Assembly (NCBI GenBank): GCA_001692895.1
Contig: KV748269.1
Span: 248,001 to 312,000 of the forward strand
DNA length: 64,000 nucleotides
From: Cenococcum geophilum 1.58
Taxonomy: Eukaryota; Ascomycota; Dothideomycetes; Gloniales; Gloniaceae
Direction: 5' to 3'
Shown here: piece after piece, positions 1 through 64,000 of the stretch
Layout: each line of letters starts with the position of its first letter
Numbering within the stretch: position 1 is the stretch's first letter
Notes under the pieces: model-generated
Database searches by the model: none
Seen by the model: only the letters and a program-made list of their open reading frames with translations
Told to the model about the DNA's origin: nothing
Translations under genes and position numbers: made by a program

Positions 1-2141
1 AGTATCTAGTTTAATCTTTCCGTTTAACTATCTGTCTGTAAATAATATGTGGTAGAAGTTACTGCTTAAACTTTTTGTTCCGCTAAGAATACCTCCTAGA
101 ATACTGCTACAAATCTTAGATCTCTATCCGATATAATTTTGCTTAGTGCTCTATGTCTTACAAATACTTTTTTAATATAGATTTTAGCGATATCTTCTAC
201 TAAGATTTCTTCCGTATATACTATAAAGTATCCCCACTTTATAAGCTTATCTACTATTACTAAGATTGCGTTATAATCTTATCCAGTAATAGGATTTTTT
301 AACTTTAGTAACTTAATAATAAAGTCCTATAATATAACCTCCCATAGTCTCTTTGGTATTTTAATAGGTTGTAGCCCTCTATATAGCTTATGCCTTATTA
401 GTTTATTTCTTTAGTAATCTAGATATTCTTTAGTAACCTTCCTAGCTATCCTTTAGATTCCGTTAATAATATACTCCTCTTAAAGTCTTAACACTAAGCC
501 CGTAGCTCCGTTGTGTCCTTAAATTAGTCCCTTATAGAATTTCTCTATAAACTGCTCTACTATGCTTCTTAGGATATACTTTACTTCTTAGTTTTTATAT
601 ATATCTAACTATAGGGCTTCTAGTTATACTTTTAGAATTCTTTATACCTAAAAGCTTTCTAGTGTCTTATAGATCTTTTTTAACTTATTCTTTTGCGTTA
701 CTATAATCTTTAGATAATTATACCTAATTAGTCTATTTATATCCTTTTGCAGTAAAGCCCCTAATGGCTTATTATTATTTTATAGTTTAGCCTTTTAACT
801 TAACGCATTAGCTCGCGTATTATCTATACCCTTAGTATACTAAATTTTAAAATAATATTCTGTAAGTATCTCTGCCTATCTAACCTATCTCTAGTTAAGT
901 TCCTTTGTTATTAGGAATCCTATTAGGTTCTTATAATCCATTTTAACTATAAATAGTTTTTCTATGCCTTATAAGAATGCTTTTTATTTCTTTAGTGCTA
1001 TAACTATACCTAATAACTCCTTATTATAGATGTTATAGTTTAACTCTAATAGTGTTATTTTCCAACTATAGTATGCTACTAGATGCTATCTATCTAGATG
1101 CCTTTATATAAAATATACTCCTAGTATAAAGTCTAATATATCTATTTCTATAACCGTCTCTAGTCCTAGTTAATAAATTTTAAGAACTGGCTCCTAGGTA
1201 AATAACTTTTTAACTTTTTTAAAGAGTTTTTGCTGTTTTTTTCCCTATGCCTATAGTTTTTCTTTCTTTGTTAATTATATAAATGGTTTAATATCCTTTA
1301 ACTATTATGTTATAAACCTTCTGCAGTAGTTGTAAAACCCTAAAAACAATTTTAATTATGTAACGTTTTCTAGTTCTTGCTAATTTACTATAGCTTTAAT
1401 CTTCTTTAGATCTATACTAAGTTAGCCTAGTTTAATAATAAATTTAATAAAATTGGTCTTCCTAGTAAAGAACTCGCATTTCTTAATTGCTACTAGCATT
1501 TACTCTTACTATAGTCTCTTTAAGACCCACTTAACGTATTCTCTATATTCTTTCTTATTTATTAAGTAGATAATATTATTATTAAGGTATACTATAACAA
1601 ATTTATCTAAATATTCTCTTAATATATTGTTAATACGCTTCTAGAACGTTACTGGTACGTTTATAAGCCTAAATTGCATAACTAGTGGTTTATATAGTCC
1701 TTTCTTTAACCTAAAGGCTGCCTTTTATTTGTTGCCTTCCTTGATCCTAATCTAATAGTATACCTATTTTAGATCTATCTTTATAAAGATTTGCGCATTA
1801 CCTATCCTATCTTAGATCTCGCTAATTAAAGGTAAAGGATACCTATCCTTTCTAGTAATGCTGTTTAACTATCTATAGTTAATGCACAGCCTTAGTTTGC
1901 CATTTTTCTTTAGTACGAACAGTACTGGATAACCTGCTAATAACTGCGATAGTCTAATATATCCCTTTTGTAAGTTTTCTTAGATAAACTTTTTTAGTGC
2001 TCTACCTTCTTCTTTAGTAAGCTTATAGATTAGAAAGAACCTAAACTTATTCCTAGTTCTAATTTTATTTTATAGTCCTATACTATATACTCTAACAGCT
2101 TTTTACTCTCTAGTAACTATAACTTTTTGCCATACTTATAG
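1..2141 (-). mobile_element. Ty3/Gypsy fragment, second copy of the gypsy-1 family (RIP-degraded)
   Basis: Read on the minus strand this is pol: integrase, RNase H and reverse transcriptase, all broken by many stops. Around 1,860-1,930 the minus strand reads like the conserved RT block [15 protein letters not shown], followed by an LNSITRKDRYPLP-like stretch. The sequence matches 5,230-6,986 plus 9,840-10,215 of the complete gypsy-1 element, without the R1 insertion, differing mostly by C/T and G/A changes. Homology stops at about 2,141, where LINE-like sequence begins. The left end runs off the window. No intact product is possible. Confidence 0.85.
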
Positions 2142-3355
2142 ATAAAAGTTCTAAATATTTTAGAAAAAGTAGAAATAGAAGAAGCGAGGAACAATAGAGA
2201 GGCGAAGGACCCTTACTAGGGGTCCGCTACCTATCTATTATATAGTATAACTATAGCAATACAAACCACCGTCTTGTAAGGCCCTTACTAGACAGTTTAG
2301 ACCTAGAGAAATACTATATCCTTACTATACAAGAGCCGTACTATAATACCTATATATAATTAACATACTGCCCCTAAAGATTTTAGCTCCTATATAAACC
2401 GAAAGCAGCTATACGCGTGTGCTCTATAATTAGTAAGGCTATTAGCCTATCCTTATAGTTATAGTAGGTAATTAATCTAGATATTATAGTTATAATAATC
2501 TAGATATATAGGGGTCTGGTATAAATTATTAATATATATAACCCTAGGGTTAAAGGTGTCCTATAAATGGAGAATATTATATTAGTAATAAGCTTACTTA
2601 AAACTAAAGGCATAGAGTTTATCCTATTAGGAGATATAAACCTCTACTACCTACGGTAGGGGGGTATCTACGTTATTACTAAACGATAGGTAGAGTGCCT
2701 ACTAAAAGCTATAAATACTTAAGGCCTTAAGCTAGCTACCCCTCCTAGAGTAATTATATGGTAATAAGGATCCGCTAAAAGTATAATTAACCTTATATTT
2801 ATAGACGAAGGCCTATACTAGAGACTTAAAAGGTATAACCCTAAAGAAGAATAGGCACTTACTTTAGACTATATCCCTATCTAGATATAGCTAAATTTAG
2901 ACATTAAGGCGTAACTAAATAGTAAAAGATACGCAATAAGGATGCTTAAGGTAAACAGTTTCCTTAATATAGTTAAATAATAACTTTAAGACCTAAAAGA
3001 AATCCACCTAATACTAAACAAGTGAGGCTTATTAGCTACCCCTAAGGAAATCGACTAAAGACTAGAAAGGATCTAGGCAGCGATTAAAAATAGGCTAAAA
3101 GAGTACTGCCCGGTCTTAAGACTAGGCCCTTATACGTAATATATATAGTCTATATAATACGCAGTTCTTATAGCTAGCCAATAATAAGTAAAAAGGAAAT
3201 ATATAAGTAGCTATAACTTTAAAGATAAGAGATAATATAAAGATATAAGAAACTAGTTAAAGAATACCCTAAAAAAAGAAGCAAGGAATAACTGGAAATG
3301 ATTTATAAATAAGTATACTTTTAACCTAAGCCTCCTCTATAATAAGGGCCTGTGG
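2142..3355 (+). mobile_element. Tad-like LINE, part 1 (endonuclease region), RIP-degraded
   Basis: The plus strand around 2,600-2,880 resembles an APE-type LINE endonuclease: an LLGDINLYY segment (LGDFNxHHxxW in the family), then a segment ending in NLIFIDE (family: STIDLVF). Later stretches fit the linker before the reverse transcriptase. All frames carry RIP stops. The element is interrupted at 3,356 by gypsy-1, whose 5-bp target duplication is the last five bases here, and resumes at 14,107. Left end is approximate. Known for the family: target-primed retrotransposition. Confidence 0.75.
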
Positions 3356-3777
3356 TATAATAAAACCTTATAGCAAGAACTATAATAGGCTTGTTAATAG
3401 GCTAGGTGTATAGGTGATATAAACTAAAGTTAATAATAATAACAACTAGTAGAGTGGTTGCCTAATAGATTAACTCTAATTATATTCTGAGAATTACTAC
3501 AAGGAAGGAACTATCTAGGTAGGGACTAAGGGTCCTTAAATACACAACCGTACTCCTATAAAATCCTTCTTATATATAATATATATATACTCTATCTACT
3601 CTATCGCGGATTATATAGATCCTATAGATTATATAGATTACCCTATATAACCTTAGTTACCATTCCTTATTATATAGCTTTATCGGCTCTATCCTAGACC
3701 GTACTTATATTAACTAACTAGCTTCTTCCAACTCTTCCCTAAGTAGTTATAATATTGTACTTAAAGCGTCCGTAACA
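3356..3777 (-). repeat. gypsy-1 3' LTR (422 bp)
   Basis: Aligns end to end with 13,685-14,106. On the plus strand it starts TATAAT (probably TG before RIP) and ends CGTAACA. Its left neighbour TGTGG is the target duplication. Differences between the LTRs are largely transitions. Confidence 0.9.
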
Positions 3778-6700
3778 CTATCTCCCTCCTCTCTATCTTT
3801 ATCCTTAAAGATTCTAAATATCTCTAAGTTATTTACTAGAGGTATAATATTCGTCTAATTATTTTGGTTAATATTATTACTTATTATACCTAAAGCAATT
3901 TCTTTATCCTTAACCGCTTGTCGCATTCGCACTATTGCTGCAATATTATCTCTTAGTGAGATTATACCGTCTCCGTATTCTCGCTATTTAAAAGAAGGGT
4001 TAGTTTATATTATGTTAGTAAACCTATCTTTATAACAATCGTCCTCTTACTTAAAGTGCACTAAAGTAAATATTCGTTTATTCTATAACGTTCGCTCCGT
4101 CTCTAATACTAAATATACGCAACTTATTACTTTTAATAGTTGTCTAATTCCCTAATTAATTTATCTTAGGGTCTTATATTTAATCTACTATAACACAGCT
4201 AGATAATAAACTATTTATTACTCTAGCGGAACTGCGCTAATCCCGTAATGCTAAATAAGAGGCTACTAATACTTAGCAACGGGCCCTTAAGTCTTATCTT
4301 GCGGCATCCGCTTAGTTAATCCGTCTTAAGAAGGTACGTAAGAAGGTGCGTTTTAAAAAGTGGAAACTTATAGAATAGGGTCTATAGGAACTTAGTAATA
4401 AAAAAACGGATTTTCTTCTAATATAGAAGGAAATAGATCTAAGTAGTTCGGCAACTACTCTTCTTAGGTCCCCCTTAGGTAACTTATTTTTTAGTAATCC
4501 TTTTTTATTAATACTGCTTAACCTAATTTCTTCTAATACTCCTGTACCTTTTCTATAGCATTTTTTAAATTTTCTAGTAGTTCCTAGGTAGTCTTAGTGT
4601 AGCCTATCTACTTTACCTTATACTATATTTTATTATTAATGTCTTTATAACTAACAATCTTTAAAACTTGCTATTTATCTTCTTTTTATCCTCTATACGT
4701 ATCTGCCTTATAAACTAGTAGCTTAACATTCCTATATACTAGCTCTAGCATTGCGATATACTATATAGGGTAGATCTTTATCTTAGCTAATAGGTCTAAT
4801 TTAAACGTAACCGGTGAAATCCTTTGCGTAATTTCGAAAGGTCTTAATTTAATATAGTCCAACTTCTTACTTAGTTGTTGGCTCTTAAAATTTTTATATA
4901 GTAGCTATACTTTATCTCCCTCCTTAAGATCTAGTCCCTTAGATCTCTTAGTATTATAGTACCTTTTTATTCTTTCTTATACTTTCTTTACTAATTCTAT
5001 AAAGTTTATATAAAGATTTATTAACATCTTTATCCTTTCTTTAGCTGTACTACTTGTTTTCTTCGCTTATTATAGTAATAATGATATTCTTAGCTTATAC
5101 CCGTAATTCGCCTTAAATAGTAATATACCTATTCCTTCTTAAGGTGTTATATTATATATAAACTATATAACTAGTAATAATAATACCTAATTATTCTATG
5201 CGTAATTAATATAATGTCTTAGATACTACTTTAGTGTCTAATTTAACCTTTCCGTTTAGCCGTCTATCTGCGGGTAATATGCAGTAGAAGTTACTACTCT
5301 AACTCCTTACTCCGCTAAAAATACCTCCTAAAATACTACTATGAATTTTAGATCTCTATCTAATATAATTTTACTTAGTGCTCTATGTTTTATAAACACT
5401 TCTTTAATATAGATTCTAGCAACATCTTCTACTAATATTTCTTCTATATATACTATAAAGTATCCCTACTTTATAAGCTTGTCTACTATTACTAAGATTA
5501 CATTATAATCTTATCTGGTAATAGGGTCTCTTAACTTTAGCAACTTAATAATAAAGTCCTATAATATAACCTTTTATAGTCTCTCTAGTATCTTAATAGG
5601 TTATAGCCCTCCATATAGCTTATACCTCGTTAGTTTATTCCTTTAGTGATTTAGATATTCTTTTATAACTTTTTATACTAAGCCCTAGATTCCGTTAATA
5701 ATATACTCCTCTTAAAGTCTTAACACTAAGCCTCTAGCTCTATTATGTCCTTAAGTTATTCCCTTATAGAAATCTTCTATAAATTACTCTGCTATACTTC
5801 TTAGGATATACTTAGCTTCTTAGTTCTCGTATATATCCGCCTATAGATCTTCTAGCTATACTTTTAAAATTCTTTATACCCAAAAGCTTTCTAGTGTCTT
5901 ATAAACTCTATTTAACTCTTCCTAAGTTGTTATAATTTTCAGATAATTATATCTAATTAATCCGTTTATATCTTTTTATAGTAAAGCCCGTAATAGCTTC
6001 TTATCGTTTTATAGTTTAGCTTTTTAACTTAGAGCATCTACTTGCGTATTATCTATACCCTTAGTATACTAAATCTTAAAATAGTATTCTATAAGCATCT
6101 CTACCCATCTAACCTATTTTTAGTTAAGTTCCTTTATTATTAGAAATCCTGTTAGGTTTTTATAATCCATTTTAACTATAAATAGTTTCTCTATACCTTA
6201 TAAGAATGCTCTCTATTCCTTTAATACTATAACTATACCTAATAACTCTTTATTATAGATGTTATAGTTTAACTCTAGTAGTATTATCTTTTAACTATAG
6301 TATACTACTAGGTGCCATCTATCTTAATATTTTTATATAAAGTATACCCCTAGTATATAGTCTAATGCATCTATTTCTATAACCGTCTCTAGTCCTAGTT
6401 AATAGATCTTAAGAACTAGCTCCTAGGTAAATAACTTTTTAACTTTCTTAAAGAGTCCCTACTGTTCCTCTCCCTACGCCTATAGTTCTTCCTTTTTCGT
6501 TAATCGCGTAAATAGCTTAATATTCTTTAACTATTGCGCTATAAACCTTCTACAGTAATTGCAAAACCCTAGGAATAATCTTAACTGCGTAACGTTCTCT
6601 AGTTCTTGCTAATTCACTATAGCTTTAATCTTCTTTAGATCTATATTAAGTTGGCCTAGTTTAATAATAAATCTAACGAAATTGGTCTTCCTAGTAAAGA

Positions 6701-7030
6701 ACTCGCACTTCTTAATTACTACTAGCATCTGTTCTTCTTGTAGTCTCTTTAAGACCTATTTAATATATTCCCCGTATTCTTTTTTAGTTATTAAGTAGAT
6801 AATAATATTATTAAGGTATGCCATAACAAATTTATCTAAGTGTTCTCCTAATACATTGTTAATACGCTTCTAGAACGTCGCTAGTGCGTTTATAAGCCCG
6901 AATTGCATAACTAATAGTTTATATAGTCCTTCCTTTAACCTAAAAGCTGCCTTCTATTTATCGCCTTCCTTAATTCTAATCTAATGCATCGGGAAAATAT
7001 TCGCAGGATGAGATTTAAGTAGACTTTGAT

Positions 7031-7720
7031 TTTCGCGTTTCGCGTAATTGACATGCAATTTGACCAACTCGACACGCAATTGACCAACTTGACACGCATT
7101 TGACTAAGGGAGCGTTCGGTTGCAATCTGGAGCTTTTTCAATCTGACGTTGACCTGTGCTTTCTTCCGGCAGAAAGGACGCGTTCCTTCCTAATTTGATA
7201 CGCGTTTGTGGCTTTATAAAAGCACGGGCGTGTGCAATCTNAAGNCTCNAGAATGAACTNAATCTNAAATCTGGAACGTAGACCTNNAGATTNAACTGAC
7301 GCCAAGACCTTCAGTTCAGAAGCCGTATACAGTAAAGTTGCCAACTTTTTAGTAACTTTTAGCGTGTTTTTTGGGCGGTCAGAGGAACATCAAAAATTTG
7401 TGGCTGAAGTCAGGTTGAACTGGAATTCAACCGAACAGTCGCCTTAGAATCAGATTGGAGCTCTAGATCAACTTCATTCTAAACTAAATCTAGGGCCTCC
7501 AGATTGCAACCGAACGCTCCCTAACTTGACACACAATTCAACCAACTTAACACGTAATTGACCAACTTAATACGCAATTCGACTAACTTAATACGCAATT
7601 GACTAACTTAATACGCAATTCGACCAACTTAATACGTAATTAACTAACTTAACACGCAATTTAACCAATTTAACACGTAATTGATACGCAATTAACTAAC
7701 TTAATATATTTAAAAGTTAA
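7031..7720. repeat. R1 array a: 20-21-bp tandem repeat
   Basis: Units resemble AACTTAATACGCAATTGACT with 21-bp variants carrying an extra C before GAC. The array is interrupted by MITE-1 (7,108-7,521). Degenerate edge units shade into single-copy sequence, so limits are approximate. Confidence 0.85.
7108..7521. mobile_element. MITE-1 (414 bp, 25-bp perfect TIRs, TSD TAA)
   Basis: The first 25 bases (7,108-7,132, starting GGGAGCGTTCGGTTGCA) are the exact reverse complement of 7,497-7,521. TAA flanks both ends (7,105-7,107 and 7,522-7,524). A 3-bp TAA duplication and a GGG start suggest the PIF/Harbinger superfamily (inference). It lies within array a of R1. It is visibly less AT-biased than its host and contains a cluster of undetermined bases at about 7,241-7,293. 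No transposase. Confidence 0.85.
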
Positions 7721-7868
7721 ATAATACGCAGTTAACCTACTTAGCAACTTTAAAAGGTAACTATATATTTCTTAATATGCAATTAAGGTAAAGTTATATA
7801 CTATATATTTAACTATTATATATTATCTAATATAATCTTATACAATCTTATATAGTCTTATTACTTAG

Positions 7869-8276
7869 AGGCTCTATATAAGGCTTTGTATAAGGCTCTA
7901 TATAAAGCTTTATATAAAGCTCTACGTATAGAGGCTCTATATAAAGCTCTACACATAGAGGCTCTATATAAAGCTCTGCGCATAGAGGCTCTGTATAAAG
8001 CTCTATATAAAGCTCTATATAAAGCTCTATATATAAAGGCTCTGTATAAGGCTTTACGCAAGGCTCTATATATAGAGGCTTTATATAAAGCTCTATATAA
8101 AGCTCTATACGAGGCTTTACGTAAAGCTCTATATATAGAGGCTCTATATAAAGCTCTGTATAAGGCTCTACGCGAAGCTCTATATACGGAGGCTCTATAT
8201 AAAGCTCTATATAAAGCTCTATATAAAGCTCTATATATAGAGGCTCTATATAAGGCTCTACGCGAAGCTCTATATT
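7869..8276. repeat. R1 array b: 12-bp tandem repeat
   Basis: About 34 units close to TATAAAGCTCTA, with GAGGCTCTA variants. Because the unit is a multiple of three, stop-free frames appear on both strands; these are not genes. The unit differs from that of R2 (CACGAAGCTCTG) only by C-to-T and G-to-A changes. Confidence 0.9.
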
Positions 8277-8399
8277 AGGTCCCCGCTATATTCCTAATAG
8301 CGTCTATATATATCTCTACCTATATAGCCGCCTTATTTTTTACCCTTCCTTTTTTCCTTATATCCTCTCTACCTAGGGAGGCACTAGAACGGCAGCTAG

Positions 8400-9095
8400 T
8401 AAAGGACCGTTGCTAGAACTAGATAACTATTGCTAGAACTAGACAACTGTCGCTAAAACTAGACAACCGTTACTAGAACTAGACAACCGTTACTAGAACT
8501 AGACAACCGTCGCCAGAGCTAGACCACCGTCGCCAGAACCAGATAACCGTCGTCAAAACTAGACAACTATCGCCAGAGCTAGACAACTGTCGCTAGAACT
8601 AGACGACCGTCGCTAGAACCAGACGACCGTCGCTAGAACTAGACGACTATCGCCAAAGCTAGACAACTGTCGCTAGAACTAGACGACCGTCGCCAGAACC
8701 AGACGACCGTCGCCAGAACTAGACGACCGTCGCCAGAGCTAGACAACTGTCGCTAGAACTAGACGACCGTCGCCAGAACTAGACGACCGTCGCTAGAACT
8801 AAACGACTATTGCTAGAGCTAGATAACTGTCGCTAGAACTAGATAACCGTCGCCAGAACTAGACAACTATTACTAGAACTAGACGACCGTTACTAAAACT
8901 AGACAACCGTCGCTAGAACTAGACAACCGTCTCTAAAGTTAAACAACTGTCGCTAAAACTAGATAACTGTCGCTAGAGCTAAACAACCGTCGCTAGAACT
9001 AGATAACTGTCGCCAGAACTAGACAACCGTCTTTAGAGTTAGACGACTATTGCTAGAACCAGATAACTATCGCCAAAGTTAGATAATAATAACTA
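8400..9095. repeat. R1 array c: 20-bp tandem repeat
   Basis: About 34 units near CGCTAGAACTAGACGACCGT, in strict 20-bp register. The array is preceded by a unique segment (about 8,277-8,399) conserved in R2 and R3. Confidence 0.9.
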
Positions 9096-9139
9096 GCTAG
9101 CGAATACTATAAACAATTTAATCAATTAATTAAATTAAG

Positions 9140-9500
9140 GTAGTATAGATAGGTAGGCATAAATAGGGAGATGCTAACGAGTAGGTAGATGTAGATAGGT
9201 AGGTAAATGTAAATAGGTAGGTAGATATAGACAGGTAAGTAGATATAGATAGGTAAGTAAATATAAATAGGTAGGTAGATATAGATAGGTAAGTAGATAT
9301 AGATAGGTAAGTAGATATAGATAGGTAGGCGATATAGACGGGTAGGCAATATAGATAGGTAAGTAGATATAGATAGGTAAGTAGATATAAATAGGTAAGT
9401 AGATGTAGATAGGTAAGCAGATATAAATAGGTAAGTAATATAGATAGGTAGGCAATGTAAATAGGTAGGCAATATAGGTAGGTAGGTAAGTTAATAGATA
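9140..9500. repeat. R1 array d: 16-18-bp tandem repeat
   Basis: Units near ATAGGTAAGTAGATATAG with shortened variants. Minus-strand translations give (YLPIYI)n shadow frames. The remaining 3' part of R1 (9,501-9,829) is non-repetitive and matches R2 and R3. Confidence 0.9.
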
Positions 9501-12500
9501 AATAGGTAGAAGAGAACCATCGCTATATTATAATAAATTATCTAAAATAATAATATTTATTTTACTAGCCTTATAAATAGCTTTAAAGTAGCTTTTATTT
9601 ATTTAAAATATGCTATTAGTATAAAAGAGGTAAATATAATTATGGTTACTAAATGCGTAGATTGCTAGTAGGTTGCGCGTAGGTTGTACGCAGGCTATAC
9701 ATAGGCTGCGTGTTAAAAAAAACACGATATAGGCTAGTCGGTCGAGTTGCTAAATGACCTTAACTACGCGCTAATTGCGTTAACTACTAACTATTAAGGC
9801 CATTAAAAGGGTACCATATTTTCCCGATATGGTACGCCCATCTTAGATTTATCTTTATAAAGATTTGCGCATTACCTATTCTATTTTAAATTTCGCTAAT
9901 TAAGGGTAAAGGATACCTATCCTTTCTAGTAATGCTGTTTAACTATCTATAGTTAATACACAGCCTTAGTTTACCATTTTTTTTAGTATAAATAGTACTA
10001 GATAACCTGCTAATGACTATAATAGTCTAATATATCCCTTTTATAGGTTTTCTTAGATAAACTCTTTTAGTGCTTTATTTTCCTCTTTAGTAAGCTTATA
10101 GATTAGAAAGAACTTTAGGCTTATTCCTAGTTTTAATTCTATTTTATAGTCCTATACTATATATTTTAACAGCTTTTTACTTTCTAATAACTATAGTTTC
10201 TTGCCATACTTATAGTATCTCTTTAGTATATAACTTAAGCCTCGCTTAGTCTCCTTATATATCGCTCTAACTTAATACTATACTAACTTAGCTTATTATC
10301 GCATCTTACGTTATTAAGTATCTTTAATATTAACCTGACCTATAACCTAATTGATTTTTAGATTATATTTCTGTAACTAAGGCATTCCTAGTACTGCCTC
10401 GTTATTTCCTAATAGTAATATATTAAAAGACATTTTGATTTATCTCCCTTTAATAGTTAACTAAATAGGTCCTATTTTAAGACTAATAATGCCTCCCCTA
10501 TAGGCTATTAGATCTCCTAAAATGGTCACTAATAGGTAAGGTTCCTCCTTTTACTTATAAGGTAATCCTATCCTCTTAACCGCTACTAGTAAGATATAGT
10601 TCCTTATTACTTTACTATTTATTAGCGCTTTAAACTGCTAATCTTACTATTTAACTTATAAATTTAGGTGTCGACCTTGAATTCCTTTAAGGGTCTAAGG
10701 CTCTACTACTAGCTCCCTTTGGTTCCGTAGGCCTCTACTTTTCCTAACTATTAGCTACTTAATCCTATTTATATTTAGTCCAACTTAGGCTAATACTTAG
10801 TTTACTTTTTATCTTTAATATACCATAAATATATATTCTCTAGGTATTTCTACTACTATTATTTATCTAGGCATTCTTCTATAAGGAATCTTTCTGGCTA
10901 AAGTATTAAGTCTCCTAACTCCTGAACTTCTACTAAATACCAGCTATATATATACTTAGTGTTTTAATACCTCTGTTTATCTACTAACTAATACATTTTT
11001 ATAGGGTATTTCCAATGCTTATTCTTTAGTACTCTATATATATTATATATATTATCTATATATATAATCCACGTTAATATATAATATGCTAGGTGCTTTA
11101 GGTTAACTCTTAGCTCGTCTTTATCCTTAAGTTTAAACCTCTTTTATATTAATCTAAACGTTATAACTTTATTCGCAGGTACTAAAATATATCGCTTACT
11201 TCTTTAGTCCTCTAAACGCTTCTCTAGATCCTTTAATATTATAATTAAGGCTCCCTTAATGTAACTTATTACTTTTTCCATAATTAGGTAGTCCTAGATA
11301 ACTTTTTTATCTAGCTATATATAGAAATCTTCCTACTTATTATTATGCCTTTGCCTATACCACTTTTAGTATAGCTACTAGAGTGTATACGGCTTATCCA
11401 TAAGGAAGTATCTTCTTATCGCTATATTATAATAACCTTTAGTATATTGTTTCTTAAACCTAGTTAGAATCCCTAGATCCTCTTTATTTTCTAGTTTAGT
11501 AAGCTACTTAGCTCTTAGTATGCCTACTTTAGGCCTATTAGTAATTCTTTATACTAGCGCTTTATCCCTTATACGTCCTAATATACTAAATCTCTTATCT
11601 AGTTTCTGCTCTTGCTATAAGGTAATTCTCACTCTAAATTTCTCTATAGTCTCTTTTCTTTCGCGTCTTATAAGTAGATCCTTAAAGTCTTCTTACTTTT
11701 TAATCTTAGTATTGGTTTTCTAATCTTTAGGCCAAATACTATACTCTTCTAGTAAGTCTTTTGGGTCTATATACCTGTCTCCTAATCTAGTTGCTATTTA
11801 TACTATAGATTCTCTAATCTTATTAATATTTCTTATTTGTGTCTTAAAGTCTTAGTTCTATAGGATTCTTAATCCCAAGCTTGCTTCTAACTTAAGCTTT
11901 ACTCCTACCTTAGTCTAACTAGGCTTACTTGGTATTCTTATCTTATCTTAAAAGTCTTATACCTATAGGAATTTCTATCCCGAGCTTATTCTTATATCTT
12001 TAAACTAAGCCGCTGCTCTACTCTATTGGTTATCGTCTATTATAGGTCCTTAAGCTTGCCTTATCTTATCTTAAGAATCTTAGTCGTCTTTTATCTCGTC
12101 TTAAGAATCTTAAGCCTTTAGCCTTTTGCCTTTATTAAGTGCCAAAGTAGTTCGCTATCCTACTTCTCTTATATCTTGTAAAGCGACAGATATTATATCT
12201 AGTGGGGTCTTAATCCCTACTAATATTCCTTATTCTATAGTGGAATTATCCTCTACTTTTGTTATAACATCTCCGAGGTCTACGTGCTCTTAATAAGCCG
12301 CCTTTATTGCCTTATTATTATATAATGTTTTACCTTTATTAAACTTATCGTCCTTAATATCCGATCTGTAAACTAGTTCGTTAGTTCCTCTATATTTTAT
12401 AGATTTTGGCTCCTATAGCTAATAGCTTACGCCATACTTAGCATCTTTATAAATTTAGTATATATTATTATAACAAAATATAAAACTTCTAATTAAACAT

Positions 12501-13684
12501 TCTTTTATTCCTCGCAGTATACTATTATCCCTTTATATATATATATCTTCTACTAGTTAGGTTCCCTTTATTATATAATAACTCTAACCATTTTTATAAT
12601 CCCTCGCGAAATAACCCTATTTCCCGCAATTTATATAAGCTCTATCCTTAAACTATTAACTTTGCTATAGAGTTTGCCTAAACATCTTCTACTACTAAGA
12701 TCCCTAGTTTAGCCTTTACTCCTTAGTCCTATAATTACTAGATCCTTAACCTCTAGGTTTTTACGGTTTCTTACTCTATCTTTTATAGGCTTCTTTAGTA
12801 CCACTTAGGTCTATTAGCTCTGCGCTATACTATAGTTTCTAACTTAGCTTTAGTTAATACGTACTCTACGCCTTATATAACTATAGAACTCTATCCTAAC
12901 CTCTCTTAGTCTATTCTCTTTAGTAAATCTAATTATTAATCTTAATCGCTTAATTTATTAATTCCCTTAGGGTATTCATATCTTCTATTAGAATAATTAC
13001 GTCCTAGACTTTAGCCTTAAGTCCTTACTTATACTGTGCCATAAGCGCCCTATTATTTTACTTAACTTATATCGCTAGCGTCTGGAACTATATTGTGTAC
13101 TTAATTGCTAAGGTTTGTTATACAATGTCTTAGAGTTTTCTTTCTGCTATAGTTGTTAATTCCGGGTCTCCAAATATTTGCGTAAGTCGTTTTATAAATT
13201 CCTCCTAACTTAAGAATATAAATCGCACATCTTAATTAGTGGTTGTTATTCCGTTTATTTATATCTCTATAAAATAAGGTTTAAACTACTCTAGTGCTTT
13301 TCTTAATAAGAATAGTCCCGTATAGGCTATTTAATCTATAGGTATTAGTAGCTTTACCCCTTCTTATGAAACTTTAAAGTGCATTTGCATAAGAAATCCC
13401 TTAAGCTTCGACCTTTTTCCTAAGAATCTCTTAATAGATGGTAACTTAACCTTTACCGCTCTAATCCTATTAACCCTTTCTTCTAACGCTGCATTATTAG
13501 CCGTTAACTAGTTAATTACCTCTTATAGTTATTTAACCGTTATAGGTTACTGCAAGTTAGTATCTACTATACTAGTGTTACCTAACCTTAAAGTAGTTGC
13601 CGCCGTTAATGGCGTTATAGTGGCTGCTTTTAGTGGCATATTATTTAACTTCCTTTATTTAATACCGTAACTAGGTAGTAATTG

Positions 13685-14106
13685 TATAATGGAACCTTGT
13701 AGTAAGAACTATAATAGGCTCGTTAATAGGCTAGGTATATAGGTAATATAAACTAAAGTTAACAATAATAATAACTGGTAGAGTAGTTGCCTAATAGATT
13801 AACTCTAATTATATTCTAAGAATTACTATAAGGAAGGAACTATCTAGGTAGGGACTAAGGGTCCTTAAATACACAACCGTACTTCTATAAAATCCTTCTT
13901 ATATATAATATACGTGTGCTTTATCTGCTCTGTTACGGATTATATAGATCCCATAGATTATATAGATTACCCTATATAACCTCGGTTACTATTCCTCGTT
14001 ATATAGCTCTATCGGCTTTATTCTAAACTATGCTTATATTAACTAACTAGCTTCTTCTAACTCTTCCCTAAGTAGTTATAATATTGTACTTAAAGCGTCC
14101 GTAATA
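13685..14106 (-). repeat. gypsy-1 5' LTR (422 bp)
   Basis: Same length as 3,356-3,777. Starts TATAATGGAACC and ends CGTAATA, followed by the TGTAG target duplication. The element is sense on the minus strand, so gag begins to the left of this LTR. Confidence 0.9.
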
Positions 14107-14297
14107 TGTAGGCTATAGCAAAATAGGTATAAAAAAAAGGTAGGGCGACTAGTAGAAGATTTATACTTACTACCCCTATAAAGAGCAGGGGAATTATAGG
14201 CTACTAATAACAATAATAAGAAGGTAAAGATCCTTATAGAAAGGTTCTTCCCCTAACTAGCTCTAGCAAACCTTAGTAACATTATAGGTAAAATACT
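14107..14297 (+). mobile_element. Tad-like LINE, part 2
   Basis: Continues the LINE interrupted at 3,355. The plus strand near 14,225-14,290 translates like the region just before LINE RT (a KILIERFFP segment). It is interrupted by copia A; the last five bases ATACT (14,293-14,297) are that element's target duplication. Confidence 0.75.
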
Positions 14298-14568
14298 TAT
14301 TTATACTAACTTAATAGCACGAGTGAGTTAGATCCAGGGGTACGAAATATATATAGTATCATATACTCTTTTGGATAATAGTAACTATCAATTGTATAAA
14401 GCAGACTACGTAGTCTATATACTAATACGTCCTCCCCCTAATTAGTTAGTGCTTTATAAGTATACCAGACGCGTAAGTAAGTGGTTAGTGCACTGAACGC
14501 GTAAACGCGTACCTGGCGTACCGAGCGCGTAGGCACGCGGCTGGTATAATAGGTGCTATAATTATACA
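14298..14568 (-). repeat. copia A 3' LTR (271 bp)
   Basis: Starts TATTTATACTAAC, the RIP form of TGTTCGTACTAAC in the other LTR, and ends TTATACA. Equal in length to 20,395-20,665. Confidence 0.9.
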
Positions 14569-14804
14569 CTGGCGGTACTTAAAAAATGAAACCACCTATA
14601 TATAGCCTCCGTAATTGCTCTAATGGAACCGTAAAATAAAAATAAAAATATATAGGAAATAGAACTATAAGATACAAAGGAAGTATATAGGAAATCCCCC
14701 CCCCCTTAAGGTGCCTTTTGGGCTGCCTTCCAAACGGTGCTCCGAGCTAGTCATAAGTTAGATCTTAAGGGCCACCAAGGCGCTAGTGCTAAGCGAGCTA
14801 ATGG

Positions 14805-14833
14805 CGATTTTCCATCCCGGGGATGGAAAATCG
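14805..14833. other. 29-bp perfect palindrome (in copia A)
   Basis: A 14-bp arm starting CGATTTTCCATCCC is followed by one base and its exact reverse complement. Related palindromes occur at 28,121-28,149, 28,937-28,965 and 34,669-34,697. Flanking sequence (about 70 bp, including an AGCGAGCTAATGG side) is shared with copia B's LTRs in the opposite orientation relative to element sense. Function unknown. Confidence 0.8.
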
Positions 14834-17800
14834 TAATTAGTTAATTCGACTACCGTGGCAGAATAATAGGCCGTATAAGCCGTACGGCCTTCCAATGGGC
14901 CGTAGACGTACCGTAGATGCTTTGTCAGTCTCGTTCCACCTATTTTATAACTTCTAGGTTAAGCTTATTTGTGTTAATTAGGGTTTTAAGGGCTTAACAC
15001 GGCTTTGCCTTAGTTATAGCGTCTACTAAGTTATTTCCGCCGCTAATCTATTTAACTTTTATAATTTTACGTCGTTCGTAGGCCTAATATAAGCATATTA
15101 GGTCAACTATAAGCCCCTTCTCTTATGTCGTACCTAGTTTAACTAGGCAGTTGTAGAGGGACTTTAAATCGGTGTATAAAACTAGGGGTAACTACTTCAG
15201 TTATAGAATCTTCTGGACCGTTAATTTAATTGCGGCTGCTATATTAAATCTATAAGCTAATATATATAGTTTAGAAGCTAGTATACTGTGGGTTACTTAT
15301 TTGCACTTAATTAAAGACCAATACAGTATATTTGCGTCCTAATTATAGTCTATAAGTATAATTACAAAGCCGATTTGTAATAATAGGTCTTTATTATTAG
15401 TAAAGGAGGCGTCCGTAAATGCTAGTAAGCTAAGGGAACTTAGGTTTAGTAGTATAAAAGTAAGTCCCCTTGCTGCATTATTAATTTGCCACTAAATACG
15501 CTTATTAAGCTGCTTAATATTTTCTTCTTGCGGATCTACTACTTGGGCCACAAAAGATAAATTATAGGCAGATTTGGGTTAGCAAACTGTGGCAATATAG
15601 GCACCTCTTATATGCTATGCAGCGTATTAGTCCTTTGTATTTACGGTCTTACGGGTCTCTTTACGGGAGCTGGTAAGGTCTGTAGGCTTTACTATAACGG
15701 GCTTTAGGTTTTAAGCTTGGCGTTCCTAAGTCAGCTTAATTAGGTTACCCTTTTATATAATTAGGCCTTTATTAAACTTAATCGGATTCTGCTTAGTTAA
15801 CTACTCTTACAGCTTTACTAAGAACTTAGCCTTTTATAGTTTAGTTTCTTTAGCGTTTATAAAGGTCTGGTTTACTAGGAATAGGGTATTGTCTGTTTAG
15901 AGTCTAATAATACTAAGGCCGTTTGATGGGCTGTATAGGAGGCAGGGGTCGTAGGTTAACTGTTTTATTTTAAGTTTACTAACGTAGTGCTGGTAGTATA
16001 TCTTAAACCAATGGTTTTTAGCTTCTGGTACTCCGTAAAGGGGTTTTATAACCCGTAAAATTGTTCCTAGTTATAGGTTAAGCTCGTAGGGTGGTCGTAT
16101 AAAGATGTCTCTGCTTAGGTAGATATTAGACTACATATAGGCTTGCGAGATGTCCCGTAAGTAAAGGGTTATAGGTTTAATTTGCTGTAGTCTAGGCGTA
16201 AGTGCAAGTATAATCCGTTGACTAACTTGTTAAATTGTAGGCGATTACGTAAGGACTAGGTCTTTTCCCTAGTCGTTATAAGCTTATATAATAAGCCTTA
16301 ATTTCTTAAAGGCTTTATTAGTACTAGGGTGCTTAATCTTGTTAATAAAGCGTAAGTTGAATATACGGACGCCTTGCGGAATATCTTTTTCCGTTATAAC
16401 CGCAAAGACGCCCTTTTTAAGTAGTCCGTTAATCTCTTTGCGTTATAAGTCTGTAAAAGGGGTTTCCTGTATTAGGACTAATATATCCGTAGGCGGAGAT
16501 TACCTTGCGGATATTCCTGCGGAGGTTAGGTAATTTTCTATTATGGGGTTCTTAGTTACGGGGTGCTTTTAGGGGCGTCCTCGACTACGTTTTACGGCAG
16601 GTTTAGCGGGTTTAGTAGGTTTGCGGGGGACTTCTATAGTAGGTATAAATGCTTCCAGTTTATCTAATTTAGCAGTCGCTTCTAGTTTGTCTAGTTTAAC
16701 ATTATAGGTATTTTCGGGCCGAAAGTAGGGTTTTACGGACGTGCTTCTAAAGCTAGTTGGTCCGCTAGAGAGTTATATATAGTATATTTCGTCTTCTATA
16801 GCTAGTAAACAATAAGGTCCTATCTAATTGCCGCTCTTACGCCATATAAGGACTTCAGAATTAAGCGGGAGGTTATATACTAAGGTTGTATTAGGTCCGT
16901 TACGGTAGTATAGGGCATTATTGACAGTTTATTTGGCCCGTAGCTTGACTACCTTGGCCATCGCCTTCTATATTATAGCTGCTTATTTTATAATAGACGG
17001 GGTAGGGGGGCCTAGGTTGCTTATCCTTAGGTAGGCTCTATAAACTAAAAGGGTGGGTACTAGTCCGTCAGGGCCAGCGGTGTTATTAATAGCTTTTACG
17101 GCCATCTATAAAGCTAGTTCCTTTTAGATGTCCTTACACTCGTCCGTAATAATCTAGTAAGCTCTCTATAGAGCTAGGCAAGCTCGCTTAATAAGCCTAA
17201 TAGACTAGTACGCCTTAACTGGAACAGCCTTTGTTAATATAGCCATGGCCGTAGCATACTGCTAAAATTCCTTACTAATGAAGTTTCTACTAGTGTCGTA
17301 GGTAATATATTGCGGAGGTCCGACGTATATATCGATCTAGCAGGTCCGTAAAATATCCTAAGTATATTTTATAGATATATTTTGCAACTAACGGGCGGCT
17401 TAATAGTGGGTTACCTCGTCGATTATATGTAATACTAGACTGCCGTTAATGTACATAATGTCCACGTATACTAAGTAGTTAAAGTTAAGGTCCTTATAAA
17501 GGGTGAACTTAAATCGGCCTAGGGAACGTCCGTATTTCTGGCAGAAGGAGTAGTATTTAGTTAGGTAATTAACTGCCTTCCTGTTAACGTCGTCGTGTCT
17601 AAAGCGTTTAAGGACTCTATATAGCTTTTCGGCTAACGGGTGGCCGAAACAATAGTGTAGACGGTGGATCTCTATACTAGTAAGGTAGCACGGGTTATAG
17701 TCGAAAGATTCCTAAATGTAGTTCTGTAAAGTCTCTCCCTATATAAGGAACGGGTGTCTAAATCGTCGTGTAATTGGTAGGGTGATATACTTACTTTCTA

Positions 17801-20394
17801 GGGCAGTTGCGGGGCCAATTAAGGTGTCCGTAACATTATTATAGTATACCTATAACTTGTCTATGTCTATAAAATAGAGTAGGAAGGGGGTATCCGCTTT
17901 TACTATGTGGAAGTTAACTAGGCTAATTAGAGTCTTAACTTTAACTAATCCAATTAATACGGTTAAGCCGACGCTGAATTAGACGTTTACGGCCCCAGTT
18001 TACGTAATATTAATATCCGTATTGTTATTTGTGGTGGTCCTATATATAAGGTATTATCCGTAGCCCGCGGTAGACTTCTTTAAGGCACCTATATCGATTA
18101 TAATACTGTAGAATTCTTTAGAGGTATAGCGTTCTATAGTAATATATACAAATAGGTCCTGTTTATAGTCCGTAACGTCTATAATAGGTCTAGCGGGTAT
18201 ACTTACAGATTGGTTTTTAGGTGCAATTAAGTGTATAAATAAGCGGTCGGCTAGTACGGTTATAATATTAAAGGCTTAGCTGTCTGTAAAAGGTCTAAAA
18301 GTAGTTAGGAACGTCTCTAAGGTCTCCTATTCCTAATTATTTAGGTTAAAGTCAATTATAAGGGCTTCTATTGACTTATTAGGGGGCTCCTCTTCTTCCT
18401 CTCCTTTATATTCTAAGATAAACTGGTTAATCCATTTATTAAATCTCTTCTTAGACCTATTACGTTCTTTCTAGGTATGCCTTATAGACTAATATCCTTC
18501 CTTACTATATACGAAGCATTTCTAGCTTATTTGTTTGCGGGGGTATACTTTTATACGGGAGTTGCTACGGGGGTTATAAGTGGGACTTAGTTGGTACGGG
18601 TGCTGCTAGCAGTAACAGCGGTCCGTAAAGTAGACGTCTAAGTCTGTTTACGGATATTAAATATCTATAGTAAAGGCTTAAGTGCTGCCTGGTGGGTTTA
18701 AGACTTTATACATTATAATAGAGGAGCGTAGATTATTAATAAGGCCAGCTAAGGTATCTGTAGGCTTATAGTAGGTATATTTATAGGGCTCTACTTCCTG
18801 GTAAGCCGTAATAAGTTTGTTGTACAGGAAGTCGTCTATTTAAAGCTTAGCGTTAAGGCCGTGCTATAGGTGCCGGAGGTCTTTAATAAGAATTTGTAGG
18901 CACTTTATAGTCGATTTTTTAGTATTCTTGTTAATTACGGTCCGTAGCTTAGTCGCATTTCATTAGGTAAGGTTATTACGCCTATATTCCGGTCCTTTAA
19001 AGTAGTTACAGGTAGCTTTATATAGCTTATTAAAGGGAACACCGAGGGGGTTGCTCTTAAGGTTAGTATAGTAGTGGTTAAGTGCTAGGCCGCGCAGCAT
19101 AGTAGAGTAGGCTTAGCTAAACTCCTATTTAGGAATATCGGCCTTCTAATAGAGGTCCGTAAAGATAGTCAGTTTAAAATTAAAGTTGTCGTTTTCACTG
19201 CTATACTTAGATTTGTTAGTATAGAGCTTAGCTAGGTTAGCTAGCTCCTTACCATAGGTCTTTACTTAGGTAGGTTGCGGATCTATAACTTACGGATCTA
19301 GGGCTTGCGGATATATAGCTTGCGGATATATAGTTTGCAGATATATAGCTTACGGATCTGTAACTTAAATAATAGGGGTAATTTAGTCCGTATTTTGGTC
19401 TACGGGGGTATTATAGTCCGTAATTTAGGTTGCGGGGGTATTGCGGTCCGTAACTTAAGTACTAGGTATACTTTAGCCCATAAGATTAATTCTAAAACTG
19501 CTTAGGTTTGTAGGACGAATTTGGTTAAGTGGGTTAGGTATAAGGCTAGCAATTATATTAAGTTTAGAAGAAGTAAAGAGTTCCTTAGTTTCTTAGAACT
19601 GGTTTAGGATTTCCTCTTTAGTCTATTTCGTTTGGTCCTTTTTGTGTATTATATTGTATAAGGACTATATAATAGTAACTCGTTTATTCCTTTTAACCCA
19701 TATACCTTGGTCATATAAGAGGGTCCATAGGTTATAGATGGTAGTAGGGTTATATGCTTTAAAGATAGCTTCTATAAAGTCCGCGAAGTCTTTTTGGTAT
19801 TACTCCTATAGGTCGACGTTTATAAGCTTAAAATATTCGTATTTAAGAACTTTGAATTTAATGTAGTTGTTGACGTCAGGTATGGACGTGAGATCGCCTC
19901 CCTACCTCTACTTTTCCTAACCTTTATCGACTTGCTTTCTTAGGTCTGCCATACTTTATTGTATAGTGTAGTACATAGTAGGTAAGAGGGGTCTTATAGT
20001 GGTCCGTAAAGGCGGTTGGCGGGTCCGTAATAGTTCGCGGAAGGGTAAGAGGTTTTATAACAGTCCGTAAAGTAATTAACGGGTCTATAACGGTTTGTAG
20101 AAGGGTAAGGGGTCTCTATAAGGGGTCTGAAAAGAGGTCGGGGGAGGTATAGTAGGAATAGGGGTTTAAGGTTTAAGGGTAGGGGTTCTATATAGGTCTG
20201 TATTCGCGTCTATTATACTTCTAGTAAACTGTACTAAGACTTAAATAAGTATATAGAGTTAGAGATAAGTCTGTAATCCCCGACTTCTAACCTTCTAATA
20301 GGTTATACTAGGAGTCTAAACGGGTAGTCGCTGTCGTGTATCTCTTAGTGGGAGGTATTAAGTGATTGCTAATCTGTGCGCGCTTACTAATTAG

Positions 20395-20665
20395 TGTTCG
20401 TACTAACTTAATAGCACGAGTGAGTTAGATCTAGGGGCACGAAATACGTGTAGTATCATATACTCTTTTAGATAATAGTGACTGTCGATTATATAAAGCA
20501 GACTATGTAGTCTATATACTAATACGTCCTCCCCCTAATTAGTTAGTGCTTTATAAGTGCACTAGACGCGTAAGCAAGTGGTTAGTATACCGAACGTATA
20601 AACGCGTACCTGGCGTACCAAGCGCGTAGGCACGCGGCTGGTACGACAGGTGCTGTAATTATACA
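20395..20665 (-). repeat. copia A 5' LTR (271 bp)
   Basis: Starts TGTTCGTACTAAC and ends TTATACA, then ATACT. Immediately to its left is CGCGCTTACTAATTAG, the reverse complement of the primer-site-like CTAATTAGTAAGCGCG that follows the 5' LTR in all three copias here. Confidence 0.9.
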
Positions 20666-22900
20666 ATACTAGTAACTTGCCTATAGGTTGACAGCGATAT
20701 AATAATAAAGGAAATGGCTAGAACTATTAGCCGCCTTTTAAATAATATAGTACTAGGACTAGATGGGATTTTAAATAAGGCCTTAAAGACCTGTAGACTA
20801 TTTATAACACCCTAGCTTATAGATATAGCTAGAGTATATTTTACTATAGGCTACTACCCATAACTTAGAAGATTTATAATAACGGTTATTTTATAAAAAG
20901 AAGGTAAAGTAGATTACTTAATCCTAGGAAGCTACCACCCTATTGCCTTAAAAAACACCCTTAATAAGATCTTAGAAAAGGTAATAGCGGACTATATAGT
21001 AGATATGGCTAAGAAATACGCCCTATTACTATAGAGCTAAATAGGGGCAAGAAAAAACCGCTTAACACTATTAGTACTTATACTACTTACTACTACCATT
21101 AAATCTGCATAGGCGATATAAAGGGACTTTATAGTATTAATGCTCAGCCTAGATATTAGTAGCGCCTATAATAACGTACCCTATAAGCATCTCCTATATC
21201 TCCTTAGGGCAAAAGGCTTCCTAAAATAGATTATATAATTTATTTAAGGGTTTATAGGTTAGAAAGAAATATTACTANTCTTTANCNGATACTANAGCCC
21301 NCCTATTATAGTTANAANAGNAATACTATAANNATTACCCCTNTCGCCTATACTCTTCCTTTTCTTTATAAGCAACCTACTTAACTCCTTTAAGGAAGGG
21401 GCGACCTAGGGGATAGGCTTCGTTAATAATATAAACCTAATTATATATGGGCTAATAGCCGTAAAGAATTACAGAATATTAGAGAAAGCTTATAATACCT
21501 ATATAGAATAGGCAAGACGATATAGAGTCTAATTCTTACTAGAGAAATACCAGCTAATCTATTTTATAAAAAAAATGCAACTAATCTGCAGATCTTTAGT
21601 ATATAATTTATATCTAAGGCTTTAGGGGTTAACCAGTTTAGGGCCTAAGGGTATTAGGAGTATAGGTAGATAGTAAGCTCTAGTAAAGTATATATATAGT
21701 ATAAGCGGCCTATAAGGGCTAAGTATAGTACATTATATTATCTAGGATTGTTAATTTTATATAGGGTCTATACTTTTAGAGGTTACGCCTACTATATATA
21801 GTAGTTATCTAGCTAACCATAACGTATAGGTCTAGTATTTAGGCCATTAGAGAATCTATAAAAGGCCCTTTTAAGTCACTCCTTAAACCACTCTAAAAGG
21901 TTTAAACAGCCTACCTTTAAAGTATAATAGGCGGATATAAGCGAACGGCCATAGCACTGCTTAAGAAGGAAGCCAATATCCCCCCCCTATAACTATATAT
22001 TAAAGCCGCTGCAATATAAAGGGCGTAAAATAAACGTAACTTTAATATTATAAAGTATATTAAGATATGCCTAAATAAACTATAGAGGGATTTTAGGGCG
22101 CCTTATAGGAGAACAAACTAATAACCCTAAAGTAGGGAAGATATATTAGAGAAATAGGTAAAGAAAGCAGAAGAAAAATAGTGCTGCTTTAGGGCCCAGG
22201 CCTATATAGAGGAGGAAGGAAGACGCGTAAGAGGCTAGTAAAGATAATAGTAAGAGAGAGAAAGGAGCTAAAGTAGAGTATAAAAGAACGCTAGGAAACT
22301 ATCTACCATAATATAATACTAGTTAGACTAACGCTAGAGAGGTATATAGGAGTTAAAGGTATAAAGGCTAACTAAGGTAAAAGGAACCTAAGCCGTAGCA
22401 TGGTTAACGCTATAAGGGGTAAATACTTTAGGGCTCTAAGAAGGCCTAATAAAGGCAGAAAATATAATAGCAATACTCTTAAGAATAGAAATAATAGGAC
22501 TAAAAGACTGGCTCTACTAGGTAAGTATCCTAGTAGGTAGCCTAAGATATAAATATAGCTAGCTAAGACAGATACTAAAACACGTAATACTATTATACCC
22601 CTTACGCACTAACTAAGAAGTAATGCTCTTAGTAGCTAGCATAGAGAACTATAATATACTACTCTTAATATAAAAAGGCCTTAAGGCAGTTACCTAGTGG
22701 CTTATTAGCTAAAATATACTAAACCAGTTTTAGGTTATAAAGGAAATAGTAATAAAGGGCAAGAGGGTGAGCAATGGGCGCCCCCTGATAACTCTATAGT
22801 AGTAGAGTAAAGTTTATAATATTAGCGCGTTTATAGGTTTATTATAGCAGCAGTAGTTTCTAAAGAGGTTAAAAAGTAAGGTAGTAGGAGCACTATAGGT
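20666..22900 (+). mobile_element. Tad-like LINE, part 3 (reverse transcriptase and RNase H), RIP-degraded
   Basis: Resumes after copia A. The plus strand near 20,725-20,790 reads like the LINE RT start (RLLNNIVLGLDGILNKAL; family PNGKAPGPDGIPNEAL). At about 21,145-21,190 there is LSLDISSAYNNV, and near 21,420 VNNINLI, a RIP-decayed [VA]DDI catalytic block. RNase H-like sequence follows. Undetermined bases cluster at about 21,278-21,343. Together with parts 1 and 2 it gives one element of roughly 3.6 kb. The 3' limit is uncertain. Confidence 0.8.
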
Positions 22901-22904
22901 GACT

Positions 22905-23075
22905 TATAGGCGCCTTATAGGCGAGTCCTAAAAGGTAGGGAGATAGATTATAGGGTTTTCTTAAATAGAGTTTTCTCCCTATATATATATATAAGGAGTA
23001 GTCCGCGTAGGCCTAATAGGGATCTAAATCAGACGTTAAGTAATAAATTATTATTAATTCTTTTAATAAAGTACT
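22905..23075 (+). repeat. LTR-like end related to the LTR of the gypsy at the right window edge
   Basis: The stretch with GCGTAGGCCTAATAGGGATC, then TCAGACGTTAA and AATTCTTTTA, aligns with about 58,920-59,010, the 5' LTR end of gypsy-4. It precedes minus-strand gypsy sequence, so it is probably a solo or truncated LTR. Limits approximate. Confidence 0.5.
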
Positions 23076-25254
23076 TATTCTTACTATCTACTTTAACTAA
23101 TAGAGGGAGGTTCTAAATCTATTTAGGCAGGGCGTCTAATATAGGGGCAATAGGGTAAAGGACTGATGTATAGAATACGGGGTAGATTTTAACCGTATTA
23201 GGGAGCTTTAATTAGTATATGTAAAAGAAAACGACCTTCTTAACCTTATAAGGGCCAGCGTTTTTCTAATTAAGTTTCTTAGTAGGTTGTTTTATATTTA
23301 GATTTCTTATATCTAGCTAGATAAAGTTACTAGTCCAGTAGGCCAGTGCTAGGGTTTAGTTTTTATTTACTACGACTTTATAGATAGATTAGGCCCATAT
23401 TATTTCATTAGTAAGAAACTATTATAGTTCCTCCATCTTTTCTATGAATTTATTTACTTTTATAACTTATAAGGTATAATAAGCGGGGTAAGGAATATTA
23501 CTAAAGGGTTTAAAACCTATTTATAGATGCTAACTATAGTTAGCTAAAAATAGGGAGACGGTTATAGTTTCTAAGATGGAATTATTTGCAGTAAACTTAG
23601 TAAATATAAGCCAGTTAATCTAGTTATTCTATAAATACAACGTGTATATTTAAATATACTATTCCATTATAGTATTTATATATTTTATTTGGCCGTCCGT
23701 TTCTAGGTAGTATATAGTAGATAGTAGTACTTTAATACAGAGTTAGGTAGTTAGTTTTTTCTAAAATATAGAGATAAACTAGCTGCCTCTATTAGAGATA
23801 ATTGTTTTAGGAAGTCTGTAGAGTTTCTATATATAGTCTAGGAATAATTAGGCGATAGTAGGTATTAACATATTAAGGCAGGCGATTAAGGGGGTGTTCG
23901 GTTGCACCTCCATATTCAATATGGAGGCTCCATATTGTAACCGAAATGGAGCTCAAATCTGAATATGAGGTGGGTGTTCGGTAAATCTGACGACTTTTGA
24001 ATATGAAGCTCCTCCATATCGGTAAGCGCGTCAAATTTGCAAGCTATACTGTATACAGTAGTTGAAATGAGGTTCTTGGCACCATTTCAATATGTAGCTT
24101 CGAGCTCCCATTCCATATTCCATATTAATACGGAGCTCCCACATACGCGCCAAAGTGACGACTTCTCGTGATATGGCGACTCCACACGCCTCGACCGCGA
24201 TACTGCTGTCGCATTTGCAAGCCTTATATAATATTATTATCTTAACCTTCATAAACGCGATAAGCTTGTTTCTAGGGCATTGTAGGCGTTGCGGGCGTCG
24301 CAGGTGTCACTGTAACTCTACTACGGGTCGCACGGGGGGTGGGCGAAGGCGTAGAAAATGTCGATCGCAGAGAGAGCGTTGGCCGAGGAGGAGGCTCCAT
24401 TGCTATACTAAAATAGGGAGTCGCGATAGAGGCCTGGTGGCAGAGAGGGGCTCATTCGAATCGCTCACCAACGTCAATCATGTATTATGCGAAGTTAAAT
24501 ATGGAGCCTTAACCGAACAGTCGACTCAATTACATATTTAAATGGTAGCCGCCACTAATTACAAAACGGGTGACACTAAAAGGCGCACGGATTGACAGAT
24601 TATGAATATGGAGGTAATTTGCAACCGAACACCCCCTAAGTATCTTATTTTAAATAGTTAGTCTATAACTACTATAATATTTATGCAGCCTTTACTTATA
24701 GGGAGGTCATTAATAAAGTTAATTAAGATATTCTTCTATCTTTGGTCTGGAATAGGCAGTAGCTTAAAAAGGCTGTTATACGTCTTATATAAAGCTTTAG
24801 CTTATTAGCAGATATAGTAGCTAGAGACGTACCTTTATATTATATTATATATATTTAGCTAGTAGTACTCCTATTAGAGTAGATCTAAGGTCTTCCCTTA
24901 GCCTAGGTAGCTGGCTACTAGTAGATTATATATATGTTTAAGGAGCTTAAGCTTAAGTTTATTATAGTTAGGTATAACTAGGCGGTTTTAATAGTATAAG
25001 CGGTTTCCGCAAGCTTTGTATTTACTTAAAGAAAACTTTTTAAAGCGTTTAATACCGTCTTATATTAGCTTAAGCGTCTCTTAAATAAACTTGTTATTTA
25101 AATATTCATTAATTATAATCTATTTAATTAATTAATTAGTTATTTTAAGGACGTATACTATAAGGCCTTTAGTAAGAGGGTTAAATAGTTTAGGATAAAG
25201 CAGGGTCTAATTTTAGTAAGAGCGTACTTCTTTTAATGCTAGCGTATTTTATAA
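23076..25254 (-). mobile_element. gypsy-3, part 1 (integrase side), RIP-degraded
   Basis: Minus-strand translation gives degraded gypsy integrase and its C-terminal region, with stops throughout. It is interrupted by MITE-2 (23,890-24,636) and ends where R2 begins. It continues at 27,701, where RNase H is recognisable. Because the minus-strand order is RNase H then integrase, both parts belong to one element. Confidence 0.7.
23890..24636. mobile_element. MITE-2 (747 bp, TSD TAA), low RIP
   Basis: Ends are inverted copies: GGGGGTGTTCGGTTGCA at the left and its complement at the right. Inverted similarity continues (CCTCCATATTCA) after a 5-bp gap. TAA flanks both sides (23,887-23,889 and 24,637-24,639). 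TIR and duplication match MITE-1's, so the two are one superfamily (PIF/Harbinger-like, inference). Its base composition is close to normal. It holds a 128-codon plus-strand frame (24,155-24,541) with an Arg-rich middle that resembles nothing I know and may be chance. Confidence 0.85.
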
Positions 25255-25610
25255 CATCGGGAAAATATTCGCAGGATGAGATTCAAGTAGACTTTGGTTT
25301 TCGCGTTTCGCGTAATTGACATGCAATTCAACCAACTCGACACGCAATTGACCAACTTGACACGTAATTGACCAATTTGACACATCCAAAAGTCAAATAA
25401 CACGCAGTTAACCTATTTAACAACTTTAAAAGCTAACTATATATTTCTTGACACGCAGTTGACCTACTTAATAGCTAACTGTATATTCCTTGACACGCAG
25501 TTAACCTATTTAACAACTTTAAAAGCTAACTGTATATTCCTTGACATGCAATTAAGGTAAAGTTATATACTAATTACGCAAATAAATTTTTACACAGTTT
25601 TATTACTTAG

Positions 25611-26405
25611 AGGCTCTGCATAAGGCTCTACACAAAGCTTTACACGAAGCTCTACACAAAGCTCTATATAAAGCTCTACACGAAGCTCTACACGAAGCTC
25701 TACACGAAGCTCTACACGAAGCTCTACACGAAGCTCTACACGAAGCTCTACACGAAGCTCACACGAAGCTCTACACGAAGCTCTACACGAAGCTCTACAC
25801 GAAGCTCTACACGAAGCTCTACACGAAGCTCTACACGAAGCTCTACACGAAGCTCTACGTACAGAGGCTCTGCACGAGGCTCTGCGCGAGCTCTGCGTAC
25901 GGAGGCTCTGCACGAAGCTCTGCACGAAGCTCTGCACGAAGCTCTGCACGAAGCTCTGCACGAAGCTCTGCGTACGGAGGCTCTGCACGAAGCTCTGCAC
26001 GAAGCTCTGCACGAAGCTCTGCACGAGCTCTGCACGAAGCTCTGCACGAAGCTCTGCACGAAGCTCTGCACGAAGCTCTACGTAGAGCTCTGCACGAGGC
26101 CTGCGCGAGGCTCTGCGCGAGCCGCGTACGGAGGCTCTGCACGAAGCTCTGCACGAGCTCTGCACGAAGCTCTGCACGAAGCTCTGCACGAGGCTCTGCA
26201 CGAGGCTCTGCACGAGGCTCTGCGCGAAGCTCTGCGTACGGAGACTCTACACGAAGCTCTGCACGAGGCTTTGCGCGAAGCTCTACATACGGAGGCTCTA
26301 CACGAAGCTCTACACGAAGCTCTATACGAAGCTCTACGTACAGAGGCTCTGCACAAGGCTCTGCGCGAAGCTCTGCGTACGGAGGCTCTACACGAAGCTC
26401 TGCAT
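25611..26405. repeat. R2 array b: 12-bp tandem repeat, GC-rich form
   Basis: About 66 units near CACGAAGCTCTG, with GAGGCTCTG, CGTACGGAGG and shorter variants. Open frames in several registers on both strands (Arg-Ala-Ser-Cys or Val-Gln-Ser-Phe repeats on the minus strand) are by-products of the 12-bp period. Confidence 0.9.
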
Positions 26406-26519
26406 CGGGTCCCCGCTATATTCCCAATAGCGTCTACACGTGTCTCTGCCTATATAGCCGCCTTATTTTTTACCCTTCCTTCCTTCCTTATATCCTCCCT
26501 ACCTAGGGAGGCACTAGAA

Positions 26520-26965
26520 CGGCAGCCAGCAGAGGACCGTTGCTAGAACTAGATGACTATCGCTAAAACTAGACGACCGTCGCCAGAACCAGACGACCGT
26601 TACCAGAACCAGACGACCGTCGCTAGAGCCAGACGACCGTCGCCAGAACCAGACAACCGTCGTCAGAGCCAGACGACTATCGCCAGAGCCAGACAACTGT
26701 CGCTAGAACTAGACGACCGTCGCCAGAACTAGATGACCGTTACTAGAACCAGACGACCGTCGCCGTCGCCAGACGACCGTCTCCAGAGTCAGACGACTGT
26801 CGCCAAAACCAGATAACCGTCGCCAGAGCCAGACGACCGTCGCCAGAACTAGACCACCGTTGCTAGAACCAGACCACCGTCGCCAGAGCTAGACGACCGT
26901 CGCCAGAGCTAGACGACCGTTACTAGAACCAGACGACCGTCGCAAGAGCCAGACAACAACGACTA
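26520..26965. repeat. R2 array c: 20-bp tandem repeat
   Basis: About 22 units near CGCCAGAACCAGACGACCGT. Fewer units than in R1. Confidence 0.9.
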
Positions 26966-27004
26966 GCCAGCGAACGCTATAAACGATTCAATTGATCGAT
27001 TAAA

Positions 27005-27360
27005 TTAAGGTACCACAAACAGGTAGGCATAAGTAAGGAGATACTAATAGGTAAGTAGATGCAGATAGGTAGGCAGATACTAACGGGTAGGCAGATATAG
27101 ATAGGTAGGCAGATACTAATAGGTAGGCAGATATAAACAGGTAGGTAGATATAAATAGGTAGGCAATATAGATAGGTAGGCAATACAAACAGGTAGGCAA
27201 TGTAGATAGATAGGTAATGTAGATAGGTAGGCAATATAGACAGGTAGGCAATGTAAATAGGTAGGCAATGCAGATAGGTAGGTAATGTAGATAGGTAGGT
27301 AATATAGATAGGTAGATAATATAGATAGGTAGGCGATGCAGGCAGGTTAGTAAGTCAATA
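27005..27360. repeat. R2 array d: 16-18-bp tandem repeat
   Basis: Units near ATAGGTAGGCAATGTAG with ATAGGTAGGCAGATAT variants. Followed by the conserved unique 3' segment ending at 27,700. Confidence 0.88.
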
Positions 27361-27700
27361 GGTAGATAGGTAGAAGAGAACCATCGCTATATTATATTAA
27401 ATTATCTAAAATAATATTTATTTTACTAGTCTTATAAATAGCTTTAAAGTAGCTTTTATTTATTTAAAATATACTATTAGTATAAAAGAGGTAAATATAA
27501 TTATAGTTACTAAATGCGTAGATTACTGGTAGGTTGCGCGCAGGTTGCGCGCAAATTGCTCGCAGGCTACGCATAGGCTGCGTGTTAAAAAAACATAATA
27601 TAGGCTAGTCGGTCAAGTTGCTAAATGCCCTTAACTGCGCGCCAATTGCGTCAACTACTAACTATTAAGGCCATTGGTAGGGTACTATATTTTACCAATA

Positions 27701-28080
27701 AAGTATTAGGTTAGGGTGTTAGGCTTTTAACTTTAGACGCCTAGGTAATATATAATTAAGAATTAAAAGTAAGATAGGTATTCTAACTAGTAGGCCTAGT
27801 AATGGCTTAGCTATTTTATAGTTATAAAGTACTATAAATTCTTATAGTTGCTAAGGACCTTAATTAGAAATCCGGCGCCTTCTAGTTTAAATTACTATTG
27901 TTTAAAATATCTAATAATAGCCAGCAATTCTTTATCGTAGATCTTATAGTTATATTTAGCTAGGCTTAGTTATTTTAAGAAGTATACTATAGGGTATAAT
28001 ACTTATAGGAAGATGGGTAGGCAGAATATAGTAGAATGCGATAGGGTAGCAGAATACGGCAGAATGTAGTAGGGTAGCGG
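27701..28080 (-). mobile_element. gypsy-3, part 2 (RNase H side)
   Basis: Minus strand near 27,880-27,990 reads like gypsy RNase H (YDKELLAIIRYFK). Truncated at about 28,010-28,080, where short TGGCAGAATATAGTAGAATG-like repeats precede a copia LTR. Confidence 0.7.
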
Positions 28081-28294
28081 TGTAGAATTCTACCAGCCCT
28101 ATCGTTAAACGGACTAATTAGGATTTTCCATGCCGGGTATAGAAAATCGCTATTAGCTTGACTGAGGGCGGTAATTAGAACTAATATCTTTATAATAAAA
28201 ATAGGGAGGCGTATAAATAGAACCTTAAGAATCTAACTATATACCGCACTGCACGTATATTACGTTTATTGTACTATATTAAAGTATACTAACA
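28081..28294 (+). repeat. copia C 5' LTR (about 214 bp)
   Basis: Starts TGTAGAATTC and ends ACTAACA. It is followed directly by CTAATTAGTAAGCGCG, the element found after the 5' LTR of copias A and B, so this one is sense on the plus strand. Contains a decayed copy of the GATTTTCCAT palindrome (28,121-28,149). No partner LTR was found. Confidence 0.65.
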
Positions 28295-28764
28295 CTAATT
28301 AGTAAGCGCGTATAGATTAGGAAACACGTAGATAGCTTAAAAGATAGTTATACTTATCTACCTTTTATATTAGCCTATTTTAGTTAAAGAAAAGAAGAGA
28401 AACTACCTAAAAGTACTTATCTGGTATCTACAACAACTATTAAATATCTCGTTCTATAGAAAAAAGCGTGAAGTAAAAGACCCAACTCCGTTTAATAGTA
28501 AGGGATCACTAATTAAAAAGTAAGAAAAATTCGAAATATAGGAAATAGTACGAGATAGTATAAAACAGTATATAATAGGTTAGTGCCGTAATACTACCTA
28601 TACGGCTATAACTAACAATTAATAATGCACGTAGTAGTGTTCTACCCTAGATATACTACTAGCTAAGTAGAAATATATCTCTATACTAAAACGTCCTTAT
28701 ATAGAGAGCTCCTAATTAAACCTAAGGCTGCTAAGGTGGTTATAAACTAGTTTATATAGATAAA
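28295..28764 (+). mobile_element. copia C internal remnant
   Basis: AT-rich sequence following the primer-site motif. It shows no readable protein block, is interrupted by R3 at 28,765, and may continue at 37,032. The assignment rests on the LTR and primer-site motif only. Confidence 0.45.
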
Positions 28765-28784
28765 TATCGGGAAAATATTTATAG
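28765..28784. mobile_element. R3, left 20 bp (terminus)
   Basis: TATCGGGAAAATATTTATAG is the left terminus of the R family. It is separated from the rest of R3 (34,763-37,031) by copia B. Rejoining at the TATAG duplication restores the R1/R2 order, with GATAAGATTTAAG continuing. Confidence 0.85.
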
Positions 28785-29030
28785 TGTTGGTATGACTTTT
28801 ATAACGTGCAGAATATATATATTACAATGATATATACTATGCGGTGTTGTAGATAAATGATTGATTCTCTAAGATCTACAAGTCGTGAGAGGTAAGGCTC
28901 GTTACGTGTTTTCCTGTGACCTCTATTAACCAATTACGATTTTCCATACCCGGTATAGAAAATCGCCATTAGCTTGCTTACTACTAGCGCCTTAGCCGCC
29001 CTTATAATGTGTCTAATACTTCTAGCTATA
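28785..29030 (-). repeat. copia B 3' LTR (246 bp)
   Basis: Starts TGTTGGTATGAC and ends TCTAGCTATA. Same length as 34,517-34,762. Contains the palindrome at 28,937-28,965. Confidence 0.9.
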
Positions 29031-32000
29031 CTGGGAATACTTTAGAAAACGTGAAGATCCGGTATCCTATAACTGTGTAATCTAAAAATCCATATACGCA
29101 CTTCTTCTTCCTTCCTTACTATTATAGCATAGGTCGTAATAGTACTAGGTAGTGTTATAGGTACAGGTAGATTGCCATAGGTTGCCGCAGATTGCCGTAG
29201 ATTGCGGTCACGTGATATAGAGATTGTATATACCCTCTTTGCCATATTTACACGTCGATTAACTAGATCGCTAACATTATGCGTTTTACCTATTCCACTG
29301 TCTTTAACTTAATTCGGTTTGTGTCAATAAGTCATTTAAGGGCTAATAATGGTTTGCTTTTAGTTATAGCGTTTATAGGGTTGCTGTCTCCGTTAATCCA
29401 TTTAACTTCCGCTATTTCGCGTCTTTTATATAACTGGCGTAGGCACATAACATTAATCATAAGTCTCTTCTCTTATGTAGTTCCTAGTTTAACAAGGCAT
29501 TTATAAATTAACTTAGAATTAGTGTAAAGAATAAGCGGGAGGCTAATGTTAAGTTGCAATTTGACTATAGCTTTGATTGCAGCGCCGATGTTAAAACTAT
29601 AGGCCATAGCATATAATTCGGAGGCTAGTACACTTTTAGCAATTCTCTTGTATTTAACTAAGGACCAGTAGACAATATTCGCCTTATTTAATAAGTCTGC
29701 TAGTACTAGGATATATTTAATCTATAATAAGAGGTCCTTATTATTTGCGAATGAGGAATTAGTAAATACAAGTAGTTAAAGTGTCTTTATATTAAGCTTA
29801 ACAAAGCTTAAGCCTCTTATTGGGTTCTCAATTTGCCACTGAATTCTCTTATTAAGTAGTTTTGCGTCTTTCTTGTTAGGGTTAATTACCTAGGCAGCGT
29901 AGTATAAATTAAAAGAAGCTTTAGGCTGGTATATAGACGCAATATAAGCTCCTTTTACTTGTTAGGCGATATATTGGTCCTTGGGTGTAAGTGCTATACA
30001 AATAGTGCCTTTAGAACTGGTTATTATAGTAGCTTCCTTAATATTAATAAGGGTTAAGTTCTGGCATTGGTGCTCTTATATAAGCGTAATTATATAATCC
30101 TATTATTAGACAATGCCTCTGTTAAACTTAATTAGGTATTCCAGTATAAGTTACTCGCGTTCTTTAGTTAGGAACTTAGCTTTCTTAATCTTCTCCTGTT
30201 TTAAAGCTGTAAAAACGAAGTTAGCTAGTAGAAGGGTGTTATTAGTCTATAAACTAACTATTCCGAAACTTATAGGGTTATTAAGGTAAAGTAGGCAGGG
30301 GTTATAAGTGGATTAGCTCATGTTTAGTTCTTTAATATAGTGGTTATAGTAAGTCTTAAACTAATAATTGCCTACCTTAGGAATGCCGTATAAAGGTCTA
30401 ACGACTTTTAAAATTGTACCTTATAAGACTTTAAGTGCTATACTAAGTTTAAGAGGTGCTTTGATATAAAAGTCTTAGTTTAGTTTCGTAGTTAATTGTA
30501 TATAGGCCTATAAAATATCTCGTAAGTAGAGATATATACTATCGTTCTAAGTTATAGCTATAATATAAAGAATAAGGCGTTGGCTGACTTGTTAAATTAT
30601 AGGTGATTAGGTTAGTACGAGGTCTTTCTCTAGGTCGTTATAGGCCTGTATAACTAGTCTTGACTTCTTAAAGGCTTTATTAGTGCCAGGGTTTTTAATC
30701 TCGTTAATAAATCTAGAGTTAAATACTCTATTGCCTTATAGTATATCCTTAGGGTTAACTAGTTCAAAAACTCCTTTCTTAAGCAATCCCTTAATCTCCT
30801 TCTAGCGTAATACTATAAACTGATTAGGATTTATAAGTTGATTATTATCCTCATCCTATAGATAAATTAAGATATTCGCGGTATTTGCTTTAATAGGGTA
30901 CTTATGTGGTCTACCTCTTCCGCGTTTAACGGGTTAAGGTCTAGGCTCGGTTTAAGGTTAAGGTAGTTTAATATTATTATCTTCTAGTTGCGTATCTTTT
31001 ATAATTTCGGGGTCTACTATATATAGTTTTATAACTGTGCTGCGGAAGTTAGTAGGTCTATAGGGAAGTTATATAGTATAGGTCTTATTTTTAATGCTAA
31101 GTAGGTTATACGGACCAGGCTAGTAGCTAGGTTGGCCTGTGGGTCCTTCTCTCTATACTAATATAGGTGAGTTAAGTAGTAGGTTATAAATCGCGGTTAT
31201 CTTAGGTCTGTTACGTATATTAAAGGCATCTGCTACTTAGCGCTTAGCTTTAAGCTTCTTAACTTCTTCTATAGCCTTTTTAAAAGCTACTACTTGTTTT
31301 ATAACTATAGAATTGGGTGCGTCGGATTCCACTATATATAGGTAAGCTCCAAATACTAATAAGGTAGGTATGAGACCATTAGGGCCTATAGAGTCGTTAA
31401 TTGCTTTAAAAGCCATTTATAAAGCTATATCTTTATTAATGTTTAGTAGTTCTATAATAATAATATAGTATATATAACGGAGGGGGCTATAGTAACATTC
31501 TACCATTCTAACTAAATTATGGGCTTTAATAGGTACGCCTTTTGTAACTGTTCCGAGTATTATAGCGTATTGTTTAAATTCTTTACTTATAAAGTTCTTA
31601 CCTATATTATGTGTAATAATATTAGGGGGTCCTAGGTATATATCGATCCAGTATATTCGTAGTATATCCTATATATACTTGGCGCTAATACTTTATAGCT
31701 ATCTACTGGCTTAAAATCGTGTTCCTTTATTAACAATATATAGTAGAGGTGTGCCATTAATATATATAATATTAACCACGATTAAGTAGTTAAAATCAAT
31801 ATTATTATATAAGGTAAATCTAAATCTACCAGGCGACTTTCTATGTTTTTAATAATAGTGGTAGTAACGTATAAGATGGTCTAAAGTCTTACTATTAATA
31901 TCATGCCCTAAGTATTTAAGTATTTGTGTAAGACGCTTAACTAAAGGGTAGCCAAAGCGACGATATAGTCGTCTTAATTTAATATTAGTTAAGTAGTAGG

Positions 32001-34516
32001 GGTTTTAATTAAATAATATAGTTAAGTAGTTGCACAGGGATGTGTTTTAAAGGAGGAATAGATAGCTAAAGCAATATATAACTGGTACTTCGCTCTAAGG
32101 GGTAATTAGTATATTTTTTAGGTTGTTAAAGTATACTTATAGTTGATTTATATCTGCTAAGTAGAGCAAAAATAGGGTGTCGACTTTAATAATATAAAAC
32201 TCGATTATGCTAATTAGGGTAGTTACTTTAGTTAATCCAATTAATAAGGTTAATTTAATGCCGAATTGTATATTAACCATGCCTTATGTGGTGGTATTAA
32301 GTTGTACACCGGTATTAAGTCTTTGGAATGCTAGGAATTGGCCATATCCTACTATAGATTGTTTAGATGCTTCTATGTTAATTATTATACCTATAAAGTA
32401 GTCTATAGTATAGCGGGACGTAAATATGGTTATATTGTAGGTAAAGGGGTCCTAGTTAGTTATAAGAGGTATTATATTATTTATAGTTGTGACCAAATAG
32501 CTAAAGGCTTTATTAGCTAGGGTAGCAGCTATAGAAGTTGCTTTATGCTGTTCTACTTGGCCGAAAGAGGTATAGAAGTGGTCAATATCTAGTTAAAAGT
32601 TCTTGCCGGTTGCCTTATAATTTATATTAATAGTTAGTACTTAGAAAGCTTCCTTAAGCTCTTCTTCTAAGTTAATATCGTTATCCTTGTAGTCTATAAT
32701 ATATTAATTAAGTTGTTTATTAAATCGGTTATCGAATTTATTAAACTTATCTCTGTTAGCGGTTCTAAACTTAACTTTAGACTTTTCTCGTTCTTCTTAG
32801 GTATAGTTCTATAATTAGCAGCCTTCCTTATTACATATAAAGCAACGTAGTTTATAATATAGAGAGAAATAAGGGCGGGTGTGGTCGCGGTTATGGATTC
32901 GGTTGTAAGTTCGGTTTTAATATTAGTTATAGTTTCGATACTAATTGTGGCTATTCTCCCTTCTAAAGTACTGACGATTTATATAGTAAGCTTAAGTTTA
33001 AGCTTGCTCTAGGTTCTGTTTTTTATAAGCCGTAATTAAGGACTATAGTTTGTTAATAAGGGGGCCTAGTTCTTAAGGTGGGTTTAATATAGCGAATTGG
33101 TATATATAAATTCCCTGGCAAGACGTAATAAGTTTATTGGTCAGGAATAGTGTTGTTTATAGTTCTGGGGTAAGGCTATACTGTAGTTAGGAGAGTATAT
33201 TAATTAATATTTAGAGGTAATTACTAGTTGATTTGTCTGTATTCTTATTTATTATCGTCCTTAATAAGATTGCATTTTATTTACTAAGGTTCTTGCGTTC
33301 TAAGCTAGGGCCTTTAAAGAAATTGCGAAGGTGCCTATAAGCGTCTTTAAATAAGAGATTACTAAGTCTACTATTAAAGTATTAGTTTAAGGCTAGACCT
33401 ATTAACATAATTAGTAAAGCTTTATTATAAGCCTTTTGTGGAATATTAGATCGGCTATAGATGTTATAAAAGATAGTAAGTTTATAATTAAAGCTGCTAT
33501 TTATGCTATTATATTTAAGTTCCTCTATATACATCTTTACTATATTAGAAATCTCTTTGCCCTATCCTAGTATAGTTAGCATCTATAGGAGGGGAGCGGT
33601 TTAGGGTCGTGGGGTTATATACGGTAAAGGTCCTACTAGTGTTCCTTTAGATAGTGGTAGGGTTATAGTCTAGACACTTAATGGTTGTTATAGTTGAAAT
33701 AGGGTTATATAAACTGTTGGGTCTTATAATACTTTATAGTTAAAACCGCGCTTAAGTGTATTGTTTATTTTATTTAACTAAAACCCGTTTCTATCTAGCT
33801 TATTATACACCTTATTTAAGTTCTCTTAAGTCTAGGAATATTAACGTTCTTTCTAGGTTAATTTAAATAAGAGTTGCGTATATATTGTGCGTTTCTCCTT
33901 TATACGTACATATACTCCTCTATATTGTAGGAAGGTATATATACTTTAAAGGTGCTATGTATTTACTTTTAAAAATATATTAACACTAAATATTTTAAAA
34001 TCGTCTTAAAAGGAAGACTAAAGTCTATTATCTATTAGCTTATACTTGTTGTATTCCCATAACTTAAATAATATAAAGTCTATAAGGTCTTTATTAGTTG
34101 CTATTTATATATTAATCTCGTTTTTCTATTATTCTGCTTCTACTTTCTAGTCCGTAGGTATAGCTATTTTAGAAGGGATAAGGACGCGTAGAATGGTTTA
34201 GGGGACGGTTTAAGTGGTCGTTCGAGGGACAGTTTAAGTAGTAGTTGGGGTAGTCGCGTTCTTGGTGTGGTTGCGTTCTTAATGTGGTCGCGTTAACTAC
34301 TAGTATAGTAGTCTGTCTCTGGTTAAGGTAGAGCGTTAGACGTCTTCTAAATCTAGGGTAGATTTAAGGTATTTCTGGGTAAGGTAGAGCGTTAGACGTC
34401 TTCTAAATCTAGAGTACTTTAATTCTCTTTAACTGAAATAGGGCCTTTATAAGGTGGAGTGTAAACATCTTCTAAGCAAGTGCGTATTTCCTAATCTGTG
34501 CGCGCTTACTAATTAG

Positions 34517-34762
34517 TATTAGTATGACTTTTATAACGTGCAGAATATATATATTATAATAATATGTACTATACGGTGTTGTAGATGGATAATTGATTCT
34601 TTAAGATCTACGAGTCGCGAGAGGTAAGGCTCGTCACGTGTTCTCCTGTAACCTCTGTCAACCAATCACAATTTTCTATACCCGGTATGGAAAATCGCCA
34701 TTGGCTCGCTTACCACTAGCGCCTTGGCCGCCCTTACGATGTGTTTAACACTTCTAGCTATA
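34517..34762 (-). repeat. copia B 5' LTR (246 bp)
   Basis: Starts TATTAGTATGAC (RIP form of TGTTGG) and ends TCTAGCTATA, then TATAG. The palindrome is at 34,669-34,697. To its left is CGCGCTTACTAATTAG, the shared primer-site-like motif on the minus strand. Confidence 0.9.
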
Positions 34763-35247
34763 TATAGGATAAGATTTAAGTAGACTTTGATTTTCGCGTT
34801 TCGCGTAATTAATATGTAATTTAACTAACTTGATACGCAATTGACTAACTTAATACGCATTTAACTAACTTAATACGTAATTTAACTAACTTAACACGTA
34901 ATTGACTAACTTAACACGCAATTCGACTAACTTAATACGTAATTAACCAACTTAATACACAATTCGACTAACTTAATACGCAATTAACTAACTTAATATA
35001 TAATTCGACCAACTTAATACGCAATTAACTAACTTAACACGCAATTTAACTAACTTAACACGCAATTAATATATAATTAACTAACTTAATATATTTAAAA
35101 GTTAAATAATACACAGTTAACCTACTTAGTAACTTTAAAAGGTAACTATATATTTCTTAATATGCAATTAAGGTAAAGTTATATGCTATATATTTAACTA
35201 TTATATATTATCTAATATAATCTTATACAATCTTATATAGTCTTATT

Positions 35248-35810
35248 ACTTAAAGGCTTTATATAAGGCTTTACACGAGGCTCTATATAAAGCTTTATAT
35301 AAAGCTCTATATACAGAGGCTCTATATAAAGCTCTGCGTATAAAGACTTTATATAAAGCTCTGCGTATAGAGGCTCTATATAAAGCTTTACGCATAAAGG
35401 CTCTGTATAAAGCTCTATATAAAGCTCTGTACGAAGCTCTATATAAAGCTCTATACGAAGCTCTATATAAAGCTCTATACGAAGCTCTATATAAAGCTCT
35501 ATATAAAGCTCTATATAAAGCTCTATATATAGAGGCTCTGCATAAAGCTTTACGCGAGGCTCTACGTATAGAGGCTTTATATAAAGCTCTGTATAAAGCT
35601 CTATATAAGGCTCTACGCGAAGCTTTATATATAGAGGCTCTATATAAAGCTCTATATAAGGCTTTACGCAAAGCTCTATATATAGAGGCTNTATATAAAG
35701 CTCTATATAAAGCTCTATATAAAGCTCTATATATAGAGGCTCTATATAAGGCTCTGCGCAAAGCTTTATATAAAGCTCTATGTACAGAGGCTCTATATAA
35801 AGCTCTATAT
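35248..35810. repeat. R3 array b: 12-bp tandem repeat
   Basis: About 47 units near TATAAAGCTCTA. Strongly RIP-shifted like R1. Gives a 171-codon minus-strand shadow frame of Arg-Ala-Leu-Tyr type. Confidence 0.9.
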
Positions 35811-35929
35811 TGGGTCCCCGCTATATTCCCAATAGCGTCTATATATATTTCTGCCTATATAGCCACCTTATTTTTTACCCTTCCTTCCTTCCTTATATCC
35901 TCCCTATCTAGGGAGGTACTAGAACGGCA

Positions 35930-36375
35930 GCTAGTAAAGGACTATTGCTAAAACTAGATAACTATCGCTAGAACTAGACAACCGTCGCCAGAACTAGACG
36001 ACCGTTATTAGAACTAGACAACTGTCGCCAGAGCTAGACAATTGTCGCCAGAACTAGACGACCGTCGTTAGAGCCAGACGACTATTGCTAGAGCTAGACA
36101 ACTGTCGCTAGAACTAGACGACCGTCGCCAGAACTAGATAACCGTCGCCAGAACTAGACGACCGTTACTAGAACTAGACGACCATTACTAAAACTAGACG
36201 ACCGTCGCCAGAACCAGACGACCGTCTCTAAAGTTAGACGACTGTCGCTAAAACTAGACAACTGTCGCCAGAGCTAGACAACCGTCACTAGAACTAGACG
36301 ACCGTCTCTAGAGTTAGATAACTATCGCCAGAACTAGACAACTATCGCTAGAGCTAGATAATAATAACTAGCCAG
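35930..36375. repeat. R3 array c: 20-bp tandem repeat
   Basis: About 22 units near CGCCAGAACTAGACGACCGT, in register with arrays c of R1 and R2. Confidence 0.9.
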
Positions 36376-36404
36376 CGAACACTATAAACGATTTAATTAA
36401 TTAA

Positions 36405-36705
36405 TCGAATTAAGGTAGTATAGACAGGTAGGCATAAACAGGGAGATACTAACGGGTAGGTAGATGTAGATAGGTAGGTAGATATAGATAGGTAAGTAGA
36501 TATAAATAGGCAAGTAGATATAGATAGGTAGGCAATATAAACGGGTAGGTAATATAAATAGGTAGGTAGATATAGATAGGTAAGTAAATATAGATAGGTA
36601 AGTAAATATAGACAGGCAAGTAGATATAGATAGGTAGGCGATATAAATATGTAGGCAATGTAGATAGGTAGGCAATGTAGGCAAGTAGGTAAGTCAATAG
36701 GTAGA
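36405..36705. repeat. R3 array d: 16-18-bp tandem repeat
   Basis: Units near ATAGGTAAGTAGATATAG. Followed by the unique R-family 3' segment up to 37,031. Confidence 0.88.
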
Positions 36706-37031
36706 TAGGTAGAAGAGAACCATCGCTATATTATATTAAATTATCTAAAATAATAATATTTATTTTNCTAGCCTTATAAATAGCTTTAAAGTAGCTTTTA
36801 TTTATTTAAAATATGCTATTAGTATAAAAGAGGTAAATATAATTATAGTTTCCAAATGCGTAGATTGCTAGCAGGTTGCGCGCAGGTTGCGCGTAGGCTG
36901 CGCGTAGGCTGCGTGTCAAAAAAACACGACATAGGCTAGTCGGTCGAGTTGCTAAATAACCTCAACTGCGCGCCAATTGCGTTAACCACCAGCCATTGAG
37001 GCCATTGAAAGGGTACCATATTTTCCCGATA

Positions 37032-37614
37032 AACCTCCTACTATACCTCTTACTAGCTAGAGAGCTGGCTAGGGCGAAGGGAAAAGGCTAAGAAGCGCTT
37101 TAAGAGGAGGAAGGGGACAGTAAAAGAGCCCGATTTTAATACCTATTTATCCTTACCGCCTTAACCTCTACTATATTCCACTATATTCCACCTACCCTAT
37201 TAGTAAAAATTAGCAGAAATTAGTAGTAGTTAGTAAAAGTTAGCAGAATATGGCAGAATATAGTAGAATGTTTACCTTTATACTTTCTACACTACTAGCC
37301 TTACGGGCCGCTGGCCTACGCCCTACTTAAATAACCGGAGTAGTTAATGGTTATAACAGAACCTAGGCCTAGCTATATACCCACCGGACGGACCTAGGAG
37401 TACGCATTAAAATGGCTTTTCTATAGCGCCTTAAAGAGACGTTTACTCGTGCTTAGTAGTTACTAATTAAAAGAGAGGCTATATAGGCCGCATAACAAAA
37501 AAAGGTGAGGTTTTATCCGGCCCTGTACGGTTCGTTTTTTATATATATAATACACTTATATAGACCCGCTGTATGGACCCTAACGGGAACCGCAACAGCG
37601 TAATTAAATATTAT
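37032..37614. other. AT-rich sequence, possibly more of copia C
   Basis: No readable gene. Contains short degenerate repeats of TTAGCAGAA / GCAGAATATAGTAG type (about 37,200-37,270), which also occur at 28,015-28,070, and a (TTA)n microsatellite at about 37,605. Confidence 0.4.
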
Positions 37615-39350
37615 TATTATTATTAAAATAATTTTAATACCTATAGGTATCCTATAAGAGTTACCCCTATTACTAATACTATTCCTATTCTTTATATCTA
37701 AGCTATTAAAGATATTTAATTGTAACTAAGAAATAGTAGCTTTAGAATTTATAGATAATATAAACCTAATTATATAGGGAGATATAGTAGTAGAAAACTA
37801 TACTAGGCTAAACTAGGTATATAACTGGTATATTATATAAGTAAAATAATATAGCGTTAAATAAATACTAAATAAATACTAGCTTATTTACTTTATAAGG
37901 AAAAGGAGGGTAAATAATAACCTAGTATTAATAATAAGTATTTAGGGCTGCAAAGTAAAACTAGAAACTACCCTTAAGGTCTTAGGGGTCTAGGTAGATA
38001 CTAAATGAAACTAGAATACGTATATTATATAGGCGATTTATAGGGGAGTAGCGGCCTTTATAGTAATATTACAAATTATAACCTTAACCTAGGGACGCTT
38101 ATTTAAATATATATAACTACTATATATAGTAGTAGTAAGGCTAGTAATATTATACGGCGCCTAGATCTAGGGTATAGGACTAAATAGTAAACTATTAGTA
38201 AAAAGCTCTCTAGCGCCGCTAAAGAAGTTATAAAACTAATACTTATATAGGATTATAGAGGCCTATAAAAGGATACTATATACTATACTAGAACGTAAAG
38301 TAGTAGTAGTAGTATTACTAAATATATATATAGAAATAACTACTATATAGAGAGAAAATATAGTATAAGGCCACTAAATAGAGAAGGAGATATACTAAAT
38401 ACTAAAACATCTATAAGGAGCGAGGGCCCCCTAAAGGGGTATTATGCCTAAGCTAATAAGCTAAAAGGCCCTTTACCTATAGGTGGTGGGGGAAATAAAA
38501 AAATATAGGAGTTATTATAACACTAAGCGGAGACCTAGCGCTATGCTAGTAGAGTATTACTATAATAATAGAGGCTAGGGGGCTACTAGTATAAGTAGAT
38601 ATCTACTACTTATCTTATAAGATAGGCAAATATTAAATAAAAATAACGCTAAAAGAAGGCAGTAAAAGCGTAGAAAGTAACTATATAGAGAACCCTATAG
38701 TTAATACTAACTCTCTCCCTATATAAAGGGTAGATAAAAGTAGAATCTATAGCCGCCTTTTTACTATAGATAGAGGTTCTAAAACTAAATATATAGCTAA
38801 TAAGGATCTATATCCTAAATACTATACTATACTATATAGATAGATAGCCTATATAGTCTATACGCTATATAATACTCTTCTATAACTACTATATAGTAAA
38901 AGACTAGCTATTTACTAAGGTAGGTATAAATAATATTACTTAAATACTTTTTATAAATAGGAGCCTATATATAGTAGTATAATAGCTTTAGTAGTTCTAA
39001 ATAGCGTATAAGATCTAATAAGAGGATATAGGAGGATACGCCCTATTTTAGCCCCTTAGGGACTAGATACCCCTACTATACTAAAGGCGGCATATAGGCA
39101 AATTACTAAACCCTCTTGCTACTCCCTAGACCTTTAAAAATACCTTAAAAGTATAGTATAAAAGGTAGATATACTATAAAGGTAAATAGGCTAGGTAAAG
39201 GCGGAGCGCGTAAGACTAGCTAAAAGGTTATACCTAGGTTTTTCCCTTACTAGGGATTTTTCCTATAAATAGTAGGTAGAAGCCTATATAGACCTTAAAA
39301 AGGGACTAAATTAGGCAATAAATAATAATAAATAATAAAGTTATATATTT
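37615..39350 (+). mobile_element. Second Tad-like LINE fragment (RT and RNase H), RIP-degraded, 5' truncated
   Basis: The plus strand near 37,635-37,690 reads like the LINE RT block GIL-stop-ELPLLLILFLF (family GIPQGSPLSPILFLF). Near 37,750-37,785 there is FIDNINLI, a decayed FVDDINLI catalytic block. RNase H-like sequence follows to about 39,000. Every frame is full of stops. The poly-TAA run at about 39,325-39,340 may mark the 3' end. Confidence 0.7.
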
Positions 39351-40650
39351 ACTATTAGACGCTAAAAAGCTAATATTCTTAATTATATATATAAGCTATA
39401 TCTCTAAAGATAATATTGGTGCTTATCTTAGTAAGCGACTTAGCTAGCAACCTAAATAGTAAATCTTATTAGTACTTAACTAGTATAGCTTTACTAGACC
39501 CTTACTAGTATAATCAAATTAGCGTTAGTTAATAATCTATCTTAGTTATTATTTAAGGGCCTTAGTACAAAATATAAGAGGGTCGATTTAAGACTAAATT
39601 TTTTTTAACCCTTTTTAATGTCCTACCTATCGACTTATTCTTAGAGCAATAAGTTTTAAATAAAATAATATAACCGACTGCCTATATTTAATATTTTATA
39701 TAATATAGCTATAACGCCGTTATTTAGTACAATAGATAGAGAAGCGAAAGAACTCTTACCTTATAGTATTTATATAATAACTAGTCGTTATAAAAGGGTT
39801 AAATATATAGGAGAGAGTGTGTTTTATACAAAATTGCGAAAATTGAAGTTGAGTACCATAGATTTCCGCACTATAGGCCCTTAGACGACAGGGCAAACTT
39901 AAGGTCAGTAGATAGCTGATCGGTTAAAAGAAAGTGGCGTTCTTTTAGATAGAGGCTAGTGATACTTTAGTATCAGTGAAGTGCGCCTGCAGTTTGCCCT
40001 TGCAGTCTGAGTCACTTACTGAGATAAATCGGTGCAAGGGATAATAGAGCCTTAAGTAATTGAAGGTTGTGTAAAAAGGCTATGAAAGCTACAGTTCATG
40101 CACCCTTATGATATGTTTTAATGACTCGCCCAGAACGCGTAGTGGCAACGATTAAACAGATTACGGCTTGCAACTTCCGGAACTCTTCCGCATCACGAAA
40201 AGCGGCTATCCCCTTTAACCCTGTTCTACTTTATTGCACATATGGGTATATTGCAATTAAAGTATAACAAGACTTGGAAAGTCCAAGCTTTGATTATCTT
40301 AAAGTGTAAGAAGGTGAATTTACCTAATTAGCCTTATCAAAATTAAATTATATTTACGGACTGCTAACTAAAAAGGAGTGATAGACACTATATTCCCTCA
40401 AAATACTTTTGCCCGGGTTTGGCACAAGTAAAATGTTTAAATAGGGGCAGAATAGTGTTCATTCGATTTTCTAAGGCGTGATCAGAACCCCGGGCCTAAC
40501 CATTCCACAAGACACAATAAAATTCTAACTATAACACGCCCCCGTTCTATGCGAATGGGAATAGAACTGTTACAATGCCCACTTCTAGATATATACATCA
40601 AAGGCTCAAGAAAAGATAACGCAAACAATACCTCGAGAAAATATACTAGA
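39351..40650. other. Boundary between RIP-degraded block and gene island; no gene seen
   Basis: Up to about 39,835 the sequence is TpA-dominated and unreadable. From about 39,840 (TGTGTTTTATACAAAATTGC) composition becomes normal. The stretch 39,840-40,650 is the region 3' of the Mg2+ transporter. I see no ORF, tRNA or repeat in it. Confidence 0.6.
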
Positions 40651-42718
40651 CTATATGTACTTCAACCGCTTTGCAACAACAAGACAGACAACTACAAAAC
40701 TGGCAATTACACCTAGTATACCGAAGAACCAACCCAAGCTGTCACTCGAGCGACCAGGTACCGGAACATTCATCCCAAAAAGACCACAGATGAGGTTAAG
40801 TGGGACCAATATTGTGGCAATAAGTGTAACCTTTCCCAGAGTTACGTTAGCTGAATTGCCCTGAATCAAGTTGTCAACGCTGATCTGCGCAAGATAATTA
40901 CTGTGAGATCTGGACAACATTTTCTCGAAGTGTCCCAGATTAGACATCATCGTAACAACGTGATCTTGTATGTCGGATAGGTAAAGGCCAACGTCTCCAC
41001 GTGGGGCAACATTATAATTCTCGTTGCAGCGTTTTGCAAACCCTTTGATAACATCGGCTTTTCCACCTAACAAACGGAGCAGGGACATAACCTTTTTCCG
41101 ACAGTCTCCTATGGCACGAAGTATAACGCGAGAATCTTCGACTCGTGCCGTGAAGACTTGATCTTCAATAGCGTCGGTCTCATGCTCAACTTCTCGGATT
41201 ACAGGAGCAAAAGTATCAACAATATCGTCACTATATAATTTGTCAGTGTCAGTAAATCAATAAGGTATGCCTGCAAAGGCCTTACATTAGAGCGTAACAG
41301 ATCCAGTCCGAGCTGAGCGAAACATAATCCCGTAGCCTCCCTATTCTCTTGCGAACATTCGCAGCGTGTGGACTTTCACAAAATGTGAAGGTCAACAACC
41401 CTTCTTTAAACACAACCGCATACACATTCACTGGCTCAAGGAAATCCTCACTCGTCTTCTCCATCTGGTAGAAAGACCGGAAGCAGACGAAATAGTAGTA
41501 ATGGAATAATTCCACTTTTTCGCGAGTTTCTTGAGTGGTGATGTCTTCACGGGTGAGTGGGTGCACACCAAACGCTTTACAAATAGCGAAGACTTCCTCC
41601 TCCGTTGGGTTCACCATGTCTAACCACCAGACGCCACCCTCGGGAGAGAGCTCAAAGAGATCGCGGAACCTTTCACCTGGCATCAGGAGGCCTCCCAATT
41701 CAGCGGCATGAATCGTGTCATCCAGTTCCGAGGAAAAGAATGTCCATCTATTGAGAGGCACCTCATTTACGCTAGGGTGTCGTTGGAAATTTAGTGAACG
41801 AGCGAGAATATCGGCATCAGCGAACTTCTCATCTAGTGCGATATCCGACGCACGCCCACTAGGAGTTGGTGCTTCAGTGAGTATTTTTGGAACAGTAGGC
41901 GTGCCTGACTTCGGACGGAGATCATTGAAAATTCGTGGATTTGAGATTTGGGAGCCTACACTCGCCTTGTGCCGCAGGGCAGGGACGATTGGTGTTTTTT
42001 CATGGGCCTCGGTGACAAATTCTTCCAACTCTTCAAAGTCGATCTGGGTAGTTTTGCTTGTGTCATCCGTGACTGGGAAGCAAATGTCCTCTTCAGCAGA
42101 ACTGTGGCGAGAGGCAACATCAGTCTGCAGATCATTGGGTCTTTCGTCACTAATAGTAGGGCGTCTTATGTGAGTGCTTCCTGACACGGTTCGATGAAGG
42201 GTCAAGTCCAAATCAGAAGGCGCCCGGCTATTAACAGTTCCGGCCCGATCGCGGCGACGACGATCAGCGAATGCATCTACTGAGTTAGGCGGAGACACGG
42301 AGCGAGATGTCGTAGATGAAACCCTTGATCTTGAGAGTCTCTCCACTTGTTGATCACGAGGTCGGCGAAACGTATTCCTTCGGCCTCCTATGGGACTTGC
42401 TACCGACCCCCGTCTCCCATAAGCATTGTCTCCCAGAAAAGAGCCATGGTTGCTTCTATCATCATCCACAATTACATTTTCGAAGTCCCTCGTTGCCATT
42501 CCATGTCGTTCTAGGGCTTCGTTAACTTGCAATAGATCTGGTCTCTCCATAGGTTGAAGGCTAACATGTGTACCTCTCCTGGTCCCAGGGTTAGACTGCA
42601 TGGCACCGTTCACTTCCACTCTGGGCAACGAGACCGGCTGGTGACGATGGTCATCAAGGTCAGACACAGGAGTGCTGAATCTCGTTTGAGACCTCTCGGA
42701 CTTTGGAGTATCAGACAT
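40651..42718 (-). CDS. CorA-family Mg2+ transporter, Mnr2/Alr1 type
   Basis: A membrane channel for Mg2+ (fungal Alr proteins act at the plasma membrane, Mnr2 at the vacuole; which applies here cannot be told). Two exons: 42,718-41,286 and 41,230-40,651. The 55-nt intron has GTAAGG at the donor, ACTGACA as a possible branch point and TATAG at the acceptor. The spliced product is 670 residues and frame-consistent. Residues 1 to about 330 are Ser/Arg-rich and probably disordered. The CorA domain follows, with REDITTQETREKVE, then RDYVSLSSDWICYALID across the splice, and a helical stalk. Near the C-terminus is the diagnostic GMN motif (LFGMNVPVPG) after the first membrane helix, then a second helix (WFFGILGVIASFVVVCLVV) and a short basic tail. 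No damage is seen. Confidence 0.93.
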
Positions 42719-43030
42719 TGCAGGTCTAATTTACTAAAAGTTAATGCTAGTGTCCTTTAATGAGCTATGTAGATGCTTTGATTTTACCTCTCACGGGTTT
42801 AGGGTCGAATCCGGAGCTCAAGATCCGTACAATTGGCGAGCCGCTTGTGAGCGCTCACCGCGCGAAGGGGATCAATTTGAATAAAGGGCTTCGCGTAGGG
42901 TGTGCCCTACACTCAGCCGTATGAGGTCCGAGGCTTGCGTTCCTCTTTCCTACGCCAATGTGACGTATAGTATTACGCGGATGTGTAATCAATTCTTTGG
43001 AATGAGTGTATATTCGATATCGAAGACCAG

Positions 43031-43204
43031 TTATGGAGGTTTCTTGTAGTCGCCTCCGTAGACCCAGGCTTTCGGGCCGAGAAGGGGACGGATGAAGGAG
43101 AACTTGTGAATGTTAATGCCCGCCAACTTGATGGTGTTGTTCTTCTGAGACGCCAAGGCGTCAAGAGGCCTGGTAAAGGTGTCGGCGATGACGGAGGTGA
43201 ATCT
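43031..43204 (-). CDS. Last exon of a small unrecognised protein-coding gene
   Basis: Minus strand, 57 codons plus TAA, directly after a TTCTAG acceptor. It encodes RFTSVIADTFTRPLDALA and, after 25 residues, ends PKAWVYGGDYKKPP. Codons are strikingly biased to C/G at the third position (ACC, GTC, ATC, GCC, GAC, AAG, AAC), as in highly expressed fungal genes. A likely preceding exon ends at 43,269 (donor GTACAT, 64-nt intron) and reads in phase as AALIPLTKVYGPT. No ATG lies in either exon, so the start must be in another upstream exon (the pyrimidine-rich leader runs to about 43,540) or be non-AUG. I do not recognise the family. Size and bias would suit a mitochondrial or ribosomal accessory protein, but that is a guess. 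Divergent from SPC1. Confidence 0.5.
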   Translation of the reverse strand, partial: RFTSVIADTFTRPLDALASQKNNTIKLAGINIHKFSFIRPLLGPKAWVYGGDYKKPP

Positions 43205-43800
43205 CTAGAAGAGATCAGTCGCAAGGAAGATAACCCTTTTAACGTTTCGACTTGGTGGCTCGATGTACGGTCGGGCCGTAGACTTTGGTAAGCGGAATGA
43301 GTGCCGCGGGCCTTACGTTTTGCTTATTTTGCTGAAAGAGATCGCTGAATGAAAGATTGTTTGCAAAGGAAATAATGGTCCGAGTGGGCGATCGTGGTTG
43401 TAGGAGCGAGGAGGGAGAGGAAAAGCGGATGAAAAAAGGTTCTTGAGGTTAAGCACAAAAGGGATTTAGCCACAGACCATCGGGCGGCGGCGAAGAGAGG
43501 CGCACTGACCCAGCTGAAAGTTTGCATCAAAAGGTTTCCTGTCTGATGATGCTGAAGAAAATGTGAGCGAATAATCGGGGATTCCCCAATTGCGATACAT
43601 TGCTCTAGGATAGCTGGCCAATTACATTGAAACTCTTGGTCAGAGCCTTGGATATCTCACAACTTGCCGACCTTGCCCACGGGCGTATGTCATAGAGGCG
43701 GCTCCCACACCCCGGCTCCCTCGAAGACAGATCGCCTCCGCCTCCATCAAAGTAGCCCGCAGCAGGCGGCATCGCAACCTATCAACACAGAACAACCCCC

Positions 43801-44210
43801 ATGACCGACCAGCTCCTTGAGAAAGTACGCGATGCCTTCGAAGGCCAGATTGTAAGTGCAAAGGATCTTTAGAATACCGGTAATGTTGCTCACCTCCCTT
43901 AGGACTTCGAAGGCCAACATCTGGCGGAACTCTTTACTACCGTGTTGCTTGGAGCTGCTGGGGTAAGCTTCTCCTATAACATGCCTTTGCCTCGAGTTTC
44001 TAACCCTAGTAGATAATTGCCTTCATTGTCGGCTTTTCTACCCAAGATATCTACAAAACTCTCTGGATAGGCTTAGGAGGTACAGCCCTCGCGTTTGTTG
44101 CTGTTGTTCCTCCGTGGCCTTTTTACAACAAGAATCCCGTTGCATGGTTGCCTCCCCACAATGCTATTTCGGACCTAGATATCGAGGTGGATGGCAGAAA
44201 GGTTAATTGA
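43801..44210 (+). CDS. SPC1: Signal peptidase complex subunit 1 (Spc1/SPCS1, 12 kDa)
   Basis: A non-catalytic subunit of the ER signal peptidase complex; in yeast Spc1 helps the enzyme discriminate signal peptides from membrane segments. Three exons: 43,801-43,851, 43,903-43,962 and 44,013-44,210. Introns of 51 and 50 nt start GTAAGT and GTAAGC, have TGCTCAC and TTCTAAC branch-like sites, and both fall in phase 0. Choosing the second of two tandem AGs for intron 2 avoids an immediate stop. The product is 102 residues (yeast Spc1 is 94). It starts MTDQLLEKVRDAFEGQIDFE, then a first membrane helix (LGAAGIIAFIVGF), a short loop STQDIYKTL, a second helix, and the family hallmark PPWPFYNKNPVAWLP. 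Both termini are expected to face the cytosol. Convergent with RBX1. Confidence 0.92.
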
Positions 44211-44609
44211 CAAGGGATATGCAATACCTCGAATTGGGAGGTTGCAGGTGCATTCTAGCATTCAAGCCGGGCATTACTGTGCTCCCAAAATGACGTTATG
44301 GTTCAAATCGAGCTTTGAAGGCTATTTATTTGATGAAGCCCAATTACCTTATTGTTATCCCATGTGACGCAATGCACGAGCTCACAAACTGCCACATGAC
44401 TCCAGCCTGCAAGGCAGATCTACAGAACCTTGAAGAGACGATTGCTAATAGCGATGGATCCCGATGTTTGTCCCTAGACACGCCTTAATCAAATGCCGAA
44501 ATGAGAGCTTCAGCTGTAGCAGCACTCCCAGCAGTCTCCTCCATGTCTAGCCGTTCCACTACAAAAACCCGCTCTGCTATGACCAAACGAAAGCCACAAA
44601 GCGGAGCGA

Positions 44610-45149
<540 letters not shown>

Positions 45150-45781
45150 AGTATAGTATGGATAATTCGAGTTCGGTGGAAGAGTATGTTGGGTAGGTAG
45201 TGGCCAGGGAAGTTATTGCTGGTCGAGTCGGGCTTCAAGCAACAACTTGAGACAGTAAGAGTAGAGGTGAGGGAATAGAAGAAGATATCGATAATGGCTC
45301 TGGCTAGTGTTGTGTAGGAGTTGTCTGGGTAAAAGCGAAGACAAGGCTGTTTCTGCTCTTGGGTGTGCGGAATTGCGGCCGCCTAGTGAGGGTGGAGAGT
45401 ATACTTGGGAGGAGCTTTAAGTCAGCCAAGAATCACGGGAACTTCATCACAGCACATATTTAACCCTGAGCGCTCATGGTTAAGATCCTTTTGGCCACAA
45501 TTTATTACTTTTCTTCAATGCACACATTTGCATTCGTTTTCCTTCGTGTTACGCAGCTCAGCCCTATCAAAGGTTAAAGCGGTTAGCCTGAATTCGGCAG
45601 CTCGTTCATCACCCTGTCCAGCTCCTAAGTCATTACCACCTCTGACTCCTTCCTCTCTTCGACTACTTTGTTCCTTCTATCCTCTCCATCATATATTTCT
45701 TTTCTTTTCTCTTTCTCTCCCACCCCCCTCTCTTTCTACAACTCCTCAAGCTCTCAAGCTCTCGGTTCGTTAAGTGTGGAG
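45150..45781. promoter_or_regulatory. Divergent promoter and leader region between RBX1 and the Edc1-like gene
   Basis: No convincing gene. A long pyrimidine tract on the plus strand (about 45,655-45,770, CTTTCTCTCCCACCCC type) is typical of a fungal 5' leader just downstream of the transcription start. The frame open at 45,405-45,773 runs through this low-complexity tract and is not credible. Confidence 0.5.
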
Positions 45782-45928
45782 ATGCACTCCCCGAACTCTT
45801 CATTTTCATTCACCTCATCCAAGTCTCCGCATTCCAATCACCCAGACCGAATAAAGTCAAAATCACTAGACACTATTACCGGTACATCAATCAATCGTAC
45901 CAAAGTCGACCCTCTACTCGCTAGATAG
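45782..45928 (+). CDS. Upstream ORF (48 codons) in the leader of the Edc1-like gene
   Basis: Starts ATGCACTCCCCG (MHSPNSSFSF) and ends DPLLAR-TAG, 80 nt before the main ATG, in a different frame. It lies just after the pyrimidine-rich leader, so it is probably in the mRNA. Such a uORF would be expected to lower translation of the main frame or make it conditional (inference). Alternatively it could be a 5' exon joined by an intron removing its stop, but I see no convincing donor/branch/acceptor set. Confidence 0.45.
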   Translation: MHSPNSSFSFTSSKSPHSNHPDRIKSKSLDTITGTSINRTKVDPLLAR

Positions 45929-46008
45929 TCCGAAGCGTGCCACAATCACTTTCCGAGCCAAGCTCGATTGCTTCTACCACTTGATTCATATTCCCATCCG
46001 CTTGAATA

Positions 46009-47709
46009 ATGTCGAGCCCCACTCACACTCCCCCACCGAAGGCCTCACGAGCCAAACATCAATACTCAAAGAGCGCAACTCCAACCGCTGCGGCTAGCGG
46101 GGGAAAGACTGCCCAACGTCGTCAACGCAACAATCGAAACAATCATGACAACAACCACACCGTTTCGTACCAAACCCCACAAGCCGAAGCAATGTCGAAC
46201 GGGTTTCCATTTTATGACTCTAGACAGGCGAACTCGGCCCAGAATATAACCCTGAATGACCATGCTAGAGACGACGGCACGGTCTCAGACAGTACAAAGA
46301 CCGGAAGACAGCGTTACAATCAGTCCCAACATTCTCCGTATAAGACAGCAACTTTTGCCACTCTGCCTGACTCTCCTCCTAACGAAGACTCTCAAATCAT
46401 GCAGTCACCAATGGCGCAAAACTCCACACCTGCAAAGTCTCAAACAGCCTACGCTGGACCAACGTTTCATGCGTCGCCAGCGCCGTCAGCATTGCCTATG
46501 CCAAAGTTCTTTTCAAAATCCGTTCCTGGGACCACGTATCAATCAAGTCTGCAGTCTCGTTTAGATAGCGAATCAGACAGCACTTCGTCACCACTATCTC
46601 CACCACCAGTGATAAATGGTGAAGCACAGGGACATGAAGAATCTCCTCTTGACATATTTTTCAAGGCTGATAGAGAGGAAAAGGCTAAACGAAGCAGTGG
46701 CCTCTTTACTCCCAATACCAATGAGCAGCTTAATCATAGCACATCCAACATTGAAACTAGTGGCAAAGACTCCTCCGGGAGTGAATATCGACTACACCAT
46801 TCACGCCACAACTCCCATGGATCTGGCAAAGGACTGTTCTCGATGGAATTGGATGGTAGTGGTGCTGGCCCGCATGTTCCCGCAACAACCTCACCCATGA
46901 CGAATCGTTCGGTCGCAGATCTTTCCCAGATCCCTCAGACTGGCGGCGCAATAGGACATGAAATGGATGCTCGAGCGCTTAAGGATCTTCTATTTTCATT
47001 CACTCAACCAGGATCTCAACTATCAACCCCTCTCTCTCGCCCTGATAGAATTCCTTCGGAGCCATCCTCAAGATTACAATCGCCTTCTCCATTTTATCAA
47101 CCCAAATCTGCTACGCGTAGTGCCTCGGGGCCAACTACTCCAGCTCCTCAAAGCAACGCGGCACCTAATCCCTCGCTTTACTATGGGAATCGAAATCTCT
47201 CTCCACTTTTCAAAGCAGCCAAGTCGGATTCAATCAAGCGAACCTCCAATCTTCGCAAGGAAATTAATCCAGTTTCACCTACAGCCAAACATTCAGAATT
47301 TCCGGTTGTAAAACCACAGGTATCGTCAGCCGACTCACACAAACGCGTGTCTAACCACCTTAACGCATCTACCATGTCTCGCAACTACTTGGAAACCGTT
47401 ATGAAACCAGCAAGCCTACCTCCAAGCGTTTCAACCGAGCTCTCTGGACAAACGTTCGGAGCTCGTTCAGGAATCAAACCCGAACCGATACCCAGTGGGC
47501 TCCCATTTCATCCTTTGTCTCGTCAAAATACATCCTCTGCCGCTAATGTTGATGGTGTAAATCCTCACTCTTACAATGCGACATCTCCTTCGCCCAAGAA
47601 CTTGAATTACGCTTCTACGAATTCGGCTGAAATAGAGTCTATGGAAAAAAATCTACGGCGATTACTCAATCTTAATACTGTAGGTGGTAACATCACTGGC
47701 GTTCGATAA
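46009..47709 (+). CDS. Edc1/PNRC-motif protein, probable mRNA decapping activator
   Basis: An intronless 566-codon frame rich in Ser, Pro, Asn and Gln, predicted disordered. At about residues 147-170 it carries AYAGPTFHASPAPSALPMPK, matching the PNRC/Edc1 short linear motif (YAGxxF...SPxPxxLPxPxF). In yeast Edc1/Edc2 and human PNRC2 this segment binds the Dcp1 EVH1 domain and activates Dcp2 decapping. A second conserved-looking piece is the C-terminal amphipathic EIESMEKNLRRLLNLNT. An Arg/Asn-rich stretch near residues 37-50 could contact RNA. It is much longer than yeast Edc1 (175 residues), as usual for filamentous fungi. The role is inferred from the motif. The leader carries a 48-codon uORF. 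Confidence 0.75.
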   Translation: MSSPTHTPPPKASRAKHQYSKSATPTAAASGGKTAQRRQRNNRNNHDNNHTVSYQTPQAEAMSNGFPFYDSRQANSAQNITLNDHARDDGTVSDSTKTGRQRYNQSQHSPYKTATFATLPDSPPNEDSQIMQSPMAQNSTPAKSQTAYAGPTFHASPAPSALPMPKFFSKSVPGTTYQSSLQSRLDSESDSTSSPLSPPPVINGEAQGHEESPLDIFFKADREEKAKRSSGLFTPNTNEQLNHSTSNIETSGKDSSGSEYRLHHSRHNSHGSGKGLFSMELDGSGAGPHVPATTSPMTNRSVADLSQIPQTGGAIGHEMDARALKDLLFSFTQPGSQLSTPLSRPDRIPSEPSSRLQSPSPFYQPKSATRSASGPTTPAPQSNAAPNPSLYYGNRNLSPLFKAAKSDSIKRTSNLRKEINPVSPTAKHSEFPVVKPQVSSADSHKRVSNHLNASTMSRNYLETVMKPASLPPSVSTELSGQTFGARSGIKPEPIPSGLPFHPLSRQNTSSAANVDGVNPHSYNATSPSPKNLNYASTNSAEIESMEKNLRRLLNLNTVGGNITGVR

Positions 47710-48230
47710 CTTCGATCTCATTCATAATTCTTGCATTACCGTTTTCGTCTGGCGTCGGCCTTGCATGGTTGTTTAGGTTTGACAAATTTTGACTATGTCC
47801 CACATTTTTGCTCGGTGTTGACGGGGCTGGCATCTGAGGATGGATGTCTTATCAGGTGAAGAGAGGTTATGTCAGGCGTTAGCGGCCATGACTCACGAAT
47901 AACGGAGGGATTGGATACACATCAGCACTCATGAGAGATATCTGTGGTTGGTTTTATCAGGGGAAATGATCTTTTATAGAGCATGCCGTAGCTAGTGACT
48001 TTTTTGCTATTCTTCACTTATCTTTCAAGGGTAGTTACGGGCAGTGCTCGGTTTTACCCCAGCCTCAGTCCAACTACGTATTTGGTATTGTCAGCTGTCT
48101 GTAGTCTGCCATGACAAAGCAGGGGTGATCGATTGTGGAGCAAAAAGGTCACGAGGTATTGACTGCCCGGCTGATCGTCGGTCAGCCAAAAAGTCACGTG
48201 TTCAGCCAGCCACCTGGGTCAGATTCGAGA
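47710..48230. other. 3' region of the Edc1-like gene and intergenic spacer
   Basis: Normal base composition and no gene recognised. Short frames at 48,044-48,374 run into the Crypton left end and look non-coding. Confidence 0.5.
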
Positions 48231-48231
48231 A

Positions 48232-48266
48232 TCTCCACAGCGCCACCAGCGCCAAGCTGTGGAGAT
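48232..48266. other. Inverted repeat at the Crypton left end
   Basis: TCTCCACAG is followed 16 nt later by its exact reverse complement CTGTGGAGA; one further flanking A-T pair extends it to 10 bp. The half-site CTGTGGAGAT resembles CTGTGGATAT at the right end. Confidence 0.6.
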
Positions 48267-48449
48267 ACGCGTATCAAGGGCCACCCACTGATCGAGCCGC
48301 TGATCGACGCCGACCGTAGGGTAATTAGGGCCATTAGGGCCCCAAGTGTATATAAAAAAGTCCTCCCTGCCTAACCCTCGATCGCGGCAGCACGTCTACT
48401 ATTATACCTACTATACAAGATAGCGCTAACCAACCGCGTAGAGATCAAT

Positions 48450-50760
48450 ATCACCAATAATGCCGAATTACGCGCTAACGCGCAGCATGTCCTCGCCCTT
48501 ACGTATGCCGCAAGGCCTAAGAATACGTCTTTAACGTACAATCCAAAGCAGAAGGAGTTTAAGGTAATACCCCCCTCCTAAAAGCATCGCGGCCCGCTGC
48601 TAATGCGTTATCTAGCTCTAGGCCTTCTATATATAGAAGTAGTACTATAATAGTAATACCGTTACGGAGGATAAGCTACTTTTTTTCCTTATTAAGGAGG
48701 TTGCAAGCTAGCCCCTAAAAGGGAAAAGCTATAAAGCTAATATTAACGTACCCTAAGAGGAGACGCGGCTTTTGTGGCGGTTAGTTTACGGCTATATTAC
48801 CGCTCTAATAGACCTCTATTAGATGCAGAAAGCTATAGAAATAAATAGCCACCTATCTCCGCGGGAGGATAGCGTTAAGGAGTACCTAAAGACGTTATAG
48901 TAGAGGGATGCGTAGCGTAAGAAAGAGCAGTTCGCCGATAAGGGTAGAGATATCCTCCTTAATAGCTATATTAAGGACGAGTTTTAGAGCGTCTGCCGCA
49001 AGCTCTATGCTAAAGGCGCCGCTTTATCCCTAGAGTACTACTTCTACACGCTTATTAATATCCTACTAGGCTACTATATATTTACCTATAGCGGCAATAA
49101 ACGCTCCGCCAAGATCTTAGATCTATTTACCTTTAAATTTAAAGGTAAAGGCCCTACGCGCTATATACCCTTAATATTTACTATACGCGTAGGTAAGTAG
49201 AACTAGTATAGCCGCCTTAAGACTATTAGGGCCCTACGGAACAAAAAGCCGCTTATTTATATACTTAGTAGGCTAGCTTTCTATCTTTTATACCGCTAGG
49301 ATTTTAGTATAGAGCCATTTCTAGACTTTAGTAGGCGTTTAGTATAGTATAATATATGCCTAATTAAGAGCAGTAGGGACTACGAGGTAGCCCTTTTATA
49401 TAACTTATAGCAAGATTAGGTTATAAAGGCCTTTTAGTATATTAGCGTCTTCTTAGAGAAGAAGATATATATTAGGCGGAGCGCTAGCGTTAAAATGGCG
49501 GAGCTAAAGGGGGTTAGTAAGGACTAGATTTAGCGCGCTAGGAGGTAAAACTAAGAGCAGATAGTAGGCTGTTATTTAAACTCTCTCCTATAAAAGTTTA
49601 TAAGGTTAATAGTAGAATACCCCTTATAAATAGGCTGCTTTAAAATCCGCTATATAGGTATTACGCCGCCTAATATACTACTATTAATAATATGGCCTAA
49701 ACTAGATAAATAAAAGGGCCGTTTTGGCCTAGATTAACGACCTTACCGCTATAGGGATTACAAACCTTCTTTTTTACCTCTATAAGGTCATTTTATAGGA
49801 CTTAATAACCTTTTATAAGATATTCCTAAGCTATCTAGTATAGAGCTACTCTAGTTTTAGTATAAGGCATATAAGGCCTTTACGTAAAATCTAAAACCCT
49901 ACCTATAGGAAGAGGAGGGGAGCCTAAATTAGCTGTTAATTCTTTACTAAGCTATACTACTCCTTACTAACTAACTAAAGGCTCTACGCGCTAAATATAA
50001 GCAGACAGCTAGCGAGGTTAAGGGTTTATTAAACTATTTAGATAAGTCCTAGTAGGCTTAATATTTATAGCTTTAATTACTAACGTTTAGAGGCCTTATA
50101 TTTTAACTAGAAGCCCCTTTAGCTATAGTATAGCCTTAGGGCCAGTCTACTAACCCCCCGCGTTTACCTATAAAAGTAGCCCCTTTAGCTCTATTTATTA
50201 CGGGATTTAGTAAATATACGTCCGCCTTGGCAAGCGCTATAGGCTCTCCTTCCCGTATAGCTTTACCACAGCTACTACCGCCGCCGCTACTATAGCCGCA
50301 GCCGTAGCCGTAGTTGTAGCTATAGCTAGAGCCTGGGTTTAGGTCTCTACCTATATACTATATAAGCCGCGCGGTAAACTTTATATAGGCCCTTTAGTAT
50401 AAGTAGACTAAAGGGCTAGAAGGTAATCCTTTTATAATAGCGCTAGATTCTAAATAGGGCAGTAAATAGCGGGCTAGCTAGTAAAAAAAGGGTTAATAGT
50501 ACTCCCTACGGCTTAAGGTTATTAAGGAGATTAAGTAGGTTATATAGGTTTAGAAGGTTAGCGAGGAAGCGGCTATATAGTAGGTTAATTTACGGCAGGA
50601 GTAAATATAGTACTTGCTAAATTAGCTTTATAAACGGCTTTAAGCGGATAAAAAAGCTTTAAAATAGTTATATATATAACCTCTAATAAGATACTAAGAG
50701 GTCTTCTATTAAAACCTTTGTCTATAGCCCCCTAGGGGCTTATTTTAGTGCCGTATAAGT
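48450..50760 (+). pseudogene. Crypton tyrosine recombinase with GCR1_C-like C-terminal domain (decayed)
   Basis: One continuous plus-strand frame can be followed despite many TAG/TAA stops, nearly all where Trp or Gln is expected. Recognisable pieces in order: an N-terminal RPKNTSLTYNPKQKEF; YGYITALIDLY; SPREDSVKEYLKTL; EQFADKGRDILL; LINILLGYY; KILDLFTFKFKGKGPTRYIP; ALRNKKPLIY; and MAELKGVSKD with the EQIVGCYLNSL segment likely to hold the catalytic tyrosine. The C-terminal part (about 50,330-50,580) with IALDSK...GSK and YSLRLKVIKEIK resembles the GCR1_C DNA-binding domain known to accompany fungal Crypton recombinases. The protein cannot be made. Confidence 0.75.
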
Positions 50761-51159
50761 TTAATAGGGTGCTTTAGGGTGCTTATATAATGGCGGCGCG
50801 CAACTTAAAACGCGAATATCTTTATTAACCTACGGCCGATTCTTACCATTCTAGTATAAGTAGAAAGCGCTTAGCAGGCTCTACGTATAGCGCTCGATAG
50901 GTATTAAGAGAGCAGTATTACTAGCGATTAAAAATCGACTGTGGATATGGGGTAATATCCATAGTCGCTAAACGCACGGGCCTCCTCTCCCATGTAATCG
51001 TGACTTAGCCGCTGATTTAGCTATATAAACGTAACTATGGATATACTATTACTATATAGGGTAGCTCGCTTTCTAGTCAGCTACGTTAAATTAGACCCTA
51101 GGGGAGAAATCCCGCTATAGCGTAACGCTAAAGATCTAGTATTACGCTTGTGGACTCCT

Positions 51160-52480
51160 AAGCCAATTATATTACATAGAAGTTACTACTTATACTTCTT
51201 ATTTTACTAAAAATATCTCTTAGAATACTATTATAAATCTTAAATTACTTCTTTATAATAAAACTTAATCTAAAACTTTAACTAACCGCCACTAACTTCT
51301 AAATTTACGCCCAATTTATATACTAATATTTTTTTAACCTTATTATTTAACTTATAAATTTAGGTATTATCCTTAAATTCCTTTAAGCGTTTAAGGCTTT
51401 ACTATTAACTTACTCTAGTTTTATAAGCCTCCCCTTTTCCTAATTATTAGGTTAATCCTAATTATATATAGTCCGCTTTTAGCTAATACTTTATTTACCC
51501 CCCTCTATAATATACCATAGATATATATTCTTTAGGTATTCCTACTACTATTATCTATTTAGGCATTCTTCTATAAGTAATTTTTCTAGTTAAAGTATTA
51601 AGTTTATCTAACTTCTAAACTTCTACTAAATGCTATTTATATTTATATTTAGTATTTCTATACTTTTTTTTATCTAGTACCCACTATATTCTAATTAGGT
51701 ATTTCTTTTTTTTATTTTACCTTTAGCACTCTATATATCTTATATATATTATCTATATATATAATCTATACCAATATACAATACGTTAGGTACTTTAGGT
51801 TAACTCTTAGCTTATTATCCTTTTTAAGTTTAAACCTTTACCTTATTAATCTAAATAATAGGATGTCTTTTACTAATACTAAAATAATACTATCCGCTTC
51901 TCTAATCCTCCAATTATTCCTTTAAATCCTTTAATATTATAATTAATACTTCTTTAATATAACTTATATATTATTCTAAAATTGCTTAGTTTTAGACGAC
52001 CTATTTATCTAACTATAGATAGAAACTTTTCCAGTTATTATCTTTTTGCTATCTATACTTCCTTTAGTATAGCTCCATAAGCGTATATAATCTATCTATA
52101 AGAAAATATCGTTTTATTACTACGTTATAATAGTCTTTAGTATATCGTTTTTTAAACTTTACTAGAATCCCTAGAATTACTTCTTATTCTAGTTTTTATA
52201 GCTATTTAGCCCTTAATATACCTACCCTTGGCCTATTAATAACCTTTTATATAGGTACTCTATCTTTTAGATATTATAGCGTTATTAGCTCTAAATATCC
52301 CTTTTATTCTTGCTATATAATAATTTATTCCTTAAATCCTATCTAGTTTTCTCCTAGTTTGCGTCTAGCAAGTAGATCCTTAAAATTCTTAAAAAAATTT
52401 ATTATAGTATCAACTTTTTAACCTATAGGTTAAGCACTATACCTACTTATTGTAGTTATTCCTATTTATTCTTTAAGTAT
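51160..52480 (-). mobile_element. gypsy-1 family fragment with large internal deletion
   Basis: 51,185-51,270 matches the integrase-side sequence at about 5,290-5,370. From about 51,330 it matches 10,640-11,750 of gypsy-1. About 5 kb between these points, including RT, is missing. Even more RIP-shifted than the other copies. Confidence 0.75.
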
Positions 52481-54330
52481 CTAGGTCCCTAGGAACCTCG
52501 ATACCCCAACAGTTTCCCTTAGCCAAAATCACAATAATACACTACCCTGCGTCTATAATACATTTTTATTAACTAAATATATTACCTTTAGTGCAAGGCC
52601 AGTTATTATATATGGTATTTTTCGTTACGGGTAATCCAGGCCTCGTAGAGTACTACCGTACGTTTCTCTCTTATCTATACGCAGTGTCTAAGAGTTAGCG
52701 ACGCTGTTAGCTTCGCTGCCAAGAGGCTGCTAATATAAGCAGTTAGCTAGCTAACTGAGTTATAATAGTTAGTTAGCTATAAGATTACAGCTAGCTAACA
52801 GCTCGCTATCTTAGGGGTAAGATTTAGTAGTAAGTTAAAGCTTTTAGTAGAAGTTAATGTAACCAACTACTAGTACTATGCTAAGACATAATACTACAGC
52901 CTAGAAGGCTTTAAGACAGGATCGACCCTACCCTTATATATCTCGGATATAGTTAAAAATTAAGTTAGACCCTACTCTATAGGACTCTACTTTTATATAT
53001 TTATATTACTTAATTTCCATAAATTTATAATTAAGTTGTTTATTAAATTACCTATACTATAAAGCTTATAGTTATAAGCCCGGCCTGCCTACCGTACTAT
53101 ATCTAATTTATATATTTAGCGCTTACTAAGCAATTAATCCACTATATCGTTTAAGAAGTTACTACTTCTTTTACCTTTATAAGTGTTTTAAGCTTCTTTT
53201 AAGTACCGCTCTTATACTTATAATTACCTTTATTTACTAAACGGACGGACAATTAAATATTAATTGTATTAAATATTAATTAAACTAAACTAAACCTAAC
53301 TATATAAACCCGACCGTATAAACCTAACCTCCTTTAACCTAGATATATAACTATTTAACAGAGTTAACCTATCTACTACAGTGTAATAACCTTATATAGC
53401 GTCTAAGTAAGAGCCTAGCTAGCGCGATAGCCTAAGTATAGAGCTAGAGCAAGATACTAGAGCATAGAGCTAGAGCAGAAGCTAGCTTAGATATACTAAT
53501 AGTAAGAGATAAGAATACTAGGTAGATATAAGGAAGGCACCTAATAACTATTTAAATAACTAGCTAGCGAATACTAGATTAATTTAACTAGACTAAATAT
53601 TGGATTAAACTAAACTAGAGCCTTAATATAGGCCTATCGCCAAATTAAATTAAGGCCTTCTAGGAAGGCACTAATACTACACTAAATAGACAATTAAACT
53701 AAGTATATAAACCCGACTAATGAACGACGACCAACTAATTAAATTAAAAGCTTAGAACGTTAAAATAATATTTCACTAAGACACTAATTAGACACTTTTT
53801 AACCCTTTTAAATTAAGAGCGAACGACTAGTTATAGCAGATAACTTCTATAGTACTATAAGCTTATAGGGCAAACCAGATATAAGGTAGGGTTCTAAAAA
53901 AACTAGATATAAGGTAGGACCTAGGGCCAGATATAAGGCTTATACTAAATAGATAATTACTAAAACAGTATAGAAGGATCTAGTACTACTATAACTTAGC
54001 TAAATACTAAATAGATAGTCACTAAATAATATTTAATTAAGAAACTACTATTACTAAAGCCGTATAACAACCGTTTAGATATAAGGTAAGAATGTAGATA
54101 GGGAGTCTAATAATAGAACAATGGGTATATTGTATAGACAGAGACGAATCCTTAAGGGAAAAAGGAGGAGTCTGTGTGCGAGGTAGGAAGGGTTTTCCCT
54201 AGGCATATATAGAGCACGTACCTTATAGGCGAGTCACCCTTAGGTCGCCCTAGGGTGCTTTTTAAATTAAGCTTCGTTGCCAGTATACGCTGTAGCTTCG
54301 CCTATAAGTTACTAGCATCGCTAGGTTGCG
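52481..54330. other. AT-rich degraded sequence, no feature recognised
   Basis: No readable frame on either strand. It has local self-similar stretches: TTAGTTAGCTA repeats near 52,735-52,800; GACAATTAAA followed by TATATAAACCCGAC at about 53,250-53,320 and again at 53,690-53,720; and an AGAGCTAGAGCA repeat near 53,440-53,475. Presumably decayed transposon material. Confidence 0.4.
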
Positions 54331-57290
54331 TTAGAGTATGGCTTATATAAGATATTAATAAATTAAAACTTCACCCTATATATACGCCGCAGTTCTTATA
54401 GCAATTATTGCTTATTTTTTAATCCCTTAGGATATCCTTTACTTCGCTTTAATATAGGTTATATTTTAATAGCGGCGCTTACTTTTCGCCTACGCTTTAG
54501 CTATAAGGCTAGGGTATCCCGCTTATGGTACTTATCTAGTAATTATTAACAATTCTTAAGTTCTATCTCGTATTTCTATTTATTATACTTATTTAGCTAT
54601 CCTAGCCATTTAATAAGGTACTNNGGTTATNNAGCANNATNNTAGTNGGNNATAATTACTTCTACTTCCTAGCTGCCTTCCTTAAGCTCTTTTATTACTA
54701 AGGGTTAAAACCTAGGGCGTAACCTATAAGGCTCTAGTAGGGAGATATAGAAGACTAGGTAGAGCCATACTATAGTAAATAGAAGCTCTAGCTTATATAC
54801 TTACTACCCTACACGCTCTAGGATCTAAAACGGTCCTATAAACTTATAGTTAAGCTTTTTATAGGGACGTTTCATGCGGATATTCTTAGAGGAGAGTAAA
54901 ACTTGTTTACTGACGGCGAAGTGCTTAGCTAGGTGGTAATAATTATAGTATTTTACCTAAAGCTTTTAGGCGTGTATTATTAACGCCGCCGCTACCTTAG
55001 ATATAAGGCGTAGGCGTTATAAATACGTCTCTATAAGTTGGATATTTGTTAACTTAGACTCCTCCCTACCTTACTAAGTATCTTAAACGCTATCTAGGAC
55101 TCTATCTAAGACGTTTAGTAGCTAGCTATAGGCGAGCTTAATAGGGGAATGCTTTATTATAGTATGGACCTTAAAGTTATAGGTAAAAGCTACTTCTTTA
55201 AGTAGGGAGGCCTAATTAAACTATTCCCAGTTTGTAAATATATATAAGTATACCTTAAGCTCCTAGTTCTAACGCTTTATCTAACTATTTATTTACGGGT
55301 AGAATATAGTACTAAGTTTACGTTAAACGCGAAGATAGTAGTATATAGTGCTTTAGTACTCGCTTATAAATACACTACCTTTATTAGAGACAATATTATC
55401 TAGAGGCCCTATTTATATAAAGACTCTAAATAAAAGTTCTACGAGTTATATAGCATTAATTATCTTATATATTTGATAGTAGCGTACTAGCTTTATAAAA
55501 CGGTCTATAAGGATAAGGACAGAGTTATACTTTACGCTATTAGGAGTTTTAAACTCTAGGAGATCTGTAATAAAGTTAAGTAAATAATGCCGCTAGGCTT
55601 AGGTAGGGGCTTAGAGAGGCTATAGCTTACTATAGGGTTTATAGCGGCGCGATTTAGAGCGCTAGTAGGTATTATAATTATCTAGGTATTTACGGAGGTC
55701 CTAGGTAAGGCCGTTTTAAGTATACTTTCGCGCGATTACCTTAAAGGTACGGTTAAAACCATAGTGGCCGCCCATAGGATCGTTATAATTTTGCTTAAGG
55801 ATCTCCTATTATAGTAGTATATAATTTAGCACCTAGACCTTATTATTTTACCTTAGGAGTCCTTAATTATTAAGGGTATAGTCCTTATTACCAGTAGGAA
55901 CTTATATCTAGGTTAACTAATTATATATAAAGCGTATAAAGGCGTCCCTTTTTTATACTCTATAAATAAAATTAACTAGTAACTTAGGGGGGTATTCTAT
56001 AAACGCCGTTTTGGCTAAAGTAGCTACTACTACCTCTTACCGTAGTATAAGACTCTGCGTAAAGTTAGTGCTAGTAAAGTAATATATAATATATAGGTAA
56101 CTTGCTAGATCATTATAGGGGACTATAGCCTAGGCTAAGGGGTCTTCCCTAGGGTTAAGCGCTATTAGGCCGGTTAAAGTAGTCTTAAAGAGAATAGTAG
56201 GACGCTCTAGTCCGCCGGCGCTAAGTTTATAAGGGTTACTTATATACTATATATATACTACTCGCTAGTATAATATAGTAGCACTAGGGCCGTCTATAAG
56301 GCCTATAACCCGCAACTTTTGCTATAATATAGGCAGTAACGTAATCTATAAGCCAGTGGTACCACTTAAAAACTTACCAAAAAACCCAAAAATTGTTCTT
56401 TAATATCTTAATAACGGCTTAATAATAAATTATAAAAATTTAAGATTAGACTCTTTTACCTATTTTAAGACCTCTATTAAAGTTTTAAAGTAATTAGTTC
56501 AGCCATTATTAGTATATTAAGATTTAGCTTTTAAATTTAAGCCTAATTATTATATCTTAAGAATTACTTACTAAATTACTTTAAAACTTTAATAGAGGTC
56601 TTAAAATATGTAGAAGAGTCTAATTTTAAATTTTTATAATTTATTATTAAGCCGTTGTTAAGATATTAAAAGAACGATTTTTGCGGTTTTTGGTGAGTTT
56701 TTGGAGTGGTACCACTCGCTTGTTGGTACCACTGGCTTATAGATTACGTTATAGCATTAAGAAGTGTCCTCTTACTACTATCTTTAAAGCCTTTAACATA
56801 ATCTAGGCGCTAGGATAGTATATTAGCGGGATTTACTTTACCTAGCTTATATTTAATTATAAAATTAAACTTAGCCAGTTTTTTAGCGTATTAGGCCTAG
56901 CGAGTAAATAATCTCTTAGTAGTTATAAAGTACCTAAGATTATTATAATTATAGAGCACGCGCGTTACATACGCGGCGTATTTAAGGTAATAGCGCCACG
57001 TCTTAAAGTATTGTACTATAGCGAGTAGTTCTTTATTATATGTATTATACCGTACTTCTAGGCTAGTAAGCTTTTAACTATAATAAGTAATCGGGTGCTA
57101 GTAAAGTTAATCTCCCTACCCTAAAGGCTGCAAAAGTATACCGCTATAGGCATAGTTAGAAGCGTTAGTAATTACCGTTAGGGGTAGATTAGGGTTAAAG
57201 TAGTAAAGTAAAGGAGCCTATATAAACGCAGCGCGTAGTTTATAAAATGCCTACTATGTGTTATTAGGCTAGGACCAAGGCTAATGCCAT
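54331..57290 (-). mobile_element. gypsy-5 fragment (RNase H and integrase), RIP-degraded
   Basis: Minus strand at about 56,760-57,250 reads like gypsy RNase H: NTYNKELLAIVQYFKTWRYY, then NYNNLRYFITTK and IIKYKLGKVNPAN (family ...LGKxNxxADxLSR). Integrase and a chromodomain-like end follow to about 54,450. RT is absent; the fragment is cut at about 57,290. Undetermined bases cluster at about 54,623-54,650. It is interrupted by MITE-3. Confidence 0.75.
56339..56749. mobile_element. MITE-3: 411-bp foldback element with long TIRs, TSD TA
   Basis: Starts ACGTAATCTATAAGCCAGTG and ends with the exact reverse complement. Inverted similarity runs about 150-190 bp inward from each end, so the element is nearly a single large hairpin. 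TA flanks it (56,337-56,338 and 56,750-56,751), and the gypsy-5 sequence closes up when one TA is removed. The right arm has an extra copy of the AGTGGTACCA segment. A TA duplication suggests a Tc1/mariner-type mobiliser (inference). Confidence 0.85.
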
Positions 57291-58560
57291 TTAGTAGTAT
57301 AGTGGTGTGATTTGGCCCCTGGATTTAACATCTAGATTAGGCATAGCTTTAGGAGAGCCTAGGCCTTACATAAGTTATATAGATCGGTCTAGAGCCCTTA
57401 GAGTCTTTAATAACTCGGACAGGCACGACGGACACATAATACACTCTTTTCTTTCTTTCTTACTGCCTGTTCTATTAACTAATTACAACTAACCAACCAA
57501 CTAACTAACCGACTAATAGACAGACAGACAGAACTGTGACTTTCCTATCTTAGAGAGGTCGTACCCTCCTATATATTTTATGGCATTCCACATAGGGACG
57601 ACAGTAAGCTCTTTAGATTAGAAGTCCAGCGCTATATATACAGGAGACGCATAGGAACGTACTGCAGCCACTAAAAACTATTAAGTCACCATTACCAGAA
57701 GCTATTAAGTCACTAATAGGTGCGGAAATTAAGCACGGAACTACTAGCGACGTACGCGCAGGCATTACCATTACTAAGATAAGTTAATAATACTTTTAGA
57801 GATTATTATCTAAGACCTATAGTAGACGGAATAGACAACTAGGAGTGGGAATATAAGTATAGGGTACGGCAGGATAGAGGATAAAAGAGAGGGTTATAAT
57901 GTATTAGGACCAGCAAAAAGAAGTCTTTAATTTTTTATTTACTATATTTGCAACAGTCTATATAATTCTTGGCCGTCGAAATCGGACTCTGCACCTATAC
58001 GTGGTGACGGCTACGAACCTAGTCTTCGAAGTTCAGATCCAGAGCCAACGCAGAGACGTCGCATAGCGTGCGGATAGGACCTGTGGTGGTTATAGGCGTT
58101 AAGGGCGGTGGTGAAAAATTTTCAGATGGTGAGATCTTGAAAACCACTACTGTTGGCTCTCTACAGTACGACGACTACTATATTCTCCTATCTAGGGCAC
58201 CTGTACGATCCAACATAAATACACAGTATTTGATATCACCCCCCGTCCCCCAGTGGAAAGCATTAACGACCTTATATTAATAAATAAGTAAACGCGAATA
58301 AACGAACAAACGAGCAAATATACGGCCCCTTCTAACCCCTAGGGCGATCGCCCGCGGAGTATGCGGTCACTCGCCGTACTGCTATAATACTACTAAAAGC
58401 GGCAGCTGGATAACCCCGTACGGTTTTCCTTGTCTCCTCTTAACGGAGTAGTGCCCTTAGAGAGGGCCTAGTGACTAGGGCCTAGGCATAAAAGATACCN
58501 AGATACACATACACACACACATCCCGCTTTTATCTTTTAGTTTTAGGATAGTAGATCGGA
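57291..58560. other. Low-RIP segment of unknown nature
   Basis: Composition is noticeably closer to normal than on either side. Contains a CTAACTAACC / GACAGACAGA low-complexity run (about 57,480-57,530), a CA-rich microsatellite (about 58,505-58,522), an undetermined base at 58,500, and a 70-codon plus-strand frame (58,068-58,280) of no recognised family. It may be an LTR or untranslated part of a younger element. Confidence 0.4.
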
Positions 58561-58599
58561 TGAATCCCCCTTACGCCTTTAATAGGCCTTAGGGGGGGG

Positions 58600-61500
58600 G
58601 GAGGTATAGTGTATATGGCAATAGTCAACAAGAGACAGTATATAGGGGTGGTTAAGATATAGGGCACAACTACAAGCACACAGCAATTAATTGGCAAGGC
58701 CTAGCTAGGACGTAGTAAACCCTAGCTTTGGGTAAGCTAGAGAAGGAAGTAGTGGTTCCTAAGGAGTTCGAAACATCTAAGGAGGAGGACGAGCTATAGG
58801 CCCGTAGGGCCGCTGCTCGTACAGGCATGGCAATTTGGGGTTTTTTATCCTACTGAGGTGGCTTATAGGGTTTTTCCTCCCCCCAATAGCAAGGGGTTTT
58901 TCCTATTAATATTACTTTCCCCTTGTGTACAGAGTAGTCTGCGTAGGCCTAGATAGGATCCGTATCAGACGTTAATTAAAGAATCTACTACTAATTCTTT
59001 TAGCATTTATATAAGCCTCCCTTAAATTTATAAGAGCAATAGTAATAGGACCGATAAAGGGAATACTAGGGATACTAGGCCTATTTTATAATAATGGCGG
59101 AGAAGAAAGTAGGCAGCCTACTAACCTATAAAGTTTTCCTAACCTAAAGGATGCGGTACTAGACCTAACTCCTATAACGTCTAGAACTAATAACCTTTAG
59201 TAAAAAAAGGATAAGAACTAGGAGGTTAACTTATCTATCCTAGGAGAAACTGCTAGTCTATTACCTTATAATAAACCACTAATAGAATAAGATAAGGTAT
59301 ATGTTATGGCCTAGCCTATACTAGCTCTAGGGACTTTAAAGACTCCTTACTTTACGGGATAAAATATATTATAATTTATTAAATAATACAAGCGACTATA
59401 TATTTGATACCGTGTTACGGACAATAAGAAGTATTAAGGACTTCTGGAATATTGCGACTATTAGATAAGGATTTGGATCCAAAGTCTACCTAAGTTTATT
59501 ATTAGCAGATAGACGGAACTCGTAAGAAAGCTTCGGATAGACTACTAAGGAAGTAACTACTTTTAATAAGTTAAGACGGTAGAATTCTTGGAAGCGTATA
59601 TACTGCAGTATAGGAATAACCCACCTAGTAGTATACGTAAGTACTATAGACAATTTACACTGATTTCCTAGAAGGTTACTAAAGCTAGTAATTTAGAAAA
59701 CTGTAAACGAGGATACTGGTTTATAAAAGGACTCCTATTTAAATATTAAAAATATACTATAATTAAGACAGGAGCTAACCCGGATAGATAAGAGTCTTTT
59801 AACTTCCACCTACTAAGGAGGGCTGTAGAAGATAGGCTTAATTCGCATAAGGGTGTAGACCGCTTATTAATAATAAACCCTAAGGAGCAAGATCTCCGTT
59901 AACTAGTTAAATAATTCTATAAGCAGCAGCCGGCCATATTAAACCAGAGAGATGCTGCTCTTTAGCCGCCCGTAGTCTTTTAGCTAAATAAGTCGGTAAG
60001 TGCCTATTATATAACCTAAGAGACGGACTCTAAGCTAGAGAGCCTTACTAGTTAACTTTAGAAGCTTAATCTTAGGACGGTTAAATTAGTAAGCGTTGCA
60101 TCTTTAATGCTATTCCTTAATAGAATTCGCTAAGACCTAATATGGTATATATAGCTCCTAAATAAGGCGTTAGCGCGTTAAGAATAAGTAGGTTTATAAC
60201 CGGTAACGAATAATAACGGACTGCTACTATCCTATAAAGGGGCGCTATAAGAGCAATATAAGCTAGGTTTAGGAAGGTATAAAGGACTAGGAAACCCTAG
60301 TATATACTAGGTATAAGATAAGACGTATTATAGATATAGAGGCCCTTATTATTTTATTAATTAATGCCTAAAGCTTTAAGAACTAGTTAGCTGGGGGTTC
60401 CTATATATAAATAAGAATAACCAAATCTATACTAGAATACGTTAGCGCCTAGGAAATCCACTCCCATATTTACCAAGTAGCCATTAAATTTAGTTCCTTA
60501 AAGACTGGCTAAGGTAAAATGCGAATATTAATCCTAATATAACGGCGATAGGTATTTAACTAAATACGTCCTTAATAGAGCTTATAAAAAGCAATGGCGC
60601 TAAAAGCAAAAAAGAGCTCGGCGAGTTTTAGGAAGATATATACTAAGTAGAGTTGGTATACGTTAATTTAGTAGAAGTAGTAACCTAGTTACAGCCTATA
60701 ACACGGTCATACAATCTTAAAAAGCCGAGAGGAGACGTTAGAGTGACGAAACCACCTTTAAAACTAACTAGTTTGCAACCGGCAATAGTTTAAAATATAT
60801 AACTAGGAGGACATATTTAAATTACACTATAACTACAGCGGCAGGCCCCCCATTTACTAGTAAATAATAAGGAGACTAACTAAATAGACTATGCTAAATA
60901 GCTAAGAAGAGAAGTAGAGTAAGGAATGGAAGTAACTGCGACTGCTAAAGCACCGCAACTAAAGCCGGTTAGGATAATAGACATATTAAAAGGGAATATC
61001 TTAAGCCTAACCGTAATGGCGGACAAGATCTTATTAAAAACTATTAAAGTTACTGTTAGTGACTGCCTTATGTATATGCCTGAAGTTATAAGGTTATTCT
61101 TTAAGCCGCTCTCGCTACCTCTTATAGAACCTTACTAATAAAAGCAAGAGGGCGTTAAGGTATTTACGTCGTCGGCGTACCTGACGTTTTATGCTGATTA
61201 AGCTGGCCTAATAATTGCGGAGGTAGACTAGATTAAATAGGAAGCAGGATTTACCTAGTTTCGACAATAATATCTAAAGGTAGAAGCATAAATAGGAGAT
61301 AAAAGGGTTAAGTGCTTAATTAACTCTAGAGCGGAACTTAACCTTATTAAGGAAAGTGTGGCTCTATAATACGGCTTGCCGATATTAAGTTTACCCCTAT
61401 AGTTATAGGGTATATATCTAACGTCTGCAAATAGGACTTAGTTTAAGTTTATTAGATTAGTATATGCAGCCGCTATAGTTATAGGGGACGTCTTAATATC

Positions 61501-64000
61501 TACGACTTTTATTACTATGGGAGAAATGTCATATAAGGTAATACTTAGTAAGCCGTAGTTAGTAAGGGCTAGGCTGATAACGCAGCGAACCGTAATAGGC
61601 TAGGTATCTTATATTATTTAATTAGAAAATAGCGGAGTTAAAATAAGGTTCTTAATATCCTATAAGGACGCAATATTCCTTAGACTAGATAAAGGAATTA
61701 GTATAGGTAGTAGTTTGGGAAATATATAACTGGTATAACCGCTAAGATTATATCTAGGGTTACTTATAACCCGGCGTATTAGGATAAGGAGGACACTAAG
61801 GACAAAGAGGAGGGAAATAAGGTATAACTTTAATAAGGACGTTTACTATTCTAGATATCCGCTAAATAGGGCAATTGACGGGAAGAAGAGTATAACGCTA
61901 GATAGAGAAAGCTTAATAGTAAAATGTTAAAGGAAGTCCTAAAGAAGTACTTAGGAGGAAGGTAGAAGCTAGTATTTAAAGCGAAGGCTAAATCCCTTAT
62001 ATATTAAATATTAAAGATAATAGATCTATTTATAATATAAATGGAAGGCTATAGGAGCAAGGCCTAATAGAATGCTATAAGTGTAGCAACTACGTATAAA
62101 TGAAAGGTAGAGAAGGTCTGCCTAGTTAATTTATTAGCACTAGATAGAACGGTTATAGGAGGAATAATGGAGTAGTAAGAAGTGGCCTTGCGTTAGCAAA
62201 AGGCGTCCATTTAAGAGTTGCCCCTTAGTCTATATAATTATTTCCTTAAGCCGCGGTATACTAAGCTGGCCTGCGGTATACGGCTAAAGCTAAAATAATT
62301 AGAGCGCGTAATTGTAGGGGACCTCTAGCTAAGAGAACGAGAAATCTTTAAGGCTATGTTGTTTAACTAAGAAGAGGCTCTAGTATGGGAGTTCTTTAAG
62401 ATGGGTTATGTTAGTAGAGACGTAACTCTACTATTAAAGATTAAGATTGTACTATATAAAGTATAGTAAGTACCAAACTTCCCTATACTAAGAGCCCTAT
62501 AAGGGGAAGTAATAAATATGTTATAAGAATAACTAGCTTAAGGGACTTTAGAATATTGCGAAAGCCTATATAGGAATCCATAGTTTCTTATAAGTAAAAA
62601 GGAATATAAGAAGTACCGGCTAATTAACGCGGCGATAAATATTAACTAAGTGACTATTAGGGACGTAAATCTGCCGCTATATGCTAATGAGTTTTCTAAA
62701 GAGTTTATAGGGTGTAAAGTTATATCTCTAGTAGACTTCTTCTTTAGATATAACTAATTGGAGCTAGATATAGAAAGTAGGAACCTAATGGCCTTTACAA
62801 CACCTCTGGGACTTTTATAATAAATAACGGTACCTATAGGAGGAACGAATTCGGTAGCCTAGTTTGTAAGGATAATTACTAAGATTTTAGAGTGATATAT
62901 CTTACACTATGCCTTGCCGTTTCTAGATAATATTATAGTAAAAGGACTATAGATAATATATAATGGAGAAGAGAGCCTTCTAGGCGTGCGTAGATATATT
63001 CTAGAATATATTATATAGCTAGACGGAGTACTTATAGATTTGGAATAAGCTAGGTGTATAATTTTAGGCGCAAAGTCTTATTTCTATAAGGACGAGATTA
63101 TAGTAGTTGGTTACTGCTGTAATAGAAAGGGGCGATATTTGGAAGAGTTAAAAGTTATAAAGATTATTTACTGGAGAGACTGTAAAGACGTTATATCTGC
63201 CTGAGCCTTTATAGGAGTTGTTGTGTATTACTAAATATGGGTAGAAGACTTTGTAATAAAGGCAGAGCTAATCTTCCAACTGCTATAAGTAAATGTTCTG
63301 TTTATATAGGGTATAGAGCAGATAACTGCTATAAAGACTCTAAAGTATGCAATTACTACCGCACCCGTGTTGGTTTAACTAGATTATAGTAAGGGGGCTA
63401 GGCTAATTGTTCTCGCCGTTGACGGATATAAGAATGGGTGGGGATATAGTCTTATGCAACTGGACGTGTAAGGTTATTGCTACCTATATTAATATAAGAG
63501 CGGCATCTAGTCTTAAGTAAAGTAGAAGTATAATTTAGGAAAGCTTAAATATCGGGCATTACTATATGCATTAAAGAAGTGTTAAGTATACCTATACGGC
63601 GTCCGCTTTACGGTTGAGATGGATATAAATACCTTAGTCGTGTAACTAAATTATACTGCTACCGATTTACCAGGAGCCTTAATAACACGATGGCTAGTAT
63701 AGATTTAGTTGTAGGACTTTAATATTAGGCATATTCTAGGGAAGAAGAATAGCCTAGCTAATGGACTATTACGATGACTACTAGATGGCGAACGACCTAA
63801 TAAGCTAACTAAAGATATTAAAGAGTTTATTAACTGTAAACTAAGTGCTTTAGAATATATGGCTAGCCTAGTTAAAATAGAGGTGGATCTGCTATTAGAA
63901 GACTTATATTTTAGGGAGTTTTAGAAGATTATAAAATAGCTGGTGACCTTATAACGTCTAGAAGAAATAAATACTAAAGAATTTAAAAAGTTTAAATAAT
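58600..64000 (+). mobile_element. gypsy-4: Ty3/Gypsy element, 5' LTR to RNase H, truncated by window end, RIP-degraded
   Basis: Sense on the plus strand. The LTR end is near 58,920-59,010, sharing GCGTAGGCCTA and TCAGACGTTAA with 22,990-23,040; the LTR start is uncertain. Gag-like sequence is at about 59,300-60,400. The protease block near 61,313-61,350 reads CLINSRAELNLI (family LIDSGAxxNLI). RT lies at about 62,565-63,150, with KKYRLINAAININ, a TTPLGLL block and PFLDNIIV (decayed LDD). RNase H is at about 63,370-63,800 (DKxxLAVDGYKNGWGYSLMQ-like). All frames contain RIP stops. It is a different family from gypsy-1. Confidence 0.8.
61313..63800 (+). pseudogene. gypsy-4 pol remnant (protease, RT, RNase H)
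   Basis: Protease, RT and RNase H blocks lie in the expected order with normal spacing for Gypsy. Catalytic Asp codons are partly changed (DSG to NSR, LDD to LDN), consistent with G-to-A RIP, and Trp/Gln positions are stops. The frame continues past the window end, where integrase would be expected. Confidence 0.75.

Follow-up and report, generated by a model that had tools for sequence, protein, structure and literature searches.

Inverted-repeat elements with an ordered series of minisatellites in Cenococcum geophilum, probably mobilised by a giant Plavaka-type transposon

Non-autonomous transposons usually originate as deletion derivatives. Among the cut-and-paste elements, repeats near the ends are a feature of CACTA elements, where they are subterminal, and MITEs are short (a few hundred bp), protein-less and high in copy number. 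To our knowledge, Helitrons and Helentrons produce no target duplication, Helentrons also have no matched terminal inverted repeats, and the target duplication of Tc1/mariner elements is always TA. Tandem repeats linked to an inverted-repeat element have been described, in the excerpts used of the respective papers, for Tetris, a foldback transposon of Drosophila virilis (PMC4079207), and for a minisatellite-bearing MITE of Porphyromonas gingivalis (PMC4596501), and excerpts on non-autonomous Helentrons (PMC7492417; DINE-1, PMC4067079) present them as protein-less mobile carriers with satellite-like arrays in the oyster case. A CACTA element of 20.5 kb has been published from soybean (PMC2613891, excerpt). 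In the excerpts of a 2025 survey (PMC12730594), the target duplication of the Plavaka/CMCT clade is given as 2-5 bp, the ends in the clade more widely as 5'-CA..TG-3' in most cases, and those of PlavakaB as CATCA..TGATG with duplications of 2-3 bp; Plavaka itself is described there from Agaricomycotina. Some Plavaka elements carry TET/JBP (PF12851) as cargo. Papers on Rhizophagus and Amoebidium also contain the word Plavaka, so that its occurrence beyond mushrooms is by itself no novelty.

The R family of Cenococcum geophilum resembles these systems in part. Its 2-bp target duplication (34 of 38 elements) and CA..TG termini fit the Plavaka/CMCT clade, its CATC..GATG ends are close to CATCA..TGATG, and R ends lie at fixed distances from matches to the Plavaka transposase profile PF18759; the apparent partner is about 20 kb long and belongs to C. 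geophilum rather than to a mushroom, and R itself codes for nothing recognised. As the R ends read CATCG..CGATG and not CATCA as in PlavakaB (CATCAGG/TATTAGG ends were found beside the array cassette), we do not file R as PlavakaB and claim no more than its probable mobilisation by an element of the Plavaka type. CACTA/EnSpm elements and their non-autonomous derivatives belong to the same wider clade as the apparent partner and also have repeats near the ends, but the R ends are not CACTA and the R repeats form several long arrays throughout the body, whereas those of CACTA elements are short subterminal motifs. R shares with the non-autonomous Helentrons the protein-less mobile carrier but differs from them in having a target duplication and matched inverted termini. 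Compared with Tetris and the P. gingivalis MITE, R has at least four different arrays in fixed order, in a series that occurs with different end types. The copies are too long for a MITE, as the 33 without large nested inserts measure 1,370-3,060 bp (mean 2,413, R1 being counted with its 414-bp insert).

Coordinates of the R copies and their parts in the window, the whole 64,000-nucleotide stretch analysed
Feature	Position	Strand	Basis or remark
R1, complete copy, target duplication TG/TG	6987..9829	+	nested 414-bp TIR insert at 7108-7521
R1 5' terminus CATCGGGAAAATAT	6987..7000	+	terminus pattern match
R1 array A, 20-21/40 bp, split by nested insert	7050..7760	+	Tandem Repeats Finder
R1 array B, 12 bp	7866..8275	+	Tandem Repeats Finder
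R1 unique segment, interval between arrays B and C	8278..8405	+	90% identity to R2 counterpart
R1 array C, 20 bp	8406..9067	+	Tandem Repeats Finder
R1 array D, 18 bp	9181..9488	+	Tandem Repeats Finder
R1 unique tail and 3' terminus	9503..9829	+	terminus match and sequence comparison
R2, complete copy, flanks AA/AA	25255..27700	+	3' terminus altered by mutation, inward sequence TATTGGTAAAATAT
R2 array B, 12 bp, ~63 units	25625..26401	+	Tandem Repeats Finder
R2 array C, 20 bp	26530..26954	+	Tandem Repeats Finder
R2 array D, 17 bp	27046..27341	+	Tandem Repeats Finder
R3 5' end, cut off from R3 body by LTR-type insert	28765..28784	+	terminus match
LTR-type insert in R3, duplication TATAG	28785-34762		read by eye
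R3 body and 3' end, flanks AA/AA	34763..37031	+	arrays and terminus match

The three copies that the earlier note had placed in the window were recovered at the same coordinates and with inverted termini by a pattern search, the terminus YATCGGGAAAATAT being exact at 6987, 9816(-), 25255, 28765 and 37018(-) and having two mismatches at 27687(-). Within the window alone, the seven matches at up to two mismatches are only modestly above chance (2 of 100 shuffles reach seven), and one of them, at 40631, is unrelated to the R copies. Tandem Repeats Finder reproduced the internal series described earlier, with periods of 20-21/40-42, 12, 20 and 17-18 bp in the same order in R1, R2 and R3. The net lengths reported for the three copies (2,426, 2,446 and 2,284 bp) are likewise correct once the inserts, as read by eye, are removed, namely the 414 bp with its TAA duplication in R1 and the LTR-type insert with TATAG in R3. 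The copies appear from their reading frames to encode no protein, as had been proposed, since the open frames found (130, 207 and 171 aa) are repeats lying in array B. The statement that each copy sits in a different retroelement is supported for R1, where a reverse transcriptase match begins, at profile position 81, at the left edge and is followed by RNase H and Tf2-1-like matches, the other flank giving no match; it is not supported for R2 and R3, whose flanks gave no Pfam match in the plus-strand frames searched, and R3 is itself broken up by a retroelement-like insert. A paralogue of the empty R1 site was found in the window at 1608-1905, uninterrupted and gap-free with 89% identity. No Rfam match was found in the window.

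Genome-wide the evidence from the terminus is decisive, YATCGGGAAAATAT having 452 exact matches as against 21 for the reversed pattern. R 5' ends were matched 516 times (control 1), main 3' ends 385 times (control 0) and second-subfamily 3' ends 51 times (control 0). The target duplication, which had been left to be defined, is 2 bp: an identical dinucleotide lies directly outside CATCGGG..CCGATG in 34 of 38 elements (TA 15, AA 8, TT 5, others 6), so that the boundaries coincide with these ends as the earlier note had demanded in advance of a mobile unit. When both ends are moved by 1-4 bases the matches fall to 1-7, and shuffled partners match 9.9 times on average and 20 times at most. Since a shift of one base reduces the 34 matches to 7 and 4, the duplication does not extend beyond 2 bp, which excludes canonical PIF/Harbinger elements with their 3-bp duplication; Tc1/mariner is excluded by the 19 of 34 duplications that are not TA. 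For 17 of the 38 elements there is a paralogue that spans the point at which the two flanks are joined, the in-window target of R1 among them. Together, the target duplications and the 516 and 385 end matches identify R as a real transposon family. Two automatic pairings, on the minus strand of L032 (6,047 bp) and L037 (8,358 bp), had joined ends of different copies and were left out of later counts. Long elements were rejected as autonomous copies, as L028, L036 and L038 hold nested insertions; by eye, L028 has a CCHC-like zinc-knuckle stretch with a related one in L036, and L038 has DIRS-like recombinase and reverse transcriptase stretches. A scan with YATCGGVAAAATATVH for other sequence beside the same terminus gave 17 matches against 44 in the control and no further family in the contexts covered, and a pattern built to exclude R 5' ends gave 1 match against 2.

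The R copies carry mutations of the RIP type, with C-to-T changes in 25% of CpA and G-to-A changes in 21% of TpG, compared with 1.4-7.4% in the other five tabulated contexts. In some copies the end base of CATCGGG..CCGATG is T or A, which fits a CpA-to-TpA change. Stop codons are present in the transposase matches described below. Both observations suggest that the R copies and the transposase matches are old, and the family is thus probably no longer active.

The order of the arrays, A before B, C and D, was never broken among the arrays detected in 37 elements (36 two-ended elements and R3; one element with 1,636 Ns was left out). All four arrays were detected by simple patterns in 24 of the 37 and fewer in the remaining 13. 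Additional arrays are present in many copies, namely a TAGG array and a second array of 20-bp units between C and D, and one of 11 bp in the tail. A uniform purine/pyrimidine pattern of the B units was set aside as being imposed by the search pattern. These results support R as a high-copy non-autonomous DNA transposon with inverted termini and a minisatellite series of unviolated order.

That the arrays belong to R alone is not supported, however. The earlier note had named independent occurrence of the arrays, besides boundaries lying elsewhere, as evidence against its reading; the boundaries held, but the ordered cassette was also found without R ends, in L014, L020 and L042. In L020 and L042, array B begins immediately next to ends of another type, CATCAGG/TATTAGG; the unclassified carrier in L014 differs in its 5' part, which includes an array of its own. 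Of the 32 C-array clusters on contig C1, 16 are not associated with a listed R end. Conversely, in L037 the R ends enclose a different minisatellite series with periods of about 20, 12, 18 and 20, whose units are not significantly similar to those of R (shuffle P 0.05 or more). The minisatellite cassette is therefore not tied to the R ends, and the swappable body is the unusual part of this family.

A likely source of transposase was found with the PF18759 profile, which has 123 matches genome-wide; 13 of these rows were dropped as second halves of split matches, leaving 67 one-piece and 43 short matches. On the contigs covered by the first 100 listed R ends (10 of the 67 one-piece matches for the 5' end, 22 for the 3' end), an R 5' end lies 1,952-2,206 bp from 7 of the 10 and an R 3' end 16,743-17,290 bp from 6 of the 22, all on one side and one strand. 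Strand-flipped and other-side controls gave none, and random placement, for which a guessed length of contig C8 was used, expects 0.008 and 0.0225. Two copies have both R ends about 20.0 kb apart (C1:6268557-6288510 and C4:3823060-3843045), so that, judged by coordinates, complete relatives with a PF18759 match between the same ends as R seem to exist, of the kind that the earlier note had proposed to look for. The three Plavaka-linked 5' ends that were read (L049-L051) match R 5' ends, the best match of each being 91.9-94.3% identical over 86-97 bases. By eye, 5 of 49 second-subfamily 5' ends lie 1.93-2.10 kb from a Plavaka match, among them 4 of 4 that have the variant GGCAAGG. Counting against the link, the exact-match list contains no 3' end at 17 kb for 16 of the 22 matches; for 10 of them it has no right-strand 3' end within 45 kb, and for six it has one at 23-41 kb. 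Similarly, among the ends listed, a 5' end at about 2 kb is missing for 3 of the 10, of which one has it at 10.2 kb and two have none within 45 kb, and short or split matches have R ends at these distances in 0 of 7 (5') and 0 of 9 (3'). TET/JBP (PF12851) has no match in this genome but none in the control genomes either, so that its absence is uninformative.

We consider it very probable that a giant Plavaka-type transposon of the CMC/CACTA clade, about 20 kb long and resident in the same genome, mobilises R in trans, R being a non-autonomous cut-and-paste family of high copy number with a cassette body that has been swapped in. The transposase would recognise the common ends, i.e., the 14-bp inverted terminus and, on the 5' side, a shared subterminal stretch of at most about 85 bp in which array A begins, and would ignore the body. 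The cassette, which runs from array B through the unique segment and array C to array D, often with TAGG and the second 20-bp array C' before D, may have been placed between Plavaka-type ends, perhaps when excision breaks were filled from another template. Unit numbers would then be altered by slippage or unequal repair with mobility unharmed. RIP-like CpA-to-TpA mutation has damaged the R copies.

The usual origin of non-autonomous elements would instead make R a plain internal-deletion derivative of the giant, with arrays A-D as the giant's own terminal regions and nothing captured. In its favour, array A starts soon after the terminus in all three of the Plavaka-linked 5' ends read. The two-ended giant on C1, for which the list is complete, has no C-array match, although the pattern detects 26 of 37 R copies and so misses 11. 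Searched as an exact pattern, the B-C unique segment occurs at only 21 places genome-wide, including three in the window, and this number is too small to tell whether the giants carry it. Because the same cassette also occurs with other ends, and R ends with another series, we regard simple deletion as somewhat unlikely.

By analogy with CACTA elements, the arrays might be conserved because the transposase, or else an accessory protein, binds to them. The unviolated order in 37 of 37 elements, the position of array A beside the terminus in both R and the Plavaka-linked ends, and the similar periods in L037 would agree with such a function. Against it, unit numbers vary widely, array C is absent from L043 and L046, the L037 units are not significantly like those of R, the arrays occupy the whole body and not the ends alone, and the cassette is found with different termini; a functional role thus appears unlikely.

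The cassette copies without R ends could also be truncated or degraded R copies, in which case the cassette would never have left R. The copies are old and RIP-mutated, R copies without a detectable 5' end exist (L009, L011, L017 and L039), the cassette copy in L042 retains about 60 bases of R tail, and 10 of the 16 off-R clusters on C1 rest on a single match, so that these clusters could include truncated R copies. With the giant excluded, however, C1 has 18 5' ends, 16 3' ends and 13 pairs, from which about one intact element would be missed by both lists, and the 16 off-R clusters include six with 2-6 matches. The other end type at the start of array B in L020 and L042 and the differing 5' part of L014 also argue against truncation, which we find improbable as a full account.

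Movement of R by another superfamily with 2-bp duplications (e.g. ISL2EU, of the PIF/Harbinger group), with the Plavaka link due to coincidence or nesting, is very improbable: excerpts of PMC12730594 allow Harbinger relatives duplications of 0, 2 or 3 bp and PF18759 was the transposase profile searched genome-wide, but 5'-CA..TG-3' ends are characteristic of the Plavaka clade, and distances are fixed on both sides and on a single strand (7 of 10 and 6 of 22, where 0.008 and 0.02 would be expected). Ordinary dispersed satellite arrays with no mobile unit can practically be dismissed, since arrays do occur away from R ends but the R boundaries with their fixed ends, the target duplications and the paralogous empty sites contradict this.

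It is quite possible, if still tentative, that the ordered cassette is itself a unit of exchange, transferred in one piece among at least two or three non-autonomous families with different ends (R with CATCGGG, the CATCAGG/TATTAGG ends and the L014 carrier), with R ends in turn carrying different series. If true, Plavaka-type transposons would be general carriers of tandem-repeat bodies and a source of dispersed minisatellites, with autonomous partners of about 20 kb.

Annotation can easily record a tandem array as satellite DNA and assign the ends to another transposon, so that a carrier of this kind may be broken up and missed. In the present case the carrier was identified together with its boundaries and the likely source of its transposase, and the findings suggest that Plavaka-type elements can be about 20 kb long. 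Because the body is modular, natural copies with and without each array make it testable whether mobility requires the arrays or whether they merely fill the body. The family offers a concrete route by which minisatellites could spread and be reshuffled in a repeat-swollen fungal genome.

All three copies of R, the protein-less TIR element of ordered minisatellites (arrays A to D) described in the earlier note, were found in the window as described (R1, R2 and R3). The window covers bases 248001-312000 of contig C94. The genome searched comprises 177.19 Mb in 162 contigs; PMC5023957 gives 178 Mb for Cenococcum geophilum. A genome-wide search with the unique tail of R2, which the earlier note had proposed, gave 746 first-look candidates, and the forty that were scored are 91-100% identical. 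Twenty loci around tail hits and twenty around terminus hits were fetched, and these are uninformative on frequency because they were picked for carrying R sequence. When 5' termini were paired with 3' termini, 39 elements resulted, and the flanking dinucleotides match in 34 of these. Two of the automatic pairings proved to link separate copies; without them the match holds in 33 of 37.

With R3 added, 34 of the 38 elements have an identical pair of bases outside each of the CATCGGG..CCGATG ends, which supplies the target duplication missing from the earlier description. The duplications are TA (15), AA (8), TT (5), TC (2) and CT, AT, AG and TG (one each). Matches drop to 1-7 when both boundaries are moved by 1-4 bases and average 9.9 (maximum 20) when partners are shuffled, compared to the 34 of 38 observed. 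A paralogue spanning the junction of the joined flanks was found for 17 of the 38 elements, including a weak case (L015) that matches its own locus. The empty-site paralogue of R1 (window 1608-1905) is uninterrupted and 89% identical with no gaps. The duplication, the controls and the paralogues across the junction therefore establish R as a precise insertion, with these boundaries and a 2-bp target duplication.

From its 5' terminus, R usually runs through array A (units of 20 and 40-42 bp) and array B (12 bp) to a unique segment of some 130 bp, followed by array C (20 bp), in many copies by a TAGG array and another array of 20-bp units, and then by array D (17-18 bp); the tail before the 3' terminus often holds an 11-bp array. 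None of the 37 elements departs from this order, with all four arrays being detected by a simple pattern in 24 of them, and the 33 copies without large nested inserts span 1,370-3,060 bp. Array B units are only slightly more alike within an element (0.868) than between elements (0.830; 31 elements), too slight a difference to indicate renewal of the arrays once R had inserted. The 37 tails depart from the majority base by 647 transitions and 150 transversions, with C-to-T in CpA at 25% and G-to-A in TpG at 21%, compared to 1.4-7.4% in the five other tabulated contexts. We take this bias to be the pattern of repeat-induced point mutation, which would also account for the C or T at the first base of the R terminus.

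Both R ends are shared with Plavaka matches, each at a fixed distance from the match. The earlier note had proposed looking for a full-length relative with a transposase and the R termini, and by their coordinates such relatives seem to exist. A scan with the Plavaka profile (PF18759) gave 123 matches here and no match in any of 14 control genomes, and every match among those listed contains stops. On the contigs covered by 100 of the 516 5' ends and 100 of the 385 3' ends listed, a 5' end lies at 1,952-2,206 bp from seven of ten one-piece matches and a 3' end at 16,743-17,290 bp from six of twenty-two, in each case on one side and strand. Flipped-strand and opposite-side controls gave no R ends at those distances, and random placement gave means of 0.008 (5' end) and 0.0225 (3' end), never exceeding 1 over 2,000 rounds. 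The 5' end expected at about 2 kb is missing from three of the ten (one has it at 10.2 kb instead), and the exact-match list shows no 3' end 17 kb away from sixteen of the twenty-two (ten with none within 45 kb, six with one at 23-41 kb). Short or split matches form a second group, in which R ends were found at those distances in 0 of 7 and 0 of 9 where tested.

Compared by eye, five of the 49 5' ends of one R subfamily, among them all four with the variant GGCAAGG, have a Plavaka match 1.93-2.10 kb away in a single geometry. Sequence was obtained for three Plavaka-linked 5' ends; each has a closest R counterpart with 91.9-94.3% identity over 86-97 bases, and the start of array A is present in them as well. 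Two spans with both R-type ends around a Plavaka match, here called giants, are listed in the table. Two Plavaka matches (C1:1645561 and C7:2247217) have their R-type 5' end some 10.1-10.2 kb off rather than at about 2 kb, perhaps owing to a nested insert. Thirteen Plavaka places match in two pieces, broken at about profile position 168-194, where an intron or insert is perhaps present.

Coordinates of the features annotated in the window, in contigs of the same genome (C1, C4) and in fetched loci (L014 to L042)
Feature	Sequence	Coordinates	Strand	Characteristics
Insert in array A of R1 (414 bp)	window	7108-7521		long inverted ends GGGAGCGTTCGG..CCGAACGCTCCC, TAA on both sides
LTR-type insert in 5' end of R3	window	28785-34762		TATAG duplication, like sequence at both ends (by eye)
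GC-richer island, long open frames	window	40651-42718, 46009-47709	-, +	between repeat-rich stretches
Giant	C1	6268557-6288510		R-type ends ~20.0 kb apart (end and Plavaka coordinates)
Giant	C4	3823060-3843045		R-type ends ~20.0 kb apart (end and Plavaka coordinates)
R ends with another body	L037	490-3549		GC-rich minisatellite series replacing arrays C and D
Cassette copy	L014	about 1500-2900		differing 5' part with own array
Cassette copy	L020	4028-6030		abuts foldback (start CATCAGGAAATTT, end CCTAATA) directly before array B
Cassette copy	L042	6379-7300	reverse	adjoins TATTAGGAAAAAATTT ends

The arrays are not bound to the R ends. A 27-base array C pattern was found at 2,285 places genome-wide against 10 for the control. 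On contig C1, which was covered in full, sixteen of the 32 clusters (grouped by eye) have a listed R end within 4 kb and sixteen have none, the latter consisting of ten single hits and six clusters of 2-6 hits. None of the 32 clusters found by this pattern, which recovers 26 of the 37 R copies, falls inside the two-ended giant on the same contig.

Three fetched loci contain copies of the cassette (array B to array D) without R ends. The copy in L042 retains about 60 bases of R tail; one TATTAGGAAAAAATTT-type end lies about 370 bases past it, and TA occurs on both outer sides, a weak single case because TA is common. In L014, another minisatellite with TCCTGGTCGTCCTGACAGGC-like units (1200-1500) is fused to the 5' side of the cassette. 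The cassette adjoins CATCAGGAAA/TATTAGGAAA ends in L020 (3769-6030) and L042 (6075-7675, reverse strand). A 2025 survey (PMC12730594) describes PlavakaB with 2-3 bp duplications and termini CATCA..TGATG, and CA..TG termini in most cases across the wider clade around it. This published PlavakaB terminus is nearer to the CATCAGGAAA/TATTAGGAAA ends than to those of R itself.

The L037 element keeps array A, an array B stub and the tail of R around a differing series with unit sizes of about 20, 12, 18 and 20 bases, and the similarity of these units to R units is not significant. The body is swapped, at least in this element. From L037 and the cassette with other ends, ends and bodies therefore appear to have recombined in both directions.

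Other insertions were found within R copies. The 414-bp insert in R1 includes several Ns and, by its appearance, is a candidate PIF/Harbinger-type MITE. In the tail of the copy in L038, a DIRS-like stretch (2621-7430) with tyrosine recombinase and reverse transcriptase pieces was recognized by eye. The open frames of the GC-richer island are probably host genes, one of which we take to resemble a CorA-type transporter.

No description of R was found in the literature searched, chiefly titles and abstracts of freely accessible papers. The Plavaka transposase would mobilise R in trans, bodies may be exchanged by template switching while excision gaps are repaired, and unit number may shift by slippage. 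R adds a new family to a kind of element already known, the non-autonomous partner of a Plavaka-type transposon, presumably mobilised in trans; its minisatellite body is unusual and apparently transferable, and its partner is large.
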